A stretch of 64,000 bases of DNA from Thraustochytrium sp. TN22 (Eukaryota; Sar; Bigyra; Thraustochytrida; Thraustochytriidae), in NCBI GenBank assembly GCA_013306675.1, contig JABLUY010000108.1:52619-116618 (forward strand), written 5' to 3'. The first letter of the stretch is position 1. Each line of letters opens with the position of its first letter. Below the pieces are notes generated by a model, which did not search any database, was not told where the DNA came from, and saw only the letters and a program-made list of their open reading frames with translations. This document shows positions 1 through 64,000 of this stretch, one piece after another. Made by a program: the position numbers and the translations under genes.

Positions 1-1795
1 TCCGCGCCTCCTCGTAGAGCGGCAAAGCTTGACCGAAGCGACGCCTCGTCTTGTGAAGAACTGCGATGTTGTACAGCGTGACCGCAACAGATCGGTGCCG
101 CGGCCCGAGGGCCTCCCTCTTCAGCTCCAGCGCCTCGTTGAAGTAGCGCAGCGCATCCTCGTAGCGGCCCTGGTTCTTGTACACGACCGCCATGTTGTTG
201 AGCGTTGCCGCCACGTCCGGGTGCCGCGGCCCGAGGGCCTCCCTCTTCAGCTCCAGCGCCTCGTTGTAGTAGCGCAGCGCATCCTCGTAGCGGCCCTGGT
301 TCTTGTACACGTTCGCCATGTTGTTGAGCGTGTCCGCCACGGACGGGTGCCGCGGCCCGAGGGCCTCCCGTGTCAGCTCCAGCGCCTCGTTGTAGTAGCG
401 CAGCGCATCCTCGTAGCGGCCCTGGTTCTTGTACACGATCGCCATGTTGTTGAGCGTGTCCGCCACGGACGGGTGCCGCGGCCCGAGGGCCTCCCGTGTC
501 AGCTCCAGCGCCTCGTTGTAGTAGCGCAGCGCATCCTCGTAGCGACCCTGGTTCGAGTACACGACCGCAATGTTCTTTAGCGTGTCCGCCACGTACGCGT
601 GCTGCGGCCCGATGGCCTCCCGGAACAGATCCAGCGCCTCCTTGTAGTACTGGAGCGCCTCGTCATAGTCGCCGTAGTCATCAAGAAGGCTGGCAGCTGC
701 GTACAGCATTCGGGCCATCTCGACGGGGTCTCCGTCGCCGCGCTGCCGGAGGTCGGCGACGCGGTCGCGCGCGATGGCGGCGAGCCAGGCGCGCTGCCGG
801 CCCTGGATCTCCATGTTGAGGGTGGAGTAGCCGCCCTCGAGCTTCTCGGTCACGGATCGGTCGATCATGGCCTTGTCCTCGGGCTTCCAGCAGGCCGCGT
901 TCCTCATGTCCATGTTGCGGGCCATGATGGTGGCGATCTCCCTCGGGTCGTCCAGCAGCTGCTCGACGAAGCTGTCCTCCTGGCCGGGCGCGTAGACGAC
1001 GTCGACGGGGCGGCCGCTGCGCACGGCGCCGTAAATCTCCCACACGCACCATGCGCGCTGGAGGGGCATGGGTTCGTCCCATTTGTCGAAGAAGATGACG
1101 GCGCTGTCGAAGCGCGAGATGGCCTCGTGGAGGCCGGTGTTGAGGTAGGCCTGGCGGGCGGCGACGACGTCGTCAGGCAGGTCGGCGTCGCTGGTGGTCA
1201 GCAACGGCTGATTGGTGCAGAAGACGTCAAGCCACACGAAGCGCAGGTGGGGCGGCTTGTCGCTGAAGTGGGCGACGAGGGCGGCGACGAGGTCGTGGAA
1301 GCTGCACTTGCGGGCCTGGCTCACGAAGGTGCCCTGGTACTTTTGGCCGACGTCGGCGGCGTTGTGGATGGTGTTGATGAAGAACTGCTTGGCGCGCATC
1401 TTGCGCGTCTTGGCGAGGACCACGTGCTCCGCTACGTCCTCCGTGGTCCACTCGCTGCGCGGCTTGGGCCTGGCGTCGACGCCCTCCGTGAACTCGACGA
1501 GGTCGTCGACGTAGGGCACGCGGCCAAGCATGGAGCCGTCCTCGCTGACTTCGTAGAGCTCGATGGTGGCCCCCGCCTTGACGTCGTCGTTGATGTCGCG
1601 CGTGGCGACGAAGAGGCGCACGCCGGGCGCATCGACCTCGTCGACCAGTCGGCGTGCCATGCGCTCGAGGAAGGCGACGCTGACGCTGCGATAGTCGATG
1701 ATCTTTCTTTCCGCCGCCAGGTAGCGCGAGCTCCTGCGCCGGCCGTCGATGCTGCGGCGCAGGCTGCTGTGCGCGCGGGAGAGGACGCTCGGCAT
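1..1795 (-). CDS. HET/TIR-like domain + kinesin-light-chain-type TPR protein (3' end off the window)
   Basis: The frame is open from ATG 1795 to base 1, giving 598 residues, and the C-terminus lies outside the window. Residues about 1-340 form one domain with the motifs RFVWLDVFCTNQ (185-196) and LQRAWCVWEIYGA (245-257). These recall the WIDxxCINQ motif of fungal HET domains and a TIR-like module common in algal and stramenopile proteins (family recall, not searched). From residue about 360 onward there are 42-residue TPRs of the kinesin-light-chain type, with ALGPRHPxVAxTLNNMA followed by NQGRYEDALRYYNEALEL. Four of these repeats are almost identical at the DNA level. By family analogy the TPRs are a ligand or partner scaffold and the N-terminal domain is a signalling effector of the kind found in NLR-like and incompatibility proteins. 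No NB-ARC or NACHT segment lies between them. The function is inferred and no substrate can be named. Confidence 0.8.
   Translation of the reverse strand, partial: MPSVLSRAHSSLRRSIDGRRRSSRYLAAERKIIDYRSVSVAFLERMARRLVDEVDAPGVRLFVATRDINDDVKAGATIELYEVSEDGSMLGRVPYVDDLVEFTEGVDARPKPRSEWTTEDVAEHVVLAKTRKMRAKQFFINTIHNAADVGQKYQGTFVSQARKCSFHDLVAALVAHFSDKPPHLRFVWLDVFCTNQPLLTTSDADLPDDVVAARQAYLNTGLHEAISRFDSAVIFFDKWDEPMPLQRAWCVWEIYGAVRSGRPVDVVYAPGQEDSFVEQLLDDPREIATIMARNMDMRNAACWKPEDKAMIDRSVTEKLEGGYSTLNMEIQGRQRAWLAAIARDRVADLRQRGDGDPVEMARMLYAAASLLDDYGDYDEALQYYKEALDLFREAIGPQHAYVADTLKNIAVVYSNQGRYEDALRYYNEALELTREALGPRHPSVADTLNNMAIVYKNQGRYEDALRYYNEALELTREALGPRHPSVADTLNNMANVYKNQGRYEDALRYYNEALELKREALGPRHPDVAATLNNMAVVYKNQGRYEDALRYFNEALELKREALGPRHRSVAVTLYNIAVLHKTRRRFGQALPLYEEAR
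95..600. repeat. 126-bp tandem repeat array inside the TPR gene
   Basis: The segment GTGCCGCGGCCCGAGGGCCT recurs at 95, 221, 347 and 473, and as a diverged copy at 599, an exact 126-bp spacing that equals one 42-residue TPR. The units at 221, 347 and 473 differ by only a few bases. Silent sites are conserved as well as coding sites, which points to recent unit duplication or gene conversion, not only selection on protein. Confidence 0.95.
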
Positions 1796-1967
1796 GGCGG
1801 CGCGCGGGGGCGGCGCGCGAAAGCGTTCTGCTGGCGGCGCTGCGCTGGCCGCGCGGCCGCTCTCCGACTCTGGCGGCCTCGGCCGCTCTCGGCCAGCGCG
1901 GCGCGTGCGGCGCGTGCACTGCAGCCGCCAGCCGCCTCTTATAGTTAGTCGGCCAGTCAGCCAGACC

Positions 1968-1983
1968 GTACAAGTACTTGTAC
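1968..1983. promoter_or_regulatory. perfect 16-bp palindrome GTACAAGTACTTGTAC
   Basis: The 16 bases are identical to their own reverse complement. The palindrome sits 173 bp upstream of the TPR gene start and just 3' of the neighbouring orphan gene on the same strand, and is followed by GTGTACTAGTACTCTAGCTACTAG. It could be a binding site for a dimeric regulator or a small hairpin at the 3' end of the upstream gene. The role is inferred. Confidence 0.4.
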
Positions 1984-2005
1984 AGGTGTACTAGTACTCT
2001 AGCTA

Positions 2006-2527
2006 CTAGCGGTGCATGGCGGAGAAGATGGCAATGGGGCGGTCGTCGAGCTCCGACCTGTGCGTCTCGAGCTGGAAGCGCGTCTTGTCGTAGTAGAAGG
2101 GGCGGCGCCTGCCGTTCCTCGCGCATGCGGGGCACGCAGGAGACTGGTCCGTTTGGGTGAGGATGATCATTGCGGTGTAGCGCGCCACCGCGATGCGGAG
2201 CTCGTCGCTAGCGTTGGCGCGGTCGCGCCAGCTTGCTTGCACGGAGTAGTGTTTGTTGAGCGCGAGCGTAAGCCTTGACAGCGTGAGGTCGGTCGCTGCG
2301 AGCAACTCGTCGCGGTACGAGTAGATGACGCGATGGAATGTCTTGCCGGAGCTTATGCTGCGCTCCTGCTTGTACCCCACGTTGATCATGCTCTCGAAGG
2401 AGCGGTTGAGCGAGCCGGCGACGTACGTGACAAAGCACAAGTCGCGGTTCGTCTCGTCTCCCTCCATCGCGTCAGTGTCATCTTGAACTCCTCCGTGCGC
2501 GTCTTCTTTTAACCCTGAACGGCTCAT
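2006..2527 (-). CDS. hypothetical protein, 173 aa
   Basis: I do not recognise this protein. The first ATG in the frame is at 2527 (MSRSGLKEDAHGG); the frame itself stays open further upstream, to about 2620, without an ATG. The middle part, RDLCFVTYVAGSLNRSFESM, and the region to about residue 120 have normal globular composition with both hydrophobic and charged residues, unlike the Ala/Arg-rich shadow frames around it. A CPAC pair near residue 137 could bind metal but lacks a visible partner pair. It lies on the same strand as the TPR gene, about 210 bp upstream of it. Base composition is less GC-rich than in the neighbouring genes. It may be a real orphan gene or the 3' exon of a larger one. 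Confidence 0.45.
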   Translation of the reverse strand: MSRSGLKEDAHGGVQDDTDAMEGDETNRDLCFVTYVAGSLNRSFESMINVGYKQERSISSGKTFHRVIYSYRDELLAATDLTLSRLTLALNKHYSVQASWRDRANASDELRIAVARYTAMIILTQTDQSPACPACARNGRRRPFYYDKTRFQLETHRSELDDRPIAIFSAMHR

Positions 2528-3077
2528 ACTCGCTGGTCGTCTGCTGCAAAAGGCCCAGGCGGATCTGAGTGGGTGGCGATGGGGCAGCAAGAATTCCTTC
2601 GCAACGAGAATGGGAGTCAACGTCGTCGTCGACGGACAAGCGTAGCTTGTCTATCCACAGCCCGCGCGTCGCGCGCTACAAGGAGATGCAGGATGCTTTG
2701 CTGAGCACTTGTGCAGCAGGTGCGCGAATGTGCTGTCGTGCCGCTAGCGCTCAAGCTCGCGCGCAGCCTACCTGTGTTACCTGAAATCGCGCAAAGTCCC
2801 AAGCGAAGCACTGAACGCCTGCTCATTGTCAAGTAGCGACGCGCGCCGTTGAAAAAACGCGACGCAGATTCTGAACGCAGGCTCCAAGACGCTTCGCCAC
2901 CTTGCACTGGAATGCCTACGTCGGCTTCAAGAAGCACAACACCTTCCCTGCGCCGTGCTCGTCTTACGGTGGGGACGGCGTAGGCGTGTCTCCGTCGCAA
3001 GGGGAAAGGAGAAACGCCTCCAGGTCGCCGCGGCGTCAGCAGTACTCCTAGCACGGGTGCGGGCGGCGGCGGCGGCG
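2528..3077. other. divergent intergenic region
   Basis: About 550 bp between the orphan gene on the minus strand and the coiled-coil gene on the plus strand. It should hold both promoters. I see no recognisable element apart from a short GGC run just before the ATG at 3078. Confidence 0.5.
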
Positions 3078-4577
3078 ATGGTGGCGGGCGATCGCGGCTG
3101 GCGCGTGTGCGCGCGCATCCACCGCGACGGCAGCGTGTCGTTCTTTGAGGGCGGCGCAGCGACGGCGCCCAGGAGCGCCAGTCTTGGGGCCTCCATCACC
3201 GCTGGAGGCGCTCCTTGTTGTACTCACAGTCAAGCTAGTGCGCCGCGGCCGCGCACGCAGGCGACCTTGCAGACATCCACGGCGCCGTGGTGGGACGCAC
3301 TCGCCGATGAAGCTACTGGACCCTTGGCGAAAGCCGGCCCGAGACCAAAGTTGACCTCGTTGTGGACGCCATTGGTGGAGACCGAGCGAGGTGAGGGGTC
3401 CGTGGAGGCGCGGCTCTCCACCTCGCTCCACGCGGCCCGCAAGCGCCACAAAGAGGTCCTCGCCCGTTCGGACGCGGTCCTGGAGCTCTCGCGCTCCCGG
3501 AGTCTTTCGTGGCTTGACCGTGACGCGCAGAGCACTGCTTGGACCGGGGACGAGTCTCTCTTGCGCGCCCTGGAGGTGAGCAAGGACGCGAGCCGCGAGG
3601 AGAGCGCGGAGCAGAGCGCAGAGCTGAGCGCGGATTTTCGCGCCAAACTGAGCGTCGAGCATGGTACGGAGTCAAGTCTGGAGACGCGTGGTCCCGAACG
3701 TACCCCGGCGCGCTCACAATCAGCACGTGCGGAGCCGCGCGCCAAGGGCCCGAGTGCGCATCTCTGCAAAGTCGCTGCAGGCTCGAAGCAGAGCATGAGC
3801 AAGGAGCGATCTGAGCAAGGTGAAGAGCGCGACCCGTCGTCGCAGCAGACCGAGGGCCCAAGTGCGCGTCTCCGCGAAGTCAGCGCAAGCTCGAATCAGA
3901 GCAAACGCAAGCAAGCAACTGAGCAAGACGAAGAGCGCGGCCCGCGCAAGCCGAATCTGCCATCGCAACAGACCACGCAGAAGACGTCACCCTTCGCCGG
4001 GAAGCGCGTCGGGACCCTGTACGATACGGTGCGCGCCCGGAGCTCAGCGCTGGCAGCTGCGCTCGCGGACGCCAAGGCGGCGGTCGAACGCGAGGCCCGG
4101 GCCGGGCCTCGCGCAAGTGTTCCGGCACGGCGACAGTCCGGGTCGCAGGTGCACTTGTATGAGCACCTGATCTCGGAGCTGGAATCGCACCAGCTGGAAC
4201 TCCTTCACGAGCTGCAGGAGCTGGAGCGACGTATGCAGCGGCACGGGGTGCAGTTGTCAGAGTCGTGGATCGGCGCAAGGCGTACGGCGCTGACGCACAT
4301 CCGGCAGCATCATCAGCGAGCGAGCGGATCTGCGCTGCACGAAGAGCGCGAGCTGTACTACGCGGCGCTCGTGCGGCGCAAGTCGGCGGATGCGCAGGCA
4401 GAACGGTACATTGAGGCGATCGCCGAGCGCGAGGTGGTGCTTGGCGTGCAGAACGACTGCGTTCGAGAGCTGGTGCGCGCCTGCAGGAGTGCATTACGCG
4501 TGCATGACAAGGAGCTGGCGCGCACGTACACGGAGCGCCGGCGCGAGGCAGCTGAGGTCCGCGTGGAGAAGCAGTAA
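3078..4577 (+). CDS. coiled-coil protein of unknown function, 499 aa
   Basis: The frame stays open upstream of this point, but the ATG at 3078 (MVAGDRGWRVCARIHRDG) is the first that follows a non-coding-like GGC run, so it is taken as the start. Residues about 40-220 are Ser/Arg/Ala-rich. Residues about 223-297 hold two copies of a 36-residue unit (GPSAxLxxV...Q...EExGP). The last 140 residues are a strong predicted coiled coil rich in Glu, Leu, Arg and Gln (from about HLYEHLISELESHQLELL to the end). No catalytic domain is visible. A cytoskeletal or scaffold role is possible but unsupported. The gene is convergent with the methyltransferase, whose stop lies 360 bp away. Confidence 0.6.
   Translation: MVAGDRGWRVCARIHRDGSVSFFEGGAATAPRSASLGASITAGGAPCCTHSQASAPRPRTQATLQTSTAPWWDALADEATGPLAKAGPRPKLTSLWTPLVETERGEGSVEARLSTSLHAARKRHKEVLARSDAVLELSRSRSLSWLDRDAQSTAWTGDESLLRALEVSKDASREESAEQSAELSADFRAKLSVEHGTESSLETRGPERTPARSQSARAEPRAKGPSAHLCKVAAGSKQSMSKERSEQGEERDPSSQQTEGPSARLREVSASSNQSKRKQATEQDEERGPRKPNLPSQQTTQKTSPFAGKRVGTLYDTVRARSSALAAALADAKAAVEREARAGPRASVPARRQSGSQVHLYEHLISELESHQLELLHELQELERRMQRHGVQLSESWIGARRTALTHIRQHHQRASGSALHEERELYYAALVRRKSADAQAERYIEAIAEREVVLGVQNDCVRELVRACRSALRVHDKELARTYTERRREAAEVRVEKQ
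3746..3961 (+). repeat. two 108-bp coding repeats
   Basis: GGGCCCGAGTGCGCATCTCTG at 3746 recurs in diverged form at 3854, exactly 108 bp later. The copies encode two 36-residue units of the coiled-coil protein and have diverged at many sites, so the duplication is old. Confidence 0.7.
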
Positions 4578-4936
4578 AGAGAGGTCGATCTTGCAAATGT
4601 TGGTTCTTGTCTCAACAAAAGAAAAAAGAAGAGAGAGCGAGCAAAGAAGAAGAGATGAGACATGGTCAGGGCATGGACAGTAGAGAGAGGAAGGATTGCA
4701 GTGCGGTGGTAACAGAAACACAGGGACTAGCTGAAGCAGCAGGGGCAGGAGCAGCAGCAGCCGGCGCAGGATGAAGAGGGGCGCTGGGGGAGGCATGGTC
4801 ACAGTTTTTAAAAAGAGCAGATGGGCGAGCATCAGGAGTCGCGCGCGGTGAGCAACAGAATAGAGCGAGAGAGAGAGACAGAAAGACAGACAGACAGACA
4901 GACAGGCGCGCAGAGCAAAGCACCAAGGCGAGCACA
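4578..4936. other. convergent intergenic region with (GACA)n
   Basis: This is the AG-rich 3' flank shared by two converging genes. It has an adenine/guanine-rich stretch at about 4612-4665 and a run of AGAC/GACA tetranucleotides at about 4876-4903. No gene is visible. It probably contains both 3' UTRs. Confidence 0.6.
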
Positions 4937-5986
4937 TCAGTCGCGCGTGGCCGTGTACACGTGCAGGCCGAGGTCTGCGGGAGCGCCGGCGCACAAGCGC
5001 GCGGGAGCGTGCACGCAGAGGAGCCAGGGCAGGTAGACCTTGAGAAAGGGCATCCGTGTCCTGATCTGCAGCCTAGCGCCGCCAGGGGGAATGTAAGGTG
5101 CGAACTCGTGGACCTCGCGCTCGAGCGCGCGGCTGGCGAGCTGCTCGGTGACGGAGAAGCCATTCTCGTTGAGCAAGCGCTTGAAGGCGCGCGCGTTGCC
5201 AGGACCGTAGAGCCAGGGCGAAGCGCACTCGTCGCGAAGGACGGCGTGCAGATCCTGCACCGGGCCGGGCACCTTGCCCTGGACGGTGAAGGATGGCAGC
5301 CAGTCGCCGCAGATGACGCTCTCTTGCACGCAGAGCGCGGAGACGGCGGCCAGGAGGGCCCGCACAGCGGCCTCCTCGAGGTACATGGAGACGCCCTCGA
5401 CGATGAAGAGCGCGCGCTGCGTACGATCGAAGCCGGCGTGCTCGAGCGCGGTGTCCCAGTCGCCCGCCTCGAGGTGCGCTGGCACCTCGACGCGGCGGCA
5501 GAGCGCCGCGGCGAGGTCGTCGGCACCGAGGCGGCGGCGCTTGCGCGCCAGGAGCACCGGCGAGTCGACCTCAAAGAGCGTGAGCCCGCGCTGCGCGAGC
5601 TGGCGCAGGCGCCAGGCGCGCGTGTCCATGCCGGCGCCCAGGAGCACGACCTGGCGGCCGCCGCCCTCGGCGAAGTCCACCAGCACGTGATCCGCGTACA
5701 GCGTGCGCAGCGCCATCATGTCGGACAAGAAGTAGGCGCCCAGGTCCTCCTCGAAGCGCGCGCCCAAGCGCGCGCCCTCCTCGCCCGCGAGCCTCGCCGC
5801 GCGCGCGTCCTGCTCCGGCAGCAGCGCCGAGGTCGCCAACGTGTGCGCCACCCAGCACGCCACGTCCGCTCTCCTGGCCTCGTCCTCCTCGTCCAGCTCC
5901 GCGCCTGCCGCTGCCGCCGGCGACGCGCTGTCGCCGGCCTCGGCGGCTTCCACCTCCTTGACGCGCCCCGCGCTCTTGCGCAGCAT
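4937..5986 (-). CDS. SAM-dependent methyltransferase, leucine carboxyl methyltransferase (PPM1/TIGR00027) family, 349 aa
   Basis: The start is ATG 5986. The frame continues upstream for about 180 codons, but that part is nearly pure Ala/Gly/Arg encoded by GC repeats and has no ATG, so I exclude it. Hallmarks: VVLLGAGMDTRAWRL (residues 113-127), which matches the glycine-rich SAM-binding motif I of this family; FEVDSP (138-143), where the acidic residue contacts the SAM ribose in relatives; and FIVEGVSMYLEEAAVRALL, the family's conserved motif before the substrate pocket. Family members methylate carboxylates, as LCMT1 does on the PP2A C-terminal leucine, or act on small molecules. The more bacterial-like TIGR00027 branch fits at least as well as true LCMT1, so the substrate is unknown. 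No targeting signal is evident. Confidence 0.85.
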   Translation of the reverse strand: MLRKSAGRVKEVEAAEAGDSASPAAAAGAELDEEDEARRADVACWVAHTLATSALLPEQDARAARLAGEEGARLGARFEEDLGAYFLSDMMALRTLYADHVLVDFAEGGGRQVVLLGAGMDTRAWRLRQLAQRGLTLFEVDSPVLLARKRRRLGADDLAAALCRRVEVPAHLEAGDWDTALEHAGFDRTQRALFIVEGVSMYLEEAAVRALLAAVSALCVQESVICGDWLPSFTVQGKVPGPVQDLHAVLRDECASPWLYGPGNARAFKRLLNENGFSVTEQLASRALEREVHEFAPYIPPGGARLQIRTRMPFLKVYLPWLLCVHAPARLCAGAPADLGLHVYTATRD

Positions 5987-6117
5987 CTCGCCGCGCCTCG
6001 CCGCGGCCTCGCCGCGCGCCTCGCCGCGCGCCCTGGCCCCGCGCGCGCCTCGCGCGCGCCCGCCGCCGCGCCCGTTGGCGCCGCCGCCGCCGCCGCCGGG
6101 GCCGCGGGGGGCGCCGC

Positions 6118-6148
<31 letters not shown>

Positions 6149-6790
6149 GCCGCCGCGCCGCCGCCGCCGCCGCGCCGCCGCGCGCCGCCGCCGCGCGCCG
6201 CCGCCGCGCGCCGCGCCGCCGCCGCGCCGTTCTGCCTCGCCGCGGCCTCTCGCGCGCTTCCCCCCCGCGCGCGCGCGCGCCCGCCCCCGCGCGCGCACCG
6301 CGCGACGCGGCCGGCCATCACGGCGCCCCTCGTCCTCCGCTCCGCTCCGGTCTGCTCTGCCGCGCGCGGGGCCCTGGCCAGCCGGCCGCGCCGCGGGCCT
6401 CGGCCCGCCCGCCGCCGCCGCCGCGCCGCGCCGCGCCGCCGCGCCGCGCGCTGCGCGGCCTCTGCTGCCGCTGCTCTTTCTGCCTGGCGGCTTGTCGCAA
6501 CCGGAGTCGTCGAAGGGGGCGGTGCGCGGGGGCACGTGCCGCCTGCCAAATACCGCGCCGCCGGCACGCGCCCGCCGCGCTGCCCGCTGCTCGCGGCGCT
6601 GCTCGCGCTGCTCGCGCTGCTCGCGCCGGAGCCTGCTCGCCGCGCGGCGCCGCTGCTCCCCTCGCTCGCTCGGCTCTGCCCTGCTCTGCTCTGCTCTGCT
6701 CTGCTCTGCGGGCGCAGCGAGGCGAGGCGCAGCCGCCGGCGCGTTGGCCGCGCCTGCGACGACGGTCAGCTGGCTGGCTGGCTAGCTAGC
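5987..6790. repeat. GC-extreme low-complexity upstream region
   Basis: The region upstream of the methyltransferase is built from GCC, CGC and GCG units (densest at about 6060-6240 and 6410-6460), followed by a run of CTCTG units at 6674-6709 and a TAGC run at about 6779-6794. Its open frames read as Ala/Arg/Pro/Gly in every phase and are not credible proteins. It probably holds the promoter and 5' UTR of the methyltransferase. Confidence 0.7.
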
Positions 6791-8577
6791 TAGTCGCGCA
6801 GCAGACGGCGCGAGGAGAATCTGGCTGCGGCGCGCCCGTCGCGGCCGGCGGCTACGCCGCTACGCTGCCGGGCTGGCGGAGGAAGCAGCCTTGCGCCAGC
6901 CTCCGGCCCCGGCGCGGTGACTGCCTCGCCGGCCGTCGCTGCACTGCACGGACACTGGCAGCGAGCCCGAGCCTGAGCCTGACTCACTCCAGCCCAGCCC
7001 AGCTGGCCGAGCGCGCCGGCGGCGACCCGGCCTCAGGCTGGCTGATCAGAGCTGGTAGACACTCACTGACAGTGCAGCCGCAGCGTGCTCTCGACCCGCC
7101 GCCCGCGTCGTGACGGCTGCGTCTTCCTTGCTCCTCAAGTTGGTGCGCGCAGCTGTGTTTGTCTCGCCTCCGCCGCCTCTGTCGGCCTGCCTGGCAGTGC
7201 CTGCCTTCTCGTCCGGCTCGTCCTCGGCCCGGCCTGGCTCGCCTCGCGCTGCGTCCCGATCACGCCCACCGCCGCCGCGCCGCGCCGCGCCGCGAGGTCG
7301 CGCGGCGCTGCGCCGCGCCGCGCCGCTCGTCCTCTCGCTAGCGCGCTCGCTCGCTGCGCAAAGGGGATTTGCTTGGAGCCCTGCGCCGGCCGTGGCCGCT
7401 CTTCGTTCGTTCGCTCGCTCGCTCGCGCGCACGGCACGGCACGGCGCGGCGCGGCGCGGCGCGGCCGGAGGCGCCCGGAGGCAGTGGCCGCGCCACGCGC
7501 CACGCAGGCCCACGCAGGCGGACCAGGGCACCGGGTTGTTCGCGCGGCCGCCAGCCGAATTCGTGCGGCCGCGTGCGTGCGCTAACTACGCGACGGGCCG
7601 CTCCGTCTGGCGGTCAGTCTCGGCCGAGCTGGCGGGCTGCGGCCTCTGAAAGTTCAAGTCCTGCCTGCAGCAGCGCGACGTCGGCAGCGCGCGCTGCACA
7701 AAGGCCAGGCCGCTGTGGCTGGCCGGGCTGGCCGTGAACAGCTCGGCGTACTACTAACTACGCTGGTACCACCGCTGCAAATGTAGCCGCCAAATGCACT
7801 TGCGGGATCACTCACGTTTTTGCTCGCGTGCGGTCTTGCGCCAACAGCCAACAGCCAGGCTCCGCGCGTTGCGCTCAAGGCCGCTCCCAAGCTCGCCCTC
7901 CGCACCCGCTGCTCTCGCGCGCTTTGTGCTCGGGGGGCGGATCCGCAAGGCCCGAGCCCGCCGGGACCTCGGGTTCGCCGCTGCGGATGATGGATCAACA
8001 GAGAAGACTCGCCCTCAGGCCCTGACCCGGAAATCGAAGGCAGGGCGCCGAAAGCGGCAGCGGACGACCCCAATGCTTGCCTGCCAGCCTGATCGATCCT
8101 GAACGAGGCGATTCCTTCTGGCTAGAGGCTTGGGACCAAGCCGACGCGACCTCACATCAGACGATGCTCCAGTAGGAGCCTGCACCGAAGCTTGGGCGGA
8201 GCTTGTGCAGCGGCAGGGCCAGCCCACAAGGCGTCTCATTCGGCTTGCGGCAGGCGCGGTTGACGGAGTGCTGATTCGTGCAGCGACTACAGGCGCCACG
8301 CGTGTGTGCAAACAGAGGAGAAGCCCGCGCTGCGGCTACCAGTGGACAGCCCGCACGTCCCGTCTCGCCACAGCTTTGCCCAGCTGCTGTCATTTGTAGA
8401 GCTGTTACCGTGACGTCCAAATTCAGGTCGGCCGGTCTGCTTGTCGGCCTCTGGCGCATTCAGCTGCACGCAACCGAATCAGTAACTTGAACCCAAAGAA
8501 CTCAGCTGCAGCCAACATGCAGTCAGGCGGTGACCCGTAAAAGCACTTGCGCACAGTGCGTCACTCCTACCAAGGCC
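6791..8577. other. gene-poor GC-rich stretch
   Basis: About 1.8 kb in which no open frame on either strand has credible protein composition. The part at about 7270-7480 is CGCGGCG-rich, and the rest is mixed sequence. I find no RNA gene, transposon protein or recognisable promoter here. Confidence 0.5.
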
Positions 8578-8780
8578 GAATTGCCAAAGGCGAAGCATGT
8601 GACTGCCAAGAATGCGAGAAGGCGAAGCATGTAATTGCCAAAGGCGAAACAAGTGATTCTGTCAAGGGGAAAGCAAGAGATTGCCAAAAGGCTTGCTGGC
8701 CAAAAAGCTAGCTGGCCAAAAGGCTAGCTGGCCAAAGATTTCATGGTCAAAAGGCCTGCTGACCAATGGCTTGCGGGCCA
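8578..8780. repeat. degenerate minisatellite with the core GCCAAAaGGC
   Basis: Short units such as TTGCCAAAGGCGAAGCATGTGA recur, followed by GCTAGCTGGCCAAAAG units. Spacing varies from about 17 to 40 bp. At least nine copies of a GCCAA core can be read by eye. The segment is non-coding. Confidence 0.7.
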
Positions 8781-8819
8781 GAGTCTTTTAGTAGGCCTAG
8801 CTCGAGTGGGAGGAGCTAC

Positions 8820-8928
8820 TTCATTCGTCAGCTCGCTCGCTCGCTCGCTCGCTCGCTTCCGTGCTCGCTCCTTCATTCGTCAGCTCGCTCACTCGCTCGC
8901 TCGCTCGCTTCCGTGCTCGCTCGCCGGG
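8820..8928. repeat. 52-bp direct repeat with internal (GCTC)n
   Basis: TTCATTCGTCAGCTCGCTCG starts at 8820 and, with one base changed, at 8872. Each copy continues through GCTC tetranucleotides to CTTCCGTGCTCGCTC. Confidence 0.85.
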
Positions 8929-8940
8929 CAAGAACTGGCG

Positions 8941-9113
8941 TGTAGCGTGGAAGTCTCACGCTCACAAGGCGAAGCGAGGGGGGGGGGGAACAACAACAAC
9001 GGATGGAGAGTTCATCATCAGGCAGCAAATGTGAAGCGTGGAAGTCTTACGCTCACAAGACAAAGCGAGCAGGGGAAACAATAACAGATGGAGGTTCATC
9101 AGCAGCAAACTTG
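8941..9113. repeat. direct repeat of about 90 bp, two copies
   Basis: The copy at 8941 begins GTAGCGTGGAAGTCTCACGC after one base, and the copy at 9032 begins GAAGCGTGGAAGTCTTACGC. Both continue through AAGCGAG, a homopolymer- or AAC-rich middle, GGATGGAG or AGATGGAG, and TTCATCA...GCAGCAAA. The first copy carries a run of ten or more G. The segment is non-coding. Confidence 0.85.
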
Positions 9114-9250
9114 CTCGAAAAGGCTCGAAGTACTTGCTCGGCCAGCCAAGCTCAGCTAGCCAAGCTCAGGGCAGAGCCATGACTCGAAATGAGACCAGGC
9201 TTGGTCATGAGCGCTCCGGTCGCAGATCTCTCTCACTCGTCGACGGCGCC

Positions 9251-9502
9251 TCAGAAAGTGCGGTCCTGGTGGCTCAGGTAGTCGTTGTACGTGACGGTTT
9301 TGATGATGGTCATGGACACGCGGCGGCTGTTGGCACGCCGCGAGGCGTCCAGCTCCTGGGCCGCCTGCGTGCCGGCCGGCGCGCCCATGCTCGCCAGGAT
9401 CGCGGCCTCCTGCGCAGTCAGCTGCGTGCTGGCGCGGCTGTTCTTGCTCCCGCGCATCGAGAACCGCATCGACTTGCGCTTCACGAATTTGACGAGCCCC
9501 AT
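9251..9502 (-). CDS. small basic protein, 83 aa
   Basis: I do not recognise this protein. ATG 9502 begins MGLVKFVKRKSMRFSMRGSK, a Lys/Arg-rich amphipathic start. MGLVKF resembles an N-myristoylation context (Gly2), though the usual Ser/Thr at position 6 is absent. The tail VSMTIIKTVTYNDYLSHQDR has ordinary composition. The frame continues upstream as Ala/Arg-rich sequence in a GC tract without credible content, so the short form is preferred. Membrane association is a guess. The gene is divergent from the open frame at 10078. Confidence 0.45.
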   Translation of the reverse strand: MGLVKFVKRKSMRFSMRGSKNSRASTQLTAQEAAILASMGAPAGTQAAQELDASRRANSRRVSMTIIKTVTYNDYLSHQDRTF

Positions 9503-10077
9503 CGTGGCCGCGTCTGCCGCGTACCTGCTCTTGGGCCGCGCGGTCGCGCTTGTGCTGGTCCCTGCGGCCGCCCGCTGCTTGTGCTTGCTGTCCTGTCTGC
9601 CTCCGCTCGAGCGCGCCGCGCGCCGCCCGCCCGCCGCACGAGCCGCCGCGCCAGACCCTTCTCGTTCTGCCGCGCGCCGCGCGCCGCGCGCCGCGCGTCG
9701 CGCGCCCGTCGAGCGAGCGAGCGCGCGCGCGCCGGCGTGCACAGATGCGCGAGAGATGCGGTGTCGCCGTTGGGGTCGACGTTGCGACTGGACCCCGGCT
9801 CCTCTGTCACTGTCGGAGAGACAACGGGGTTCTGCGGCGCCTCTCTCGCTCTGGCCACGGCGAGTCCATCGTCGCCAGCGGCTCGGTCCCGGCGCCTGCC
9901 AGCATCCGGTGACGGCCAGGCCTACTGCGCGCCGCGTTGCTTTGACGAGCTGCGAGCTGCGCGCTGCACTGCAGGCAGTGGAGGCCCGCGTCATCACCAC
10001 TGCACATCGAATTGCAAAACTTGTTCAACCAACCAAGCGACCGAGCGGCGCAGGCCCGGCGCGGCGGCGCGCAGGCC

Positions 10078-10407
10078 ATGGGCGCGCGGGCGGCAGCGGC
10101 GGCGGCGCTGGTGGCAGCTCTAGCGGCGGCGCTGGCGAGCTGCGCGGCGGCAGCAGCGCCCGCCGCGGGAGGCATCGTGCAGGGGACGGGCGCAGGCAGC
10201 TTGCTCTGCATGCTGCTGCGCGTCGACAACTTCGCGGACGCCGCAGCGGCGCTCTGGCCGGTGGCACTCTGCGCCGGCGCGCAGGGGGCGCGCAGAGACC
10301 CGCACTGGACGGAGGCCGTGAGCAACGTGGCCGTCGGTGCGCTTGGCGATGTAAATGGGGATAGCTTTGGCACGTTCGCAGCGGCGGGCCACAAGCAACG
10401 ACCGTAG
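10078..10407 (+). CDS. short open frame with a signal-peptide-like N-terminus; possible first exon of the next gene
   Basis: From ATG 10078 the first 30 residues are an almost pure Ala/Leu/Val hydrophobic stretch ending in ASC, followed by small residues (a signal-peptide pattern), then about 75 residues with three Cys. The next gene on this strand encodes a cysteine-rich ectodomain and one transmembrane segment but has no signal peptide. An intron joining the two would solve that. A GTAAAT at about 10349 is one possible donor. I cannot fix the acceptor, so the link is only proposed. Confidence 0.35.
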   Translation: MGARAAAAAALVAALAAALASCAAAAAPAAGGIVQGTGAGSLLCMLLRVDNFADAAAALWPVALCAGAQGARRDPHWTEAVSNVAVGALGDVNGDSFGTFAAAGHKQRP

Positions 10408-10539
10408 TTAGCTCGTCGGCGAAGAGCTGAGCTAGCCTAGCTGCTCAGGTGAATGTGGGCTCGCGAGAGAGCAAGCTCATTTGCATCCTCAAATTGGTCG
10501 AACGGTCGAGTTCGAGCTGTAATACAGTCGCGAATGTCA

Positions 10540-10578
10540 TAACATGCATGTCATTGCGCGACATGCATGTCATTGCGC
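10540..10578. repeat. tandem ACATGCATGTCATTGCGCG, two copies
   Basis: The 19-bp unit ACATGCATGTCATTGCGCG occurs twice in direct succession. Each copy contains the palindrome ACATGCATGT. The position, between a putative signal exon and the membrane-protein gene, would fit a promoter or intron element. The role is unknown. Confidence 0.6.
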
Positions 10579-10619
10579 GCCTCGGCGGAGCTGCACGATC
10601 GATACTGCAAATCAGTCTG

Positions 10620-10960
10620 GCAGGCGAGGCGGAGGCCGGCGCGGCGCTGTACGGCGCAGGCGGCGCAGGCGGCGCGGCGCGGCGCGGCGCAGGCGCGGCG
10701 CGGCGCAGGCGCAGGCGCAGGCGCAGGCGGCGCGAGCGCAGGCCAACCCAGCGGCGGCGGCGGCGGGAGCAACCCTCCTCCCGGAGCTCCGAGTCTTGCT
10801 CGCCCCTCTCCTTCCGGGCGAAGCCGTGACCGCGGCGCCGCACCCAAACGCGCCGCGGGCGCAGCGGCACAGCTGGCGTGGCGCGGCGCGGCGCGGCGCC
10901 TCGGCGGCAAGCGGCGCCGCTGCGCGCGACGCCGGCAGTCGCGCCCGCGCCCGCGCGCCG
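10620..10960. repeat. GGCGCA/GCGCAG low-complexity tract
   Basis: GC hexamers, especially GCGCAG repeated at about 10690-10735, dominate the stretch before the membrane-protein gene. The open frame across it reads as Ala/Arg/Gly only and is not taken as coding. Confidence 0.65.
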
Positions 10961-11032
10961 CGTCGCACCCTCGGGCGAGCCAAGACGGGGCGACGAGACG
11001 AGGCGGGGCGACGAGACGAGACGGGTCCGCTC

Positions 11033-12247
11033 ATGGCGGGCGCGCGCGCGCCGGCCGTGGCGGAGGATGCGGCGGCTGCCTCGGTCGAGCGGGGGCGCTG
11101 CGAGCTGACGGCCATGGATACGGCGTGGCAAATGTACAAAGCCAGCAGCGGCGTGCCCAAGGCCGCCGCGGACCTGCACCTCGCGCAGCACGAGCTGCTG
11201 CGCTGCAGCGTGCGCGTCGAGGACGGCGCCGGCGCCGCGCGGGACCTCTTCTCGTGCGACTGCCCGCTCGGCCGCGTCTGCCTGGAGCAGCGCTCGGCTC
11301 TGGATGATGGCCTGGGCGCCAACCGCACCGTGGTGCACGGCGCCTGCGTGCCGGCGCCGCACTCGGCGTGCGACGCGGCCATGTGGACCGAGCTGCGGTT
11401 CTGGTCCCATTTCGAGTTCGCCGGCGCCATCATGGGCGACGCCGCGGCCGCGGATCCGGGCTTGCTCTGCCACCTGGAGCTCAGCCTCCAGGACGCCTCG
11501 GCCGCGACAACAGCTGGCGCGAGCGAATACGCAGGTGGACCCGGACCGCACGCGGACGCGCCCTCGACTCGGGCCGGGGCCTCGGCGGCAGGCGACGACT
11601 CGACCTCGGTCGTCGACGTCGACGCCGCAGCACCCACGTCCTCGCCGCAGCCGGTGGTGGAGCCCCAGGCGTCCTGTGGATGCGTCTACGAGCAGGTTTG
11701 CACGATGACCACTCACTACGTGCCCGGGGTGGCCGGCACGCCGAGCGAGGGCCTGGTGGTGCGCGCCGTCCTAGGCCACTGCCGCACATCGCACATGAAT
11801 GAAGCCTGGCTCATCGTCGGGCTCCCGCTGCTGTTTTGCGCGGCCCTGACGGCCTTCATCATGCTCACCAAGTGCATCCTCTTCCGCGAGTCGGACGAGC
11901 TCCCAGTGTGCGCCGACCTGCATCCGCGCGCCTGCTGGCGCCGCTGGAAGCTTGGCCGCTCGTACGCGGGCCCCGGAAGCCGCCGCGGCCGCACAAACGC
12001 GGCCAGTGCCGACGACGAAGGCGGCTTCGAGCTGCTCGGTGATACGCGCAGCAGCAGCTCCACCTCCTCGTCCGCCGCCGCTGCCGGCCGCTATGGCCCG
12101 GCCTCGGGCCGCATCCGCCCCGCGGACTACGACAGCGACGGCTACGAAGATCTGGACGGCTCTGGCACCGACACACGCCTGTCGCGCCTGGTCGACAACC
12201 AGCAGCCCGACCTGGAGGTGCCTCTCACGGTCCGCTACGACGACTGA
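11033..12247 (+). CDS. single-pass membrane protein with cysteine-rich ectodomain, 404 aa
   Basis: I do not recognise the family. From ATG 11033, residues about 20-255 form a domain with roughly 12 Cys, including CDCPLGRVC and CGCVYEQVC, and one N-glycosylation sequon (NRT). Residues about 257-284 (EAWLIVGLPLLFCAALTAFI...) form one transmembrane helix. A cytosolic tail of about 115 residues follows, rich in Arg next to the membrane and then Ser and Asp/Tyr (DYDSDGYEDLDGS). This is a type I receptor-like layout, yet no signal peptide precedes the ectodomain in this frame. One may be supplied by an upstream exon, such as the hydrophobic frame at 10078. The multi-pass protein at 20988 also has a short Cys-rich N-terminal ectodomain, but I see no clear alignment between them. 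Confidence 0.65.
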   Translation: MAGARAPAVAEDAAAASVERGRCELTAMDTAWQMYKASSGVPKAAADLHLAQHELLRCSVRVEDGAGAARDLFSCDCPLGRVCLEQRSALDDGLGANRTVVHGACVPAPHSACDAAMWTELRFWSHFEFAGAIMGDAAAADPGLLCHLELSLQDASAATTAGASEYAGGPGPHADAPSTRAGASAAGDDSTSVVDVDAAAPTSSPQPVVEPQASCGCVYEQVCTMTTHYVPGVAGTPSEGLVVRAVLGHCRTSHMNEAWLIVGLPLLFCAALTAFIMLTKCILFRESDELPVCADLHPRACWRRWKLGRSYAGPGSRRGRTNAASADDEGGFELLGDTRSSSSTSSSAAAAGRYGPASGRIRPADYDSDGYEDLDGSGTDTRLSRLVDNQQPDLEVPLTVRYDD

Positions 12248-12994
12248 CTCATTTGACCCATGAACACGGCCGGCCAGCAATGGCCGGTCGCCCCGTCCGG
12301 CAAATGTGCGTGCGTGTCTCTTTGTGTACTGCCGCTCTTTTTCTGTATGCGGCGCGGCTTGTGCGCGTGTCGCCGCGACCGCCACACTCCCTTTTTATCT
12401 AACGTTATTCGCCCTTGCCCCTCCACAAAACCATTTTTACTAGGCTAAGTAACGACGAACGCGTCACCGCACTGTGGCGTGGCGTCACAGTGCTGGTTGT
12501 CACCCACTACAACCCATCCTTGGTCCCAGGTTCATCCGCCGGGGGGTCCGAGACGGTTATTGGCACACCAGCGCACAGCGCGTTGCGTCCTGGCGCTCGG
12601 CACTCGCACGCAGCGCACGGCGCACCGGTGCGACCGAGTCCTCACCTCCAGGCCAGCCAAGCAAGACACCTCCCGAACTTGAACGGCGCATGAGCCTCGT
12701 GTGGCGTCACGTAGCTACAGAAGAGCATGTAGGCCTCAATGTCCAGCTCAACGTCGCGCATGACAGCGGCCGGGGCTCGCGTAGCGGACCCGGGCGGCGG
12801 TCCCCGCCCCAGCGAAGGTGGCCGGGCCCGGGTCCGGTGCGCGCCAAGATCGCGGCGCGGGTCGTGTCGTCGCTGTCGTGTTGTCTACCACCTCGGCCTA
12901 CTCGTAGAACCCGAAGGAGAAAGGCGCGGCGCGGCGCGGCGGCGGCGGCGGTAGCGGCGGCGGCGGCGGCAGCGGCGGCGGCGGCGCGGGCGGG
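12248..12994. other. intergenic region ending in (GGC)n
   Basis: About 750 bp. The first half is the 3' flank of the membrane-protein gene, with CTAACGTTAT at 12399-12408. The last 60 bases are a GGC/GGCA repeat running up to the ATG of the ELMO-domain gene. No gene is seen. Confidence 0.6.
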
Positions 12995-14083
12995 ATGGAG
13001 CGCGAGGCGCTGCTGCGCGGGCGCGAGGAGGCGGAGGCGGAGGAGGAAGAGGAGGACGATGAGCTGTTCTACGGCACGGGCACCGGCGCGGGCGGCGGCG
13101 GCGGCGCGCCCGACGTGGACGCGGTGCGCGAGCGCTGCGTGGAGCGCGCGTACCGGCGGCAGCGGCGCGAGGGCGGCGCCGCGCAGGCCGGCATGTGCCA
13201 GCCGTGCGCGGAACGCGCGTGCCCGCTGGCGTACCTGCTGGAGGTGCCGGAGCCGACGTGGCGCCTGGCGCTGGGCGCCCGCGCCGCGGGCATGGACAAG
13301 AAGGCGCTGAGCACCATCGCGCTGCTGACCGTGCAGGAGTTCGATGGCACGCAGCGCGACGACATGGCGCTGCTCCAGGAGCTCTGGAAGCTGGCGCTGC
13401 CCAGCCAGTCGCCCGTGGCCTTCAAGCGCAAGTCAGAGGACTGGAAGCGCATCGGGTTCCAGTCCGAAGATCCCATCACCGACCTGCGCGGAGCCGGCAT
13501 GCTGGGGCTGCGCGTCGCCGTCACCGTGGCGCGCGACGCTCCCGACGTCGTCAAGGGCATGCAGTCCGACGGTCTCCTCTTTGGCGCCATCTGCGTCAAC
13601 ATGACGGCGCTCGTGCTCGTCCACCTGCGCATCCTCCACATCGCCGCGTACGAGAGCGAGCGCCGTGCCATCGTCGACCCTGCCGCCTTTCCCGTCGCCG
13701 GCGCGTCCTTCTCGAGCAACGCGCTCACCACGAGCCGTGCCGTGCAGCTCGACGCGATGCGCGGCTTCGCCGGCCTCATTGACGGCGCGCGTGGCCAGAG
13801 CATCAGCAGCTCCAGCAGCGGCCGCAACCTTGAGGCCGAGCACGGGGTGCGCACCTTCGCCGCCGTCTGCACCGCCGGCATGGTGCTCGTGCTGCGTGCT
13901 TGGCGCGAGCTCCTCGTCATCCAGCCCTCCGCCACACTTCTCAACTTCGGCTCCGTTCTCTACTCGGCGCGCGTTCACCTCGTGCACATGCTCGCCTGCA
14001 ACCCGCGCTCTCTCAAGATCCTCATGAGCTGGGCTGACGAGGCGCGCTCCGTCCTCATCGATCCGTCCCGAGGCATTCCTTGA
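12995..14083 (+). CDS. ELMO-domain (CED-12) protein, 362 aa
   Basis: The ELMO domain covers about residues 105-310. The hallmark is ELWKLAL...WKRIGFQSEDPITDLRGAGMLGL. The Arg in TDLRGAG (R165) corresponds to the conserved WRGxxxxxG/DFRGMG arginine that ELMOD proteins need for Arf-family GAP activity. The N-terminus is acidic (a run of Glu at 16-20) and Gly-rich, followed by CQPCAERAC (residues 68-76), a possible metal or disulfide cluster not typical of the family. The length matches ELMOD1-3 (about 300-380 aa) and not the longer ELMO1 scaffolds, so it is probably a stand-alone GTPase regulator. The start is ATG 12995, directly after a GGC repeat. Confidence 0.88.
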   Translation: MEREALLRGREEAEAEEEEEDDELFYGTGTGAGGGGGAPDVDAVRERCVERAYRRQRREGGAAQAGMCQPCAERACPLAYLLEVPEPTWRLALGARAAGMDKKALSTIALLTVQEFDGTQRDDMALLQELWKLALPSQSPVAFKRKSEDWKRIGFQSEDPITDLRGAGMLGLRVAVTVARDAPDVVKGMQSDGLLFGAICVNMTALVLVHLRILHIAAYESERRAIVDPAAFPVAGASFSSNALTTSRAVQLDAMRGFAGLIDGARGQSISSSSSGRNLEAEHGVRTFAAVCTAGMVLVLRAWRELLVIQPSATLLNFGSVLYSARVHLVHMLACNPRSLKILMSWADEARSVLIDPSRGIP

Positions 14084-14126
14084 CTTGAGGACGTCGCAAC
14101 TTCCCCAAGACACCTTGCGCACATGT

Positions 14127-14164
<38 letters not shown>

Positions 14165-14639
14165 ACGGGGCCCAAGCAACCCTCTCACCTGCGGCTTGCG
14201 ATGGTGTGACGAATCACCGAGCTCATGCGGTGCGAGAAGAGCCCTGCCTCCACGCCCCCACGCCCCCCCCCCCGCGTCCCTTTCAACCCTGTACCATGCC
14301 GCGCCCTCGCGCGGCGCTGGCCTCTGCTTTTGCCAGCACTCGCATGTTTCCTCTGCGGCTGCATCGCACGTTCTTCTTCATCTTCATCTTCATCTTCATC
14401 TTCATCATCATCTTCTTCTTCTTCTTTGCCTTCTTTGCCTTCGAGTTGACTAACCACCACCGTTTCCCCACCCCCTTTGCACTAGCTAGCTAAGAGCCAT
14501 CGCGGCCAGCTCCCGATGGTACCCGGCCACCAGCTAGCAGCTAGCTAGTAGTAGTGGCGCAGCGCGGCACGCGTGCGTCCAGAGACGCGAGACGAGCGCG
14601 GCCTGGGCGGCGGCAGACTCCGGGCAGAGCGGCCGCGTG
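14084..14639. repeat. intergenic region with (GGC)n, (TCTTCA)n and TAGC runs
   Basis: It contains a GGC run at about 14128-14163, a TCTTCA/TCATCT microsatellite at about 14368-14425, and AGCT/TAGC runs at about 14480-14491 and 14531-14550. It joins the 3' end of the ELMO gene to the start of the next gene. No protein or RNA gene is seen. Confidence 0.7.
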
Positions 14640-15992
14640 ATGCGGCGCGCAGCGTCGTGGGCGGCGGGCCGCGCGCGGGGCCTGCAAGTGAAGCGCCGGC
14701 CGCGCAGCGCGGACACGGCCGCGCGCGGTCTCGCCTGCTCGTCGAGGCCCGACGTCCAGGTCGAGAAGCATGAGGTGCGCAAGGCGGTGAGGAGCGGGCA
14801 CGAGCGCGTGGAGTTCTCGCTGGGAGAGCTCTCGGTCGTGGAATCATGCTCCATGGCCCAGCAGGCGCTGCAAGACTCTGTGTGCGTTTTGACGCAATCG
14901 ATCGGCGTGCCGCGGCAATGCGCACCGAGGGCCACGATCACGCCGCCGTCCACGGAGGAGCTGCTGTGGCAGACAAAGCTCAGCTGCGTAATGCGTCAGC
15001 CAGATAGCATCAATTTGGGGTCATTCATGCTCAATGGCAGACAAACGCTCGAGAAGGTATGTACGGCAACCCGCAAGCGTTTCGAGGCCGAGAAACCCCA
15101 CCCAGAATGTGCGGCGGAGCACGCCCTGCATCAGCGCCTCATCCCGCACTTTGAGAATCTCGGCTGGCGACTCTTCTTGCACGAATACGGCATTCAAGGC
15201 AGTCGAAAAGTCCGCACTAAGCATCAGGGCGATATTGTCATGGCACGCTGGAACGGCGTCCAGCTGCAGCTCATTTCGATCGAGGCCAAGATCGTCCACT
15301 CGCACTCGCCCGAACTCGCAAGGCTCGTTGAGGTCTGCGCGCAAGCTGTAAAGTATACGAGGCTCTTGCGTAAAGTCTGCGATCCGGCGACCACGGTCGT
15401 GGACTGGCTCGCGGCCATCGAAACGCGTCCCACTTTCAAGGTCCGCCTGATTCCAAGCATGGACGATCTCTTGGGCTTCAGCAGCACGCTCGATCACTTC
15501 GTGGAGCCTACCGCTGAGGGCGTCGTGCAGGCGGCACCAAAGGATGAGAAAGAACAGCAGCCCGCCGTGCAGCCTACCGCTGAGGGCGCTGTGCAGACGG
15601 CACCAGCGGATGAGAAAGAACTGCAGCCCGCGGTGCAGAGCCCGTCTGAGCGCGAGCCTGTTCGCCGGTCTGGAAGCGCAGACTTAGGTTCGGAGCCCGG
15701 CGCGGAGCACGAGCGAAAGCACCACCAGCGCTCGCGAAGAGCGTCTCCAGCAGACCAGGGTGACAAGCAGAGTCCGCGCCAGGCTCATACCCAAACCACC
15801 GACGAGATTGCAGCAGCAAAAGCAACAGCAGGCCCGGCAGACTCTCCTTCTTCTGAACCATCGGCCTCTCCTGCAGCTGCAGCTTCTCCTGCTGCGCGAA
15901 CAACCGCCAAGCCCGACCTCGACCTTGACTTCGACGAGACGCTCGACAAGCTGCGCTCCGTCACCTCGCGCCTCCGCAGCATTAGCATCTAA
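14640..15992 (+). CDS. putative PD-(D/E)XK nuclease-fold protein, 450 aa
   Basis: ATG 14640 gives MRRAASWAAGRARGLQVKRR, an Arg-rich, acid-free start typical of mitochondrial presequences. Residues about 155-260 fit the PD-(D/E)XK core in order: helix with Glu160 (AEHALHQRLIPHFENLGW), strand HEYG, GDIVMARW (Asp198), LQLISIEAKIV (Glu215-x-Lys217), then a helix with QAVKYTRLL (the family's Q-x3-Y helix). Spacing D198 to E215-x-K217 is within the range of the fold. The C-terminal 190 residues are low-complexity: two copies of a QPTAEGxVQxAPxDEKE unit, then Ser/Pro/Ala, ending in DLDFDETLDKLRSVTSRLRS. I infer a DNA nuclease, perhaps mitochondrial. The motif match was made by eye. Confidence 0.55.
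   Translation: MRRAASWAAGRARGLQVKRRPRSADTAARGLACSSRPDVQVEKHEVRKAVRSGHERVEFSLGELSVVESCSMAQQALQDSVCVLTQSIGVPRQCAPRATITPPSTEELLWQTKLSCVMRQPDSINLGSFMLNGRQTLEKVCTATRKRFEAEKPHPECAAEHALHQRLIPHFENLGWRLFLHEYGIQGSRKVRTKHQGDIVMARWNGVQLQLISIEAKIVHSHSPELARLVEVCAQAVKYTRLLRKVCDPATTVVDWLAAIETRPTFKVRLIPSMDDLLGFSSTLDHFVEPTAEGVVQAAPKDEKEQQPAVQPTAEGAVQTAPADEKELQPAVQSPSEREPVRRSGSADLGSEPGAEHERKHHQRSRRASPADQGDKQSPRQAHTQTTDEIAAAKATAGPADSPSSEPSASPAAAASPAARTTAKPDLDLDFDETLDKLRSVTSRLRSISI
15512..15637 (+). repeat. two 63-bp coding repeats
   Basis: CCTACCGCTGAGGGCG, followed by a diverging stretch to CAGCCCGC(C/G)GTGCAG, occurs twice at 63-bp spacing. It encodes the duplicated 21-residue acidic linker unit of the PD-(D/E)XK-like protein. 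Confidence 0.8.
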
Positions 15993-16702
15993 ACTAAGCT
16001 CAAGGCTTGCTTGCCTCTCCCGCACTCTGCTTCGCCAAACATGCGAAAACGAACAACATCAACTCGAACTTGTCCACCCACCACAACTTGTACTAACGTT
16101 ATCCAATCACCCATCCGCGCGGTTACACAGCTAGCTTAGCTCACCGCACATTCGCGGTCTGCAGCTGAGTGCGTGAAATGAAACTTGAGCCAGGCCGCGA
16201 CGCACCAGCCGACCGGCTTCGCTGCCGCGAGCAAACTCACCACTGCACTTCGTCTCCTCTTCTCCACGGAGCCTCGAGATCGATCGCAGCCGCGACCGCG
16301 ACGTCTCCGCGCTCGTACTCGGCCTCCCTCCTCCCGCCAGCGCCCTCCCTGCGCTCCCCTCCCTCCGCCACCACCCCTCGTGATCGCTGCAGCGCGCGCC
16401 TCGCCCCCCTCGGGCGCACCGGCGCAACCGGGCCTCCCCCCGGGCCTCCCCGCAGTCCCGTGTTTCCCCCCTCCCCGCCCCCTGGGCGCGATCCAGGCTG
16501 CACGGGGACAGAGGCGGGCGCGGCCGCCCCCCATCGGCGGCGCCGGCGAAACCCCGCGCCCCAGAGGCGCCAGGGGGGCGCCGCCGCCCAGTGCGGCCCG
16601 GGGCCCGCAGCGCCCAGAGGGGGGCGCTGCTGCCGCTCGCCGCTGCGGCGCCGCTCATCCCGCGCCTGCTAGCGTAGACTTCGATCGAGGGCGCAGGGCA
16701 AG
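15993..16702. other. intergenic / CpG-rich promoter region of ATP synthase alpha
   Basis: The first 150 bp are the 3' flank of the preceding gene (CTAACGTTAT at 16093-16102, TAGC at about 16131). The rest becomes very GC-rich and probably holds the ATP synthase alpha promoter and the first 5' UTR exon. The open frames here are Pro/Ala/Arg-rich and not credible. Confidence 0.6.
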
Positions 16703-17139
16703 GTACGTGCGCGCGCGCGCGCGGCGGCGGCGGCGCGGCGCGCGGCGGCGGCAGCGCGCCCGCCGCCGCGCCCGCCGCCGTCGCCGCGCGCCGTCGCGGC
16801 GGCGGCGCGGGGCGGCGGCGGGATGCGGATGTGCGGCTGCAGGATACCGCGGCTTGGCTGGCGGCGGTGGCGCTGCGCGCGGCGCTGCCGGCCGGCCTGC
16901 TGCTCGGCCTGCTGGTGTCGAGGGCGAGGCGCGCGGGCGGGGAGGAGAGGCGCAAGGCGCGCGAGCGCCGCGCCCGCCCTCCCCCCCGCCCCGCCCCCCT
17001 CTCGCGCGCCACGCTTCGTGCGAGGCAGGCGGGTGCGAGCTGCAGGGGAAGAGGGGGGCGTGTGTGGCGATGCGCGCAGCGAGTGGATACATGGAGGCAG
17101 GCAGGACGGGAGACTGACGAGGTCGCGCGCGGATGACAG
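16703..17139 (+). other. probable 5' UTR intron of the ATP synthase alpha gene
   Basis: The donor is AG|GTACGTGC at 16703, the branch-like sequence GACTGACG has its A at 17117, and the acceptor GATGACAG ends at 17139. The branch A is 22 nt from the acceptor. The same CGGGAGACTGACGAG string precedes the acceptor of the uS19 intron. Splicing leaves a short leader before the ATG at 17173. Confidence 0.6.
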
Positions 17140-17172
17140 GAAGGAGTTGCTTGAAGAAGCCTCGCAAGCAAG

Positions 17173-18828
17173 ATGAGCTTCACGCGGCGTGGTCTCCTGA
17201 CCGCCTCGCGGCTGGCCCGCGTGGCCGCCGCCAAGAAGGGCGTCCAGCATGTGGCCCGCCCCCTGGCCATGAACGGCGCGCGTGCCTTCTCCGTGGGCGC
17301 CGCCGAGCTGTCCTCGATCCTCGAGGAGCGCATCGCCAACTACAACAAGGACAACTCGAACGTCTCGGTGGACGAGGTCGGCCACGTCATCTCGATCGGT
17401 GACGGTATCGCCCGCGTCTTCGGCCTCAACAAGGTGCAGGCCGGTGAGATGGTTGAGTTCGTGAACGCCGGCATTAAGGGCATGGCGCTCAACCTCGAGA
17501 ACGACAACGTCGGTGTCGTGATCTTCGGTAACGATCGCCTCATCCTCGAGGGCGACGTGTGCAAGCGCACGGGCTCCATCGTCGACATCCCCGTCGGCCG
17601 CGGCCTCCTCGGCCGCACCGTGGACGCCCTCGGCGAGCCCATTGACGGCAAGGGCGACTTCGCCTCGGACCGCCGCGACCGCGTGGAGGTCAAGGCCCCC
17701 GGCATTCTCTCGCGCAAGTCCGTGCACGAGCCCATGCAGACCGGCCTCAAGGCCGTCGACTCGCTCATCCCCATTGGCCGTGGCCAGCGTGAGCTCGTGA
17801 TTGGCGATCGCCAGACCGGCAAGACCGCCATCGCCGTCGACACCATCATCAACCAGAAGTCGCTCAACGAGGGCGACGACGAGTCCAAGAAGCTCTACTG
17901 CGTCTACGTCGCCGTCGGCCAGAAGCGCTCCACCGTGGCCCAGATCGCGGCCAAGCTCGAGGAGAACGGCGCCGACAAGTACTCCATCGTCGTGGCCGCC
18001 ACCGCCTCGGACTCGGCCCCGCTCCAGTTCCTCGCCCCGTACTCCGGCGCCACCGTCGGCGAGTACTTCCGCGACTCGGGCACCCACGCCGTCATCTTCT
18101 ACGATGACCTGACCAAGCAGGCCGTTGCCTACCGTCAGATGTCCCTGCTCCTCCGCCGCCCGCCCGGCCGTGAGGCGTACCCCGGTGACGTTTTCTACCT
18201 GCACTCGCGCCTCCTCGAGCGCGCCGCCAAGGTCTCCGACGACCTCGGCGCCGGCTCCCTCACCGCCCTCCCGGTCATTGAGACCCAGGCCGGTGATGTG
18301 TCCGCCTACATTCCCACCAACGTCATTTCCATTACCGACGGCCAGATCTTCCTCGAGGCCGAGCTCTTCCACCAGGGTATCCGCCCGGCCGTGAACGTCG
18401 GTCTCTCGGTCTCCCGCGTCGGCTCCGCCGCCCAGATCAAGGCCATGAAGCAGATCGCCGGTACCATCAAGCTCGAGCTTGCCCAGTACCGTGAGGTCGC
18501 CGCCTTCGCCCAGTTCGGCTCGGACCTCGACGCCGCCACCCAGCACCAGCTCAACCGTGGCGCCCGCCTCCAGGAGCTCCTCAAGCAGGGCCAGTACCAG
18601 CCCATGAAGGTTGAGGAGCAGGTTGTCGTCATCTACGCCGGTGTGCGCGGCTACCTTGACCCCATCGACCTGAAGCGCGTCGGCGAGTTCGAGGCCGGCT
18701 GGCTCCAGTACGTCAAGGACAACGCCGCCGATGTCCTTGAGGAGATCCGCACCACCAAGGTCTTCTCCGAGAAGGCTGAGGAGAAGCTCAAGAAGGCCGC
18801 CCAGGACTTCTCGGCCACCTTTGCCTGA
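17173..18828 (+). CDS. ATP5F1A: mitochondrial ATP synthase F1 subunit alpha, 551 aa
   Basis: This is the alpha subunit of the F1 catalytic hexamer (oxidative phosphorylation, matrix side of the inner membrane). The presequence is about residues 1-40 ([20 protein letters not shown], Arg-rich and without acids). The mature part starts near [15 protein letters not shown]. The Walker A motif GDRQTGKT is at 211-218. [42 protein letters not shown] and the C-terminal helical domain are all present, and length and order are canonical. Alpha subunits bind nucleotide without hydrolysing it and contribute the arginine finger, which lies in the intact SVSRVGS segment. The gene has no introns in the coding part. 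Codon usage is strongly biased to C-ending codons, consistent with high expression. Confidence 0.98.
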
Positions 18829-19637
18829 TTTAGCAGACAGCCAACCTTTAAAGAGCTTTCCGGCTACCGCTAGCTATAGACAGCTACCGCTGCCGTCGCC
18901 TTCTCTTTTTTGCAGCCGGGGAACACGCTTGGACGCGAGACTCGGTCTTGACTGGCCTCACTGTCAGTCAGGCTTGGCGCGGCAGGCAGGCAGCGAGCGT
19001 AGAGGCCGCGCTGTCGAGGCGCCTCGGTTGGTGGTGTGCGAGAAAGAATCGCACAGCAGACTGGGCATGAAGCGCTTGGCGACCAAGCGAGCCGTACGTA
19101 GAGCAGACCTGGAACGACAAGCGCTACAGCAAGAAGCGCTCGGCTCTAAAGTCTGACCGAGCAGGAGAGAACACAACTGGAACTACGAGCGGTACAGGCG
19201 AAATGAGCTGCTTTGAGCTTGCAGAGAGCGCCTGAAGCGCATTGGGCAAGAAGCGCTTCGCTGACAAGTCCGAGCGACCTTTAGAGGGTAGAGCTGTGAA
19301 ACTACGAGTGCTCGAGCTACGTACAAGCGGCGGATGTACAAGAGCGCTCGAGCGAGCTACCTGGAGCCTCAAGAGCGCTGGGACTAGGACACGGTGTGCT
19401 TGTGACCGATCATCGGGTTCCTTTGCAAAGCGACCATGTCCGCTCGACGAAAAAAACTCTTCGAGCGGAAAAAGGCCAGCCAACAAATCACTTCTCGCCA
19501 TTTCTTTTTGTTTACGCTTGGTGGGTTCAATCGACTGGCCCTGGTCGCCTACACACGCCCGCGCTTCCCAACACCGGCCGGCCCGTCCGCCAGGCGAAAG
19601 CTAGGATAGGGGAACGGAGCGTTTTCGTGAGGCTAGA
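18829..19637. repeat. convergent intergenic region with degenerate 181-bp repeats
   Basis: This lies between the 3' ends of ATP synthase alpha and uS8. GGGCATGAAGCGCTTGGCGA at 19063 is echoed by GGGCAAGAAGCGCTTCGCTGA at 19244, and many AAGCGCT, GAGCG and CTACGAGxG pieces recur between 19050 and 19380. No gene is seen. It reads like an eroded minisatellite. Confidence 0.55.
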
Positions 19638-20030
19638 TCAATAGAAGAAACCGAGGATCTTGCCACCAATCACCTTTCGCCGGGCCTCCTCGTGGTCCAT
19701 GATGCCGGCAGAGGTGGTCAGGATGATGTGGCCGAACTGGCGCGAGGGGAGCAGGTTCGCGACCCAGCGCTCCACGTCGCCGACCTTGATATCAAAGCGC
19801 GGGCTCACGACACCGCACTTGTTAAGACGGCCGGTGAGCTCCACGACAACCTTGCCCGAGCGGTGGTCGTCCACGACCTCGAACTCGCCGATGTAGCCGT
19901 GCGACTGCATCACCTTGAGGAACTTGATCAGAACCTTGGAGCAGGGGCGGAGGAGCACCTGCTTCTTGCCGCGCTTCTCAGCGGTGGCAAGGGTCTTGAG
20001 GGCATCAGCCAGGGAGTTCATGCGAACCAT
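19638..20030 (-). CDS. RPS15A: cytosolic 40S ribosomal protein uS8 (RPS15A), 130 aa
   Basis: A full-length uS8 of the canonical eukaryotic length of 130 residues, running from [20 protein letters not shown] to the invariant C-terminal GGKILGFFY. The landmarks [31 protein letters not shown] and [23 protein letters not shown] identify the eukaryotic cytosolic form, not a bacterial or organellar one. It binds 18S rRNA in the 40S platform/body. A 5' UTR intron is probable (see the separate entry), and a GGGTTAGGG element lies just upstream of the inferred first exon. Confidence 0.98.
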
Positions 20031-20078
20031 CTTTCCTGGGTTGTGCGGCTACTGGCCACCCGGAAGACCTATCCAAAC

Positions 20079-20359
20079 CTGCGCAGTCAACACGTCCACG
20101 TCAGTCCTCCCGTCCTCGCGCTGCATGCTCCCCTCCCCCGTCGCCTCGCCTCCCTCCTCCATCGCCTCTCCGCTCCCGTCGCCGCGCGCGACGCGGGCGG
20201 CCACCCGTGGTTGGCCCCGCCGCATCCGCGCGCTCGCCGCCTCGCCCCTCGCTCGCTCGCCCGCTCGCCCGCTGCTCGCTCTCCGCCGCCAGCCGGCCGG
20301 CCGGCCGGCCGCGGGCCGCGCCGCGCCGCGCCGCCGCCCGCGCGCCGCGCAGCACCTAC
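20079..20359 (-). other. probable 5' UTR intron of RPS15A
   Basis: Read on the minus strand: donor GAG|GTAGGTGC beginning at 20359, branch-like GACTGACG with its A at 20101, and acceptor GCGCAG ending at 20079, 22 nt after the branch A. Exon 2 then leads into the ATG at 20030. It matches the donor and branch strings of the uS19 and ATP synthase alpha introns. Confidence 0.55.
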
Positions 20360-20435
20360 CTCGGCCTCCCTGTTTGCTGCCGCGCCGCGCGCGCCGCCGC
20401 GCCCCGATCGTCGATTCCGCTGGCGATGGCCGCGC

Positions 20436-20449
20436 GGGTTAGGGTAGGG
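20436..20449. promoter_or_regulatory. telobox-like GGGTTAGGGTAGGG upstream of RPS15A
   Basis: GGGTTAGGG at 20436-20444 followed by TAGGG, 77 bp upstream of the inferred RPS15A donor site and so near the expected transcription start. The same 9-mer lies upstream of the uS19 gene. In plants, teloboxes (AAACCCTAA) mark ribosomal-protein promoters, so a similar role is inferred. Confidence 0.5.
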
Positions 20450-20987
20450 AACGCGGGCCGCCGCCGCCGCCGGGCGGGCGCGCGCCCTGGTGCGCGCCAG
20501 GTGTGCGCGCGCGCACCGGGGCGCGGGGACCGGGGGCGCGCGGGAAAATGGAGGCGGGCGCGGGGAGCGCGGGGAGCAGCGGCGAGGGCGGCGGCGGGGA
20601 GCGGTGACAGTTGCCACTGGAGGACGGGCTGGAAGCGGACAGCTGAGGCGGGAGGGAGGGAGGGAGGGAGGGCCGGAGGGAGAGAGAAGCGCGAGGACTG
20701 CGTGCACGAGGTGCGCGGGCTCGGATGGGGCCTGGCAGATGAGGGCGGGGGCAAAGGGAAGGGGAGCGCCACGGCGGAGGGTCAATGCGAGGGCCTACTC
20801 GAAGCTGCGGAGGGATGGCGGTGCTCTGTCGTGGAGGACCTTGCTTGGCTTCTGTCACTGCAGGGACTTTGCAAGGCTCGGGAACAAGGTGCTGGCGAGC
20901 TCCTTACCAGCGCGCCTGCGCATGGCTGACAGTCGATGCGGGAGCAGGACACGACAGATGGCCAACGTACGTGGCGCGGAGGCACGA
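20450..20987. other. GC-rich divergent promoter region
   Basis: It lies between RPS15A (-) and the multi-pass membrane protein (+). It has GAGG/GGGA repeats at about 20650-20680. A CTGAC at 20926-20930 followed by GGGAGCAG ending at 20947 could be an intron acceptor for the membrane-protein gene. No further gene is seen. Confidence 0.5.
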
Positions 20988-23369
20988 ATGAGGGTCGCCA
21001 CATGCTTGCTCGCGGCGCTCCTCGCCCGTCGCGCGCACGCGGCGCTCGCCCGCGAGCTGACGTGCCAGGCGCTGACGGAGGGCGCCGGGCTCGTGCCGTG
21101 CGTGCTGCCCTTCGCCTTCGAGGTCGCTGATGGCTCGAGTGTTCTCGTACACTCGTGCGAGCAAGCTATCGGCCTGCTCCCAGGGGTGGGCGAGCCGTGG
21201 TGCGCCACGGCCGCCACGTACTCGGCACAGCAGTGGGGGCGCTGCATTTGTTTCGAGCGGGACGACGATGCGCTGGACCCGCGCGGCCTCCAGGCGGCGC
21301 AGACCGGGTCCAAGGACACAGGCGACGTGGACCTCAGGGCGAACCAGGTGGGCATCGTGTCGGCGGCCGTGCTGCTGCTCGTCGCCTGCGCAGCCGTCTC
21401 GCTGATGGCGCTCCTCAAGTGCGCGGCGCAGAGCATGCGATACCCGTTCGAGGACATCTCGGCGTCCAACATGGCGGCGCGCCTCGCCTACCACTACGAC
21501 CGAGCCGGCGTCCTGGGCGGCTGCATGTCGAGCAACATGGGCTGGCGCGAAGCAGCCATCCTTCTGACCGGGTCCGGAAAGCTGCCGCAGATGCTCTTCG
21601 CGTCTCGCGTCGCGATCGTCCTCTGCGCTCTGCTCGCGCTCCCGCTGGCCGTCACCAGTACGGCGTGCGCCGACTGCTTCGCCAAGCTGCTCATCGTCCT
21701 GCACGCCAGTCTCGCGCTACTGTGGAACACGCTCATGGCTGTGCTCAGCCTAAGCCCGCTCAAGCTGCTGTCGACCCGCCGCCGCCGCGAGCGTCTCCAG
21801 CGCTTCGAGCGCGCCGTCTCGCAGTACATAAACGTGGCGGCCATGTTCACCGTCGACTGGGTGCTCTTTTTGCTGGCCGCGGCCGCAGGATTCGCCGGGG
21901 TGCTTGCGCAGGATATGGACCCGTCCGTGCTCGCCGCCGCCGCGCTCTCGGTCTTGGCCGCCGCCATCGCTGTGCTTGGGCCATGCCTTGCCTCGCACAC
22001 CATGTGGATGGGCTACGACCTCAACTCGCTCACGCCCAACCTGGAGTCGCTGCATGCGGAGCTCCAGGCGCAGGACAACCCGATGACGCGCGCGCTGCGG
22101 ACCAGCACGTTCCCCACCTCCAACACGACGCGCTACTCATTTGGTCACCTCGCACCGGCTGCAGCGGCAAGGGCAGCGGCGGCTGGCGCGGCAACGGGCT
22201 CCTTGGCCCTGGCCAAGCACCCTGCGGAGGAGTGCCCCAGCTTCAAGCTTGGCTCCGCCAAGTATGCCTCCAGCGTGCGGCCTTCGTCCATGTCCTCAGC
22301 GCATTCGCTCGCGAGCACCAGCTCCAGCTCTGCGCCGCGCCGCCTGTCCGTAGCGCAGCTGCTCCTCCACGTGCGTGGCCCATGGGGCGTTGCAGAGCTC
22401 ACACTGCGCACCACGACGACAGCCCTGGCGCTCGCCACCGCCTCTGTCTGCGCCCTGGCCCCGGACCGGCCGCTCGCAGACCTCGAGGCGACGCTCGCCA
22501 TCCTCGCGGTCCTCGTGCTAGTCCCGCGCATGGTCTTGGACGCGCGAACGCGTTTTGCAGGCGGCCTAGCGCCTTCGACGTCACCGCTCCGCAGCTTCAC
22601 GCAGGCCTCCTTTGCTGGCAGCGTCGCCTCGCAGAGCGCCGCGGACCAGGTGGTCCTGAGCTGGAAGAACCGCGCCCCGGCGCGCGTCCTCGTCGCGCTC
22701 GAGGCTGCCATCGTCTTCCTGTTGCTCTTCTGCCTCGCCGCCGAGAGCAGCCTTGCGCCGCTCGACGCCCCGGAGACCGGAGCGATCGCCTGGCTCCTCG
22801 TCTCCCTTACGCTCTCGCTCGGTGGAACCTTTGCCTTCTCCTACATGGCCTGCTTCGGCTACGCTGGCGGCGAACTCGACGTGCCGCACAGCCGCCTGTC
22901 CATGCTGCTGCGCAGCTCCTTCTCCCACGAGCGCATCAGCGGCCGCGGCTTTGTTTTCCCCATCGTGCTTGCACTTCAGCGCCAGCAGCAGCAGGAGGAG
23001 CACGCGCGCCAGCAGGCGAAGCTCGACCAGTTCCGGGCCAGCAGCAGCAGCAGCAGCAGCAGCAAGTCTTTGTGCGCCATTTCGCAGCACTCTGCGGCTG
23101 CAATCCGCCCTCAGGAGAGCCCTGAGCCGCAGTGCGGGTTCGAACCTCGTGTCGGCGAGCCGCATAGCGCTGCGTCCCCTGGGTACGAGACTGGTCTTGG
23201 CCACTGCGTCAACGAAGAGCTCCCAACAGCAGCGGCAGGTGGCGGTGGTGATGGAGGAGGAGGAGGAGAAAGCTGGGATCTCGAGGCCTGTGCAGGCGGA
23301 GACGCGCAAGACCACGACGACGACGACGACGATGATGACGATGAGTGCGAGCAGGTGGCGCGCATCTGA
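20988..23369 (+). CDS. polytopic membrane protein with signal peptide and acidic tail, 793 aa
   Basis: I do not recognise the family. ATG 20988 starts MRVATCLLAALLARRAHA, a signal peptide. Residues about 20-118 are an ectodomain with six Cys, ending in CICFERDDD. Hydrophobic segments at about 121-145, 206-226, 232-255, 289-308, 312-335, 470-490, 500-517, 567-586 and 600-622 suggest nine transmembrane helices. A basic cluster RRRRERLQR lies near 264-272 and a Ser-rich loop at about 370-460. The C-terminal 150 residues are cytosolic, with poly-Ser, a poly-Gly stretch and a final poly-Asp run (10 or more Asp) before ECEQVARI. It could be a transporter, channel or receptor; no catalytic or pore motif is visible. 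Confidence 0.75.
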   Translation: MRVATCLLAALLARRAHAALARELTCQALTEGAGLVPCVLPFAFEVADGSSVLVHSCEQAIGLLPGVGEPWCATAATYSAQQWGRCICFERDDDALDPRGLQAAQTGSKDTGDVDLRANQVGIVSAAVLLLVACAAVSLMALLKCAAQSMRYPFEDISASNMAARLAYHYDRAGVLGGCMSSNMGWREAAILLTGSGKLPQMLFASRVAIVLCALLALPLAVTSTACADCFAKLLIVLHASLALLWNTLMAVLSLSPLKLLSTRRRRERLQRFERAVSQYINVAAMFTVDWVLFLLAAAAGFAGVLAQDMDPSVLAAAALSVLAAAIAVLGPCLASHTMWMGYDLNSLTPNLESLHAELQAQDNPMTRALRTSTFPTSNTTRYSFGHLAPAAAARAAAAGAATGSLALAKHPAEECPSFKLGSAKYASSVRPSSMSSAHSLASTSSSSAPRRLSVAQLLLHVRGPWGVAELTLRTTTTALALATASVCALAPDRPLADLEATLAILAVLVLVPRMVLDARTRFAGGLAPSTSPLRSFTQASFAGSVASQSAADQVVLSWKNRAPARVLVALEAAIVFLLLFCLAAESSLAPLDAPETGAIAWLLVSLTLSLGGTFAFSYMACFGYAGGELDVPHSRLSMLLRSSFSHERISGRGFVFPIVLALQRQQQQEEHARQQAKLDQFRASSSSSSSSKSLCAISQHSAAAIRPQESPEPQCGFEPRVGEPHSAASPGYETGLGHCVNEELPTAAAGGGGDGGGGGESWDLEACAGGDAQDHDDDDDDDDDECEQVARI

Positions 23370-23793
23370 GAAAGCCTCGAGACGAAGACGGAAGACGAAG
23401 ACGAAGAAGAAGCCTGCCCACTTGTCAGTCCCTACCACCTTCAATGTAAGTTATGGCCCATTTGTGCATGTTCTTGCGCTGTCGCGCTTTTGCGCTCTCG
23501 CGCTTGTCTGTAGTAGCTAGCGAGATGCATTGCAAAGGAAAAAGTAAAATGGTGCGCTAGCTAGCTGGGTGTTCTGTCAGAGGGCTGTCAGAGGGGATTG
23601 ACCTACGTAAGCTCTCGCTTTCGCTCTCGCTCTCGCTCTCGCTCTCGCTCTGGTCGTCCTGTGTTGTGTTGTGTCGTGTCGTGTCGTGTCATGTCTTGTC
23701 GTGTCGTATCACTTGCGGGCGGCCATGATGGCCGGCTGGGCTGGGCTGGGCTCGGCTCGGCTCGGCCTGCCTTGAATGGTTCTTGAGCTTAAC
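23370..23793. repeat. convergent intergenic region with (CTCTCG)n, (GTGTC)n and (GGCTG)n
   Basis: Three adjacent microsatellites: CTCTCG units at about 23611-23651, GTGTC/GTGTT units at about 23660-23708, and GGGCTGGGCTC units at about 23735-23768. There are also TAGC runs at about 23514-23521 and 23557-23566. It carries the 3' ends of the membrane-protein gene (+) and the Tim44 gene (-). Confidence 0.75.
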
Positions 23794-25560
23794 TTAGATG
23801 TAGTTGGTCTGGCCCATGAGACCGACCTCCTTGACGACCCACTTGACCTCGGCGGTCTCCTCGTCGTACTCGAGGGTGAGGCCCATGATGTAAAAGACGC
23901 CGACAATGCGGTCATCCTTGCCCTCAACGACCTCGCCCTTGAGGTTGTAGAGGCAGTCGATCTGCTGGACCATGAACTGCACAAAGATCATGGGGCCCAT
24001 CTTGTCGACAACCTTGGCGGCGGCGATGTTCATATCGCCAATGGAGAGGATGTGCTCGTCCATCTTGCGGCCGTTGCGCTGGCGCTCCTGGATGGCGGCC
24101 TTGAGAGCGGCGCCGGCGCCCTCCGAGCAGTAGGACTCGATGGTGGGAATGTCGCCGCGCAGAAAGGCGCCAATGACGGCCGGCGCGATGGTGTACTGCA
24201 TCTCGTCGGTGAAGGTCTCCATGGAGAACTCCGGGTCGAGCTTGCGGAACTCGCGGATGGCCTCGCCCATCTCGGTCTCGCCGAAGACGGAGTCATAGAC
24301 CGAGTACATGCGGTAGACGAGCGGGTTCTGGCTGGTCTCGAGCGCCTCGCGCGCGTCCTCGGCGGCGTCGCGCGCCTTGCGCACGACCTTGGAGTCGCCG
24401 AGGCCGAGGATGGACTGGAAGATGGGCGTCTCGCGCAGGCGATCGTTGAACTTCTCCCAGGTGCCCTTCTCCTCCTCGACGAAGACCATGGCGGTGGTGT
24501 TGGCCTGCGCGGAGATGCGCTCGATCTCCTTGCGCAGCTCGCGGATCTCGCCGTTGAGCTGCTTGAAGGTGGCCATGTCGGACTCGGCCATGGCGGCGTC
24601 GCGGCGCTCCTCGAGCTCGCCGATGCGCGAGCTCTTCTCGATGATCTGCTTCTCGAGGAAGGACGGCTCCGCCTGGTGCGCCTTGGTGGCCTCGGCGTGG
24701 TCGTGCGCCTCGTGCTCGGGAGCCTTGACGATCTTGGCGTTCTCCGGCTTCTCCCACACGGTCTGGCCCTCGTTGTTGTAGTAGTAGATGTCGCCGCTAT
24801 CCTTGTCGACGGCCTCGAACCACTCGGGCAGGTCGTCGGCGCCGGCCTTCTGGCGCGGCTTGGCGGTGCGGATACCGAAGACGGCCTTGAAGGCCTCGTC
24901 CCACGAGCGGTCGTCGTTGCCAAAGGACTCCGGCAGCCGCGCGAGCACGGCCTTGCGCATGGTGCTCAGGCGGCCGCGGAGGCCCTCGCCGGCCTCGCCG
25001 GCCTCGCCGGCGGCCTGGTCGGCCTTGGGCGGCTCCTCCGGCTTGGCCTGGTCGGCCTTGGGCGGCTCCTGCGCGCCCTTGGGCTGCTGCTGCTGCTGCT
25101 TGCCGCCCAGGCCGAACTCCTTGCCGAGGTCGCGGAAGAAGTCGCCCACGGTCTGGCCTGCCTCCTGCGCCTTGGCGGCGCCCTCGTCCGCGGCGGAGCC
25201 CGCCTTGGCGCTGCCCTCCTTGATCTTCTCCCGCGCCTCCTCCGTCATGGCCTGCGCCTTGTTCCCCACGGACTCGGCCGCCTCCTCCACGGTCTTGTCG
25301 CCCACCTTGGTCTTGCGCAGCTCGTCCAGCGACTTCTTCACGTTCGGGTCATTCTCCACCTCCTCGCGCAGCTTCGCGAAGAAGCCCTTGTCCTCCTCCT
25401 CCTTCTTGCCGCCGCCGCCGCCGGACGAGGCGCACCTCGCCCACGCGCGCGCGGGCGCCCGCGCGGCCTGCGCCTGCGCCAGCGCCTGCGCCCTCGCGCG
25501 CGCCGGCCCTCCCCGCGCCAGCGCCAGCGCGCCTGCGGCCCTCATCGCGCCGCGCTGCAT
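23794..25560 (-). CDS. TIM44: Tim44-family mitochondrial import protein with an inserted WW domain, 588 aa
   Basis: Tim44 tethers mtHsp70 to the TIM23 translocon on the matrix side of the inner membrane. The presequence is about residues 1-45 (Arg/Ala/Gln-rich, ending in RCASSGGGG). KGFFAKLREEVENDP follows, then a helical linker with poly-Gln (155-159). The C-terminal Tim44 domain is at about 405-588, with SVYDSVFGETEMGEAIREFRKLDPEF, FLRGDIPTIESYCSEGA and FMVQQIDCLYNLKGEVVEG. Unusually, residues 244-272 are a WW domain: LPEWFEAV...GDIYYYNNEGQTVWEKP, with both Trp (22 apart), the Tyr triplet, Asn, Thr and the terminal Pro. Standard yeast and human Tim44 have no WW domain. The region between it and the C-domain is coiled coil (about 300-355). 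The gene is divergent from the Dbp3-type helicase. Confidence 0.95.
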   Translation of the reverse strand: MQRGAMRAAGALALARGGPARARAQALAQAQAARAPARAWARCASSGGGGGKKEEEDKGFFAKLREEVENDPNVKKSLDELRKTKVGDKTVEEAAESVGNKAQAMTEEAREKIKEGSAKAGSAADEGAAKAQEAGQTVGDFFRDLGKEFGLGGKQQQQQPKGAQEPPKADQAKPEEPPKADQAAGEAGEAGEGLRGRLSTMRKAVLARLPESFGNDDRSWDEAFKAVFGIRTAKPRQKAGADDLPEWFEAVDKDSGDIYYYNNEGQTVWEKPENAKIVKAPEHEAHDHAEATKAHQAEPSFLEKQIIEKSSRIGELEERRDAAMAESDMATFKQLNGEIRELRKEIERISAQANTTAMVFVEEEKGTWEKFNDRLRETPIFQSILGLGDSKVVRKARDAAEDAREALETSQNPLVYRMYSVYDSVFGETEMGEAIREFRKLDPEFSMETFTDEMQYTIAPAVIGAFLRGDIPTIESYCSEGAGAALKAAIQERQRNGRKMDEHILSIGDMNIAAAKVVDKMGPMIFVQFMVQQIDCLYNLKGEVVEGKDDRIVGVFYIMGLTLEYDEETAEVKWVVKEVGLMGQTNYI

Positions 25561-26186
25561 GCCGCTGCTGCCGCTCCTCGCGCTCCCCCTCGCCGCCGCC
25601 GCCGCCGCTCCGCCGCGCGCGCTCCTCCGCCTCGCCGCGCGCTCCTCCGCCCGCGCTTCTTGGCTCTGCGGCGCTGGCGGCGGCGCTGCGCAGGACCGGG
25701 TCTGGCGTCGACTCGCTCTGCGCGGCGCGGGCGCGGCCGAGCCGAGCAGGCGAGCGGGCGGCGAGACGAGCGGGCGGGCGGGGCGCGGCGAGCGAGGCGC
25801 CGACTCGCGCGAGACGAGAGTCGCGAGACGAGACGAGAGTCACGAGACGAGACGCAGCAGCGGTGGTCGCGCGGCTTGCCTGCTTCACGGCGCCGCAGCG
25901 GAGGGCGGCGCGCGAATACGGACCCGGCGCACGCGCGGCGCGCCGCGCGGGCCGCCTGCTTGCGTCCGGCGGAACCCGCGCGCGCGCCCCGCGTCCGGTA
26001 GGGCGGCGCGCGCGCCTTTTGGCTGGCTGCGAGGGCGCGCGTGCAAGGACCGCAGGCTGCGCGAGGCCACCGACGCCGCCGGCGGCCGCGCGGCGGGCAG
26101 ACGCCTGGCTGGCCGCGTGCGCTGCCCTGCGCGCCTGCTCGGCCGCGAGAGGCCCGGGGCTGCCGTCCGAGGCGTCGGCGGCGTCC

Positions 26187-26217
<31 letters not shown>

Positions 26218-26242
26218 GCGCTCGCGCCGGTTCCTGGCGGGG
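25561..26242. promoter_or_regulatory. divergent promoter region, Tim44 / DEAD-box helicase
   Basis: It is GC-rich, with repeated GAGACGAGAGTC units at about 25809-25855, an 11-bp theme, and a GCAG run at 26188-26214 ending 28 bp before the helicase ATG. It must contain both promoters. The open frames across it on both strands have Ala/Arg-rich composition and are rejected. Confidence 0.6.
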
Positions 26243-27910
26243 ATGGCGTCCGAGGACATGGACAAGGCGGCGCGCAAGGCGCTGCGCAAGGCCGAGCGCA
26301 AGGCCGCCAAGAAGAAGCTCAAGGAGCAGGAGCAGGAGGAGCAGCAGGAGGAGGAGCAGGACAAGAAGGAGAAGAAGAAGAAGAAGAACAAGGACAAGAA
26401 GGACAAGAAGGACAAGAAGAGCAAGGGCGAGAAGCGGCCGCTGGACGAGGACGCCGGCGCCGAGGACGAGGGCGAGCCCAGGAAGGAGAAGAAGGCCAAG
26501 AAGGCCAAGAAGGCCGCCGGGCCCGCGGTGCCCAAGGCGGATATCTCGCAGGCCGCGGCCGACGCCTTCCGCGAGGAGACCCGCATCACCATCGACGGCG
26601 ATGAGGACCCGCTGCCGTACACGACCTTTGAGATTGCGCGCAAGTGCTTCGCCGACGTGGCGCTCCCCACGCTGAACGCCTGCTGCAAGGGCTTCAAGAC
26701 GCCCTCGCCCATTCAGGCGCAGGCCTGGCCCATCGTGCTCTCCGGCCGCGACATGGTCGGCATCGCACAGACCGGCAGCGGCAAGACGCTCGCGTTCCTG
26801 CTGCCCGGCATCTGCCGCATGCTGCAGGGAGACTTCGGCCAGGGCGCGCCCGGCCGCCCGCGCGCGCTCGTGCTGGCGCCCACCCGCGAACTGGCCATGC
26901 AGAGCGCCAAGGTGGCGGAGCAGGCCTGTGCCGCGTGCGAAGAGCTCTCCGCGCTCGTGGTCTTCGGCGGCCAGCCCAAGTGGGAACAGCGCAAGAAGAT
27001 CGAGACGCTCGCCACGCTCGACATCCTCATGGCCACGCCCGGCCGCCTGCTCGACTTCGTCGAGAGCAAGGTCGTCGACCTCAGCAACGTGCATTACATG
27101 GTGCTGGACGAGGCCGACCGCATGCTCGACATGGGTTTCGAGAAGGACGTGCGCCGCATCATCGACCTCACCGTGCCTGCCAGCGCCGGCCGCCAGACCG
27201 TCATGTTCTCCGCCACCTGGCCCACGGAGATCCGCAACCTCGCCGACAGCTTCATGCAGGACCCGATCCGCGTCACGGTGGGTAGCGACAAGCTCGCGGC
27301 ATCCACCTCCGTCACGCAGCACGTCGAGGTCGTCGAGCCGCGCGACAAGGAGCGCAAGCTCCTCAACCTGCTGCGCAAGATCCACGACGGCAAGAACCGC
27401 ATCGTCGTCTTTGGGCTCTACAAGAAGGAGGCTGCCAACCTCGAGACTATGCTGCAGCGCAATGGCTTCAAGGTCATGGGCGTCCACGGCGACAAGGAGC
27501 AGAGCGCTCGCGAGAATGCTGTGCGCAAGTTCGACTCGGGCGAGTTCCCCATTCTCGTCGCCACCGACGTGGCCTCTCGCGGCCTCGACATTAAGGGCGT
27601 TGAGTACGTCGTCAACGTCACCTTCCCGCTCACCGTCGAAGACTACGTGCACCGCATCGGCCGCACGGGTCGCGCTGGCGCCAAGGGCGTCGCCTACACC
27701 TTCTTCACGCAACACGACAAGCATCTCGCCGGCGCCCTGCAGAATGTGCTCCGAGAGGCCGGCGAGGAGGTCCCGGCTGACCTCGCCAAGTTCGGCAACT
27801 CCGTCAAGAAGAAGGAGCACAAGCTCTACGGCTCGCACTTTAAGGAGCACGATGGCCCCATGAAGGATCCGACGCACATGACGTTTGACGACAGCGACGA
27901 CGACGAGTGA
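26243..27910 (+). CDS. DBP3: DEAD-box RNA helicase, Dbp3 type, 555 aa
   Basis: ATP-dependent RNA helicase expected in the nucleolus for 60S subunit (pre-rRNA) maturation. The N-terminal 95 residues are Lys/Glu-rich (KKEKKKKKNKDKKDKKDKK), as in yeast Dbp3. All core motifs are present in order: Q-motif region FKTPSPIQAQAWP, I AQTGSGKT (about 175), Ia APTRELA, Ib ATPGRLLDF, II VLDEADRMLDMGFE (about 288), III SATWP, IV VVFGLYKKEA, V ATDVASRGLDI, VI HRIGRTGRAG (about 470). The C-terminus KFGNSVKKKEHKLYGSHFK resembles the Dbp3 tail (KKKEHSAYG...FFK), which is why I choose Dbp3 over DBP2/DDX5. The frame stays open far upstream, but the first ATG with credible sequence is 26243. Confidence 0.93.
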   Translation: MASEDMDKAARKALRKAERKAAKKKLKEQEQEEQQEEEQDKKEKKKKKNKDKKDKKDKKSKGEKRPLDEDAGAEDEGEPRKEKKAKKAKKAAGPAVPKADISQAAADAFREETRITIDGDEDPLPYTTFEIARKCFADVALPTLNACCKGFKTPSPIQAQAWPIVLSGRDMVGIAQTGSGKTLAFLLPGICRMLQGDFGQGAPGRPRALVLAPTRELAMQSAKVAEQACAACEELSALVVFGGQPKWEQRKKIETLATLDILMATPGRLLDFVESKVVDLSNVHYMVLDEADRMLDMGFEKDVRRIIDLTVPASAGRQTVMFSATWPTEIRNLADSFMQDPIRVTVGSDKLAASTSVTQHVEVVEPRDKERKLLNLLRKIHDGKNRIVVFGLYKKEAANLETMLQRNGFKVMGVHGDKEQSARENAVRKFDSGEFPILVATDVASRGLDIKGVEYVVNVTFPLTVEDYVHRIGRTGRAGAKGVAYTFFTQHDKHLAGALQNVLREAGEEVPADLAKFGNSVKKKEHKLYGSHFKEHDGPMKDPTHMTFDDSDDDE

Positions 27911-27970
27911 GAACGCAAGAGTTGAGAACGCAAGAGTTGAGCACGCAAGAGTTGAGAATGCGCAAGAGTC
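27907..27970. repeat. 15-bp tandem repeat across the helicase stop codon
   Basis: GAGAACGCAAGAGTT repeats four times, the last two with substitutions (GAGCACGCAAGAGTT, GAGAATGCGCAAGAGTC). The array starts within the TGA stop context of the helicase, so the immediate 3' UTR is made of it. Confidence 0.85.
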
Positions 27971-28455
27971 TCAGGGAGTGGTCTTTAGCGCTTCCTCCCA
28001 GCGAGCTCTTCTTAGCTGTCTACTAGCCAGAGCTAGAGCCAGACGGACTTTTGGACCTGCGTCTCACTCCTGTGCGTTCTCTCGCTCTCTCTCTCTCTCT
28101 CTCTCTCCCTCTCTCCCTCTCTGGCGCTCGCTCTGTGCAAACATCGGTTGCTTGCGATTCATGCCGGAGACAGCGGGCGAGTCATTCGAAGTCAGCGCGG
28201 TGAGTGCGCCCGCTTGACTCTCCTGCCCGTCTGTGACTGTGACTGTGACTATGATCGAGAAAAGGCATTGGCGCCAGCTGCTTTGCAAGCTGAAGGAGCC
28301 AGAGACAGTATCGCACACACATATACAAGCCCGCCCACCTACCGTGTGCTCGCACGCAGCGCCTGCGCCTGCGAGCCATGTCATCATTATAGCTCAACAA
28401 CAACAACAAAAAGCAAAGAACAAATGCATGCCGACCTCGAGAGCTAGCTAGCTAG
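27971..28455. other. convergent intergenic region with (CT)n
   Basis: CT/CTCC run at about 28078-28122, an AACAACAACAAC run near 28395, and GAGCTAGCTAGCTAG at about 28440-28455, directly against the stop of the minus-strand gene. No gene is seen. Confidence 0.6.
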
Positions 28456-29235
28456 TCACCGCACAAAGTGGTCCCAAGCCAGCTCCACAGCCTCGTGCCG
28501 CGTGAAGGCATCCAGCGGAGGCCAACCAGCGTTGCGGGCCTGCACAGCTCCAAGCTGGCAGCCCGAGCCGCGACGGCCCGAGTCGACGTCCACGATCTCG
28601 ACCCACACCGCGGGCAGGACATCATCATTCCCAGCATCCATCAGGCTGCAGAACACGCCGACGGCCAGCCTCAGCGGCGCCAAGCCGCCGACCTCGTCCG
28701 TCGCCGATTGAAGTGCTGAGCTGGCCAGGTCTGCACGCCTGCGCGCCTGCTCGCGAGCGTCCCGCCACGGCACGCGGTCTCTGTCGCCGCTGTCATTCTC
28801 GCCGTGGTCGTCTTTCGCGTCGGGGACGCGCAGAAATACCGGTGCCACGCCAGGCAGGCTCTCGGCAAGAACGTCGCGCACGGCGACGGCGTCGAAGGCG
28901 TCGGCGCCCGCGACCTGGATGAGCGCAAGGCGCTCCTTGTCGAGGTCCCTGGCGAGCGTCCTCGTGAAGCGCCAGCGCCTGTAGAAGCGCAGCGCCTCCC
29001 AGAGCACAAGGCCGGCGGCTACGGAGGCGAGGCCCGCGAGCGCCTCGCGGCTCCCCAGGCGCCACGCGCGCGTGAGCAGGCCCTGCGCGCCGTGGCCGTC
29101 CTCCCCGCGGAGGCCACCGCCATGCTGCAGCTGCAGCTGCTGCTGCTGCTGCTGCTGCCCACCGGCAAGCGTGCCGCGCGCGGGCCCGGGACTGGGCGCG
29201 GACGCGGCACCCGCGGGGCTCCGAGCGCCTTGCAT
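28456..29235 (-). CDS. hypothetical membrane-anchored protein, 259 aa
   Basis: I do not recognise this protein. ATG 29235. Residues 27-33 are a poly-Gln stretch from CTG/CAG repeats. Residues about 64-84 (EALAGLASVAAGLVLWEALRF) could be one transmembrane helix, flanked by basic RRWRFTRTLARDLDKER. The C-terminal 150 residues are mixed and look globular, ending HEAVELAWDHFVR. It is divergent from the orphan gene at 29814. The protein-like composition supports coding, but there is no family evidence. Confidence 0.5.
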   Translation of the reverse strand: MQGARSPAGAASAPSPGPARGTLAGGQQQQQQQLQLQHGGGLRGEDGHGAQGLLTRAWRLGSREALAGLASVAAGLVLWEALRFYRRWRFTRTLARDLDKERLALIQVAGADAFDAVAVRDVLAESLPGVAPVFLRVPDAKDDHGENDSGDRDRVPWRDAREQARRRADLASSALQSATDEVGGLAPLRLAVGVFCSLMDAGNDDVLPAVWVEIVDVDSGRRGSGCQLGAVQARNAGWPPLDAFTRHEAVELAWDHFVR

Positions 29236-29813
29236 CGCGCCGCGCCGCGCACGTGCCTCCTAGCCGGAGGCGGACGACGGTTTTCGCGTTCTGGGCGTCC
29301 CAGACCGAGGCGGACAGCAGAGCCGTCGTCTCCAAGCTCCTCTCCGACGCCCTGCACCGTGCATGGAGCCGCAAGCAACGCCTGCGGCGAGAGGGCGTCT
29401 CGCTCCCGCAAGTGCAAGAATTGTAGGTCTGCACAGCAAGCCTGGGGTCTGTCTGTCCAGGACTGCCCTGCACGAGGTGGCTCGCCTCCCCCACCTCGGG
29501 CTTCCTTCCCCAGCCCACTGCAGCAGGACGAAAGGACTTGCGTCAACGTACTTGCACGTCAACAGCTATGGAGAAAGGGACAGCGTGGCACAGGACAGCC
29601 ACGCTCTCCGACCGGGGCGCCACATCGGTCTAGCTGACTGCGAGCTGCCAGCAAAACCGCAAAAGGCTCCTTTTTTGCCTGCCCATCGGCGACGTCGACT
29701 GCCTGTGCCGTCCAAGAGCGTCCAAGGGAGCCAGGTTCGCTGCAGAGCCCGAACCGCCAGTCAACGGAGGCATCAAGCAAGCCAGCTGAGACCGCGAGTC
29801 GGAGCAGTCCGCG
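29236..29813. other. divergent intergenic region
   Basis: About 580 bp between two divergent orphan genes, expected to hold both promoters. I see no repeat or recognisable motif. Confidence 0.4.
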
Positions 29814-30980
29814 ATGCAGGCCCCGCCGAGCCATCGAGGTGGGTCGCGGTCGCTGGCGCGCATGGCCATCAACAGCGACAGCAAGCTGGGCAGGAACCGG
29901 CGAAAGTCCAAGCAAGGCGAGCTGCAGCGCTTCGACTCCGCCACGCACTTTAGCGTGCACAGGGCCACGCAGTGCGCGGGCTCGCAACAGGGCAGCCTGC
30001 ATGACCTGCCCGCCGCCAGGAGCCGCCGCCGGCCCTCGCAGGAGGACGCCGACCCGGCCGCGCCGCGCGAGATGCCCGCGCTGCCCGCTGTCACCAAGAA
30101 CCACGCTGGGCACACCACCGTGCCGCTCCTGCCGCACGCGGACGCGGACGAGGTTGCTTCCGCCGTGCGCTGCAAGGACCTGCGGCGCCTCGTCGATGGC
30201 AAGGTGCGCTCCTGGGCGCAGGACGCCTCCAGCAACGCCGACTTCGCCGACAGCCTCGGCAGCGGCCTGTCGCGGCTCGCCGCGCTCTGCGGCTCCAGCG
30301 TGCGCTCGCCCGCCTGCGCGTGCGACCCGTGGAAGCTTACCGCTTGTCTGACGGACCAGGAGAACCGCGCGCTCGCCTCGCTCGTGGCCGAGCTTCTCGT
30401 GCGCGAGATGAAGATTCAGCAAGCACGGGATGCCACCAACCGCGACACGGAGACCGCCGAGACCGCCAGCAACGCCACGCGATACACTTTGCAGCGCGAG
30501 CGCGAGCGCGGGGGCGGGGGCGAGGGCCAGAGCGAGAGCGGCACCGCCTCGCCCGCGCCAATGCACCCGCGAATGCGCGAGACCTCGCGTCAGCAGCGCC
30601 GCTCCGGGGCGGCGCCCCGTCCGCTCTCCGTCACAAACCGCCTCATCGCGCTCTCCATGCCGCCGCGCAACGCCCCGAGCGCGGCGCAGAAGCTCCACCC
30701 GCGCCCGCCCACCTCTCGCCGTCCCGTCCCGCGCCACCTGGTCCGCGACGGTGCCGACGACGACGACGGCCCGCCGTTCTCCGGCGCGCACCTGCATGGG
30801 AGCGGCCGCCAGGCCCGCGCCTCGCGCGCCGCAGCCACGCTCCCGCCCAGCGACCAGTTCTGGTCCTTCCTCGCCGCCCAGGGCCTCCATCCGCTGCACG
30901 AGGAGGCCTCCAAGCTCGTCCGCGACCACCTGCGTTCCACGCCGCCGGCGCCCGCCTCCAACTCCATCACCACCGCCTGA
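29814..30980 (+). CDS. hypothetical hydrophilic protein, 388 aa
   Basis: I do not recognise this protein. ATG 29814; a second ATG follows 16 codons later (MAINSDSKLGRNRRKSKQ). It is Arg/Ser/Ala/Pro-rich and mostly disordered. A more ordered part lies at about residues 110-205 (ADEVASAVRCKDLRRLVDG; ENRALASLVAELLVREMKIQ), with five Cys. The C-terminal segment DQFWSFLAAQGLHPLHEEAS looks helical. There is a 456-codon frame on the opposite strand, but its Ala/Gly/Val/Leu-dominated composition is that of an antisense shadow. The strand assignment is likely, not certain. Confidence 0.5.
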   Translation: MQAPPSHRGGSRSLARMAINSDSKLGRNRRKSKQGELQRFDSATHFSVHRATQCAGSQQGSLHDLPAARSRRRPSQEDADPAAPREMPALPAVTKNHAGHTTVPLLPHADADEVASAVRCKDLRRLVDGKVRSWAQDASSNADFADSLGSGLSRLAALCGSSVRSPACACDPWKLTACLTDQENRALASLVAELLVREMKIQQARDATNRDTETAETASNATRYTLQRERERGGGGEGQSESGTASPAPMHPRMRETSRQQRRSGAAPRPLSVTNRLIALSMPPRNAPSAAQKLHPRPPTSRRPVPRHLVRDGADDDDGPPFSGAHLHGSGRQARASRAAATLPPSDQFWSFLAAQGLHPLHEEASKLVRDHLRSTPPAPASNSITTA

Positions 30981-31722
30981 TGGCCGGTCGCGCCCGAGCC
31001 CTGCTAGTAAGTAAGCCTTCGCCTCTGCAAAGGCCCCACGTTGCGCGCCATCGCCGCTGCCGAGGTTTCGCCCAGGCGCGAGCCTCCCGCCGCCATGTCG
31101 CAGTCCTCGCTGAGCAATTAGTCCAACTTATGTGTTGCCCCATGTTCGCCTCCTCCCTCCATCTGCTCCCGCTTCACGGCAGCGCCGCCCCCTTCCGCGC
31201 TCGTCTCCTCGTGCCGTGCGCTGCCGTGCTCGGCGTGCCTCGCTCGCCTCCTCGTGCCTTGCTCGGCTCCCGTTCCGCGCTTCTCTCCTCGAGCCGCGCC
31301 TCGCTCCTCCTCCCTCCTGCCCTGCCTCCCGTCGCGCCGCCGCCCTTGCCGTCGCCGCGCGCCTCGCCTTGCGCCCGTCGCGCCGCCCTGGCCAGCCTGC
31401 TCCGTCTCGTGACTCTCGTCAATGGCAGCACTCGCGTCCCACTGGCCCCGCGTCCCAGCGCCCGCCCGCCGCCGTCCGCGCCCGCACACCGGTGCGCGCA
31501 CACACCGGTGTGCGCTCGCGCAGAAGCCGAGACCGAAGGCGGTGGCGGGTGGCGGCCGCGAGCGTGAGGGTTAGGGCACGATAACTCGAGGCCACGAGCG
31601 GCTGGCGCAAGCAGGGGGAACGCGGGGCGGCGGCGGCGGCGAGGAGCGCGCGGCGGCGGCGGGCGCGCGCGGGCAGAGCGGGAGGAGCGAGAGCGCGCGA
31701 GCGAGCGAGCACAGCCGGCACG
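30981..31722. promoter_or_regulatory. intergenic region and uS19 promoter
   Basis: The first 500 bp are pyrimidine-rich with no credible gene. A short repeat of the CACACCGGTGCGCG type lies at about 31488-31511. The GGGTTAGGG element is at 31568-31576. A GAGCGAGCGAGC run lies directly upstream of the uS19 ATG. Confidence 0.5.
31568..31576. promoter_or_regulatory. telobox-like GGGTTAGGG upstream of RPS15 (uS19)
   Basis: Nine bases identical to the element upstream of RPS15A, 147 bp before the start codon of uS19. Relative to transcription the two copies are in opposite orientation, as is common for teloboxes. Confidence 0.5.
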
Positions 31723-32375
31723 ATGGTAGGTGGCGGCGGGCGCGGGCCGGCCGCCCGCGCGCGCGCTGCGCTGCGCTGCGGCGCGGCGGCGCGGCGCGGC
31801 GGGCGGCGGCGGGCATGGCGGGATGGCTGGCGCGCAGCGACGAGGCGGCGGCCGGGGGCTGGCAGCGGGAGGGCGGGAGACTGACGAGCGCGACGCGCGG
31901 CACGACGCAGGGTGACGAGGAGCCGAAGGAGCTTTCGCTGGAGGAGCAGGCGGCCCTCAAGAAGAAGCGCACCTTTAAGAAGTTCACGTACCGTGGCATT
32001 GACCTCGACAAGCTTCTGGACCTGACCCATGAGGAGCTCATGAAGATGGTCAAGTCCCGCGCGCGGCGGCGGTTCAACCGCGGCCTCAAGCGCAAGCCGA
32101 TGGCGCTCATCAAGAAGCTGCGCAAGGCCAAGAAGGACACCGGCCCCATGGAGAAGCCGGACATCGTCAAGACGCACCTCCGCAACATGATCATCGTCCC
32201 CGAGATGATCGGCAGCATGGTCGGCGTGTACAACGGCAAGACCTTCACCACCGTCGAGATTAAGCCGGAGATGATCGGCCACTACCTGGGCGAGTTCTCT
32301 ATTACCTACAAGCCCATCTCGCACGGCCGCCCGGGTATCGGCGCGACCAACTCCTCGCGCTTCATCCCGCTCTAA
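31723..32375 (+). CDS. RPS15: cytosolic 40S ribosomal protein uS19 (RPS15), 155 aa, one intron
   Basis: The coding sequence is ATG at 31723-31725 joined to 31911-32375. Exon 2 then reads [20 protein letters not shown], the expected N-terminus of eukaryotic uS19. The unspliced frame from 31815 gives a false N-terminal extension ([10 protein letters not shown]...). Landmarks: [18 protein letters not shown], the basic [14 protein letters not shown], and the near-invariant [42 protein letters not shown] at the C-terminus. It sits in the 40S head and contacts the decoding region. Human RPS15 has 145 residues, so 155 is normal. Confidence 0.96.
31726..31910 (+). other. intron of RPS15 directly after the start codon
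   Basis: Donor ATG|GTAGGTGG at 31726, branch-like GACTGACG with its A at 31884, acceptor GACGCAG ending at 31910 (26 nt later). The intron is 185 bp, phase 0, and separates the single ATG codon from the rest of the gene. Removing it restores the conserved protein start. Confidence 0.85.
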
Positions 32376-32540
32376 GCTGAGCGGTGGAAGGAGTGCGCGA
32401 GGAGGCGGGGGCTAGAGACCCTTATCTCATCGAGCTTTGATTGTGCGGTTTTTTTCTTCTTCTTCTTCTACTTGTTGTTGCGTGGTTGGGCGGCCAGAGC
32501 GGCGTGTGAAGACATGCTTATTTTCCCTGCCCCTGCCGAG

Positions 32541-32693
32541 GGCGAGAACGACAGGCATGTGGCGGCGTCAAGCAGCGCTGCGAAGAGAGGTTTGGCATCG
32601 GGCTTGCAAGGCCTTCCGGGTCAGGATCTCCGCAGCAGGAAATCCAAGAAAGGGACAATCAGGAACAGGCAATCCTTTCTGGGTTACATGGCG

Positions 32694-32730
<37 letters not shown>

Positions 32731-32970
32731 CAAACCTCTCAAATCGAGGGCGAGAACGGCGAGGCAAACCTCTCAAATCGAGGGCGAGAACGGCAGGCAT
32801 GTGGCTGCGTCAAGCAGCGCTTGCGGATCTTGCGAAGTGAGGTTTTGGCATCGGCCTTCCGAATCAGGATCTCCGCAGCAGGAAATCCAAGAAAGAGACA
32901 ATCAGGAAACAGGCAATCGTTTCTGGGTTACATGGCGAGGCAGACAGACAGAGAGAGAGGGAGAGAGAGG
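32541..32970. repeat. 242-bp direct repeat downstream of RPS15
   Basis: GGCGAGAACGxCAGGCATGT starts at 32541 and again at 32783. Each copy runs about 170 bp through GGATCTCCGCAGCAGGAAAT and TTTCTGGGTTACATGGCGAG into a GA microsatellite (about 32700-32728 and 32950-32968). Within the spacer a 35-bp unit containing GAGGCAAACCTCTCAAATCG is itself tandemly doubled (about 32727 and 32761). No protein is credible. It may be a mobile-element remnant or a local duplication. Confidence 0.85.
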
Positions 32971-33022
32971 CAAACAAACCTCTCAATCAGCCAGCAGGGA
33001 GGCGCTGTGAGCCGAATGCGTT

Positions 33023-35008
33023 TCAGAGCTCCGCGAGAGGCGCAGTCGCAGCGGCGTGCGCGTCGCAAAAGGTGCGCGCGTCGTCGAGCGAGGCGTCAAG
33101 CGCAAGGTTGAGGTCCTTGAGGGTGGCTGCAATGGACTCCTTAAAGGAGAGGAACTGGTCGACGGCGGAGTGGAGGTCGTCATCGAGCGCCTCGAGCTCC
33201 ACCATGTGCTCTGATGCCTCCGCGGCGACGCGGTCGCGCAGCGCGACGAGCGAGGCGTCCGTCTCGGCGAGCGGCTCGCGCAGCTGCTCCGCCTCGAGCT
33301 GCAGGCGGTGAATGTCCTCCTCGACGGCCTCGGTCTCGGTAGCGCGCTCGGCGAGCTCGGCCTCCATCTCGTCCTTGTCTTGCTGCAGCTGGGCCTCCGC
33401 CTGGTGCAGGCGCTGCTCGAGACCCCGAATCTCGCTGCGCACGGCCTCCTGGGCCTCGTCGTTCTCCTCGACCTTGGCTTGGAGCTCCATGTTGCTGGTG
33501 CGGATCTGGTGGGTCTTCTTGACCGAGTCCTCGCGCAGGTTCTGAAGCGCGGCGGTGATCTCGCCAACGTCGGCGCGCTCCGCCTCGGCGCCAGGCCCGT
33601 CCGCGGCGAGCGGCACCAGCGCGCCGCTGCGCGCATCCAGGCGCAGCTGGATGTCGGCACCCGCTCGCTCGTGGCCCTGGGTGAGCTTGAGCGAGCGCGC
33701 GATGGCATTGTACTCCTCCAGGAGCGCCTCCACGTGCTGCGTGCGCTTGGAGATGGACATCTCGGCGTCCCAGATTTCCTTTTGCAGGTCGTCGCGCTGC
33801 TCGAGCACCTCGTTGCACTCGGCCTCCAGCGAGCGCTTCTCCTGCGTCATGCGCTCCGCGTCGGCCGGGTTCAGCTCCTGCTCGTCCAGCACGGCCTGCA
33901 CCTCGCTGCGCGCCTGCTCGGCCTGCGCAAGCTCAGCCTCCTTGGCGCGCACCTCGGCCTCGCGCTCGCGCACCTTGGCCACCATGATGTCCTTGTTCTC
34001 CAGGAACTGCCGGATCAGCTTGTCCCACTTGAGCTTGTCGCTGGTGAAGTCGCGTTTCCGCTGCTCCAGCTCCGGGATCAGGCTCTGCCGCGCAGACTCC
34101 TGCGCCAGCTCCTCCACCAAGTCGTCGCGCTTGCGCTGCAGGTCGCCGATCTCCTCCTCGATTGCCACATCGCGCTCGCGGAACTTGCCCGCCAGCTCCG
34201 CGTCCAGCTCCTCGTATCGGTTATCGTCGCCGCACAGGAAGCACTGGTACGCCTTGCGGATGTAGGTGAAGAAGATGCGGTCGATGTCGCCCTCGGCATC
34301 GCCGCCCGCCTCCTCCTCCGACAGCCCGGCCAGCTCGTCGTACTCGAGCAGCTCCACGAGCCACACCAGCGACGCCAGCAGCGCCGGCCACGTGTGCGGG
34401 CTGCCCACGGCCGCCAGCGACGTCTTGCTGATGCTGAACGGGTACCGCAGGCCCTTCATCATGGTCGTCACCTCGTCTGCCACCTTGGCGCCAAACCGCC
34501 CGGCCGGGTCCAGCATGCGGAACAGAAACGTCACCATGTGCTCAAAGTCCTTGCCCGTCGGCCTGTGCAGGATCTTGGGCGAGAGCGCCTGGTCGTAGTT
34601 GTGGTCGGCCAGGAACCGGATCAGCGTCTCGATGCACTGCGAGCGGAAGCTCTTCTCGTTCAGAGGCCGCGGGTCGCTCTTGAGCGCGGCGCCGGCCCCC
34701 GCGCCCGGCGCCAGCGACTTGCGCCGCGACGCCACCGACACCGTCGACTGTCTCCGGTTCGCCGCCGTCGCCGACGCCATCTGCTGCTGCAGCGCCATGC
34801 TCGACGTGCCCACCGCCGGCATCATGGACATGCGCTTGTTCGCCTTCGCCTTCTTCACCGTCGTCCCGCCGCCCAGCGAGTACCTGGGCAGCGTCGTGCC
34901 GGGCCCCAGCGACAGCCGCGCGCCGCCGCCCCCGAGGCTGCCGCGCGCGATGTTCATCCTCGACGTCGACACGCGCCCCAGCGCCGGCCGCCGCTGCTGG
35001 CTCTGCAT
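33023..35008 (-). CDS. NDC80: kinetochore protein NDC80/HEC1, 661 aa
   Basis: Subunit of the Ndc80 complex, which binds spindle microtubules at the kinetochore. The N-terminal 110 residues form a basic, Ser/Thr-rich tail (for example KAKANKRMSMMPAVG, RRQSTVSVASRRKSLAPG), the type of tail that Aurora kinase phosphorylates in known homologues. The calponin-homology-like Ndc80 domain is at about 110-230 (EKSFRSQCIETLIRFLADHN; HRPTGKDFEHMVTFLFRMLDP; LRYPFSISKTSL; GSPHTWPALLASLVWLVELL). Residues about 275-640 are coiled coil. The human protein has 642 residues. The start is ATG 35008, about 100 bp downstream (on this strand) of a GA repeat. It is tandem with the DENN gene, whose 3' end lies about 715 bp upstream. 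Confidence 0.95.
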   Translation of the reverse strand: MQSQQRRPALGRVSTSRMNIARGSLGGGGARLSLGPGTTLPRYSLGGGTTVKKAKANKRMSMMPAVGTSSMALQQQMASATAANRRQSTVSVASRRKSLAPGAGAGAALKSDPRPLNEKSFRSQCIETLIRFLADHNYDQALSPKILHRPTGKDFEHMVTFLFRMLDPAGRFGAKVADEVTTMMKGLRYPFSISKTSLAAVGSPHTWPALLASLVWLVELLEYDELAGLSEEEAGGDAEGDIDRIFFTYIRKAYQCFLCGDDNRYEELDAELAGKFRERDVAIEEEIGDLQRKRDDLVEELAQESARQSLIPELEQRKRDFTSDKLKWDKLIRQFLENKDIMVAKVREREAEVRAKEAELAQAEQARSEVQAVLDEQELNPADAERMTQEKRSLEAECNEVLEQRDDLQKEIWDAEMSISKRTQHVEALLEEYNAIARSLKLTQGHERAGADIQLRLDARSGALVPLAADGPGAEAERADVGEITAALQNLREDSVKKTHQIRTSNMELQAKVEENDEAQEAVRSEIRGLEQRLHQAEAQLQQDKDEMEAELAERATETEAVEEDIHRLQLEAEQLREPLAETDASLVALRDRVAAEASEHMVELEALDDDLHSAVDQFLSFKESIAATLKDLNLALDASLDDARTFCDAHAAATAPLAEL

Positions 35009-35107
35009 CCTGCCGCCGCCGCGCTGCCGCGCTCGCTCGCCGCCGCCGCCGCCGCGCCGCCGCCCCCGCGCGCGCGCCCGCTCGCCGTCCTGGCTTTGCC
35101 GCTCTTC

Positions 35108-35156
<49 letters not shown>

Positions 35157-35722
35157 ACTTTTAGCGGCCGTTACAGCCGCGCCGCCGCCGCACCGGACCC
35201 GGCGCGGGCGCCGCGCCAGAGCAGGCGGGTGGTGCGCGTGGTGCGCTGCGCGCGACCCGGCGCACGCGTTGAATTTTTCCCTTCCCTTCAAAGTTCCAGG
35301 CCCTTCCAGCCTCAGCAGCGACGCTTGGAGAATGCGCAGCTCGCGTGTCGCTTGCGCTGAAGAAAGCTAGGGAGCGAGCCGGAGAAGAATGAGCCAGGAA
35401 GGGGGTCTGACTTTGAGGGAGACTTTGCGGTTTGAGCGAGGAAAGCTCTGCGTTCTGCGCGAGGAAAGGATTGCTTTGCGCGGCGCGAGTCAGCCTGCCA
35501 GCCTGCCAGCCTGCCTGCCTATTTGCTTGGCTGCAGCTTTCTTCTTCTTCTCACATCACGTCAGCATCATCATCGTCATCATCATCACAAAATCTACTTT
35601 GTCAGGAATGAGGCAAGAGTTGTTGCCCGCCGCCAGTGGCAGGGCGAGTATTTTGCATGCCACGCGTATTGCTACTTCGCGAGGCGCTCAGGCGCTCAGG
35701 CGCTCCGTAAGGACGCCGAAAG
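35009..35722. promoter_or_regulatory. NDC80 upstream region with (CT)n
   Basis: A 46-bp CT (GA on the sense strand) repeat at 35108-35153 about 100 bp before the NDC80 ATG, then GC-rich sequence, then AT-richer sequence with a CATCATCAT run (about 35565-35586) and GCCTGCCA units (about 35495-35520). No gene is seen. Confidence 0.6.
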
Positions 35723-38700
35723 CTAGCTTGCCATCGCGGCGGGAGGCTCGTCTCGCGTAGTGGCAGGGTCGTCATCGTAGTCTGGAAGGCCCGGGGCGGG
35801 TGTCGGAAGCGTGGCGAGGTCGTGCAAGACGTCCTGGTCGGCGCCAGGGTTGCTCTGGCTGGCGATGCGGTTGGCCTCAACGAAGCTCTGCACGTCAGCC
35901 TGGAGATCGACGCTGTCGAGCGCAGTGTGAGAAGCCTCAAGAAGACGCGTGAGCTTCTCGGCGCGCCGGCGATGCCAGAACTGGACCGTCTCGTCGAGCG
36001 AGATGAGGAAGGAGAACTGATAGCGCTCGAGGCGGTCGTAAATGCGCATGACACGGGCGGCCTCGCTGCGGTAAAAACGCGTAAAGTCGGCATACTTGTC
36101 CTCGGCCGCGAGCCTGCTGGCTTCCTCGGCCTCCAACTTGCGATTGGCAGCGTTCACCTTGCGCACCTTGCGGTCCGCGCCAGCCTCCTGCGTCAGGTAG
36201 TTGCGGTGGTACTCCTTTTGCTCGCAGTCTGCCAGCACGCTGCGCGCCTCTTCGACGCGCTCCGTGGCGCGCGTCAGCGCCGACCGCACGGCGGCGCCCT
36301 TGCGCCGGAGTGTGGCGCGAATCTCGGCAATCTCCTTGAGTTTGCCCTGGCAAAAGTCCACCATGCGCCGCAGCGCGTTGATCATGTCGGAGTCCGCCGA
36401 CTCCACGCACTCCAGCGATGTCATCACCTGGGCCTCCCAAAGCCTGTGCACCTTGGCGATGGCCAAAAAGAGACTGTTGGACTCTGGGGAGGCGGAGCGC
36501 TGCGGCACCCGTGCCGAGGTCGAACCCGACGCTGACGCCGACGCTGACGACCGCATCGAGCCGTCATGGCTCGCGCCACCGCCGTTCAACTCGCCCTCGC
36601 CCTCGCCCTCGCCCTCGCCCTCGCTGCCGCCACTAGTGCCACCGCCACCGCCAGTGCCACCGCCAAGGAGGCTCGCGAGCGCCGAAGGCCCGTCGTCCAG
36701 GCCGAGCGTGTTCACGTCAAGCTCGGTCACGCCGTGCTCGTCAGACGTCTTCGGCGTCTGCGCTGTCTGCGCCTCGCTACTGATGCCGTTGGCAGCCTGC
36801 GCCTCTACGTGCTGCGCCGCCGTATACATGCCGCCGCTGGCGGAAGCCGCCTTGAGGCCGCGCGACGACGGATGCAGAGGCACCATGTGACGGATGCGCA
36901 TGCCCAGCTGGCGCACAGAGCGGCCTGTGCGCTTGAGCGAATCGAGCTTGGACGTGTTGGCCGAGCGCATCGAGGCGGACCGCAGCGTGAGAAGGTCCTC
37001 CGGGGGACCCGAGCGAGGAGACCCGTGGCCCAACGCTGCCACGAAACTCTCGTCCTCCAGCATCTCCGGGTGCGAGACTGCGAAGATGCCATTGGCCATG
37101 AGCTGCGCCGCCGCCGGTGACGTCGCGATGAGCTTGCGCTTCTTGATGAGCTCGCGCCGGCTCAGGCTCAGAATCGGGTGCGAGGCAATCTCGTCCAGGG
37201 CGTGCGTGTAGACCGACTTGCTCACGGCCAAGCGCTCCGGCAGCACCTCGAGCAGGCTCTCGCACACCAGCTTGGAATGCAGAATCACCGTCTCGACCTC
37301 GTCGCAGCACACTGGCCTCTCGCGCCGCTCGTGTCGGCCCTCGGCGTTCACCTGCACGGGCCGCATCAAAAAGCCGTGCGCCGAGGAGGTGAACATCTTC
37401 GACAGCAGGCTCGCCGCGCTTGTGGAGCCGAGCGTCTGCTTAATGCTCGTAGCCATCGATGAAGCGTTGCCCAGCGACCGCATCGCCGCGCGCTCCGCGC
37501 GATTCGCCGACAGCGTGCGGGCCGGCGCGTCGCTGCCCAGCATGCGCAGCTCATCGCCCGTCGACCCACTCATGTAACCCTGGCTCAAGCTGTCCTGGTC
37601 GCGCGCCCCGCGAGTCGAATCGAAGAAGCCGTTTGTATCCATGGCCGCCAAATCCAGCACCGCGTCGTTGTCGCCCTCAAACACGATGGGTTCCTCCGTG
37701 GTGTCCAACGCACGCGAGCGGCCCTTGAGGAAGTGCGAACGGTTCGCGTGCTCCAGCGAGATTTTCTGCGCCGTGTCCACAAAAGTCTTCAGGTACTGCT
37801 GGCACGAGGACAGCGCGTCCGTGTACCCACTCTGCATGGATACCAGGAGCTGCGAGAAGCAGGTCTCGTACACCTGGCGCGCGCCCTCAAACTGTGAGCG
37901 CGCCTCCTCGAAGGCGTCCTTGGCCGCCTCGCACTTGTTGCGTAGCTCGAAAAGACGGTCGCGCTTGCGCTTCCTCTCCTCCGGCGTGCGGTACGTCGCG
38001 TCACGGAGAAAGCTCTCGAACTCCGCCGTTTCCGACTCGTACTGGGCCCATTGCTGCTTCGTGCTCTTGAGGCGATCGCGGGCCCGATGCAGCCGCCCCT
38101 CCGCCATGTCCTTGCTGCGAACATACTCCAGCAAATCGCCGTACAGGGTGCGCTTGCTCGTGCGCGCGTCCATGGACAGCCTGCTGATGGCGTTCTCCAG
38201 GCTCAGCAGCTCGTCGGACTCTTCCTTGATGCTCCAGAACGTCTTCAGGAAGAGATCATCGAAGGGATCCACATCACGCCGCTGCTCAAGCAAGTCCAGC
38301 GGGACCACGCCCAGATGCGCACACAGCTTCTCCAAATCGTTCGTCGCCTTGCGCTCCACCTTGGCCAGGCCCTCCGTGTGCTTTTGCAGCGACTTGAGCC
38401 GGATACGCAGCTCGTTGAAGCGAAGCATCAGCGTCCCCAGGCTGCGCCGCATGTACACGGCAAAGAGCCTCCCCTCCAGGCTAACCGACTCCACCGAGTC
38501 GAAGCGCGTCGTCCTCCGCTGCCCATCCGCGCCCACCGTTGATGGCGTCGCGAAAAGAGCGCCGTTGCCGCCACCTCCTCCTCCGCCGCCGCCGCCGCTG
38601 CTGCCTGCGTGGGACGCGGCGCCGCTGCGGGCCGGGCTGTGCGCGCTACGGCTCGAGGCCTCGCCCGCCACGTGGCCCTCCTCATCTTCGTCGTCCCCCG

Positions 38701-40026
38701 CCCCGGACCGGGGCGACCCCACGCCAGAGGCGCCACCCTGGCCGGGCGAGCCGGCCGCAGAGCCGCTGCCGTTGCCGCCGCGGCCGCCCTTCTCTCCGGC
38801 TGCCGGCATCATGCCGGCCATGGACGGATGGCGCGAGAAGTGGTCCAGCGCGTCATCAAGGTACCGCTTGGTACGCTCGTCGAGGTCCTTGTGCTTGCGC
38901 AGATCCGCGTGCGGGTCCACCTTGAGGATGGCCTCCATGCGGTCGTTTACCGCGGCGCGCGTCACTTCGGTGCTCGCGCGAAGGCCCTCCACGAAGTCGT
39001 CCAGCTGCGTTACCGTGTGCGTGACGCGATTCACCTCGACGCGAGTGAACTCCTCGAACGCAGAGTTCATCCAGTGCCGATACTCGGCTAGCGTGCCGTC
39101 CAGCTGCAGGTGCTTCGCGTTGCGCTCCTGCGACAGGAGCGTCTCCTCCGCAGCCAGGTCCACGAGCTTCTTGGCAAGCCGTTCCTGCCTTTTGAGCGCG
39201 TGCGCCAGCTTGTCGCTGTCCGTGTTCTTGAGCACGCGCTTCACCGCGCTGCGCAGACCTCCGCGCTGGTGCTGGCCTTGATTTTGCAGCCCGATTGCGT
39301 CCTCCGAGACACGCCGGTCAAATGGCGCAGCCGCTGACGAGGACATGGCCGAGTCGCCCGCCTCGCCGGCGCCAAAGGCCGCCGGACCATCCTCGGGCGG
39401 CGTCTGCGCGGCCGACACATGCTCCTGAAGCTCCCTTGCCTCGACGGCGGCACGTGCCAGCTCCTGGCTGACCTTGTCCTTGTCCGCGCCCTTGGCCATG
39501 AGGTGCTGGTCAGCCTTGTACGCGTCTTGTCGCGCCAGACGCAAAACGTCCAACGTCTCGTCGTGGCCCGTTGTCAGGCGCAGGGCCGCTTGTGAGAGCT
39601 GTACACGCATCTCCTCGGACATTTGCACGAGCGCGCGGTCCATGAGCTCTGCGTTGTCCGTCATGGTGCCGGCCACAGTCATCAGGCATTCCTTTACCAT
39701 GAGAAGTGCCTGCTGCAGGGTACTCAGTTTGCTCTTGCCGCGGTTGAATGCCTTGCCCACCTCCATGTTGCGCACCGTCGCGGTGAACCTCATGCCCAGC
39801 GTGCGCATCGCCACCACGCGAATCTCACCCAGGTCCACGCTCGTCTTGTAAAGGCTCGACACGCTTGACATCCAATCGCGCCATAGTCGGAAGACCTCCT
39901 CACGGTCCTCGTCTGTGGGTTCCTCGTACCGCGAAAGTGTCGGCAAGGCGTCCTTGTTTGGGTACTCGAGGTCCTGCGCGTTGATGTGGCCGTCATCCTC
40001 CTCGATGTTCTCCGCGTGTCGGAGAG

Positions 40027-40063
<37 letters not shown>

Positions 40064-43000
40064 ACCCTCGCCGTAAGCGGCGGTCTCCAGGGCGCCAGTG
40101 GTCGGTGTCACGTCCAAAGCGCCATCCTCGCCCACGTCAACAGAGCTGGATGACCGCGATGAGTCGCGGCTCAGGAGGCTGATGCGACTACGCCTGCTGC
40201 CAGAACTGCTGTGACCGCCACTACCTCCGCTGCTCTCGCGACCGTGAAGACGTCGTAACTTGGAAGAGGATGACGAGGGTGGCGGCGGTAGGGCCTGCGC
40301 AAGACCATCATTACGCACGTCCTTGTACTCGCCCTCGGCGTCTTGCGTCGCGCCGGCGTCGTCAATTTGGTCCGCGCCCTCAATTGAGGCCAGGGCCGGT
40401 GCAGACCCCGACGAAGGCAGGCCTTTGGGACTTGACCCCGAGTCCAATTCTTCCTGTTGCTGTTGCTGTTGTTGTTGTTGCTGCTGCTGCTGCTGCTGCG
40501 CCTGCTGCGCCTGCACGTGCGCAGGCTGCGAAGCGGACCGGGATCGCGGTGTGCCGACAGAGCCGCGCGGGCTCCTGGTAAGGCTGTCCCGAGAGCCGGC
40601 AGAGTTGGCCGAGCGCGGCTCGCGAGGCGCAACTGACGGGCGCCACACGGGCGCCACAAGTGAAGCGTGCAGACTTGCAAAGGAGGATTGACGGCGTTGC
40701 ACGAGGCAGCGAAAGAGAATGGCCATGAGCTCCTTGAGCAGCGTCTTGACCATCTTGATACGCTTGCGCTCGCTGCGGTGAAAGGTCTGGAGGTTCTTGG
40801 AGTTGCCCTCGGTGAAGTTCGTAAGCTCACGCGTCAGCGACGCCACGTCCTGCGCGAACTGCAAACGCGCCGCCTTGAGCGAGCGTTTGGCTGCAACCTT
40901 GCGGTCCAGCAAACGCCGGAGTTCCGACACCGACACGTGCGAGGTGCGCGGAAGCACGTCCGGCATGCTCCGCGTCGCCGGGCTCGGGCTGGACGGCGAG
41001 AATCCCGGGGACCGAGGCACGCCGGAGTTGCCACTGGACGCGCCGCCCTCAGCCCGGGAGTCGTCCGTGGCGGCGTCGCTGCCGTCCGAGCGGCCGGGCA
41101 GGATGGCCAGCGCGCGCAGGCTGTCGGCCATGTTCAAGCCGGCGGCCATGGAGGGCAGACCGATGGCGTCGGAGCGCCGGCGATGGCGCTGCGACCCCTT
41201 GACCTGGATTGAGCCGCGGTGCTTGGTGGACAAAAAGGTCGCCGAGGCGCGGCGCCCCTGGTGGCGGCCCGAGAGCTTGGCAGACTGCGTGCCGGCACCG
41301 CCCATGCTCATGTCGTGCGCGTTCATGCCGAGGCCGACCATGGAGTGCGACTCGGAACCGTCGTCGTTGGCGGCGTCCCGAAGCTCGCGCGGGAAAGTGG
41401 TTTCGGTGCCGTCGATACGCAGGAGAGGCGGCGCGACGCCGCCCTCGGTGCCATCGTTGCTGTGGTTTTCGTCGTCGCCGAGGAAGTCTCCTTCATCCGC
41501 GACCTGCGCCACGTCCTCCTCGTCGCACCAGCGCGCGTCAAAGAGCTCGTCCGCCGAGCCGGCCGAGCCAGCCGAGTATGTCGAGCCCTCAGAGCGCGGT
41601 GCAGTGTGGAGAGAGCGCTCCGACATGGGGCTGGCGAGGCCGCCGAAGCGCGACTGCACGGAGCGCGGAGACCCGAGGTCGTACTCGTCGCCCGGGTGGC
41701 CGCCCTCGATGCTGCCCGTGCTGGCCGGCGTCGTGCCGCTCGTGTTGCTCTCGCGGCGATACGGGGAGGCGGGCGAGGTGGCGCCGCTGCTGCCAAGGCC
41801 GCCCACAACGTCGCCCATCCCGGAACGGCGCTTGCGGCGCTTCATCTTGCGCGCGATCATGGGCGTCACGCTGCGATAGTACTTGGACATGGCGGAGTCC
41901 TGCTGGCGGCGCTTCTCCTCGAGCGTCTGCTTCTGGAGCTGCGCCTGCACGGCGGTGAGGTCCTTTTCGATGCGCTCGTAATCGTGCAGGGCAGACTCCT
42001 TGCTCTTCTTGGAGCGTTCCATGTTGGTCATGCGCAGCGAGATGACGCTCATGTGCTTCTCCTCGGACTCGATGAGGATCTTGTTGGTGTTCTCCAGCGC
42101 GCGGATCACCTCTTTGAGCTGGTTGCTCTTGTTCGAGAGCTCCGCAGCCATGTCCTTGCACAGCCGCGAGTGCTGCTCGGCCTCAGCACGAACGCCGGTC
42201 CACACAGACTTGCGCATGTAAGGGTGCATCTCCAGTGTCGGATCTAGCACACGGAAGCGCGCGTTCCTGTTGGTCTCCGTCTCGCGGAACGCCTTGTCGA
42301 TGGTGTAGCTGTACTCCTCGAGGTGGCGCACGATGCCCTCAATAACGGCGTCCAGCTGCTGCACGTCCTGCAGACCGGCGCGCGCGTACCTCTTGACGAG
42401 GCCGAAGCGCGCGCGAAAGAGGCGCTGCTTGGTGAAGAAGGAGAGGTTCACGCTCTCCAGCACGTGCTCGACCTTATCAACATTGCGTAGGAGGTGCGAG
42501 CCGCGTCGCGCGCGAATGAGGTTCGGCACGGGCTGCGGCGTCGGCAGTCCGGCCCAGTGCAGCGTCTCCGGGAAATAGCGGTCGTTCCTGCGAAACTGAC
42601 CGGCGCCGGCGTACTCCTTGGCGGTGGGCGGCGCCACGTCGTAGTTGCTGCGGCCTGCCTGAGAGGTGTCGGCCAGGAAGGAGGCCTTGATGGCGTGTCG
42701 ATTCAGGCTGTAGCTGTACGAGACGAGCTGGGATTCGGCATCGTTGCTGCTGGCTGTCCCGCCGGTGCCAGCTCCGCCGGCACCCGAGCCGGCACCGCCG
42801 CTGCCGCCGCCGCCGCCGGCACCGCCGCTGCCGCCACCCATAGGGCCGGTACCGCCCCCGGTACCGCCGCCGCTTGCGCCTCCGCCACCCGCGCCACCGC
42901 CACCCGCGCCGCTCTCGATGCTCACGCTGATCGACGGCGGCGGCGTAGAGCGCGCCTGGTCAAGGTGATCGATCCAGGCGTCGAAGAGCATGATCTCGAA

Positions 43001-46000
43001 GTTGTGCTCGGCTGCGAAGACGCGCGAGTCGAAGAAGCCCTGCATCATCTGCGTGGAGATGAACTCGTTAAGGAAGCGGCGGCCATTGGGCGTGGAGGCG
43101 TCCTTGTGATCACGCAGAAAAGCCTCGCGGTTGATGAGCTCGTCGCCGTCCTCCTCGAGGCCGCCCATGTACCAGCGGTAGTCGCCGATGATATGCACAA
43201 AGAACTCGAGGAAGATCTTGCGCACGGCGTTGTTGAAGTCTCCCGTTGTCGCGTCCAGGACAGGCGTCGTCTGCTTCGAAGTATCTTCCTCGAGGAAGTC
43301 AGTCTCAATGCGCCGCGGCACGGCGGGCCCGAGACCATGGGCGGCCTCCGCCTCGGAAGCCAGGCTGGTGTCCGAGGGCCGTGGCAGCTTGCGGCGGCGG
43401 CTGTTGCGCCGTTCGCGCGCGCTCTGGCCGACCACTGTGGTTTGCGAGCGCTTTTCAATCGGGTGGTCCTTCCCGCTATGTACATAGACAAGCGCGCGCA
43501 AAGGGTCCCACAGCTTGCGCACGCTCTTCTGCGGCAAAATGGGCAGATCGCGATCCGTCGGCAGCTTGACCGTGTTCTCGTCGAGGTCGACGGCCACCAC
43601 GGAGTTGAGGATGCTCTGGTCGCGCGGCATCTGCGAGCGGTGCATGCCGATGATGATGGGCGTGGGCGCCCCGAGGAGCTCGAGCATCTCCGGCTTGTTG
43701 GGCAGCACCGGAATCACGTTGCCCTGCCATTTGAGTGGCCACAGCAACGCCAGCAGGCCCGTGATGACGTGGGACAGCAGGTCGAGCCGGCTCGTGATGA
43801 GCAGGACGGACGTGTCCAGCAGGAGCGCCGAGAACAGGTTAAGGAGACTCTCCGCACCGAGGCTCTCGAAGATGGGCCGCAGCGGCACATTCAGGAGCGG
43901 CAGCCGGTTCAGCGGCGGCTTGGAGCACGTAAAATAGTACTGCATGTCCTCGTGCAGCTTGAAGCGCACGCGGTACTTGCCCGGCGGCGGCTCCGGCACT
44001 TCGGTCACCACATGCTGAATGCAGCGCTCCAGGGGCACGGGCAAGGCATCCTTGTCACGCACGAACTGCAAAATCTCGCGGAGAACGGCACCGAAGAGGG
44101 TGTAGTATGGCCACGGCGACACGAAGGTGATGCCCTTGGCCTCGTACGGGTCCCACCTGGCCAGTTTGTCGGCGGAGAACTCGATGAAGCGGTCCTTGAG
44201 CGTCTGCATCGCGGCCAGCCGCACCTCGCGGCAGTATTGGATGGCCGGCTCCCCATCGGAGGTCTCGTCCACCAGCGAGGCGGACGAGTTGATGGCCGGC
44301 TGCGCGGCGCCCTCGCCCCGCAGCGGCGGCCGCACCTCGGCTCTACCTCCAGCTGCTGCCGCCGTCACCTCGACCTCCTCCGGCTGATGCGGTGCGGCCT
44401 GCTCCAGATCCTGCTCCTCGTTCCGCTCGGTGTGTGTTCGGGCGCGGGCCTCCTCCACGGAAACGAGGCTAGGGACCGAGGAAGCGTCGTCGTCATCGCC
44501 GTCATCGCCCTCCTCGCCGCCGGCCTCCTGGTCCAGGTCTGCCTGCGCGGCAAGGTCGTCGGCTGCGAGGCGCGCGTTGACCAAGCGCAATAGAGTGTCG
44601 ACGTACTCCTCCTCCATGAGGTTGGCCATGGGCTCTCTGTAGTGCTGCAGGTAGCCTCCGAGCAAGCGATTGAAGCGCGGTTGGTGCTCGGGCGCGTCGG
44701 CGTTCTCCCCGTGCTCGCGCAGGATACTGTCGAATTGCTGGCAGAACTTGAACCAGACGAGCTCATCCTCCGTTGTGCATCGCGAGGCCAGGTACTCGGT
44801 GAAGGCGCGCGTGATCCAGTCGCTCCGAGCGCGGTCGCGCTTAAGAACCTGGTCAAGGGAGATGTCAACTAGGCGATTCTTGATGCGCGAGGGGATGGGG
44901 TCGTGGAAGCTCACGCAGGTGGCGTGCGTCATCTTGTGGGAAGCATCTGTCATAAGAAAAGAGTACTCCTCCGCCTCCGAGTTGCGCCTGCCTTGCCGCA
45001 CGGTCATGCCGATGGGATGGCAGAACTGGTACAGCTCGGGTTCGAGCGGCAGGTCCGCGTAATCCTCGCGCGGGAAGCGATCTTTGATCGTTGCTGGCAA
45101 GGTGGCGCAGAAGTCCGGGTCCAGCAGATCAAGCTTGGCGATGGGCCCGTTGCGCAGCGCCGCGCGCCAGTCGATGCCAGTAATGGCAAAGTAGGTGGCT
45201 ACGGTGGGCGGCCGCTTTCGCGAAGGCGCCTTGGCCAACCCCGAGGCGGACGAGGCGGGCGTCGGCAGACCTTGCGAGCCGGAGCTGCCCGCCAGCGCCT
45301 CGGGCCGCAGTGAAAGCGCCCGCAGGCTGCCGCCCGCGCCGCCCGGCGCGGCGGCGCCGCGGCGGCTGCCGCTGCCGCCGCTGGCGGCGTTCTTGCCTGC
45401 CGCGATCCGGTCCTCCTCGTCTTCGTCTTCATCTTCCTCTTGGTCACCGTCGGTCTCCCGAGACGTGGCGTCCGCACTGCTGCTCCCCGAGCGTGAGGCG
45501 CCCAAGGCGGCTGGGAGGCGAAGAACGGGCGCGCGAGGCGGGCCTCCCCAGCCGCCTCGCGCATCGTCCTGGCCGCCCGCGTTCGGGCCGGCGTCAGTGC
45601 CGCCGCCGAAGTGTCCATAGACGCCCTCGCCCTCAGCGTCGCCCTCGTCTTGGACACCGCGATCGTCGCCCATGACAAGTCCCTGGAACTCCTCCGGGAG
45701 AAATGGGCTGTCCTCGTCCTCGTCATCATCGTCGTCATCGTCGTGGTGGTGATCGAGATGGTCGTCGCCGAAGCTATCGCGCGATGTCTGGAGCGCGAGC
45801 AGGCGCAGTGAAGGCCCGGCGTGCGCGGCCGCTGTGGCTGCCGCTGCCGCGATGATTTCTGCCTCGAGCGCCTCCTCGTCCACATCCAAGCGCATGTCAT
45901 CGTCGAGCCCGTGCGGAGACCCGAAGGCGCCGCCGTCGAGCGGGACAATGTCGTTCTTGGAGTGATCAAAGGGCGGCGAGAAAACCTCCACGGCGCCACC

Positions 46001-46294
46001 CTCCTCGGAGCTGCCGTCCCCTTCGATGCCGCCCGCCACATCAGACGAGCCTTGCTTGGCTATCTCCGCCTCCTCCACATCGCCGCGGGCAGCGAGGTCT
46101 GAGTCGGAACTGCTATGGCTCAAAGTGGCGAGGAACTCGTGCGTGAAGTCGGTCTTGTTGCCGTCGCCGTTGGCGCTGGCCTTGAGAACTTCGCTCGAGT
46201 GAAGCTGCTCCACCTGAGCTAAGAGCTCATCGACATTTTGCGCAGATTTCGCGGACCCCGTCGACCCGCGCCGTCTTGAGGAGGAGGATTTCAT
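35723..46294 (-). CDS. giant DENN-domain protein with multiple F-BAR-like segments, 3,523 aa
   Basis: One uninterrupted 10.6-kb frame from ATG 46294 (MKSSSSRRRGSTGSAKSAQN). The upstream in-frame codons lack an ATG. The tripartite DENN module, a Rab guanine-nucleotide exchange fold, is complete: uDENN at about 370-545 (ITGIDWRAALRNG; DLLDPDFCATLP; YQFCHPIGM), cDENN at about 770-935 (RVRFKLHEDMQYYFTCSKPP; LLLDTSVLLITSRLDLLSHV; KWQGNVIPVLPNKPEMLEL) and dDENN at about 1020-1115 (AVRKIFLEFFVHIIGDYRW; FISTQMMQGFFDSRVFAAEH). A Gly-rich linker follows. Then long helical regions resemble F-BAR modules, for example SVWTGVRAEAEQHSRLCKDM with KKSKESALHDYERIEKDLT. Low-complexity inserts separate them: two poly-Gln tracts (coded at about 40441-40500 and 40028-40063), acidic runs and poly-Gly. 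It is likely a membrane-bound Rab regulator. Confidence 0.85.
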
Positions 46295-47613
46295 ATTGTG
46301 AGGATTGTGTGTTGGGCGGTGCGGCGTGATGTGTTTCAATCAATTCAACGCGATGCAACAATGCAACACAATGTGTACGCGTACGTGTCGAGTTCCAATG
46401 GCCTGGTCAGCCGCGTCTCATGATCAACCTGAGCAACTGACCAGGGCTTTGTTTTTTCTGCGGGAACCTTAGGTCCGCAGTGGGCCGCACGGAGCCGCCC
46501 CGGCTCGTCACAGTAGGAGCGAAAACTCAAGACACGGGTACCGCGGCGAGGACCGCGCCTCGCCTCACCTCGCCTCGCCTCGCCTCGACTCGACCCGCCA
46601 GGGCAGGTGCGCCCGCTCAGGCGCTGAAGCGAGCGAGTTGGAGCGGTTTTTGTCGCGTCTACGGGTACCACCCGGTCGTCCGGCCTGTACTCGCTTGCCG
46701 CTCGACCGGGCGTCCCGATGGGCCCGGCTTCGACGAGGTCCGCGCCCGTGCCGTGTGCTGGGCCCTCCCGGCCTGCCGCTGCGCCCGCGGCCGCGCGGCG
46801 CGCGCCCGCGCAGGCCGATGGCCCTCCTCTCCGCCGCGGCGTTCGCCGGCGTGGCGCTGCCCTGCCTTGCCCTGCCCTGCCCTGCCCTGGCCTGGCCCGC
46901 GCCCCGCTGCGCTGCGCTGCGCTGCGAGCCGGCCCGCGGAGCGCGCAGCGGCCGGCCGCGAGACGGACCCCCCGCGCCGCGCCCGCGCGCGCCACGCCCG
47001 CCCGCGCCCGCGCCGCGCGCCTGGAGTTCTGCCTTGGGCGCCTGCTTGTCTGCCTGCCCGCCCGCCTCGCCGTCGCCGACGCGCGGACGCCGTCCGGAAC
47101 CCTTTCGGACGCCCGGCGCGGCCCAGCGCGGCCCAGCGCGGCGGCTGGGAGGGCCATCTCTCGCGATCGATGATCCACCGTGCATTCCAGTGCACTGAGT
47201 GCAGGACGCTCTGCCAGCCTGCTAACTTAGTGCCAGTGCATGCATGGGTTTGGGTCGAGTACGACGCCCCGAATGGCGCTCGCTCTAACTTTACCAGTAC
47301 TAGCTAGCTAGCTAGAGGCTCGGTCGATGCAGTGGTGCTGCAAGTACGGGTGGTGGTGCTGAGAGGGTGGTACCTGCAGGCTGCATGTGGCACATGGAGA
47401 AGCTCGTTTGCAGGAGCGAACGAGAACGAGCTGCAAGATCTGGACAAGTCGAGGACTTGGACAAGGTCGACGCCTGTCAACATGTCCTTTTCGAGGTTGC
47501 ACTTGCTCATGAGCACGCGCGCTCATTCTCGCCGCCACCGTCGGCGCCGCCATCAGCAAGAATGCAAAAACACACATCCGTCAACAGCGTTGTCGTTTGG
47601 ACTAAAAACCTTC
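46295..47613. promoter_or_regulatory. DENN gene promoter region, GC-rich with microsatellites
   Basis: About 1.3 kb. It has CTCGC units at about 46556-46592, CCTGC units at about 46856-46890, GCTGC units at about 46905-46925, and CTAGCTAGCTAGCTAG at about 47301-47315. The frames here are Arg/Ala/Gly/Pro-rich on both strands and not credible. It holds the promoter of the DENN gene and the 3' flank of the nuclease gene, both on the minus strand. Confidence 0.6.
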
Positions 47614-50226
47614 TTACAGGTGCAGCGCGGCCATGATGAAGAGGGCGAGCGCAGCACTCATGGAGAGGCTGGAAGCGGCGCCAGTGGTGTCTTCGGTGGG
47701 CGCGGGGGTAGGCGCGGAGGTAGGCGCGGCAGTCGGGACGACGGTGCAGGTGACGATGAGCGGGTCGTGGTCGGAGCCGCGGAAGGGCGTGGTGGCGTCG
47801 TACCAGGTGTCCGGGGTGGGCTTGCACTCCTCGTTGTAGTCAATGAGGCTAATCTCGGGCGAGTTGATGTGCCACTCGTAGGTGTTGCCGCAGCGCGAGG
47901 AGATGTTGCTGGAGACGAGGTAGTAGTCGAGGGTGCTGAACTCGCCGTCGTAGGAGTAGGAGAAGGGGTCCGTGATGTCGCGGCCGGCGAGGTCCACCAG
48001 ACCGGCGTCGGCGAGAGCCTGCATGGAGCGGTCGTTGGCATGCGAGTTGAAGTCGCCCAAGAGCATGTAGCCGGCGGTGTCCTGGTGCGTCGGGTTGGTA
48101 GCGATCCAGTCGATGAGCTGCTGGGCGTGCGTGAGGCGCGTGTAGCCGCAGTTGCCCTCGCCGACGGCCACGTTGGTGCCGGCGTCGTCCTCGTCACAGG
48201 CGCTGCCCTTGGACTTGAGATGGTTGACCACGACGGTGAACTGGATGTCGCCGTCGACGAGCTTGAAGGTCTGCGCGACGGAGGGGCGCGACTTGTCGGT
48301 CGGGTTCGTGTACTCGAGGATGGCGACATCGCCGACGGGCTCGACAAGGTCGGCCTGGTACACGATGGCGCACTTGATGACGTCGGAGCCGACGTCGCCG
48401 GTGAGGATGGGCGTCCACTTGCCCGGCACGCCAGCCTGCGTGTTGAGGCCGGCGACAAAGTACTCGAGCGTGGTGTCGTTGTCGAGGTTCTGCATCTCCT
48501 GGAGGCCGAAGATGGCGGCGTTGATCTCGACGGCGGAGAGGAAGATCTTGTTGCGCTGGCGCTCGAACTCGGTCTCGGAGTCGGCGCCGCGGCAGCCACC
48601 AGAGAAAGGGCAGGAGGAACCGTCGATCTCGGTGAAGAAGTTCTCGACGTTGAGGCTGGCGATGCGAATGACGCCGGCGTCAGCGTCGTTGTCCGGCACG
48701 AGGCCGTCAAGGCTGGCGACGCGCGGGGAGGCGGTCGAGCCGTCGAGGCTGGAGGCCACGATGTTTCCGCCCGCGAGCGTGGTGAGGATGGTGTGATAGC
48801 TGTACTCGAAGTGGATGGCGCCGGGCGCGATGAGGGCGGCCTGCGGCAGGGTCGCGCCGGCGCGCACGTCGGCAGAGGCGAAGGGCCAGGCGACCGGGTA
48901 GTCGGCCTCGTTCGGGCACGAGGAGCTGCTGCCGTCGTCGAGCTTCAGGAAGCGCAGCGCGTTGGCGTTGATGACGGCCTGCGCGGCGTCGCCCGGAGCG
49001 GCCTCCATGGTGGCGGCGCGCAGCACGCCGCCCTGCGAGAGCCAGAGGGTGCCGTAGTAAAGGCCGTAGTTGCCGGTGACGGTCATGTCATGCGTGACGG
49101 TGACGAGCATGTCGCTGACCGCGGCGTACTCGTTGAGGCTGCTCACCGGGAGCGTGAGCTCCGCCACGTTCACCTCGGCCGCCAGGGTCGCGCCCAGGCT
49201 CGGCACGACGGTGGCCGTGCGCGCCGTGCTGAGCACCGTGACATCGGTGGTGACGTCCACGCTGAGCTGCGCGGCGCCGCTGTAGGTGCTGGTGCGGCCA
49301 TAGATCTGCACAAGGTCACCCTCGCTGAAGACCGTGCCGACCGAGCCGCACTTGCTGCTGCAGTACACGTAGATGCCCTCCGAGTTGGTGGAGGCGTCGG
49401 CGTCGGCGTCGGCCTTGGTCATTTGCACAATGAAAGCGGTGCGGCGGTCACGCAGGTCCACGGTGACAACGCCCTGCACGGTAACGTAGCCGCCCGTGTT
49501 GCCGGCGTCGATTTCATCGCGCACCTCCTTGATGGAGAGGATGGTGAGCTCCGTGGGCGAGGGCGTGGGCGCGTCCGTGCTGGGCGGGAACGTGCCGGCA
49601 TCGACGACGTCGAAGAGGAGAGAAAACGGATCCGTCAGGGCGCTGTCGGTGTTCAGCCAGGACGACTCGTCACAGATCGCGGCCTGCAGCTCGGCCTTGG
49701 TGCCGTTGGTCTCGCCCTGGTAGTCGCTGTTCTTGCCACCGCCGAGCTCGATGCTCGAGGTGCTGTCCAGGCCGGGGGGCATCTCGTCCAGGTTCTTGCT
49801 GTCATACGCGAGCGCGAAGACGTACTGGGTGGGCGCGTCGATGTCCGTACCCTGGTACAGGATGATCGTGTCGCCCGTGCCGCTAGCGGCAAACGAGCCG
49901 GTCTTAGCCCACTGCGCGTCGGAGTCGACAGTGTCGTATTCGTAGACGATGATCTCACCGGCCGGGATGTCCGTCGCTGCGGTGAACGTGAGGGTGCCCT
50001 CGCCGCTCGTGAGTGCGCCACCGGAGTATTCCCGGTCCGTCATGTGGAAAACCGTGCCAGCCTCCAGGTTCACGAGGGTAACCAGGTACACGCTCTCCGA
50101 GGAGGATGAGCCCTGGTCCATGCGCACAACCTGAATATCACCGGCGCTCAGCACAGTCTGCGCTGCCGCCAGCGGCGCCGACAGCGCCAGCAGCGCCAGG
50201 CTGACGAGCGCACGAAGATTCATCAT
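47614..50226 (-). CDS. secreted ExeM/NucH-like endonuclease, probably GPI-anchored, 870 aa
   Basis: Signal peptide at residues 1-22 (MMNLRALVSLALLALSAPLA). An N-terminal beta domain at about 25-190 (VYLVTLVNLEAGTVFHMTDR; GTLTFTAATDIPAGEIIVYE) resembles domains in bacterial extracellular proteins. An OB-fold-like region lies at about 225-340 (GGYVTVQGVVTVDLRDRRTA). The endonuclease/exonuclease/phosphatase domain at about 520-825 has every catalytic motif: IASLNVENFF, IFGLQEMQN, VVVNHLKSKG, LLGDFNSHAND, STLDYYLVS, RGSDHDPLIV. This order matches bacterial ExeM extracellular DNases. The C-terminus is a Pro/Thr stalk (PTAAPTSAPTPAPTE), a small-residue site, then a terminal hydrophobic helix (ALALFIMAALHL), the pattern of a GPI signal. 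Likely role: cell-surface DNA degradation for phosphate or nutrient scavenging. Origin by transfer from bacteria is inferred. Confidence 0.9.
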   Translation of the reverse strand: MMNLRALVSLALLALSAPLAAAQTVLSAGDIQVVRMDQGSSSSESVYLVTLVNLEAGTVFHMTDREYSGGALTSGEGTLTFTAATDIPAGEIIVYEYDTVDSDAQWAKTGSFAASGTGDTIILYQGTDIDAPTQYVFALAYDSKNLDEMPPGLDSTSSIELGGGKNSDYQGETNGTKAELQAAICDESSWLNTDSALTDPFSLLFDVVDAGTFPPSTDAPTPSPTELTILSIKEVRDEIDAGNTGGYVTVQGVVTVDLRDRRTAFIVQMTKADADADASTNSEGIYVYCSSKCGSVGTVFSEGDLVQIYGRTSTYSGAAQLSVDVTTDVTVLSTARTATVVPSLGATLAAEVNVAELTLPVSSLNEYAAVSDMLVTVTHDMTVTGNYGLYYGTLWLSQGGVLRAATMEAAPGDAAQAVINANALRFLKLDDGSSSSCPNEADYPVAWPFASADVRAGATLPQAALIAPGAIHFEYSYHTILTTLAGGNIVASSLDGSTASPRVASLDGLVPDNDADAGVIRIASLNVENFFTEIDGSSCPFSGGCRGADSETEFERQRNKIFLSAVEINAAIFGLQEMQNLDNDTTLEYFVAGLNTQAGVPGKWTPILTGDVGSDVIKCAIVYQADLVEPVGDVAILEYTNPTDKSRPSVAQTFKLVDGDIQFTVVVNHLKSKGSACDEDDAGTNVAVGEGNCGYTRLTHAQQLIDWIATNPTHQDTAGYMLLGDFNSHANDRSMQALADAGLVDLAGRDITDPFSYSYDGEFSTLDYYLVSSNISSRCGNTYEWHINSPEISLIDYNEECKPTPDTWYDATTPFRGSDHDPLIVTCTVVPTAAPTSAPTPAPTEDTTGAASSLSMSAALALFIMAALHL

Positions 50227-52045
50227 CTTGGTGGTCGGAGACGGTTGCCAGAGATGTTCAAAGTTTGAGATTTGCTGCGTGAGCGAGCGAGCGAGCGAGC
50301 GAGCGAGCGAGCGAGCAAGGCTGGGCGCACGTGCGCACCTTGAGTCGTGCGACAGACTCGCGGGGCAGTGGTGGTGGTGATCGCAACCTCCAGCCTTGCA
50401 TCTTCACCCCTTTGCAAGCAACAGATTCCGGGTCATAGTCCCCTTTTGGAGGCTGGCACGGCCATCTTGCCCAACGCACAGAGGAGAAGTCCTTGGCATG
50501 TCCTCTGCCACAGCCCCCGGCATGCGGTCCTTTTGGAATCTTGCACATTGGCACCAAGGTTCGGCGATCCGCACGCGATTCACAGGCTCGCAAGCCCGGT
50601 TCGTCCACTGTCAGGACCATGGTCCGCTACTGGTGGAGGTATCTGTCGTCGAGTCTGTCTGCTCGCTGGCTGGTTGACTGCACCTGTGCTTTCAAGTTCC
50701 TTGCCAGCCCCTTGGCAGGCAAGCGGCACTCGTTCATCAGTGCACCCGTGCAGCCTGGAATCTGGATGCCTCCCAGCCGCCAGCTCCACCCTACCAATGT
50801 GCGAGCTTCAAATGCCCGGTCCTGGCAGCGCAGCTGGCCGAGAAGCGCATCTTGACAAGATCTCATCGCAACGCTTCATGACCGCCCCGGGGCCTGCTGG
50901 AGTCTTCTTCCGCCGGCCTCCGGCATCGGCCCGGCATCGGCGCCTCCGACGCCGAGCGGTCTTGAAGGGTCATGGCGGCCGCATGCCGTCAACGCCGCTC
51001 CGTAGATGCTCTCTTCCCGTCCGAGTCTTGCCGCGTGCGGCGTCCTAGGAGTTAGTTCTGCTCAGGACCTGCCTGCTGCGGCGCGCGTTCACGCCTTCCG
51101 CCCGCGGGACCTGCCGCCGCAGTCCCGTCGCAAGTAAGTTCTTCGTGCAGAGTCGCAGCAGAGAAAGGCAAGCAAGCAAGCACAGCAAAGCGACCACGAG
51201 CAAAGAAATCAAAACAAACTACCACTGCAGAGTCCAGACGCGCGCATTTCGCAGTGCTTTGCTCATCAGGCTGCCTGCGAGCGAGCCCATGGTGGCCGGC
51301 GCCTGTCGCCATGCGGTGCACAGCGCGCGCCGTCGCGCAGCGGGCAAGGACCAGCTGGCATGACGCACCACCTGCACCCCGCGCGCCTCCGGCGCGAGCA
51401 GGCACGCGACGCGGCGCGAGCAGGGGCGCCTGGCGTGGCTTCACGCCGCGCGTTCATCGATGCCCAAGAGGCATCGGCGGCGTGGTGCGGCGTGGCGCCG
51501 CCGCGCGGCGCGACGCCTCATGTGGTCAAGACTGTGTTGTGGTCGCGGTCCCACACCGGCGAGCGTCGCATCGCAACCTCCGAGTCGTGGTCCGAGTCCG
51601 AGTCCGAGTCCGAGTCGAGCGGGGTTGACGTCGTCAATGCGGGGGAAGGAGGCTTTCTCCGGCGCGCCAGCCAGTGGCAGCAGCCAGGTGGCGTGCGAGC
51701 GTGCTGTGCTCCGCCGCCGCGTGCTTTCGTCCTTGCCGCCCACTTGTGCTTTGCTGCCAGTGGCCTCGCTGTGATGAGACGCTGAGGCGAACGTGGCTCG
51801 ACAGTGGACATTCTGCAAATGGGGGGGTTGTCACGGTCTGGCAGACCAGCCAGACAGTGGCTCGCTCGACGGTGGCAATGAGAGTGATGCTCTTTGCTTC
51901 TGATGTTCTTTTGCTTTTCTAGCTAGCTAGCTAGCCTACTTGATTACTCACGTGGCACTGGCAGGACGGTCGGTAATAAGGGCCAGTAGCCTGCCTACCA
52001 CTCAGGCTCTTGGCCAGGGCAAGGCACTGGCACAAGAGATGATTA
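50227..52045. other. long intergenic region, no gene recognised
   Basis: A 38-bp GCGA/GAGC repeat at 50279-50316, just upstream of the nuclease ATG. A GTCCGA run at about 51590-51614. CTAGCTAGCTAGCTAG at about 51919-51935. The open frames (up to about 233 codons) have mixed, Ser/Arg/Pro-rich composition with no conserved feature, so none is called. Confidence 0.5.
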
Positions 52046-53335
52046 TCAGCCTTGGCGGGAGTCGGCGCCAGACTGCCGCGGCACAAAGGCAGGAATGCCA
52101 GTGATGGCGCGGCCGAGGATGAGCGCATGCACGTCGTGCGTGCCCTCGTAGGTGTTGACGGCCTCGAGGTTCATGACGTGGCGAATGACGTGGTACTCAT
52201 CGGAGATGCCGTTGCCGCCGAGCATGTCGCGCGCGGTGCGGGCAATAGCGAGCGCCTTGCCGCAGTTGTTGCGCTTGATCATGGAGATCATCTCGGGCGC
52301 GACCTTGCGGGCCTCCTTGAGACGGCCGACCTGGAGCGCGGCCTGCGTGCCGAGCGCGATCTCCGTGGCCATGTCGGCGAGCTTGAGCTGCGGGATCTGG
52401 TTGGCGGCGAGCGGGGCGCCGAACTGCTTGCGGTCGAGCGTGTACTGGCGCGCGGCCTCGAAGCAGGCCTGCGCGGCGCCCATGGAGCCCCAGGCGATAC
52501 CGTAGCGCGCGTTGTTGAGGCAGCTGAACGGGCCGGTGAGGCCGCGCACGTTGGGCAGCATGTTCTCCTTGGGCACCTTGACGTCGTCAAGGAAGATCTG
52601 GCCCGTGGTGGAGGCGCGCAGGCTGAACTTGCCCTCGATGACGGGCGTCTCGATGCCAGGCATGTCACGGTCCAGGATGAAGCCGCGGATGATGCCCTCG
52701 TCGTCCTTGGCCCAGATCACAAGCACATCGGCAATGGGCGAGTTGGTGATCCAGTTCTTGGCACCGCTCAGCACGAAGGACCCGTCCGCCTGCTTGCGCG
52801 CGCGCGTCTCCATGCCGCTCGGGTCCGATCCGTGGTTGGGCTCCGTGAGCCCGAAGCAGCCGATGAGCCGCGCAGAGGCCAGCTCCGGCAGGTACTTCTT
52901 CTTCTGCTCCTCGGAGCCCCAGTCGTAGATGGGGCCCATCACCAGCGAGCTCTGCACCGACATGGCCGACCGGTACCCGCTGTCCACGGCCTCCACCTCG
53001 CGTGCGATGAGCCCGTACGCCACGTAGCCCACGCCCGCGCCGCCGTACTCCTCGCTCACGGTCGGTCCCAAAAAACCGAGCTCGCCCATCTCGTTCATGA
53101 TGTTGCGATCAAAGCTCTCCTTGCGCGTCGCCTCGATCACGCGAGGCAGCAGCTCCTGCTGCGCGTACGCGCGCGCCGCGTCACGGATCGCGCGCTCATC
53201 CTCCGAGAGGCAGCTCTCCACGTTGAGCGCGTCCTGCCAATCGTAGCTCACGTAGCCCTTGGACGACAGCTGCGACAGCCCGCGCGCGCTCGCGCGCCAC
53301 GGCGCGGCCGCCCTGGCGCGGCCCAACACCTGCAT
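52046..53335 (-). CDS. GCDH: glutaryl-CoA dehydrogenase, mitochondrial, 429 aa
   Basis: FAD enzyme of lysine and tryptophan breakdown that oxidises and decarboxylates glutaryl-CoA to crotonyl-CoA in the matrix. The presequence is at about 1-20 ([20 protein letters not shown]). The acyl-CoA dehydrogenase fold follows in order: N-terminal helical domain ([31 protein letters not shown]), middle beta domain ([35 protein letters not shown]), C-terminal helical domain with the tail [20 protein letters not shown]. Glu397 in YEGTHD is the catalytic base of GCDH, and the whole signature is GCDH-specific within the superfamily. It is divergent from the aldehyde dehydrogenase cluster. Confidence 0.97.
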
Positions 53336-53360
53336 CCTCGCCTACTCGCCGCCTCGCCCT

Positions 53361-53463
53361 CTCCACCTCTCGCGCGCGCCCGCTTCGCCGAGGCGAGAAT
53401 GCGGTTTGCTTTCCACCTCTCGCGCGCGCCCGCTTCCCCGCGGCGAGAATGCGGTTTGCTTTC
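53361..53463. repeat. 50-bp tandem duplication upstream of GCDH
   Basis: CCACCTCTCGCGCGCGCCCG starts at 53363 and 53413. Both copies run through GGCGAGAATGCGGTTTGCTT with only three or four changes. It begins about 26 bp before the GCDH start codon, so it lies in the 5' UTR or core promoter. Confidence 0.9.
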
Positions 53464-55190
53464 ACGAGAGACGCCTCCTCCGTCCGCTCCGAGCTTGAGC
53501 GGGCGCCGGGCGCCGAGGCCGTCGCTGCGCTGCCGCGCGCGCTGCGCTGCGCGGGACGAGGCCTTTCAGCGACTCCGACGTCGGGCGCTCAGCTAGCTCT
53601 GCAGGCGCAGGCAGGCTTTTACTGACGTAAGTCAGAGGCAAGCAGGCATCTTCATCAACCAAATTGTGCCAAGACGAAATCGGGTGCAATTATGGCGCCC
53701 CGCGCTGGGAGACTTCCGCCGTGGATAAATCGAGGATACGTTGCAGGCTGGATCGCTCGCTCGCTGCAAGCGCAAGCAGCATCAGCATCATTCGGCGGTA
53801 GCCTGTAGGCGGAGCGATGATAAACTTGCTGCAGTGGTCAGTCCGCCCGACCCTGTCTGCTGCAAAGTCGCCTGCCGCCAAGGCTCTGACCTGACACGAA
53901 GCAGGAGACCTTCGCTTCCTCGCATCAGCAGTAGCGGGGTTCAAGTGCAGATGTGATGCGCTGGGCAACATGAGCATGCCTTGCAATGGTCAAGAACAAA
54001 GGCAATGCAGGGCTTTGCGCCCTCGTCCACATCTTGATGAGCCCCGACGTTCGCTCGAGGAGCACGCACATGAGGCTGACAGTGAACGAGTTGATGCGTA
54101 GACGAGACGCGCCGGCGGCGCCCGACACGCCTTCCGCCCTGCTACTACTACGCCGAGCACTGACAGTCCTCGAGAACAGTCCAAGAAGGTAGGCCTAGCT
54201 TAGTCCCCCTGCACGCGAGGCAAGCTTCTCGTTCATCTTGAACTTGCCAGCGTGACTCGAAGCCATCGGCGGGCACTGGCGATGCCGCCGCGGCAGCGGC
54301 GACACCAGTAGTCCCAGTACAGCCCTGCCCGACGGACGCCCCGTGTGCCCACGGGGACGCGCCGCCCGCCTCAGGCTGGCCGGCCGACGCCGCCAAGCGC
54401 CGCGTCAAGCAACAACGCCAAGCGCCGGCAAGCGCCGCCAGGCTCTGCCCACGCGCGCTCGCTTCGCTGCGATAGGACTCAGAAGCTAGCCCGGCGCAGG
54501 AGCTTAAGTTATCGCTGCGCCTTCGTGCGCGCGGCGACTAGCTTAGCTAGAGCCGATAGTCGTACCCGCTGGCCGGCGAACTCGACGTCGTCACGGCTCG
54601 CACCGGTGCGAGGATTGCCGCTCTTCAGCCTGGATTTCAGACGCCCCCCAAGGGGGCCACGGGCAGGTCGCTCGCTTCGATGAAGTTCGATCCTCCGAGA
54701 AGACCAGCTCGTCCACTTGGCTCGCAGCGTCGCTCGTGCGAGCCGCTCGGCTCGCCCACGCCCCACGTGCTCTCGCGCGGCATTGCAGCGCGGAGTGGAC
54801 GGACTCGAGCCACCAGCACGGAAGCAACCTGCCGAGGCTGGCGAAGGCTCCAAATTGCCGCAAGTTGCCGCAGCTCGCTCACGCCCGCGCATTTGCAGTG
54901 CCAGTGCAGCAGCTGCTGCTGCAGCGCGCAAAGGACTCGGCCAGCGCCCAGCGCAGTGTATCTTCGCAAGTTCTGTCCATGCCGAGGACCCCCGTTTTTA
55001 ATGCGACCCGCAAGGTGGCACTTCGCGTCCAAGGCCGATTCGGAGTCCGAGCCGCAGCACTGCAAGTACTAAGGGTCCTCGCGCAAAGATCTCGCCTCGC
55101 AAGTACTCGCGCGATCCAGCGTGACGCACTGCAGACGCGCGCGTAGGAGAAGCAACTTTCAAGAAAGCGGCGAAGGCGCTCGACTCGGTG
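53464..55190. other. intergenic region between GCDH and the ALDH cluster
   Basis: About 1.7 kb with no credible gene. It includes the near-palindrome CTGACGTAAGTCAG at about 53621-53634 and TAGC pieces at about 54195 and 54540. CTTCGATGAAGTTCGATC at about 54675 has a close copy at about 57239. The frames are short and without conserved features. Confidence 0.5.
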
Positions 55191-55279
55191 CAGCAAAACG
55201 CGAACGCCGAGCAAGCACCTAGCCCAAGCAAGAGCCAAGACGGACACGAGCCAAGCTTGCGAGCTTCGCTAAGAACAAG

Positions 55280-56734
55280 ATGAGCGCGAGCAGCGCGGCG
55301 AGCGGGCGGTTCACGATGACTATCGACGGTGCGCCCGTGCAGGGCTCGGCCAAGGGCTTCGACGTGCTCAACCCGTTCGACGGGTCGGTGGTGGCGCAGG
55401 CGCCGACGTGCTCGCGCGAGGACCTGGACCAGGCCGTGGAGGCGGCGCGCAAGGCCTTCCCCAAGTGGGCGGCGACCCCCTTTGATGAGCGCAAGGAGTA
55501 CCTGCGCAAGATGATCCAGGTCATGAAGGACAACAAGGAGGCGCTGGCGGAACTGCTCGTCAAGGAGCAGGGCAAGGGTTACGTGCAGGCTGACTTCGAG
55601 GTGGATGCCGGCGTCAAGTGGTTCGAGGAGACGCTCACCACGGAGAACCCGAACAAGGTGCACGCGGACGCGGACGAGCAAAAGGTGCAGAAGACGTACA
55701 AGCCGCTGGGTGTCGTGGGCTGCATCACGGCCTGGAACTTCCCCATCGTGCTCATGTGCTTCAAGATCTCCTTCGGCCTGCTCGCTGGCTGCACGATCAT
55801 CCTCAAGCCGAGCGAGTTCACCCCGCTCACCTCGCTCGAGCTCACGCGCCTCTTCAACGAGGTGCTCCCGCCCGGTGTGCTCTCGGTGGTGACCAGCGAG
55901 GCCAAGGAGCTTGGCGCCTGGATGGTCGAGCACCCGGGCATCGACAAGATCTCCTTCACCGGCAGCACGGGCACCGGCAAGAAGATCATGGCGGCCGCCG
56001 CCAAGACGCTCAAGCGCGTCACGCTCGAGCTGGGCGGCAACGACCCGGCCATTGTGCTCGACGACGTGGACCCGGCCAAGGCCTGCCCCACCCTCTTCCA
56101 GGCTGCCTTCTTTAACAGCGGCCAGGTTTGCGTTGCCTGCAAGCGTCTCTATGTTCCAGAGGACCGCCTGGACGAGTACTGCTCCGAGATGAGCAAGCAG
56201 GCCGCCGCCGCGCCCTTCGGCAACGGCATTGACAAGAACAACGTCTTCGGCCCGCTCAACAACAGCATGCAGTACGACCGCGTGCGCGAGCTCCTTATCG
56301 ACGCCCTCGACAACGGCGCCGAGATGGTCTACGGTGAGGTCCCGCCCGCCCGCGAGGAGGTCAAGGGCTACATGATCAAGCCTGTCATCCTGCGCAACGT
56401 CAAGGATGGCATGCGCATCGTCGACGAGGAGCAGTTCGGCCCGGTCCTCCCCATCCTCCCTTACAAGTCCGTCGACGAGGCTGTCCAGCGCGCCAACAGC
56501 ACCGAGTACGGCCTCGGCGCCAGCGTCTGGACCAAGGACCTGAGCGCCGGTGAGGAGGTTGCCTCGCAGCTCAACTCCGGCACCGTCTGGATCAACACCC
56601 ACGCGGAGATCGACGGCACCATTCCATTTGGCGGCGCCAAGTGCTCGGGCATGGGCTATGAGGGCGGCTCCGAGGGCCTCGTCAGCTTCATGCAGCTCCA
56701 CGTCATCAAGACCAAGAAGAACATTGCTCTCTGA
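55280..56734 (+). CDS. aldehyde dehydrogenase, copy 1 of 3, 484 aa
   Basis: NAD(P)-dependent aldehyde dehydrogenase superfamily. The catalytic Cys is C284 in FFNSGQVCVACKR, and the general base is E250 in VTLELGGNDPA. The cofactor-binding segments GCITAWNFPI, ILKPSEFTPL and FTGSTGTGKKI (Rossmann fold, conserved Lys in KPSE) and the C-terminal EQFGPVLPIL and PFGGAKCSG are all present. The length is typical. It has no targeting peptide and starts MSASSAASGRFTMTIDG, so it is probably cytosolic. The substrate cannot be read from the sequence; the overall pattern is of the broad aliphatic/semialdehyde group. It is almost identical to copy 2 except near the ends, most clearly in the last 50 residues (NTHAEIDGTIPF; MGYEGGSEGLVSF). 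Confidence 0.95.
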   Translation: MSASSAASGRFTMTIDGAPVQGSAKGFDVLNPFDGSVVAQAPTCSREDLDQAVEAARKAFPKWAATPFDERKEYLRKMIQVMKDNKEALAELLVKEQGKGYVQADFEVDAGVKWFEETLTTENPNKVHADADEQKVQKTYKPLGVVGCITAWNFPIVLMCFKISFGLLAGCTIILKPSEFTPLTSLELTRLFNEVLPPGVLSVVTSEAKELGAWMVEHPGIDKISFTGSTGTGKKIMAAAAKTLKRVTLELGGNDPAIVLDDVDPAKACPTLFQAAFFNSGQVCVACKRLYVPEDRLDEYCSEMSKQAAAAPFGNGIDKNNVFGPLNNSMQYDRVRELLIDALDNGAEMVYGEVPPAREEVKGYMIKPVILRNVKDGMRIVDEEQFGPVLPILPYKSVDEAVQRANSTEYGLGASVWTKDLSAGEEVASQLNSGTVWINTHAEIDGTIPFGGAKCSGMGYEGGSEGLVSFMQLHVIKTKKNIAL

Positions 56735-57067
56735 TTCTGATGGAGACGGACGTCCAACGTCCAACGTCCAACGACGAAACTCATGACATAAGACAAAAAC
56801 GGCCACGCTCACGCAGCTGCTCTCGCCCTTGTCGCTCGTTGGAGCCATCCGGCGGCCTCTCGCGCGGCTTCCTGCCCTGTGACGTGCATTGCAGTGGCGT
56901 CTCTGTCGAGCTGGATCTTCGCTTGCGCGTCCGGACCGCCGGGTACCCCCAGGGGACACATCCGAGTCCACCAGCCGCCTCGCTGCTGCCACTGGCAGTG
57001 ACAAGAGCTGACCCGGACGCAAGAGAGCTGGCTGATCGAGGTCAGTGGGCTTTGATCTTTTGCTCTC

Positions 57068-57106
<39 letters not shown>

Positions 57107-57503
57107 GCCTCTCGCGTCTTCTTTGACGCAGTGCCTGCACTGGCAGTGCAAGCGCGCGGCGGACTCGGACCGGCGACGTCTGATGATCTGATCAGTCCTC
57201 GAGCGAGCGCCGCTCTCAGCTCGGGGTCGCCGTCGGGCTTCGATGAAGTTTGATCTTGCTCTCTCTCCGTCTGTCTCTCTCTCCTCTTCTTACTTGCTAC
57301 TAAGCTAAGTGCCAGTGGTAGCATCGTCTCGCGTCTTCCTTGACGCAGTGCGATGAGAGCGCGCGTGGCGGACCGAGGTCGTGACGTCCACGCCGGCAAG
57401 ATCTGGTCCGGCAGGCACGGTGCGGAAAGGGGCCCGGCGTGGGACGCAGGCCCGCGCGTCGGAGAAGGCACCAGGCAGCGCTCGGCGAGGGACTCGGAGC
57501 TGC
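56735..57503. repeat. ALDH1-ALDH2 spacer with microsatellites and a duplicated block
   Basis: GTCCAAC units at about 56750-56775 and a CT run at 57063-57103. The blocks TTTGATCTTTTGCTCTCTCT...CTCGCGTCTTCTTTGACGCAGTG (about 57051-57133) and TTTGATCTTGCTCTCTCTCC...CTCGCGTCTTCCTTGACGCAGTG (about 57248-57350) are diverged copies. No gene is seen. Confidence 0.65.
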
Positions 57504-57587
57504 AAAACGCGAACGCCGAGCAAGCACCCAAACCCAAGCAAGAGCCAAGACGGACACGAGCCAAGCTTGAGCTTCGCTAAGAACAAG

Positions 57588-59042
57588 ATGAGCGTGAGCA
57601 GCGCGGCGAGCGGGCGGTTCACGATGACCATCGACGGTGCGCCCGTGCAGGGCTCGGCCAAGGGCTTCGACGTGCTCAACCCGTTCGACGGGTCGGTGGT
57701 GGCGCAGGCGCCGACGTGCTCGCGCGAGGACCTGGACCAGGCCGTGGAGGCGGCGCGCAAGGCCTTCCCCAAGTGGGCGGCGACCCCCTTTGATGAGCGC
57801 AAGGAGTACCTGCGCAAGATGATCCAGGTCATGAAGGACAACAAGGAGGCGCTCGCGGAACTGCTTGTCAAGGAGCAGGGCAAGGGTTACGTGCAGGCTG
57901 ACTTCGAGGTGGATGCCGGTGTCGCGTGGTTCGAGCAGACGCTCGGCACGGAGAACCCGAACAAGGTGCACGCGGACGCGGACGAGCAAAAGGTGCAGAA
58001 GACGTACAAGCCGCTGGGCGTCGTGGGCTGCATCACGGCCTGGAACTTCCCCATCGCGCTCATGTGCTTCAAGGTCTCCTTTGGCCTGCTCGCTGGCTGC
58101 ACGATCATCCTCAAGCCAAGCGAGTTCACCCCGCTCACCTCGCTCGAGCTCACGCGCCTCTTCAACGAGGTGCTCCCGCCCGGTGTGCTCTCGGTGGTGA
58201 CCAGCGAGGCCAAGGAGCTTGGCGCCTGGATGGTCGAGCACCCGGGCATCGACAAGATCTCCTTCACCGGCAGCACGGGCACCGGCAAGAAGATCATGGC
58301 GGCCGCCGCCAAGACGCTCAAGCGCGTCACGCTCGAGCTGGGCGGCAACGACCCGGCCATTGTGCTCGACGACGTGGACCCGGCCAAGGCCTGCCCCACC
58401 CTCTTCCAGGCTGCCTTCTTTAACAGCGGCCAGGTTTGCATTGCCTGCAAGCGTCTCTTTGTTCCCGAGGACCGCCTGGACGATTACTGCTCCGAAATGA
58501 GCAAGCAGGCCGCCGCCGCGCCCTTCGGCAACGGCATTGACAAGAACAACGTCTTCGGCCCGCTCAACAACGGCATGCAGTACGACCGCGTGCGCGAGCT
58601 CCTTATCGACGCCCTCGACAACGGCGCCGAGATGGTCTACGGTGAGGTCCCGCCCGCCCGCGGGGAGGTCAAGGGCTACATGATCAAGCCCGTCATCCTG
58701 CGCAACGTCAAGGATGGCATGCGCATCGTCGACGAGGAGCAGTTCGGCCCGGTCCTCCCCATCCTCCCTTACAAGTCCGTCGACGAGGCTGTCCAGCGCG
58801 CCAACAGCACCGAGTACGGCCTCGGCGCCAGCGTCTGGACCAAGGACCTGAGCGCCGGTGAGGAGGTTGCCTCGCAGCTCAACGCGGGCACCGTCTGGGT
58901 CAACACGCATGCGGAGATCGATGGCACCGTTGCCTTTGGCGGCGCCAAGTGCTCGGGTGTGGGTCATGAGGGCGGCGCCGAGGGTCTCCTCGCCTTTATG
59001 CAGCTCCACGTCATCAAGACCAAGAAGAACTCTGCCCTCTGA
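57588..59042 (+). CDS. aldehyde dehydrogenase, copy 2 of 3, 484 aa
   Basis: The same fold and active site as copy 1 (E250, C284 in FFNSGQVCIACKR), same length, and near-identical DNA through most of the frame. The start is ATG 57588 (MSVSSAASGRFTMTIDG); the frame is open further upstream, but the paralogue alignment fixes this ATG. The last 50 residues (WVNTHAEIDGTVAFGGAKCS, then GVGHEGGAEGLLAF) match copy 3, not copy 1. About 85 bp before the ATG are also shared with copy 1, so the duplication carried the 5' leader. The substrate is unknown. Confidence 0.95.
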   Translation: MSVSSAASGRFTMTIDGAPVQGSAKGFDVLNPFDGSVVAQAPTCSREDLDQAVEAARKAFPKWAATPFDERKEYLRKMIQVMKDNKEALAELLVKEQGKGYVQADFEVDAGVAWFEQTLGTENPNKVHADADEQKVQKTYKPLGVVGCITAWNFPIALMCFKVSFGLLAGCTIILKPSEFTPLTSLELTRLFNEVLPPGVLSVVTSEAKELGAWMVEHPGIDKISFTGSTGTGKKIMAAAAKTLKRVTLELGGNDPAIVLDDVDPAKACPTLFQAAFFNSGQVCIACKRLFVPEDRLDDYCSEMSKQAAAAPFGNGIDKNNVFGPLNNGMQYDRVRELLIDALDNGAEMVYGEVPPARGEVKGYMIKPVILRNVKDGMRIVDEEQFGPVLPILPYKSVDEAVQRANSTEYGLGASVWTKDLSAGEEVASQLNAGTVWVNTHAEIDGTVAFGGAKCSGVGHEGGAEGLLAFMQLHVIKTKKNSAL

Positions 59043-59342
59043 TTCCAATCCAAGCTTGGGTCCAACGACGAAAGCCACAAATGTCAATCTTTAATCTCTC
59101 TATTTCCGTCGTTGTCTTGACACCGTGCCGCCGCAGTACCGCGGGTTCCACCATTGCCTGCACCACGCCTTGGACGCTGTCAGAGTTGATGTAAGTCCGC
59201 CACCTGGGACAGTCGTCACGAGTCGCATACTATCCTACGTGCTTGGCAACTCAAGCAGGAGGAAGCGCAGCACAAGCAGATCTAGAACGCATCAACCCGA
59301 AGCGCAAAAGCCGTCTCACTGTCAGGCTCGGCGCGCCAGAGG

Positions 59343-60806
59343 ATGAGCGCCAGCGCGGCGGCGGCGAGGTCCGGGCGGTACGCCATGACCATCGGGGGCC
59401 GCGCCGTGCAGGGCACGGGCGGGGCGCCCTTTGCGGTGACGAACCCGTTCGACGGGTCGCCGGTGGGCGAGGCGCCGACATGCTCGCGCAAGGACCTGGA
59501 CGAGGCCGTGCGCGCAGCGCGCGAGGCGTTCCCGGCGTGGGCGGCCAAGAGCTTTGACGAGCGCAAGGAGTACCTGCGCAAAATGGTGGATGTGCTCAAG
59601 AAGAACAAGGACGCGCTCGCGGAGCTGCTGGTGCTGGAGCAAGGCAAGGGCATGCCGCAGGCCGCGGCCGAGATCGCCGGCGGCGTGAGCTGGTTCAAGA
59701 ACGCCATCGACGCGGAGAACCCGAACAAGCTGCACGAGGACGCCGACGCGAAGAAGGTGCAGAAGACGTACCAGCCGCTCGGTGTCGTGGGCTGCATCAC
59801 GGCCTGGAACTTCCCGATCTCGCTGGTCTGCTTCAAGATCCCCTTCGCGCTGCTCGCGGGCTGCACCGTCATCCTCAAGCCGAGCGAGCACACGCCGCTC
59901 TCCTCGCTGGAGCTCGTGCGCATCTTTAACGAGGTCCTGCCGCCCGGCGTGCTCTCGGTCGTGACCAGCGAGGCCAAGGACCTCGGTGTCTGGCTCGTTG
60001 AGCACCCTGGTATTGACAAGATCTCCTTTACCGGCAGCACGGCCACCGGCAAGAAGATCATGGAGTCTGCGGCCAAGACGCTCAAGCGCGTCACGCTGGA
60101 GCTCGGCGGCAACGATCCGGCCATCGTGCTGGACGACGTCGACCCGAACAAGGCCGCCCCTTCGCTCTTCATGTCCGCCTTTATCAACAGCGGCCAGACC
60201 TGCATCGCCTGCAAGCGCCTCTTCGTCCCTGAGGCCAAGCTCGACGACTTTTGCAACGCGCTCGGCCAGGTTGCGCAGAACGCGCCCTTTGGCAATGGCC
60301 AGGACAAGGGCGTGGTCTTCGGTCCCATCAACAACGCCATGCAGTACGACCGCGTGCGCGAGCTCCTCGTGGATGCCCTCGACAACGGCGCCGAGATGGT
60401 TGCCGGCGAGGTCCCGCCGCCGCGCGACCAGACCACGGGCTACATGATCAAGCCCGTCATTTTGCGCAATGTCAAGGAGGGCATGCGCATCGTTGACGAG
60501 GAGCAGTTTGGTCCTGTGCTGCCCGTGCTGCCCTACACGTCGCTCGACGACGCCATCGCTCGCGCCAACAACTCCGAGTACGGCCTCGGCGCCAGTGTTT
60601 GGACCAAGGACCTCGACGCTGGCGAGCAGGTTGCGGCGCAGCTCCACGCCGGTACCGTCTGGGTCAACACGCACGCGGACATTGACGGCACGGTCGCCTT
60701 TGGCGGCGCCAAGTGCTCCGGTGTCGGCCACGAGGGCGGCGCCGAGGGCCTCCTTGCCTTTATGCAGCTTCGCGTCATCAAGACGAACCGGACCGCCAAG
60801 CTTTAA
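59343..60806 (+). CDS. aldehyde dehydrogenase, copy 3 of 3, 487 aa
   Basis: The most diverged member of the tandem trio, with an intact active site: E253 in VTLELGGNDPA and C287 in FINSGQTCIACKR. The N-terminus MSASAAAARSGRYAMTIGGR is slightly longer. It differs from copies 1 and 2 mostly in the N-terminal third (RAAREAFPAWAAKSFDERKE; EIAGGVSWFKNAIDAENP). It represents the older duplication. The stop lies 119 bp from the stop of the convergent CH-domain gene. The substrate is unknown. Confidence 0.95.
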   Translation: MSASAAAARSGRYAMTIGGRAVQGTGGAPFAVTNPFDGSPVGEAPTCSRKDLDEAVRAAREAFPAWAAKSFDERKEYLRKMVDVLKKNKDALAELLVLEQGKGMPQAAAEIAGGVSWFKNAIDAENPNKLHEDADAKKVQKTYQPLGVVGCITAWNFPISLVCFKIPFALLAGCTVILKPSEHTPLSSLELVRIFNEVLPPGVLSVVTSEAKDLGVWLVEHPGIDKISFTGSTATGKKIMESAAKTLKRVTLELGGNDPAIVLDDVDPNKAAPSLFMSAFINSGQTCIACKRLFVPEAKLDDFCNALGQVAQNAPFGNGQDKGVVFGPINNAMQYDRVRELLVDALDNGAEMVAGEVPPPRDQTTGYMIKPVILRNVKEGMRIVDEEQFGPVLPVLPYTSLDDAIARANNSEYGLGASVWTKDLDAGEQVAAQLHAGTVWVNTHADIDGTVAFGGAKCSGVGHEGGAEGLLAFMQLRVIKTNRTAKL

Positions 60807-60925
60807 AATTTGAAATTGACGTCTACGTCGTCCAAGCTGGAGCAGGAGATGGACGATAAGGGTACACAGGTCTATTTCCCTTTTTCTTTTTTGGGGGGGG
60901 TATGGTACCACTGCACCAGTGTAAC

Positions 60926-63409
60926 TCACTTGTGCAAAGACGATGAAGTCTGGTTCTCGTTCGCGCGCTCAGCCAAGCCCACCACGAGCGGGCAGGCATC
61001 GAGTTCCGGGTGGTCCTCGAGGAGCACGTCCAGGCTCAGACACACGGGCTGCAGCACGTCTGCCTCAAGACCATCCACCAGCGTGGTGCGCAAGGCGCGT
61101 GCCCCAGGCGCCTCGGCCTGCTGGCCGCCCGCCACGTACAGCTTGCGCAAAACATCCGGCCACAGTGGGTGCGCGAAGACGTTGAGGCCAGCGACCGGGG
61201 TGCAGAAGACGAGCACAAGGTCTGTGAGCGCCGTCGCGCGCGCCTCGTCGTGGCGCGCCTCGCCCAGGGCACGGAGCAGCGGTCCGGCGACGGCATGAAA
61301 GACCTCGAGCCATAGCGTGCGCACGAGGTCTTCCTCGGCCAAATCCGGGTCCTCCAGACAGGCGCGCAGCAGCGTCCGCACCATGTCCGCCTCAGCCACA
61401 GAAAGTGTCTTGGGCAATACGTAGTCGCCCACGGCGCCCGTGAAGACCTGCAGCAGCACGGACGGGTTCCACGCACTCGAGGCCGGCGCGTACTCCCGCG
61501 CCGCCTGTGTCGCAGCGCCCGGCAAGTCGATAAAGACGGGCCGCCCGCGCGATGCACCGACGCCGAGCACGACGGCACGGGCCTCCATACTCAGATGGGT
61601 GGCGCAGCGAACGAAGATCGGCGCCAGAGAGAGGTCCTCCGCCGCGAGCGGCGCCAGCATGCAGCACAGCAGCTTGCTGGCGTTCTCGCTCAGACTGTTC
61701 GTGTCCGCGAGCGCCTCATGCAGGAGCGCCGAGTTGCCGGCGGCCGCGGCGAGGCGCACGAGCTGCACGCGCACCTCCCACCAAGAGTCTCGCGCCAGCG
61801 CGCTCGCCTCCTGCAAAAGGCCGGGCGTCGCGACCTCCTCGACGGCGCCGACGCCGACGCGCTCCAGGACGCCGGCCAGGATGGCCAGCGCGCAGGCGCG
61901 CGCACTTGGTGCCGAATGCCGCAGGTGCTCGTGCGCAAGGCCCACGAGAAAGGCGCACAGCGGCGAGCCGGCCTGCACGCCGAGGTCGCCCTCAGCGAGG
62001 TTCATGAGCGTGACGACGCAGGCCAGCAGCGCAGGGCGCCGGCGCATGCGGCCCTTGAGCTGCTGCAGCGCCTGCAGCTGGCCCACGGGGTCCTGCGGCG
62101 GGCAAAAGGCCGCATAAATGGCCATGGCCGTGGCGCGCTGCTGCGGCTGCGCGCGGTCCATGGCCAGCTCAAGCACGGGCAGGACGCTGCCAAAGAAGAC
62201 GGCGCGCGCCGTGCAGCCGTCCTCCTCCGCCAGCGCACCCCCGACGTCGGCGAGGACCTGGCCTGCGCCGCGGTTGTCGCGGAAGAGCAGAATGGTCGCC
62301 AAGCGCGGCGCCAGCTGCGTCCACTGCTCCAGCGCGCGCGGCGCCGCAAGCGCCAGCGCCGCGGACCGCGCCTGCAGCGCGTCCACAAAGGCGGTCAGCT
62401 CTTGCGCCGTCATCATTGGGTTGGTCGTGCTCCCGGGCAGCATGCAGTCCAGGTCGGCCAGCAAGTTGGACAGCGAAAAGCCGGACTTGGGGCCCAGCGC
62501 CGCCGCGACGGCCTCCTCCACGAGCGCAAAGGGCGACCGCGATCCATCTGCGCCGCCGCCGTAGCCCGCATGCTTGGACTCCGCGGAGCCCTCACCCATT
62601 TTGGACTCGTCCATGAGCGCCTCCGCGTGCGCCACGGACCCAGAGGCCAGGCCGTCCACGGCGCCGCCGGCCGCGGTCGACCGCCGCGCGGCGCGGAGGG
62701 CCATGATGTCGGACTCCACCGCCTTGATGCTCACGGACCCGGCCTTGACCTTGGCTTGGCTCGAGACGCGCTCCAGCTGCCGATTCTCGCCGCGAAGCAC
62801 CTTGGACGGGGTCTTGCCCGTCGACGTCGTGGACGCGCCGGCGCTCAGGCGCGGCGTTGACCCGTGCGCGTGCGACGACGGCGAGGCGTCCGGCGGCTTG
62901 TCGCCGCTCGACTTGCTTTCCTCGTTGCGGGCGTCCCCCTCGCTGCTGCTGCCGCCGCCGCTGCTGCTGCCGCCGTTGCCACCGCCGCGCGCGCGCTTGC
63001 GCTCGCGCGCCTGTGCCCGCACCGCGGCGGCCGTGAGCGTGCTGGGGGCCGCGCGAGTGCAGATCTCGCGCGCCGTGAGAAAGGTGTACGCCGCGTTCAC
63101 CAGCTGCAGCGCCGCGCCCTCACGGTTCGCCATGATGCCTTGAATCAGCTCGCCCATGTCCTCCACCTCGAAGCCGACCTTGCCGAAGACCGCCTCCAGC
63201 TGCCGCCAATTATCCACCTTGGCCGCTGTCCTCAGCCCGTTGTCATACGAGTGCATCTCCACCAGCCTCGGGAAGTACCTCGAGAACATCTCCGCCACGA
63301 GAAACCCATTCCCAAAGTCTCGCCGCACGCTCTTGATCGCGTACGCCAGGTCCAGGCTCTGCAGCCACTTGAGCACGTCCCTGCTCGGCCTGCTTGCCGA
63401 CGCCTCCAT
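60926..63409 (-). CDS. SPATA4/SPEF1-type CH domain plus helical-repeat protein, 827 aa
   Basis: ATG 63409 (MEASASRPSRDVLKWLQSLD). The upstream in-frame extension is Arg/Pro-rich GC sequence and is excluded. Residues about 8-110 match the divergent calponin-homology domain of SPATA4/SPEF1 proteins: RDVLKWLQSLDLAYAIKSVR, DFGNGFLVAEMFSRYFP, YDNGLRTAAKVDNWRQLEAV. These proteins bind axonemal or central-pair microtubules. A disordered Ser/Gly/Arg-rich linker (about 130-300) follows, then about 500 residues of paired Leu/Ala-rich helices of the HEAT/ARM kind (for example RPALLACVVTLMNLAEGDLG; VRTLLRACLEDPDLAEEDLV). Human SPATA4 (about 305 aa) has a CH domain but no such repeats. I infer a flagellar or cytoskeletal protein. 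Confidence 0.8.
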   Translation of the reverse strand: MEASASRPSRDVLKWLQSLDLAYAIKSVRRDFGNGFLVAEMFSRYFPRLVEMHSYDNGLRTAAKVDNWRQLEAVFGKVGFEVEDMGELIQGIMANREGAALQLVNAAYTFLTAREICTRAAPSTLTAAAVRAQARERKRARGGGNGGSSSGGGSSSEGDARNEESKSSGDKPPDASPSSHAHGSTPRLSAGASTTSTGKTPSKVLRGENRQLERVSSQAKVKAGSVSIKAVESDIMALRAARRSTAAGGAVDGLASGSVAHAEALMDESKMGEGSAESKHAGYGGGADGSRSPFALVEEAVAAALGPKSGFSLSNLLADLDCMLPGSTTNPMMTAQELTAFVDALQARSAALALAAPRALEQWTQLAPRLATILLFRDNRGAGQVLADVGGALAEEDGCTARAVFFGSVLPVLELAMDRAQPQQRATAMAIYAAFCPPQDPVGQLQALQQLKGRMRRRPALLACVVTLMNLAEGDLGVQAGSPLCAFLVGLAHEHLRHSAPSARACALAILAGVLERVGVGAVEEVATPGLLQEASALARDSWWEVRVQLVRLAAAAGNSALLHEALADTNSLSENASKLLCCMLAPLAAEDLSLAPIFVRCATHLSMEARAVVLGVGASRGRPVFIDLPGAATQAAREYAPASSAWNPSVLLQVFTGAVGDYVLPKTLSVAEADMVRTLLRACLEDPDLAEEDLVRTLWLEVFHAVAGPLLRALGEARHDEARATALTDLVLVFCTPVAGLNVFAHPLWPDVLRKLYVAGGQQAEAPGARALRTTLVDGLEADVLQPVCLSLDVLLEDHPELDACPLVVGLAERANENQTSSSLHK

Positions 63410-63955
63410 CCTGGCCTGGCCTCCGCCCGGTCCCCTCGGTCGCGCTCTCTCTCTGCGTCCTCGCCCTCGCCTGCGTCGCCTTCGCCTTGGTCGTCGCCGC
63501 CGCCGCCGCGCCCGAGCGCGCCGGCGTCCGTCCTCTCCCAACAACGGCTCGGCGCTCTTCGGCGCGCGCAGGCGCCGCACTCCGCGGATCCGCGCGGCCG
63601 CAAGTGGGCCCCGGCTCCGCGCAAGTGGACCTCTGGCGGCGGCAACTGGGGCCGCCGGCGGGGCCAAGTGGAGCAGCGTCGCAGCAACTGGACAAAGGGA
63701 AAAGGCGGCGGCCTCGCAGCGGGAAATGGGCAAAAGGAGAGTCGCAGTGTCGTCGCAGTGCCGACGCAGGCACACGCAGCACGAACAGCGAAAGTTGCTG
63801 TTGCCCGGCGGCCAGACAGTGAGCGCGAGACAGTGGCGCAGTGCGGCCAAGTGCCAGCCGCGGTCGAGTCAAGAAGAGAGGAGAGAAGCCTGATGATCTG
63901 ACGCAGACGAAATCAAATTCAAATCGCGCGCGGCGCCAGGCGGACGCGCGGCGGA

Positions 63956-64000
<45 letters not shown>
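63410..64000. promoter_or_regulatory. upstream region of the CH-domain gene, ending in (GGC)n
   Basis: CGC/CCG-rich leader, then mixed sequence, then a GGC triplet run from about 63958 to the window edge. The open frames are Arg/Ala-rich and not called. The GGC run may be the 5' UTR of a gene beyond the edge. Confidence 0.5.

Follow-up and report, generated by a model that had tools for sequence, protein, structure and literature searches.

Results

An uninterrupted reading frame with DENN domains

In the window, by which we mean the whole 64,000-nucleotide stretch of DNA that was analysed, the gene considered here occupies positions 35723..46294 of the minus strand and encodes 3,523 residues plus a stop codon, no intron being required. 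The minus-strand frame extends from 35723 to 46339, i.e. over 3,538 codons without a stop, and its first in-frame ATG is codon 16, at 46294, which yields the same protein length as had been claimed in the preliminary description of the locus. Residue numbers used hereafter start at codon 1 of this frame (numbers counted from the methionine are lower by 15). GC content at the third codon position ranges from 0.68 to 0.94 and exceeds that at the second position in 36 of the 36 bins of 100 codons; therefore every linker is coding-like, and an intron or a second gene is superfluous. The next gene downstream (33026-35170, minus strand) encodes the kinetochore protein NDC80/HEC1, the coiled coil of which served as a control. 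Elsewhere in the window are an ELMO/CED-12 family gene (12908-14080, plus strand) and a tandem family of three aldehyde dehydrogenase genes in succession (55223-60803, plus strand). Searches were also made of the organism's own genome (37.9 Mb, 453 contigs). It contains a 3,044-codon ORF, which we take to be a polyunsaturated-fatty-acid synthase, with ten tandem acyl-carrier domains spaced by 327 bases (C124:29160-32300), at least eight of them with identical scores; no chlorophyll-binding match was found in this genome. Together these two features suggest that the organism is a thraustochytrid.

Three DENN parts were identified by Pfam on the minus strand in the expected order: uDENN at 44906..45091 (residues 417-478; PF03456, E = 2.1e-8, 34.9 bits against a cut-off of 22.3), cDENN at 43574..44140 (residues 734-922; PF02141, E = 1.3e-36, 126.8 bits against 23.4) and dDENN at 42980..43132 (residues 1070-1120; PF03455, E = 1.8e-4, with 21.9 bits below the cut-off of 26.8). 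The full uDENN-cDENN-dDENN set described earlier thus holds as far as the order is concerned, whereas dDENN scores below its threshold. The solved chains nearest to the cDENN are DENND1A (E = 1.5e-18) and DENND1B; no third PDB match reaches E ≤ 0.1, and the subfamily is not fixed by these two. Non-DENN PDB matches of the whole protein were judged to reflect acidic runs or low-complexity stretches of Gly/Ser/Gln. The established function of DENN modules is Rab exchange; the gene product is a predicted member of this class and would act as an exchange factor on a Rab.

The genome holds at least 12 DENN matches, counting the present gene, and no BAR-type family was detected at E ≤ 0.001 in the five of the 11 other DENN loci that were scanned with Pfam. 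In prokaryote genomes, 17 pattern matches to the DENN part were obtained, none of which is a relative. Two further DENN loci deserve mention: a 2,013-codon ORF (L023:690-6728, plus strand, genome C106) has the unusual combination of RGS and PDZ with a partial match to cDENN, and another DENN protein (L014:145-4743, plus strand, genome C293), which has a PPR repeat below threshold and is rich in Cys in its C-terminal part, presumably resembles DENND4.

Helical blocks after the DENN part

A simple composition map places four helical blocks, F1 to F4, after the DENN part, in agreement with the positions reported for such blocks before. F1 covers about residues 1289-1466 and 1803-1888, and F4 residues 2990-3095 and 3288-3478, the two halves being parted by a long disordered insert in each case; F2 covers 2138-2312 and 2370-2499, and F3 covers 2619-2823 with a weaker continuation. 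No FCH or BAR-type family was among the Pfam families listed up to E = 10 for seven segments of the blocks, and the matches that did appear at E 0.0047-10 (Focal_AT, spectrin-like and others) were taken as chance or generic-helix hits because all lie under their cut-offs. The FCH profile gave no match in the organism's own genome, and likewise none in control genomes, so that this result does not establish absence. The only own-genome match of the C-terminal blocks at significant E was the gene itself, and recent duplication of the blocks was ruled out, their mutual similarity not being above controls.

Profiles built from F-BAR proteins were then compared with the blocks, using as controls 277 overlapping windows cut from 58 ORFs, which lie in the window or in 11 DENN loci. 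A profile of three human F-BARs is sound, since the 25 distinct PDB sequences that it matches at E ≤ 0.01 are all F-BAR proteins by name; it gave the blocks a probability of just 0.1-3.1%. With an eight-sequence F-BAR profile, which returned a score for 199 of the 277 control windows, the best control reached 4.7 bits, as against 10.5 bits for F3, 8.1 for F4, 6.8 for F2 and 1.8 for F1. Thus F2, F3 and F4 stand above all 277 controls, and they do so by hhalign as well, whereas six of the 277 score as high as or higher than F1, which by hhalign beats 271. Aligned parts were near the expected diagonal in all four blocks. The observed scores were reached by 0-1 (F3), 0-6 (F4), 1-2 (F2) and 26-33 (F1) of 500 shuffles. 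In leave-one-out runs true F-BARs obtained 67-99 bits, compared with 0-14 bits for the blocks. Among 16 tests with sub-profiles, two beat 277 of 277 controls, namely a3-a4 of F3 (8.9 bits) and the C-terminal tail, after a4, of F4 (9.2 bits, with no control as high), and the other 14 did not; the FCH part was unrecognised in each of F1-F4, and the tail was not above the 277 controls in F1, F2 or F3.

F3 (37601..38506, minus strand; residues 2612-2913) is the best supported of the four as an F-BAR-like module. Because no relatives were found for a deep alignment, AF2 was run on the single sequences of F3 and F2. The F3 model shows three long helices in an elongated bundle that matches an F-BAR in size, predicted with medium confidence (pLDDT 63.3, pTM 0.44). 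When it was compared with known structures by VIA-align, ranks 1-7 by Z were all F-BARs, with the longest alignments; among the best 50 Foldseek rows, F-BARs aligned over 249-316 columns, and chains of srGAP2, GMIP and ACAP1 also occurred among the structural matches of the two methods. No F-BAR was found with F3 among PDB sequences, and none of five pattern matches in viral contigs was a relative.

F4 is split, on the minus strand, into a helical first part (37070..37327; residues 3005-3090), tentatively placed as a1, and a second part (35795..36472; residues 3290-3515) that aligns with a2-a4 and the F-BAR-type tail. Profile and tail support F4 as an F-BAR-type module. When the other blocks were included in the profile, left-out F3 (11.3 bits) and F4 (8.5 bits) remained above all 277 controls; in an extended profile to which F3 had been added, one control window reached 11.2 bits, more than left-out F2 (4.5) and F4 (5.1). 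The F-BAR-like character suggested earlier for 37735-38455 (F3) and 35930-36440 (F4) was therefore recovered, the former by predicted fold and profile and the latter by profile and tail, and the ranking of the blocks changed: F4, previously called weak, is second best, and F1, previously called strong, is the weakest.

F2 (38855..39937, minus strand; residues 2135-2495, with an insert of ~53 residues at 2319-2371) is a probable F-BAR-like module according to its profile matches. It was less stable when other blocks were included in the profile, its score then being 2.7-4.5 bits, a level reached by 1-4 of 277 controls, and in one extended-profile set-up the reversed sequence scored 2.9 bits against 2.7 for the forward one. 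Its AF2 model is poor (pLDDT 51.6) and matched no structure. Structure prediction of F3 and F2, as proposed in the preliminary description, thus favours an F-BAR-like fold for F3 and speaks neither for nor against one in F2, where the segment 39400-39930 had been described as F-BAR-like.

F1 is a possible F-BAR-like module, as judged from profiles. Its first part (41810..42487, minus strand; residues 1285-1510) is a candidate for a1-a2, with weak matches lying on the diagonal, and is followed by a disordered insert (40973..41809; residues 1511-1789), which would correspond to the a2-a3 tip of an F-BAR-like F1, and by a second part (40625..40972; residues 1790-1905) as candidate a3-a4, for which two of 277 controls score equally high with the a3-a4 sub-profile. 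The segment 40650-40930, formerly regarded as a module of its own, aligned with that half of the F-BAR profile which contains a3-a4; it is therefore better read as belonging to F1, whose second half it would form on the far side of the disordered insert (~280 residues), than as a separate F-BAR. A disordered linker with poly-Q runs (39938..40624; residues 1906-2134) leads to F2. The helices of F1 at 41820-42483 are confirmed and their F-BAR character is weak; with other blocks in the profile, 1-5 of 277 controls scored as high as F1. The first part matched no F-BAR among PDB sequences. The one weak match of F1 in the organism's own genome that was inspected (L026) looks by eye like a membrane transporter.

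Alternative readings

An unlikely, though the least unlikely, alternative is that F3, perhaps with F4, belongs to the BAR superfamily and that F1 and F2 are helical spacers or scaffolds, which would make the protein similar to GTPase regulators with a single BAR-type module, the spacers being long coiled coils. The F1 score, matched or exceeded by six of 277 controls by either method, the poor F2 model and the drop of F2 with extended profiles all fit this arrangement, which in turn does not explain why F2 exceeds every control by two methods and why the matches of F1 and F2 are in order and near the expected diagonal.

Less probable still is that the blocks are of the BAR superfamily but of the classical BAR or I-BAR type. 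Six BAR matches, five of them over the cut-off, were found in the organism's own genome, and one of three BARs tested, a BAR-family protein (L038, genome C43:87534-88187), obtained 11.3 bits with the F-BAR profile; such a score by itself therefore indicates the BAR superfamily only. Against a classical type, the first seven VIA-align ranks of F3 are F-BARs with the longest alignments, a profile of the three own-genome BARs gives the blocks just -4.2 to 2.5 bits, and these BARs reach at most 0.4 bits with the tail sub-profile that F4 matches. These observations favour F-BAR over BAR.

We regard it as very improbable that the blocks represent plain coiled coils, or a Rab11-exchange coiled coil like SH3BP5, with no role in membrane bending. 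Consistent with such coils, curated profiles match nothing in the blocks, and SH3BP5 accounts for nine of the best 50 Foldseek rows for F3; these alignments, however, span 208-221 columns, fewer than those of the F-BARs, and SH3BP5 is absent from the best 50 VIA-align rows. Moreover, lower scores with the F-BAR profile were obtained for NDC80 and further coiled coils from this genome, and the poorly folded helical model of F2 matched nothing, so the F3 result does not come from long helices alone. That the DENN and helical parts are separate genes or transcripts merged in one model is scarcely credible given the stop-free frame and the coding-type GC of all bins, linkers included, and further long intron-free ORFs are present in the same genome.

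Discussion

We favour the reading, with a probability of about 0.58, that the gene encodes a DENN-class Rab exchange factor with F-BAR-type modules in its C-terminal half, F3 and F4 being good candidates, F2 a probable and F1 a possible one. The original proposal of DENN and F-BAR modules in one chain stands for F3 (fold and profile) and F4 (profile and tail), with moderate support for F2 and weak support for F1. Such a protein could couple Rab activation to membrane curvature. Membrane binding by F-BARs involves antiparallel dimers. The modules might pair, within one chain or between two, and form a curved, positively charged membrane-binding surface that would keep the protein on a curved membrane; DENN-driven GTP loading of a Rab would thereby be concentrated on membrane of that curvature, and the long disordered linkers and inserts may serve as tethers and regulatory sites. 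A more specific arrangement, in which a single polypeptide has one DENN exchange module followed by F1-F4 as four successive F-BAR modules, appears doubtful. If true, it would imply two built-in pseudo-dimers (e.g. F1+F2 and F3+F4), since F-BARs dimerise in antiparallel fashion, and thus a covalent curvature-reading platform on which a Rab is switched on at a membrane tubule's neck or coat; partner proteins would be tethered by the disordered inserts at the module tips.

If confirmed, Rab activation would be tied to membrane curvature within one chain, offering a concrete test of curvature-dependent Rab activation in a single protein, and F-BAR-type domains missed by curated profiles would be revealed in a stramenopile. 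The combination had been described as unusual, which is consistent with the open-licence literature: among the titles and abstract beginnings listed by searches of open-licence PubMed Central articles, none describes a protein of this kind. The words BAR, F-BAR and coiled are absent from the main text of a paper on DENN diversity (PMC3521125), F-BAR appears only in the references in extracts of a thraustochytrid paper (PMC12221091), and the joining of F-BAR to muniscins is placed in opisthokonts in a passage of another (PMC4031984).

The present protein shares the uDENN-cDENN-dDENN order with DENND1A and DENND1B but has large inserts between the three parts, which are followed by ~2,300 residues made up of helical blocks and disordered stretches. 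The predicted three-long-helix fold of F3 aligns over the full length of F-BAR proteins (FBP17, CIP4, PSTPIP1, Hof1, Cdc15; VIA-align), and the F4 tail is likewise of F-BAR type. In contrast to those proteins, the blocks have no Pfam FCH match, and the chain carries several candidate modules, with inserts of ~200-280 residues inside F1 and F4. Known F-BAR proteins have, to our knowledge, one F-BAR per chain; more than one would call into question the rule that each chain has a single module and that two chains pair. SH3BP5 has long antiparallel helices like F3 and is matched by Foldseek over a shorter length; it is a V-shaped coiled coil without a BAR dimer and, unlike the present protein, lacks a DENN domain. 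Tuba/DNMBP combines an exchange factor and a BAR in one chain, but its exchange domain is a DH domain for Rho-family GTPases and its single BAR is classical. F-BAR RhoGAPs (srGAP, GMIP) and BAR ArfGAPs (ACAP, ASAP) also join a BAR-type module to a small-GTPase regulator; here, in contrast, a predicted Rab exchange factor takes the place of the regulator, and the chain probably carries two or more modules. BAR-type modules are thus known beside Arf-GAP, Rho-GAP and Rho-GEF domains, and a DENN protein with F-BAR-type modules would extend this scheme to the Rab branch.
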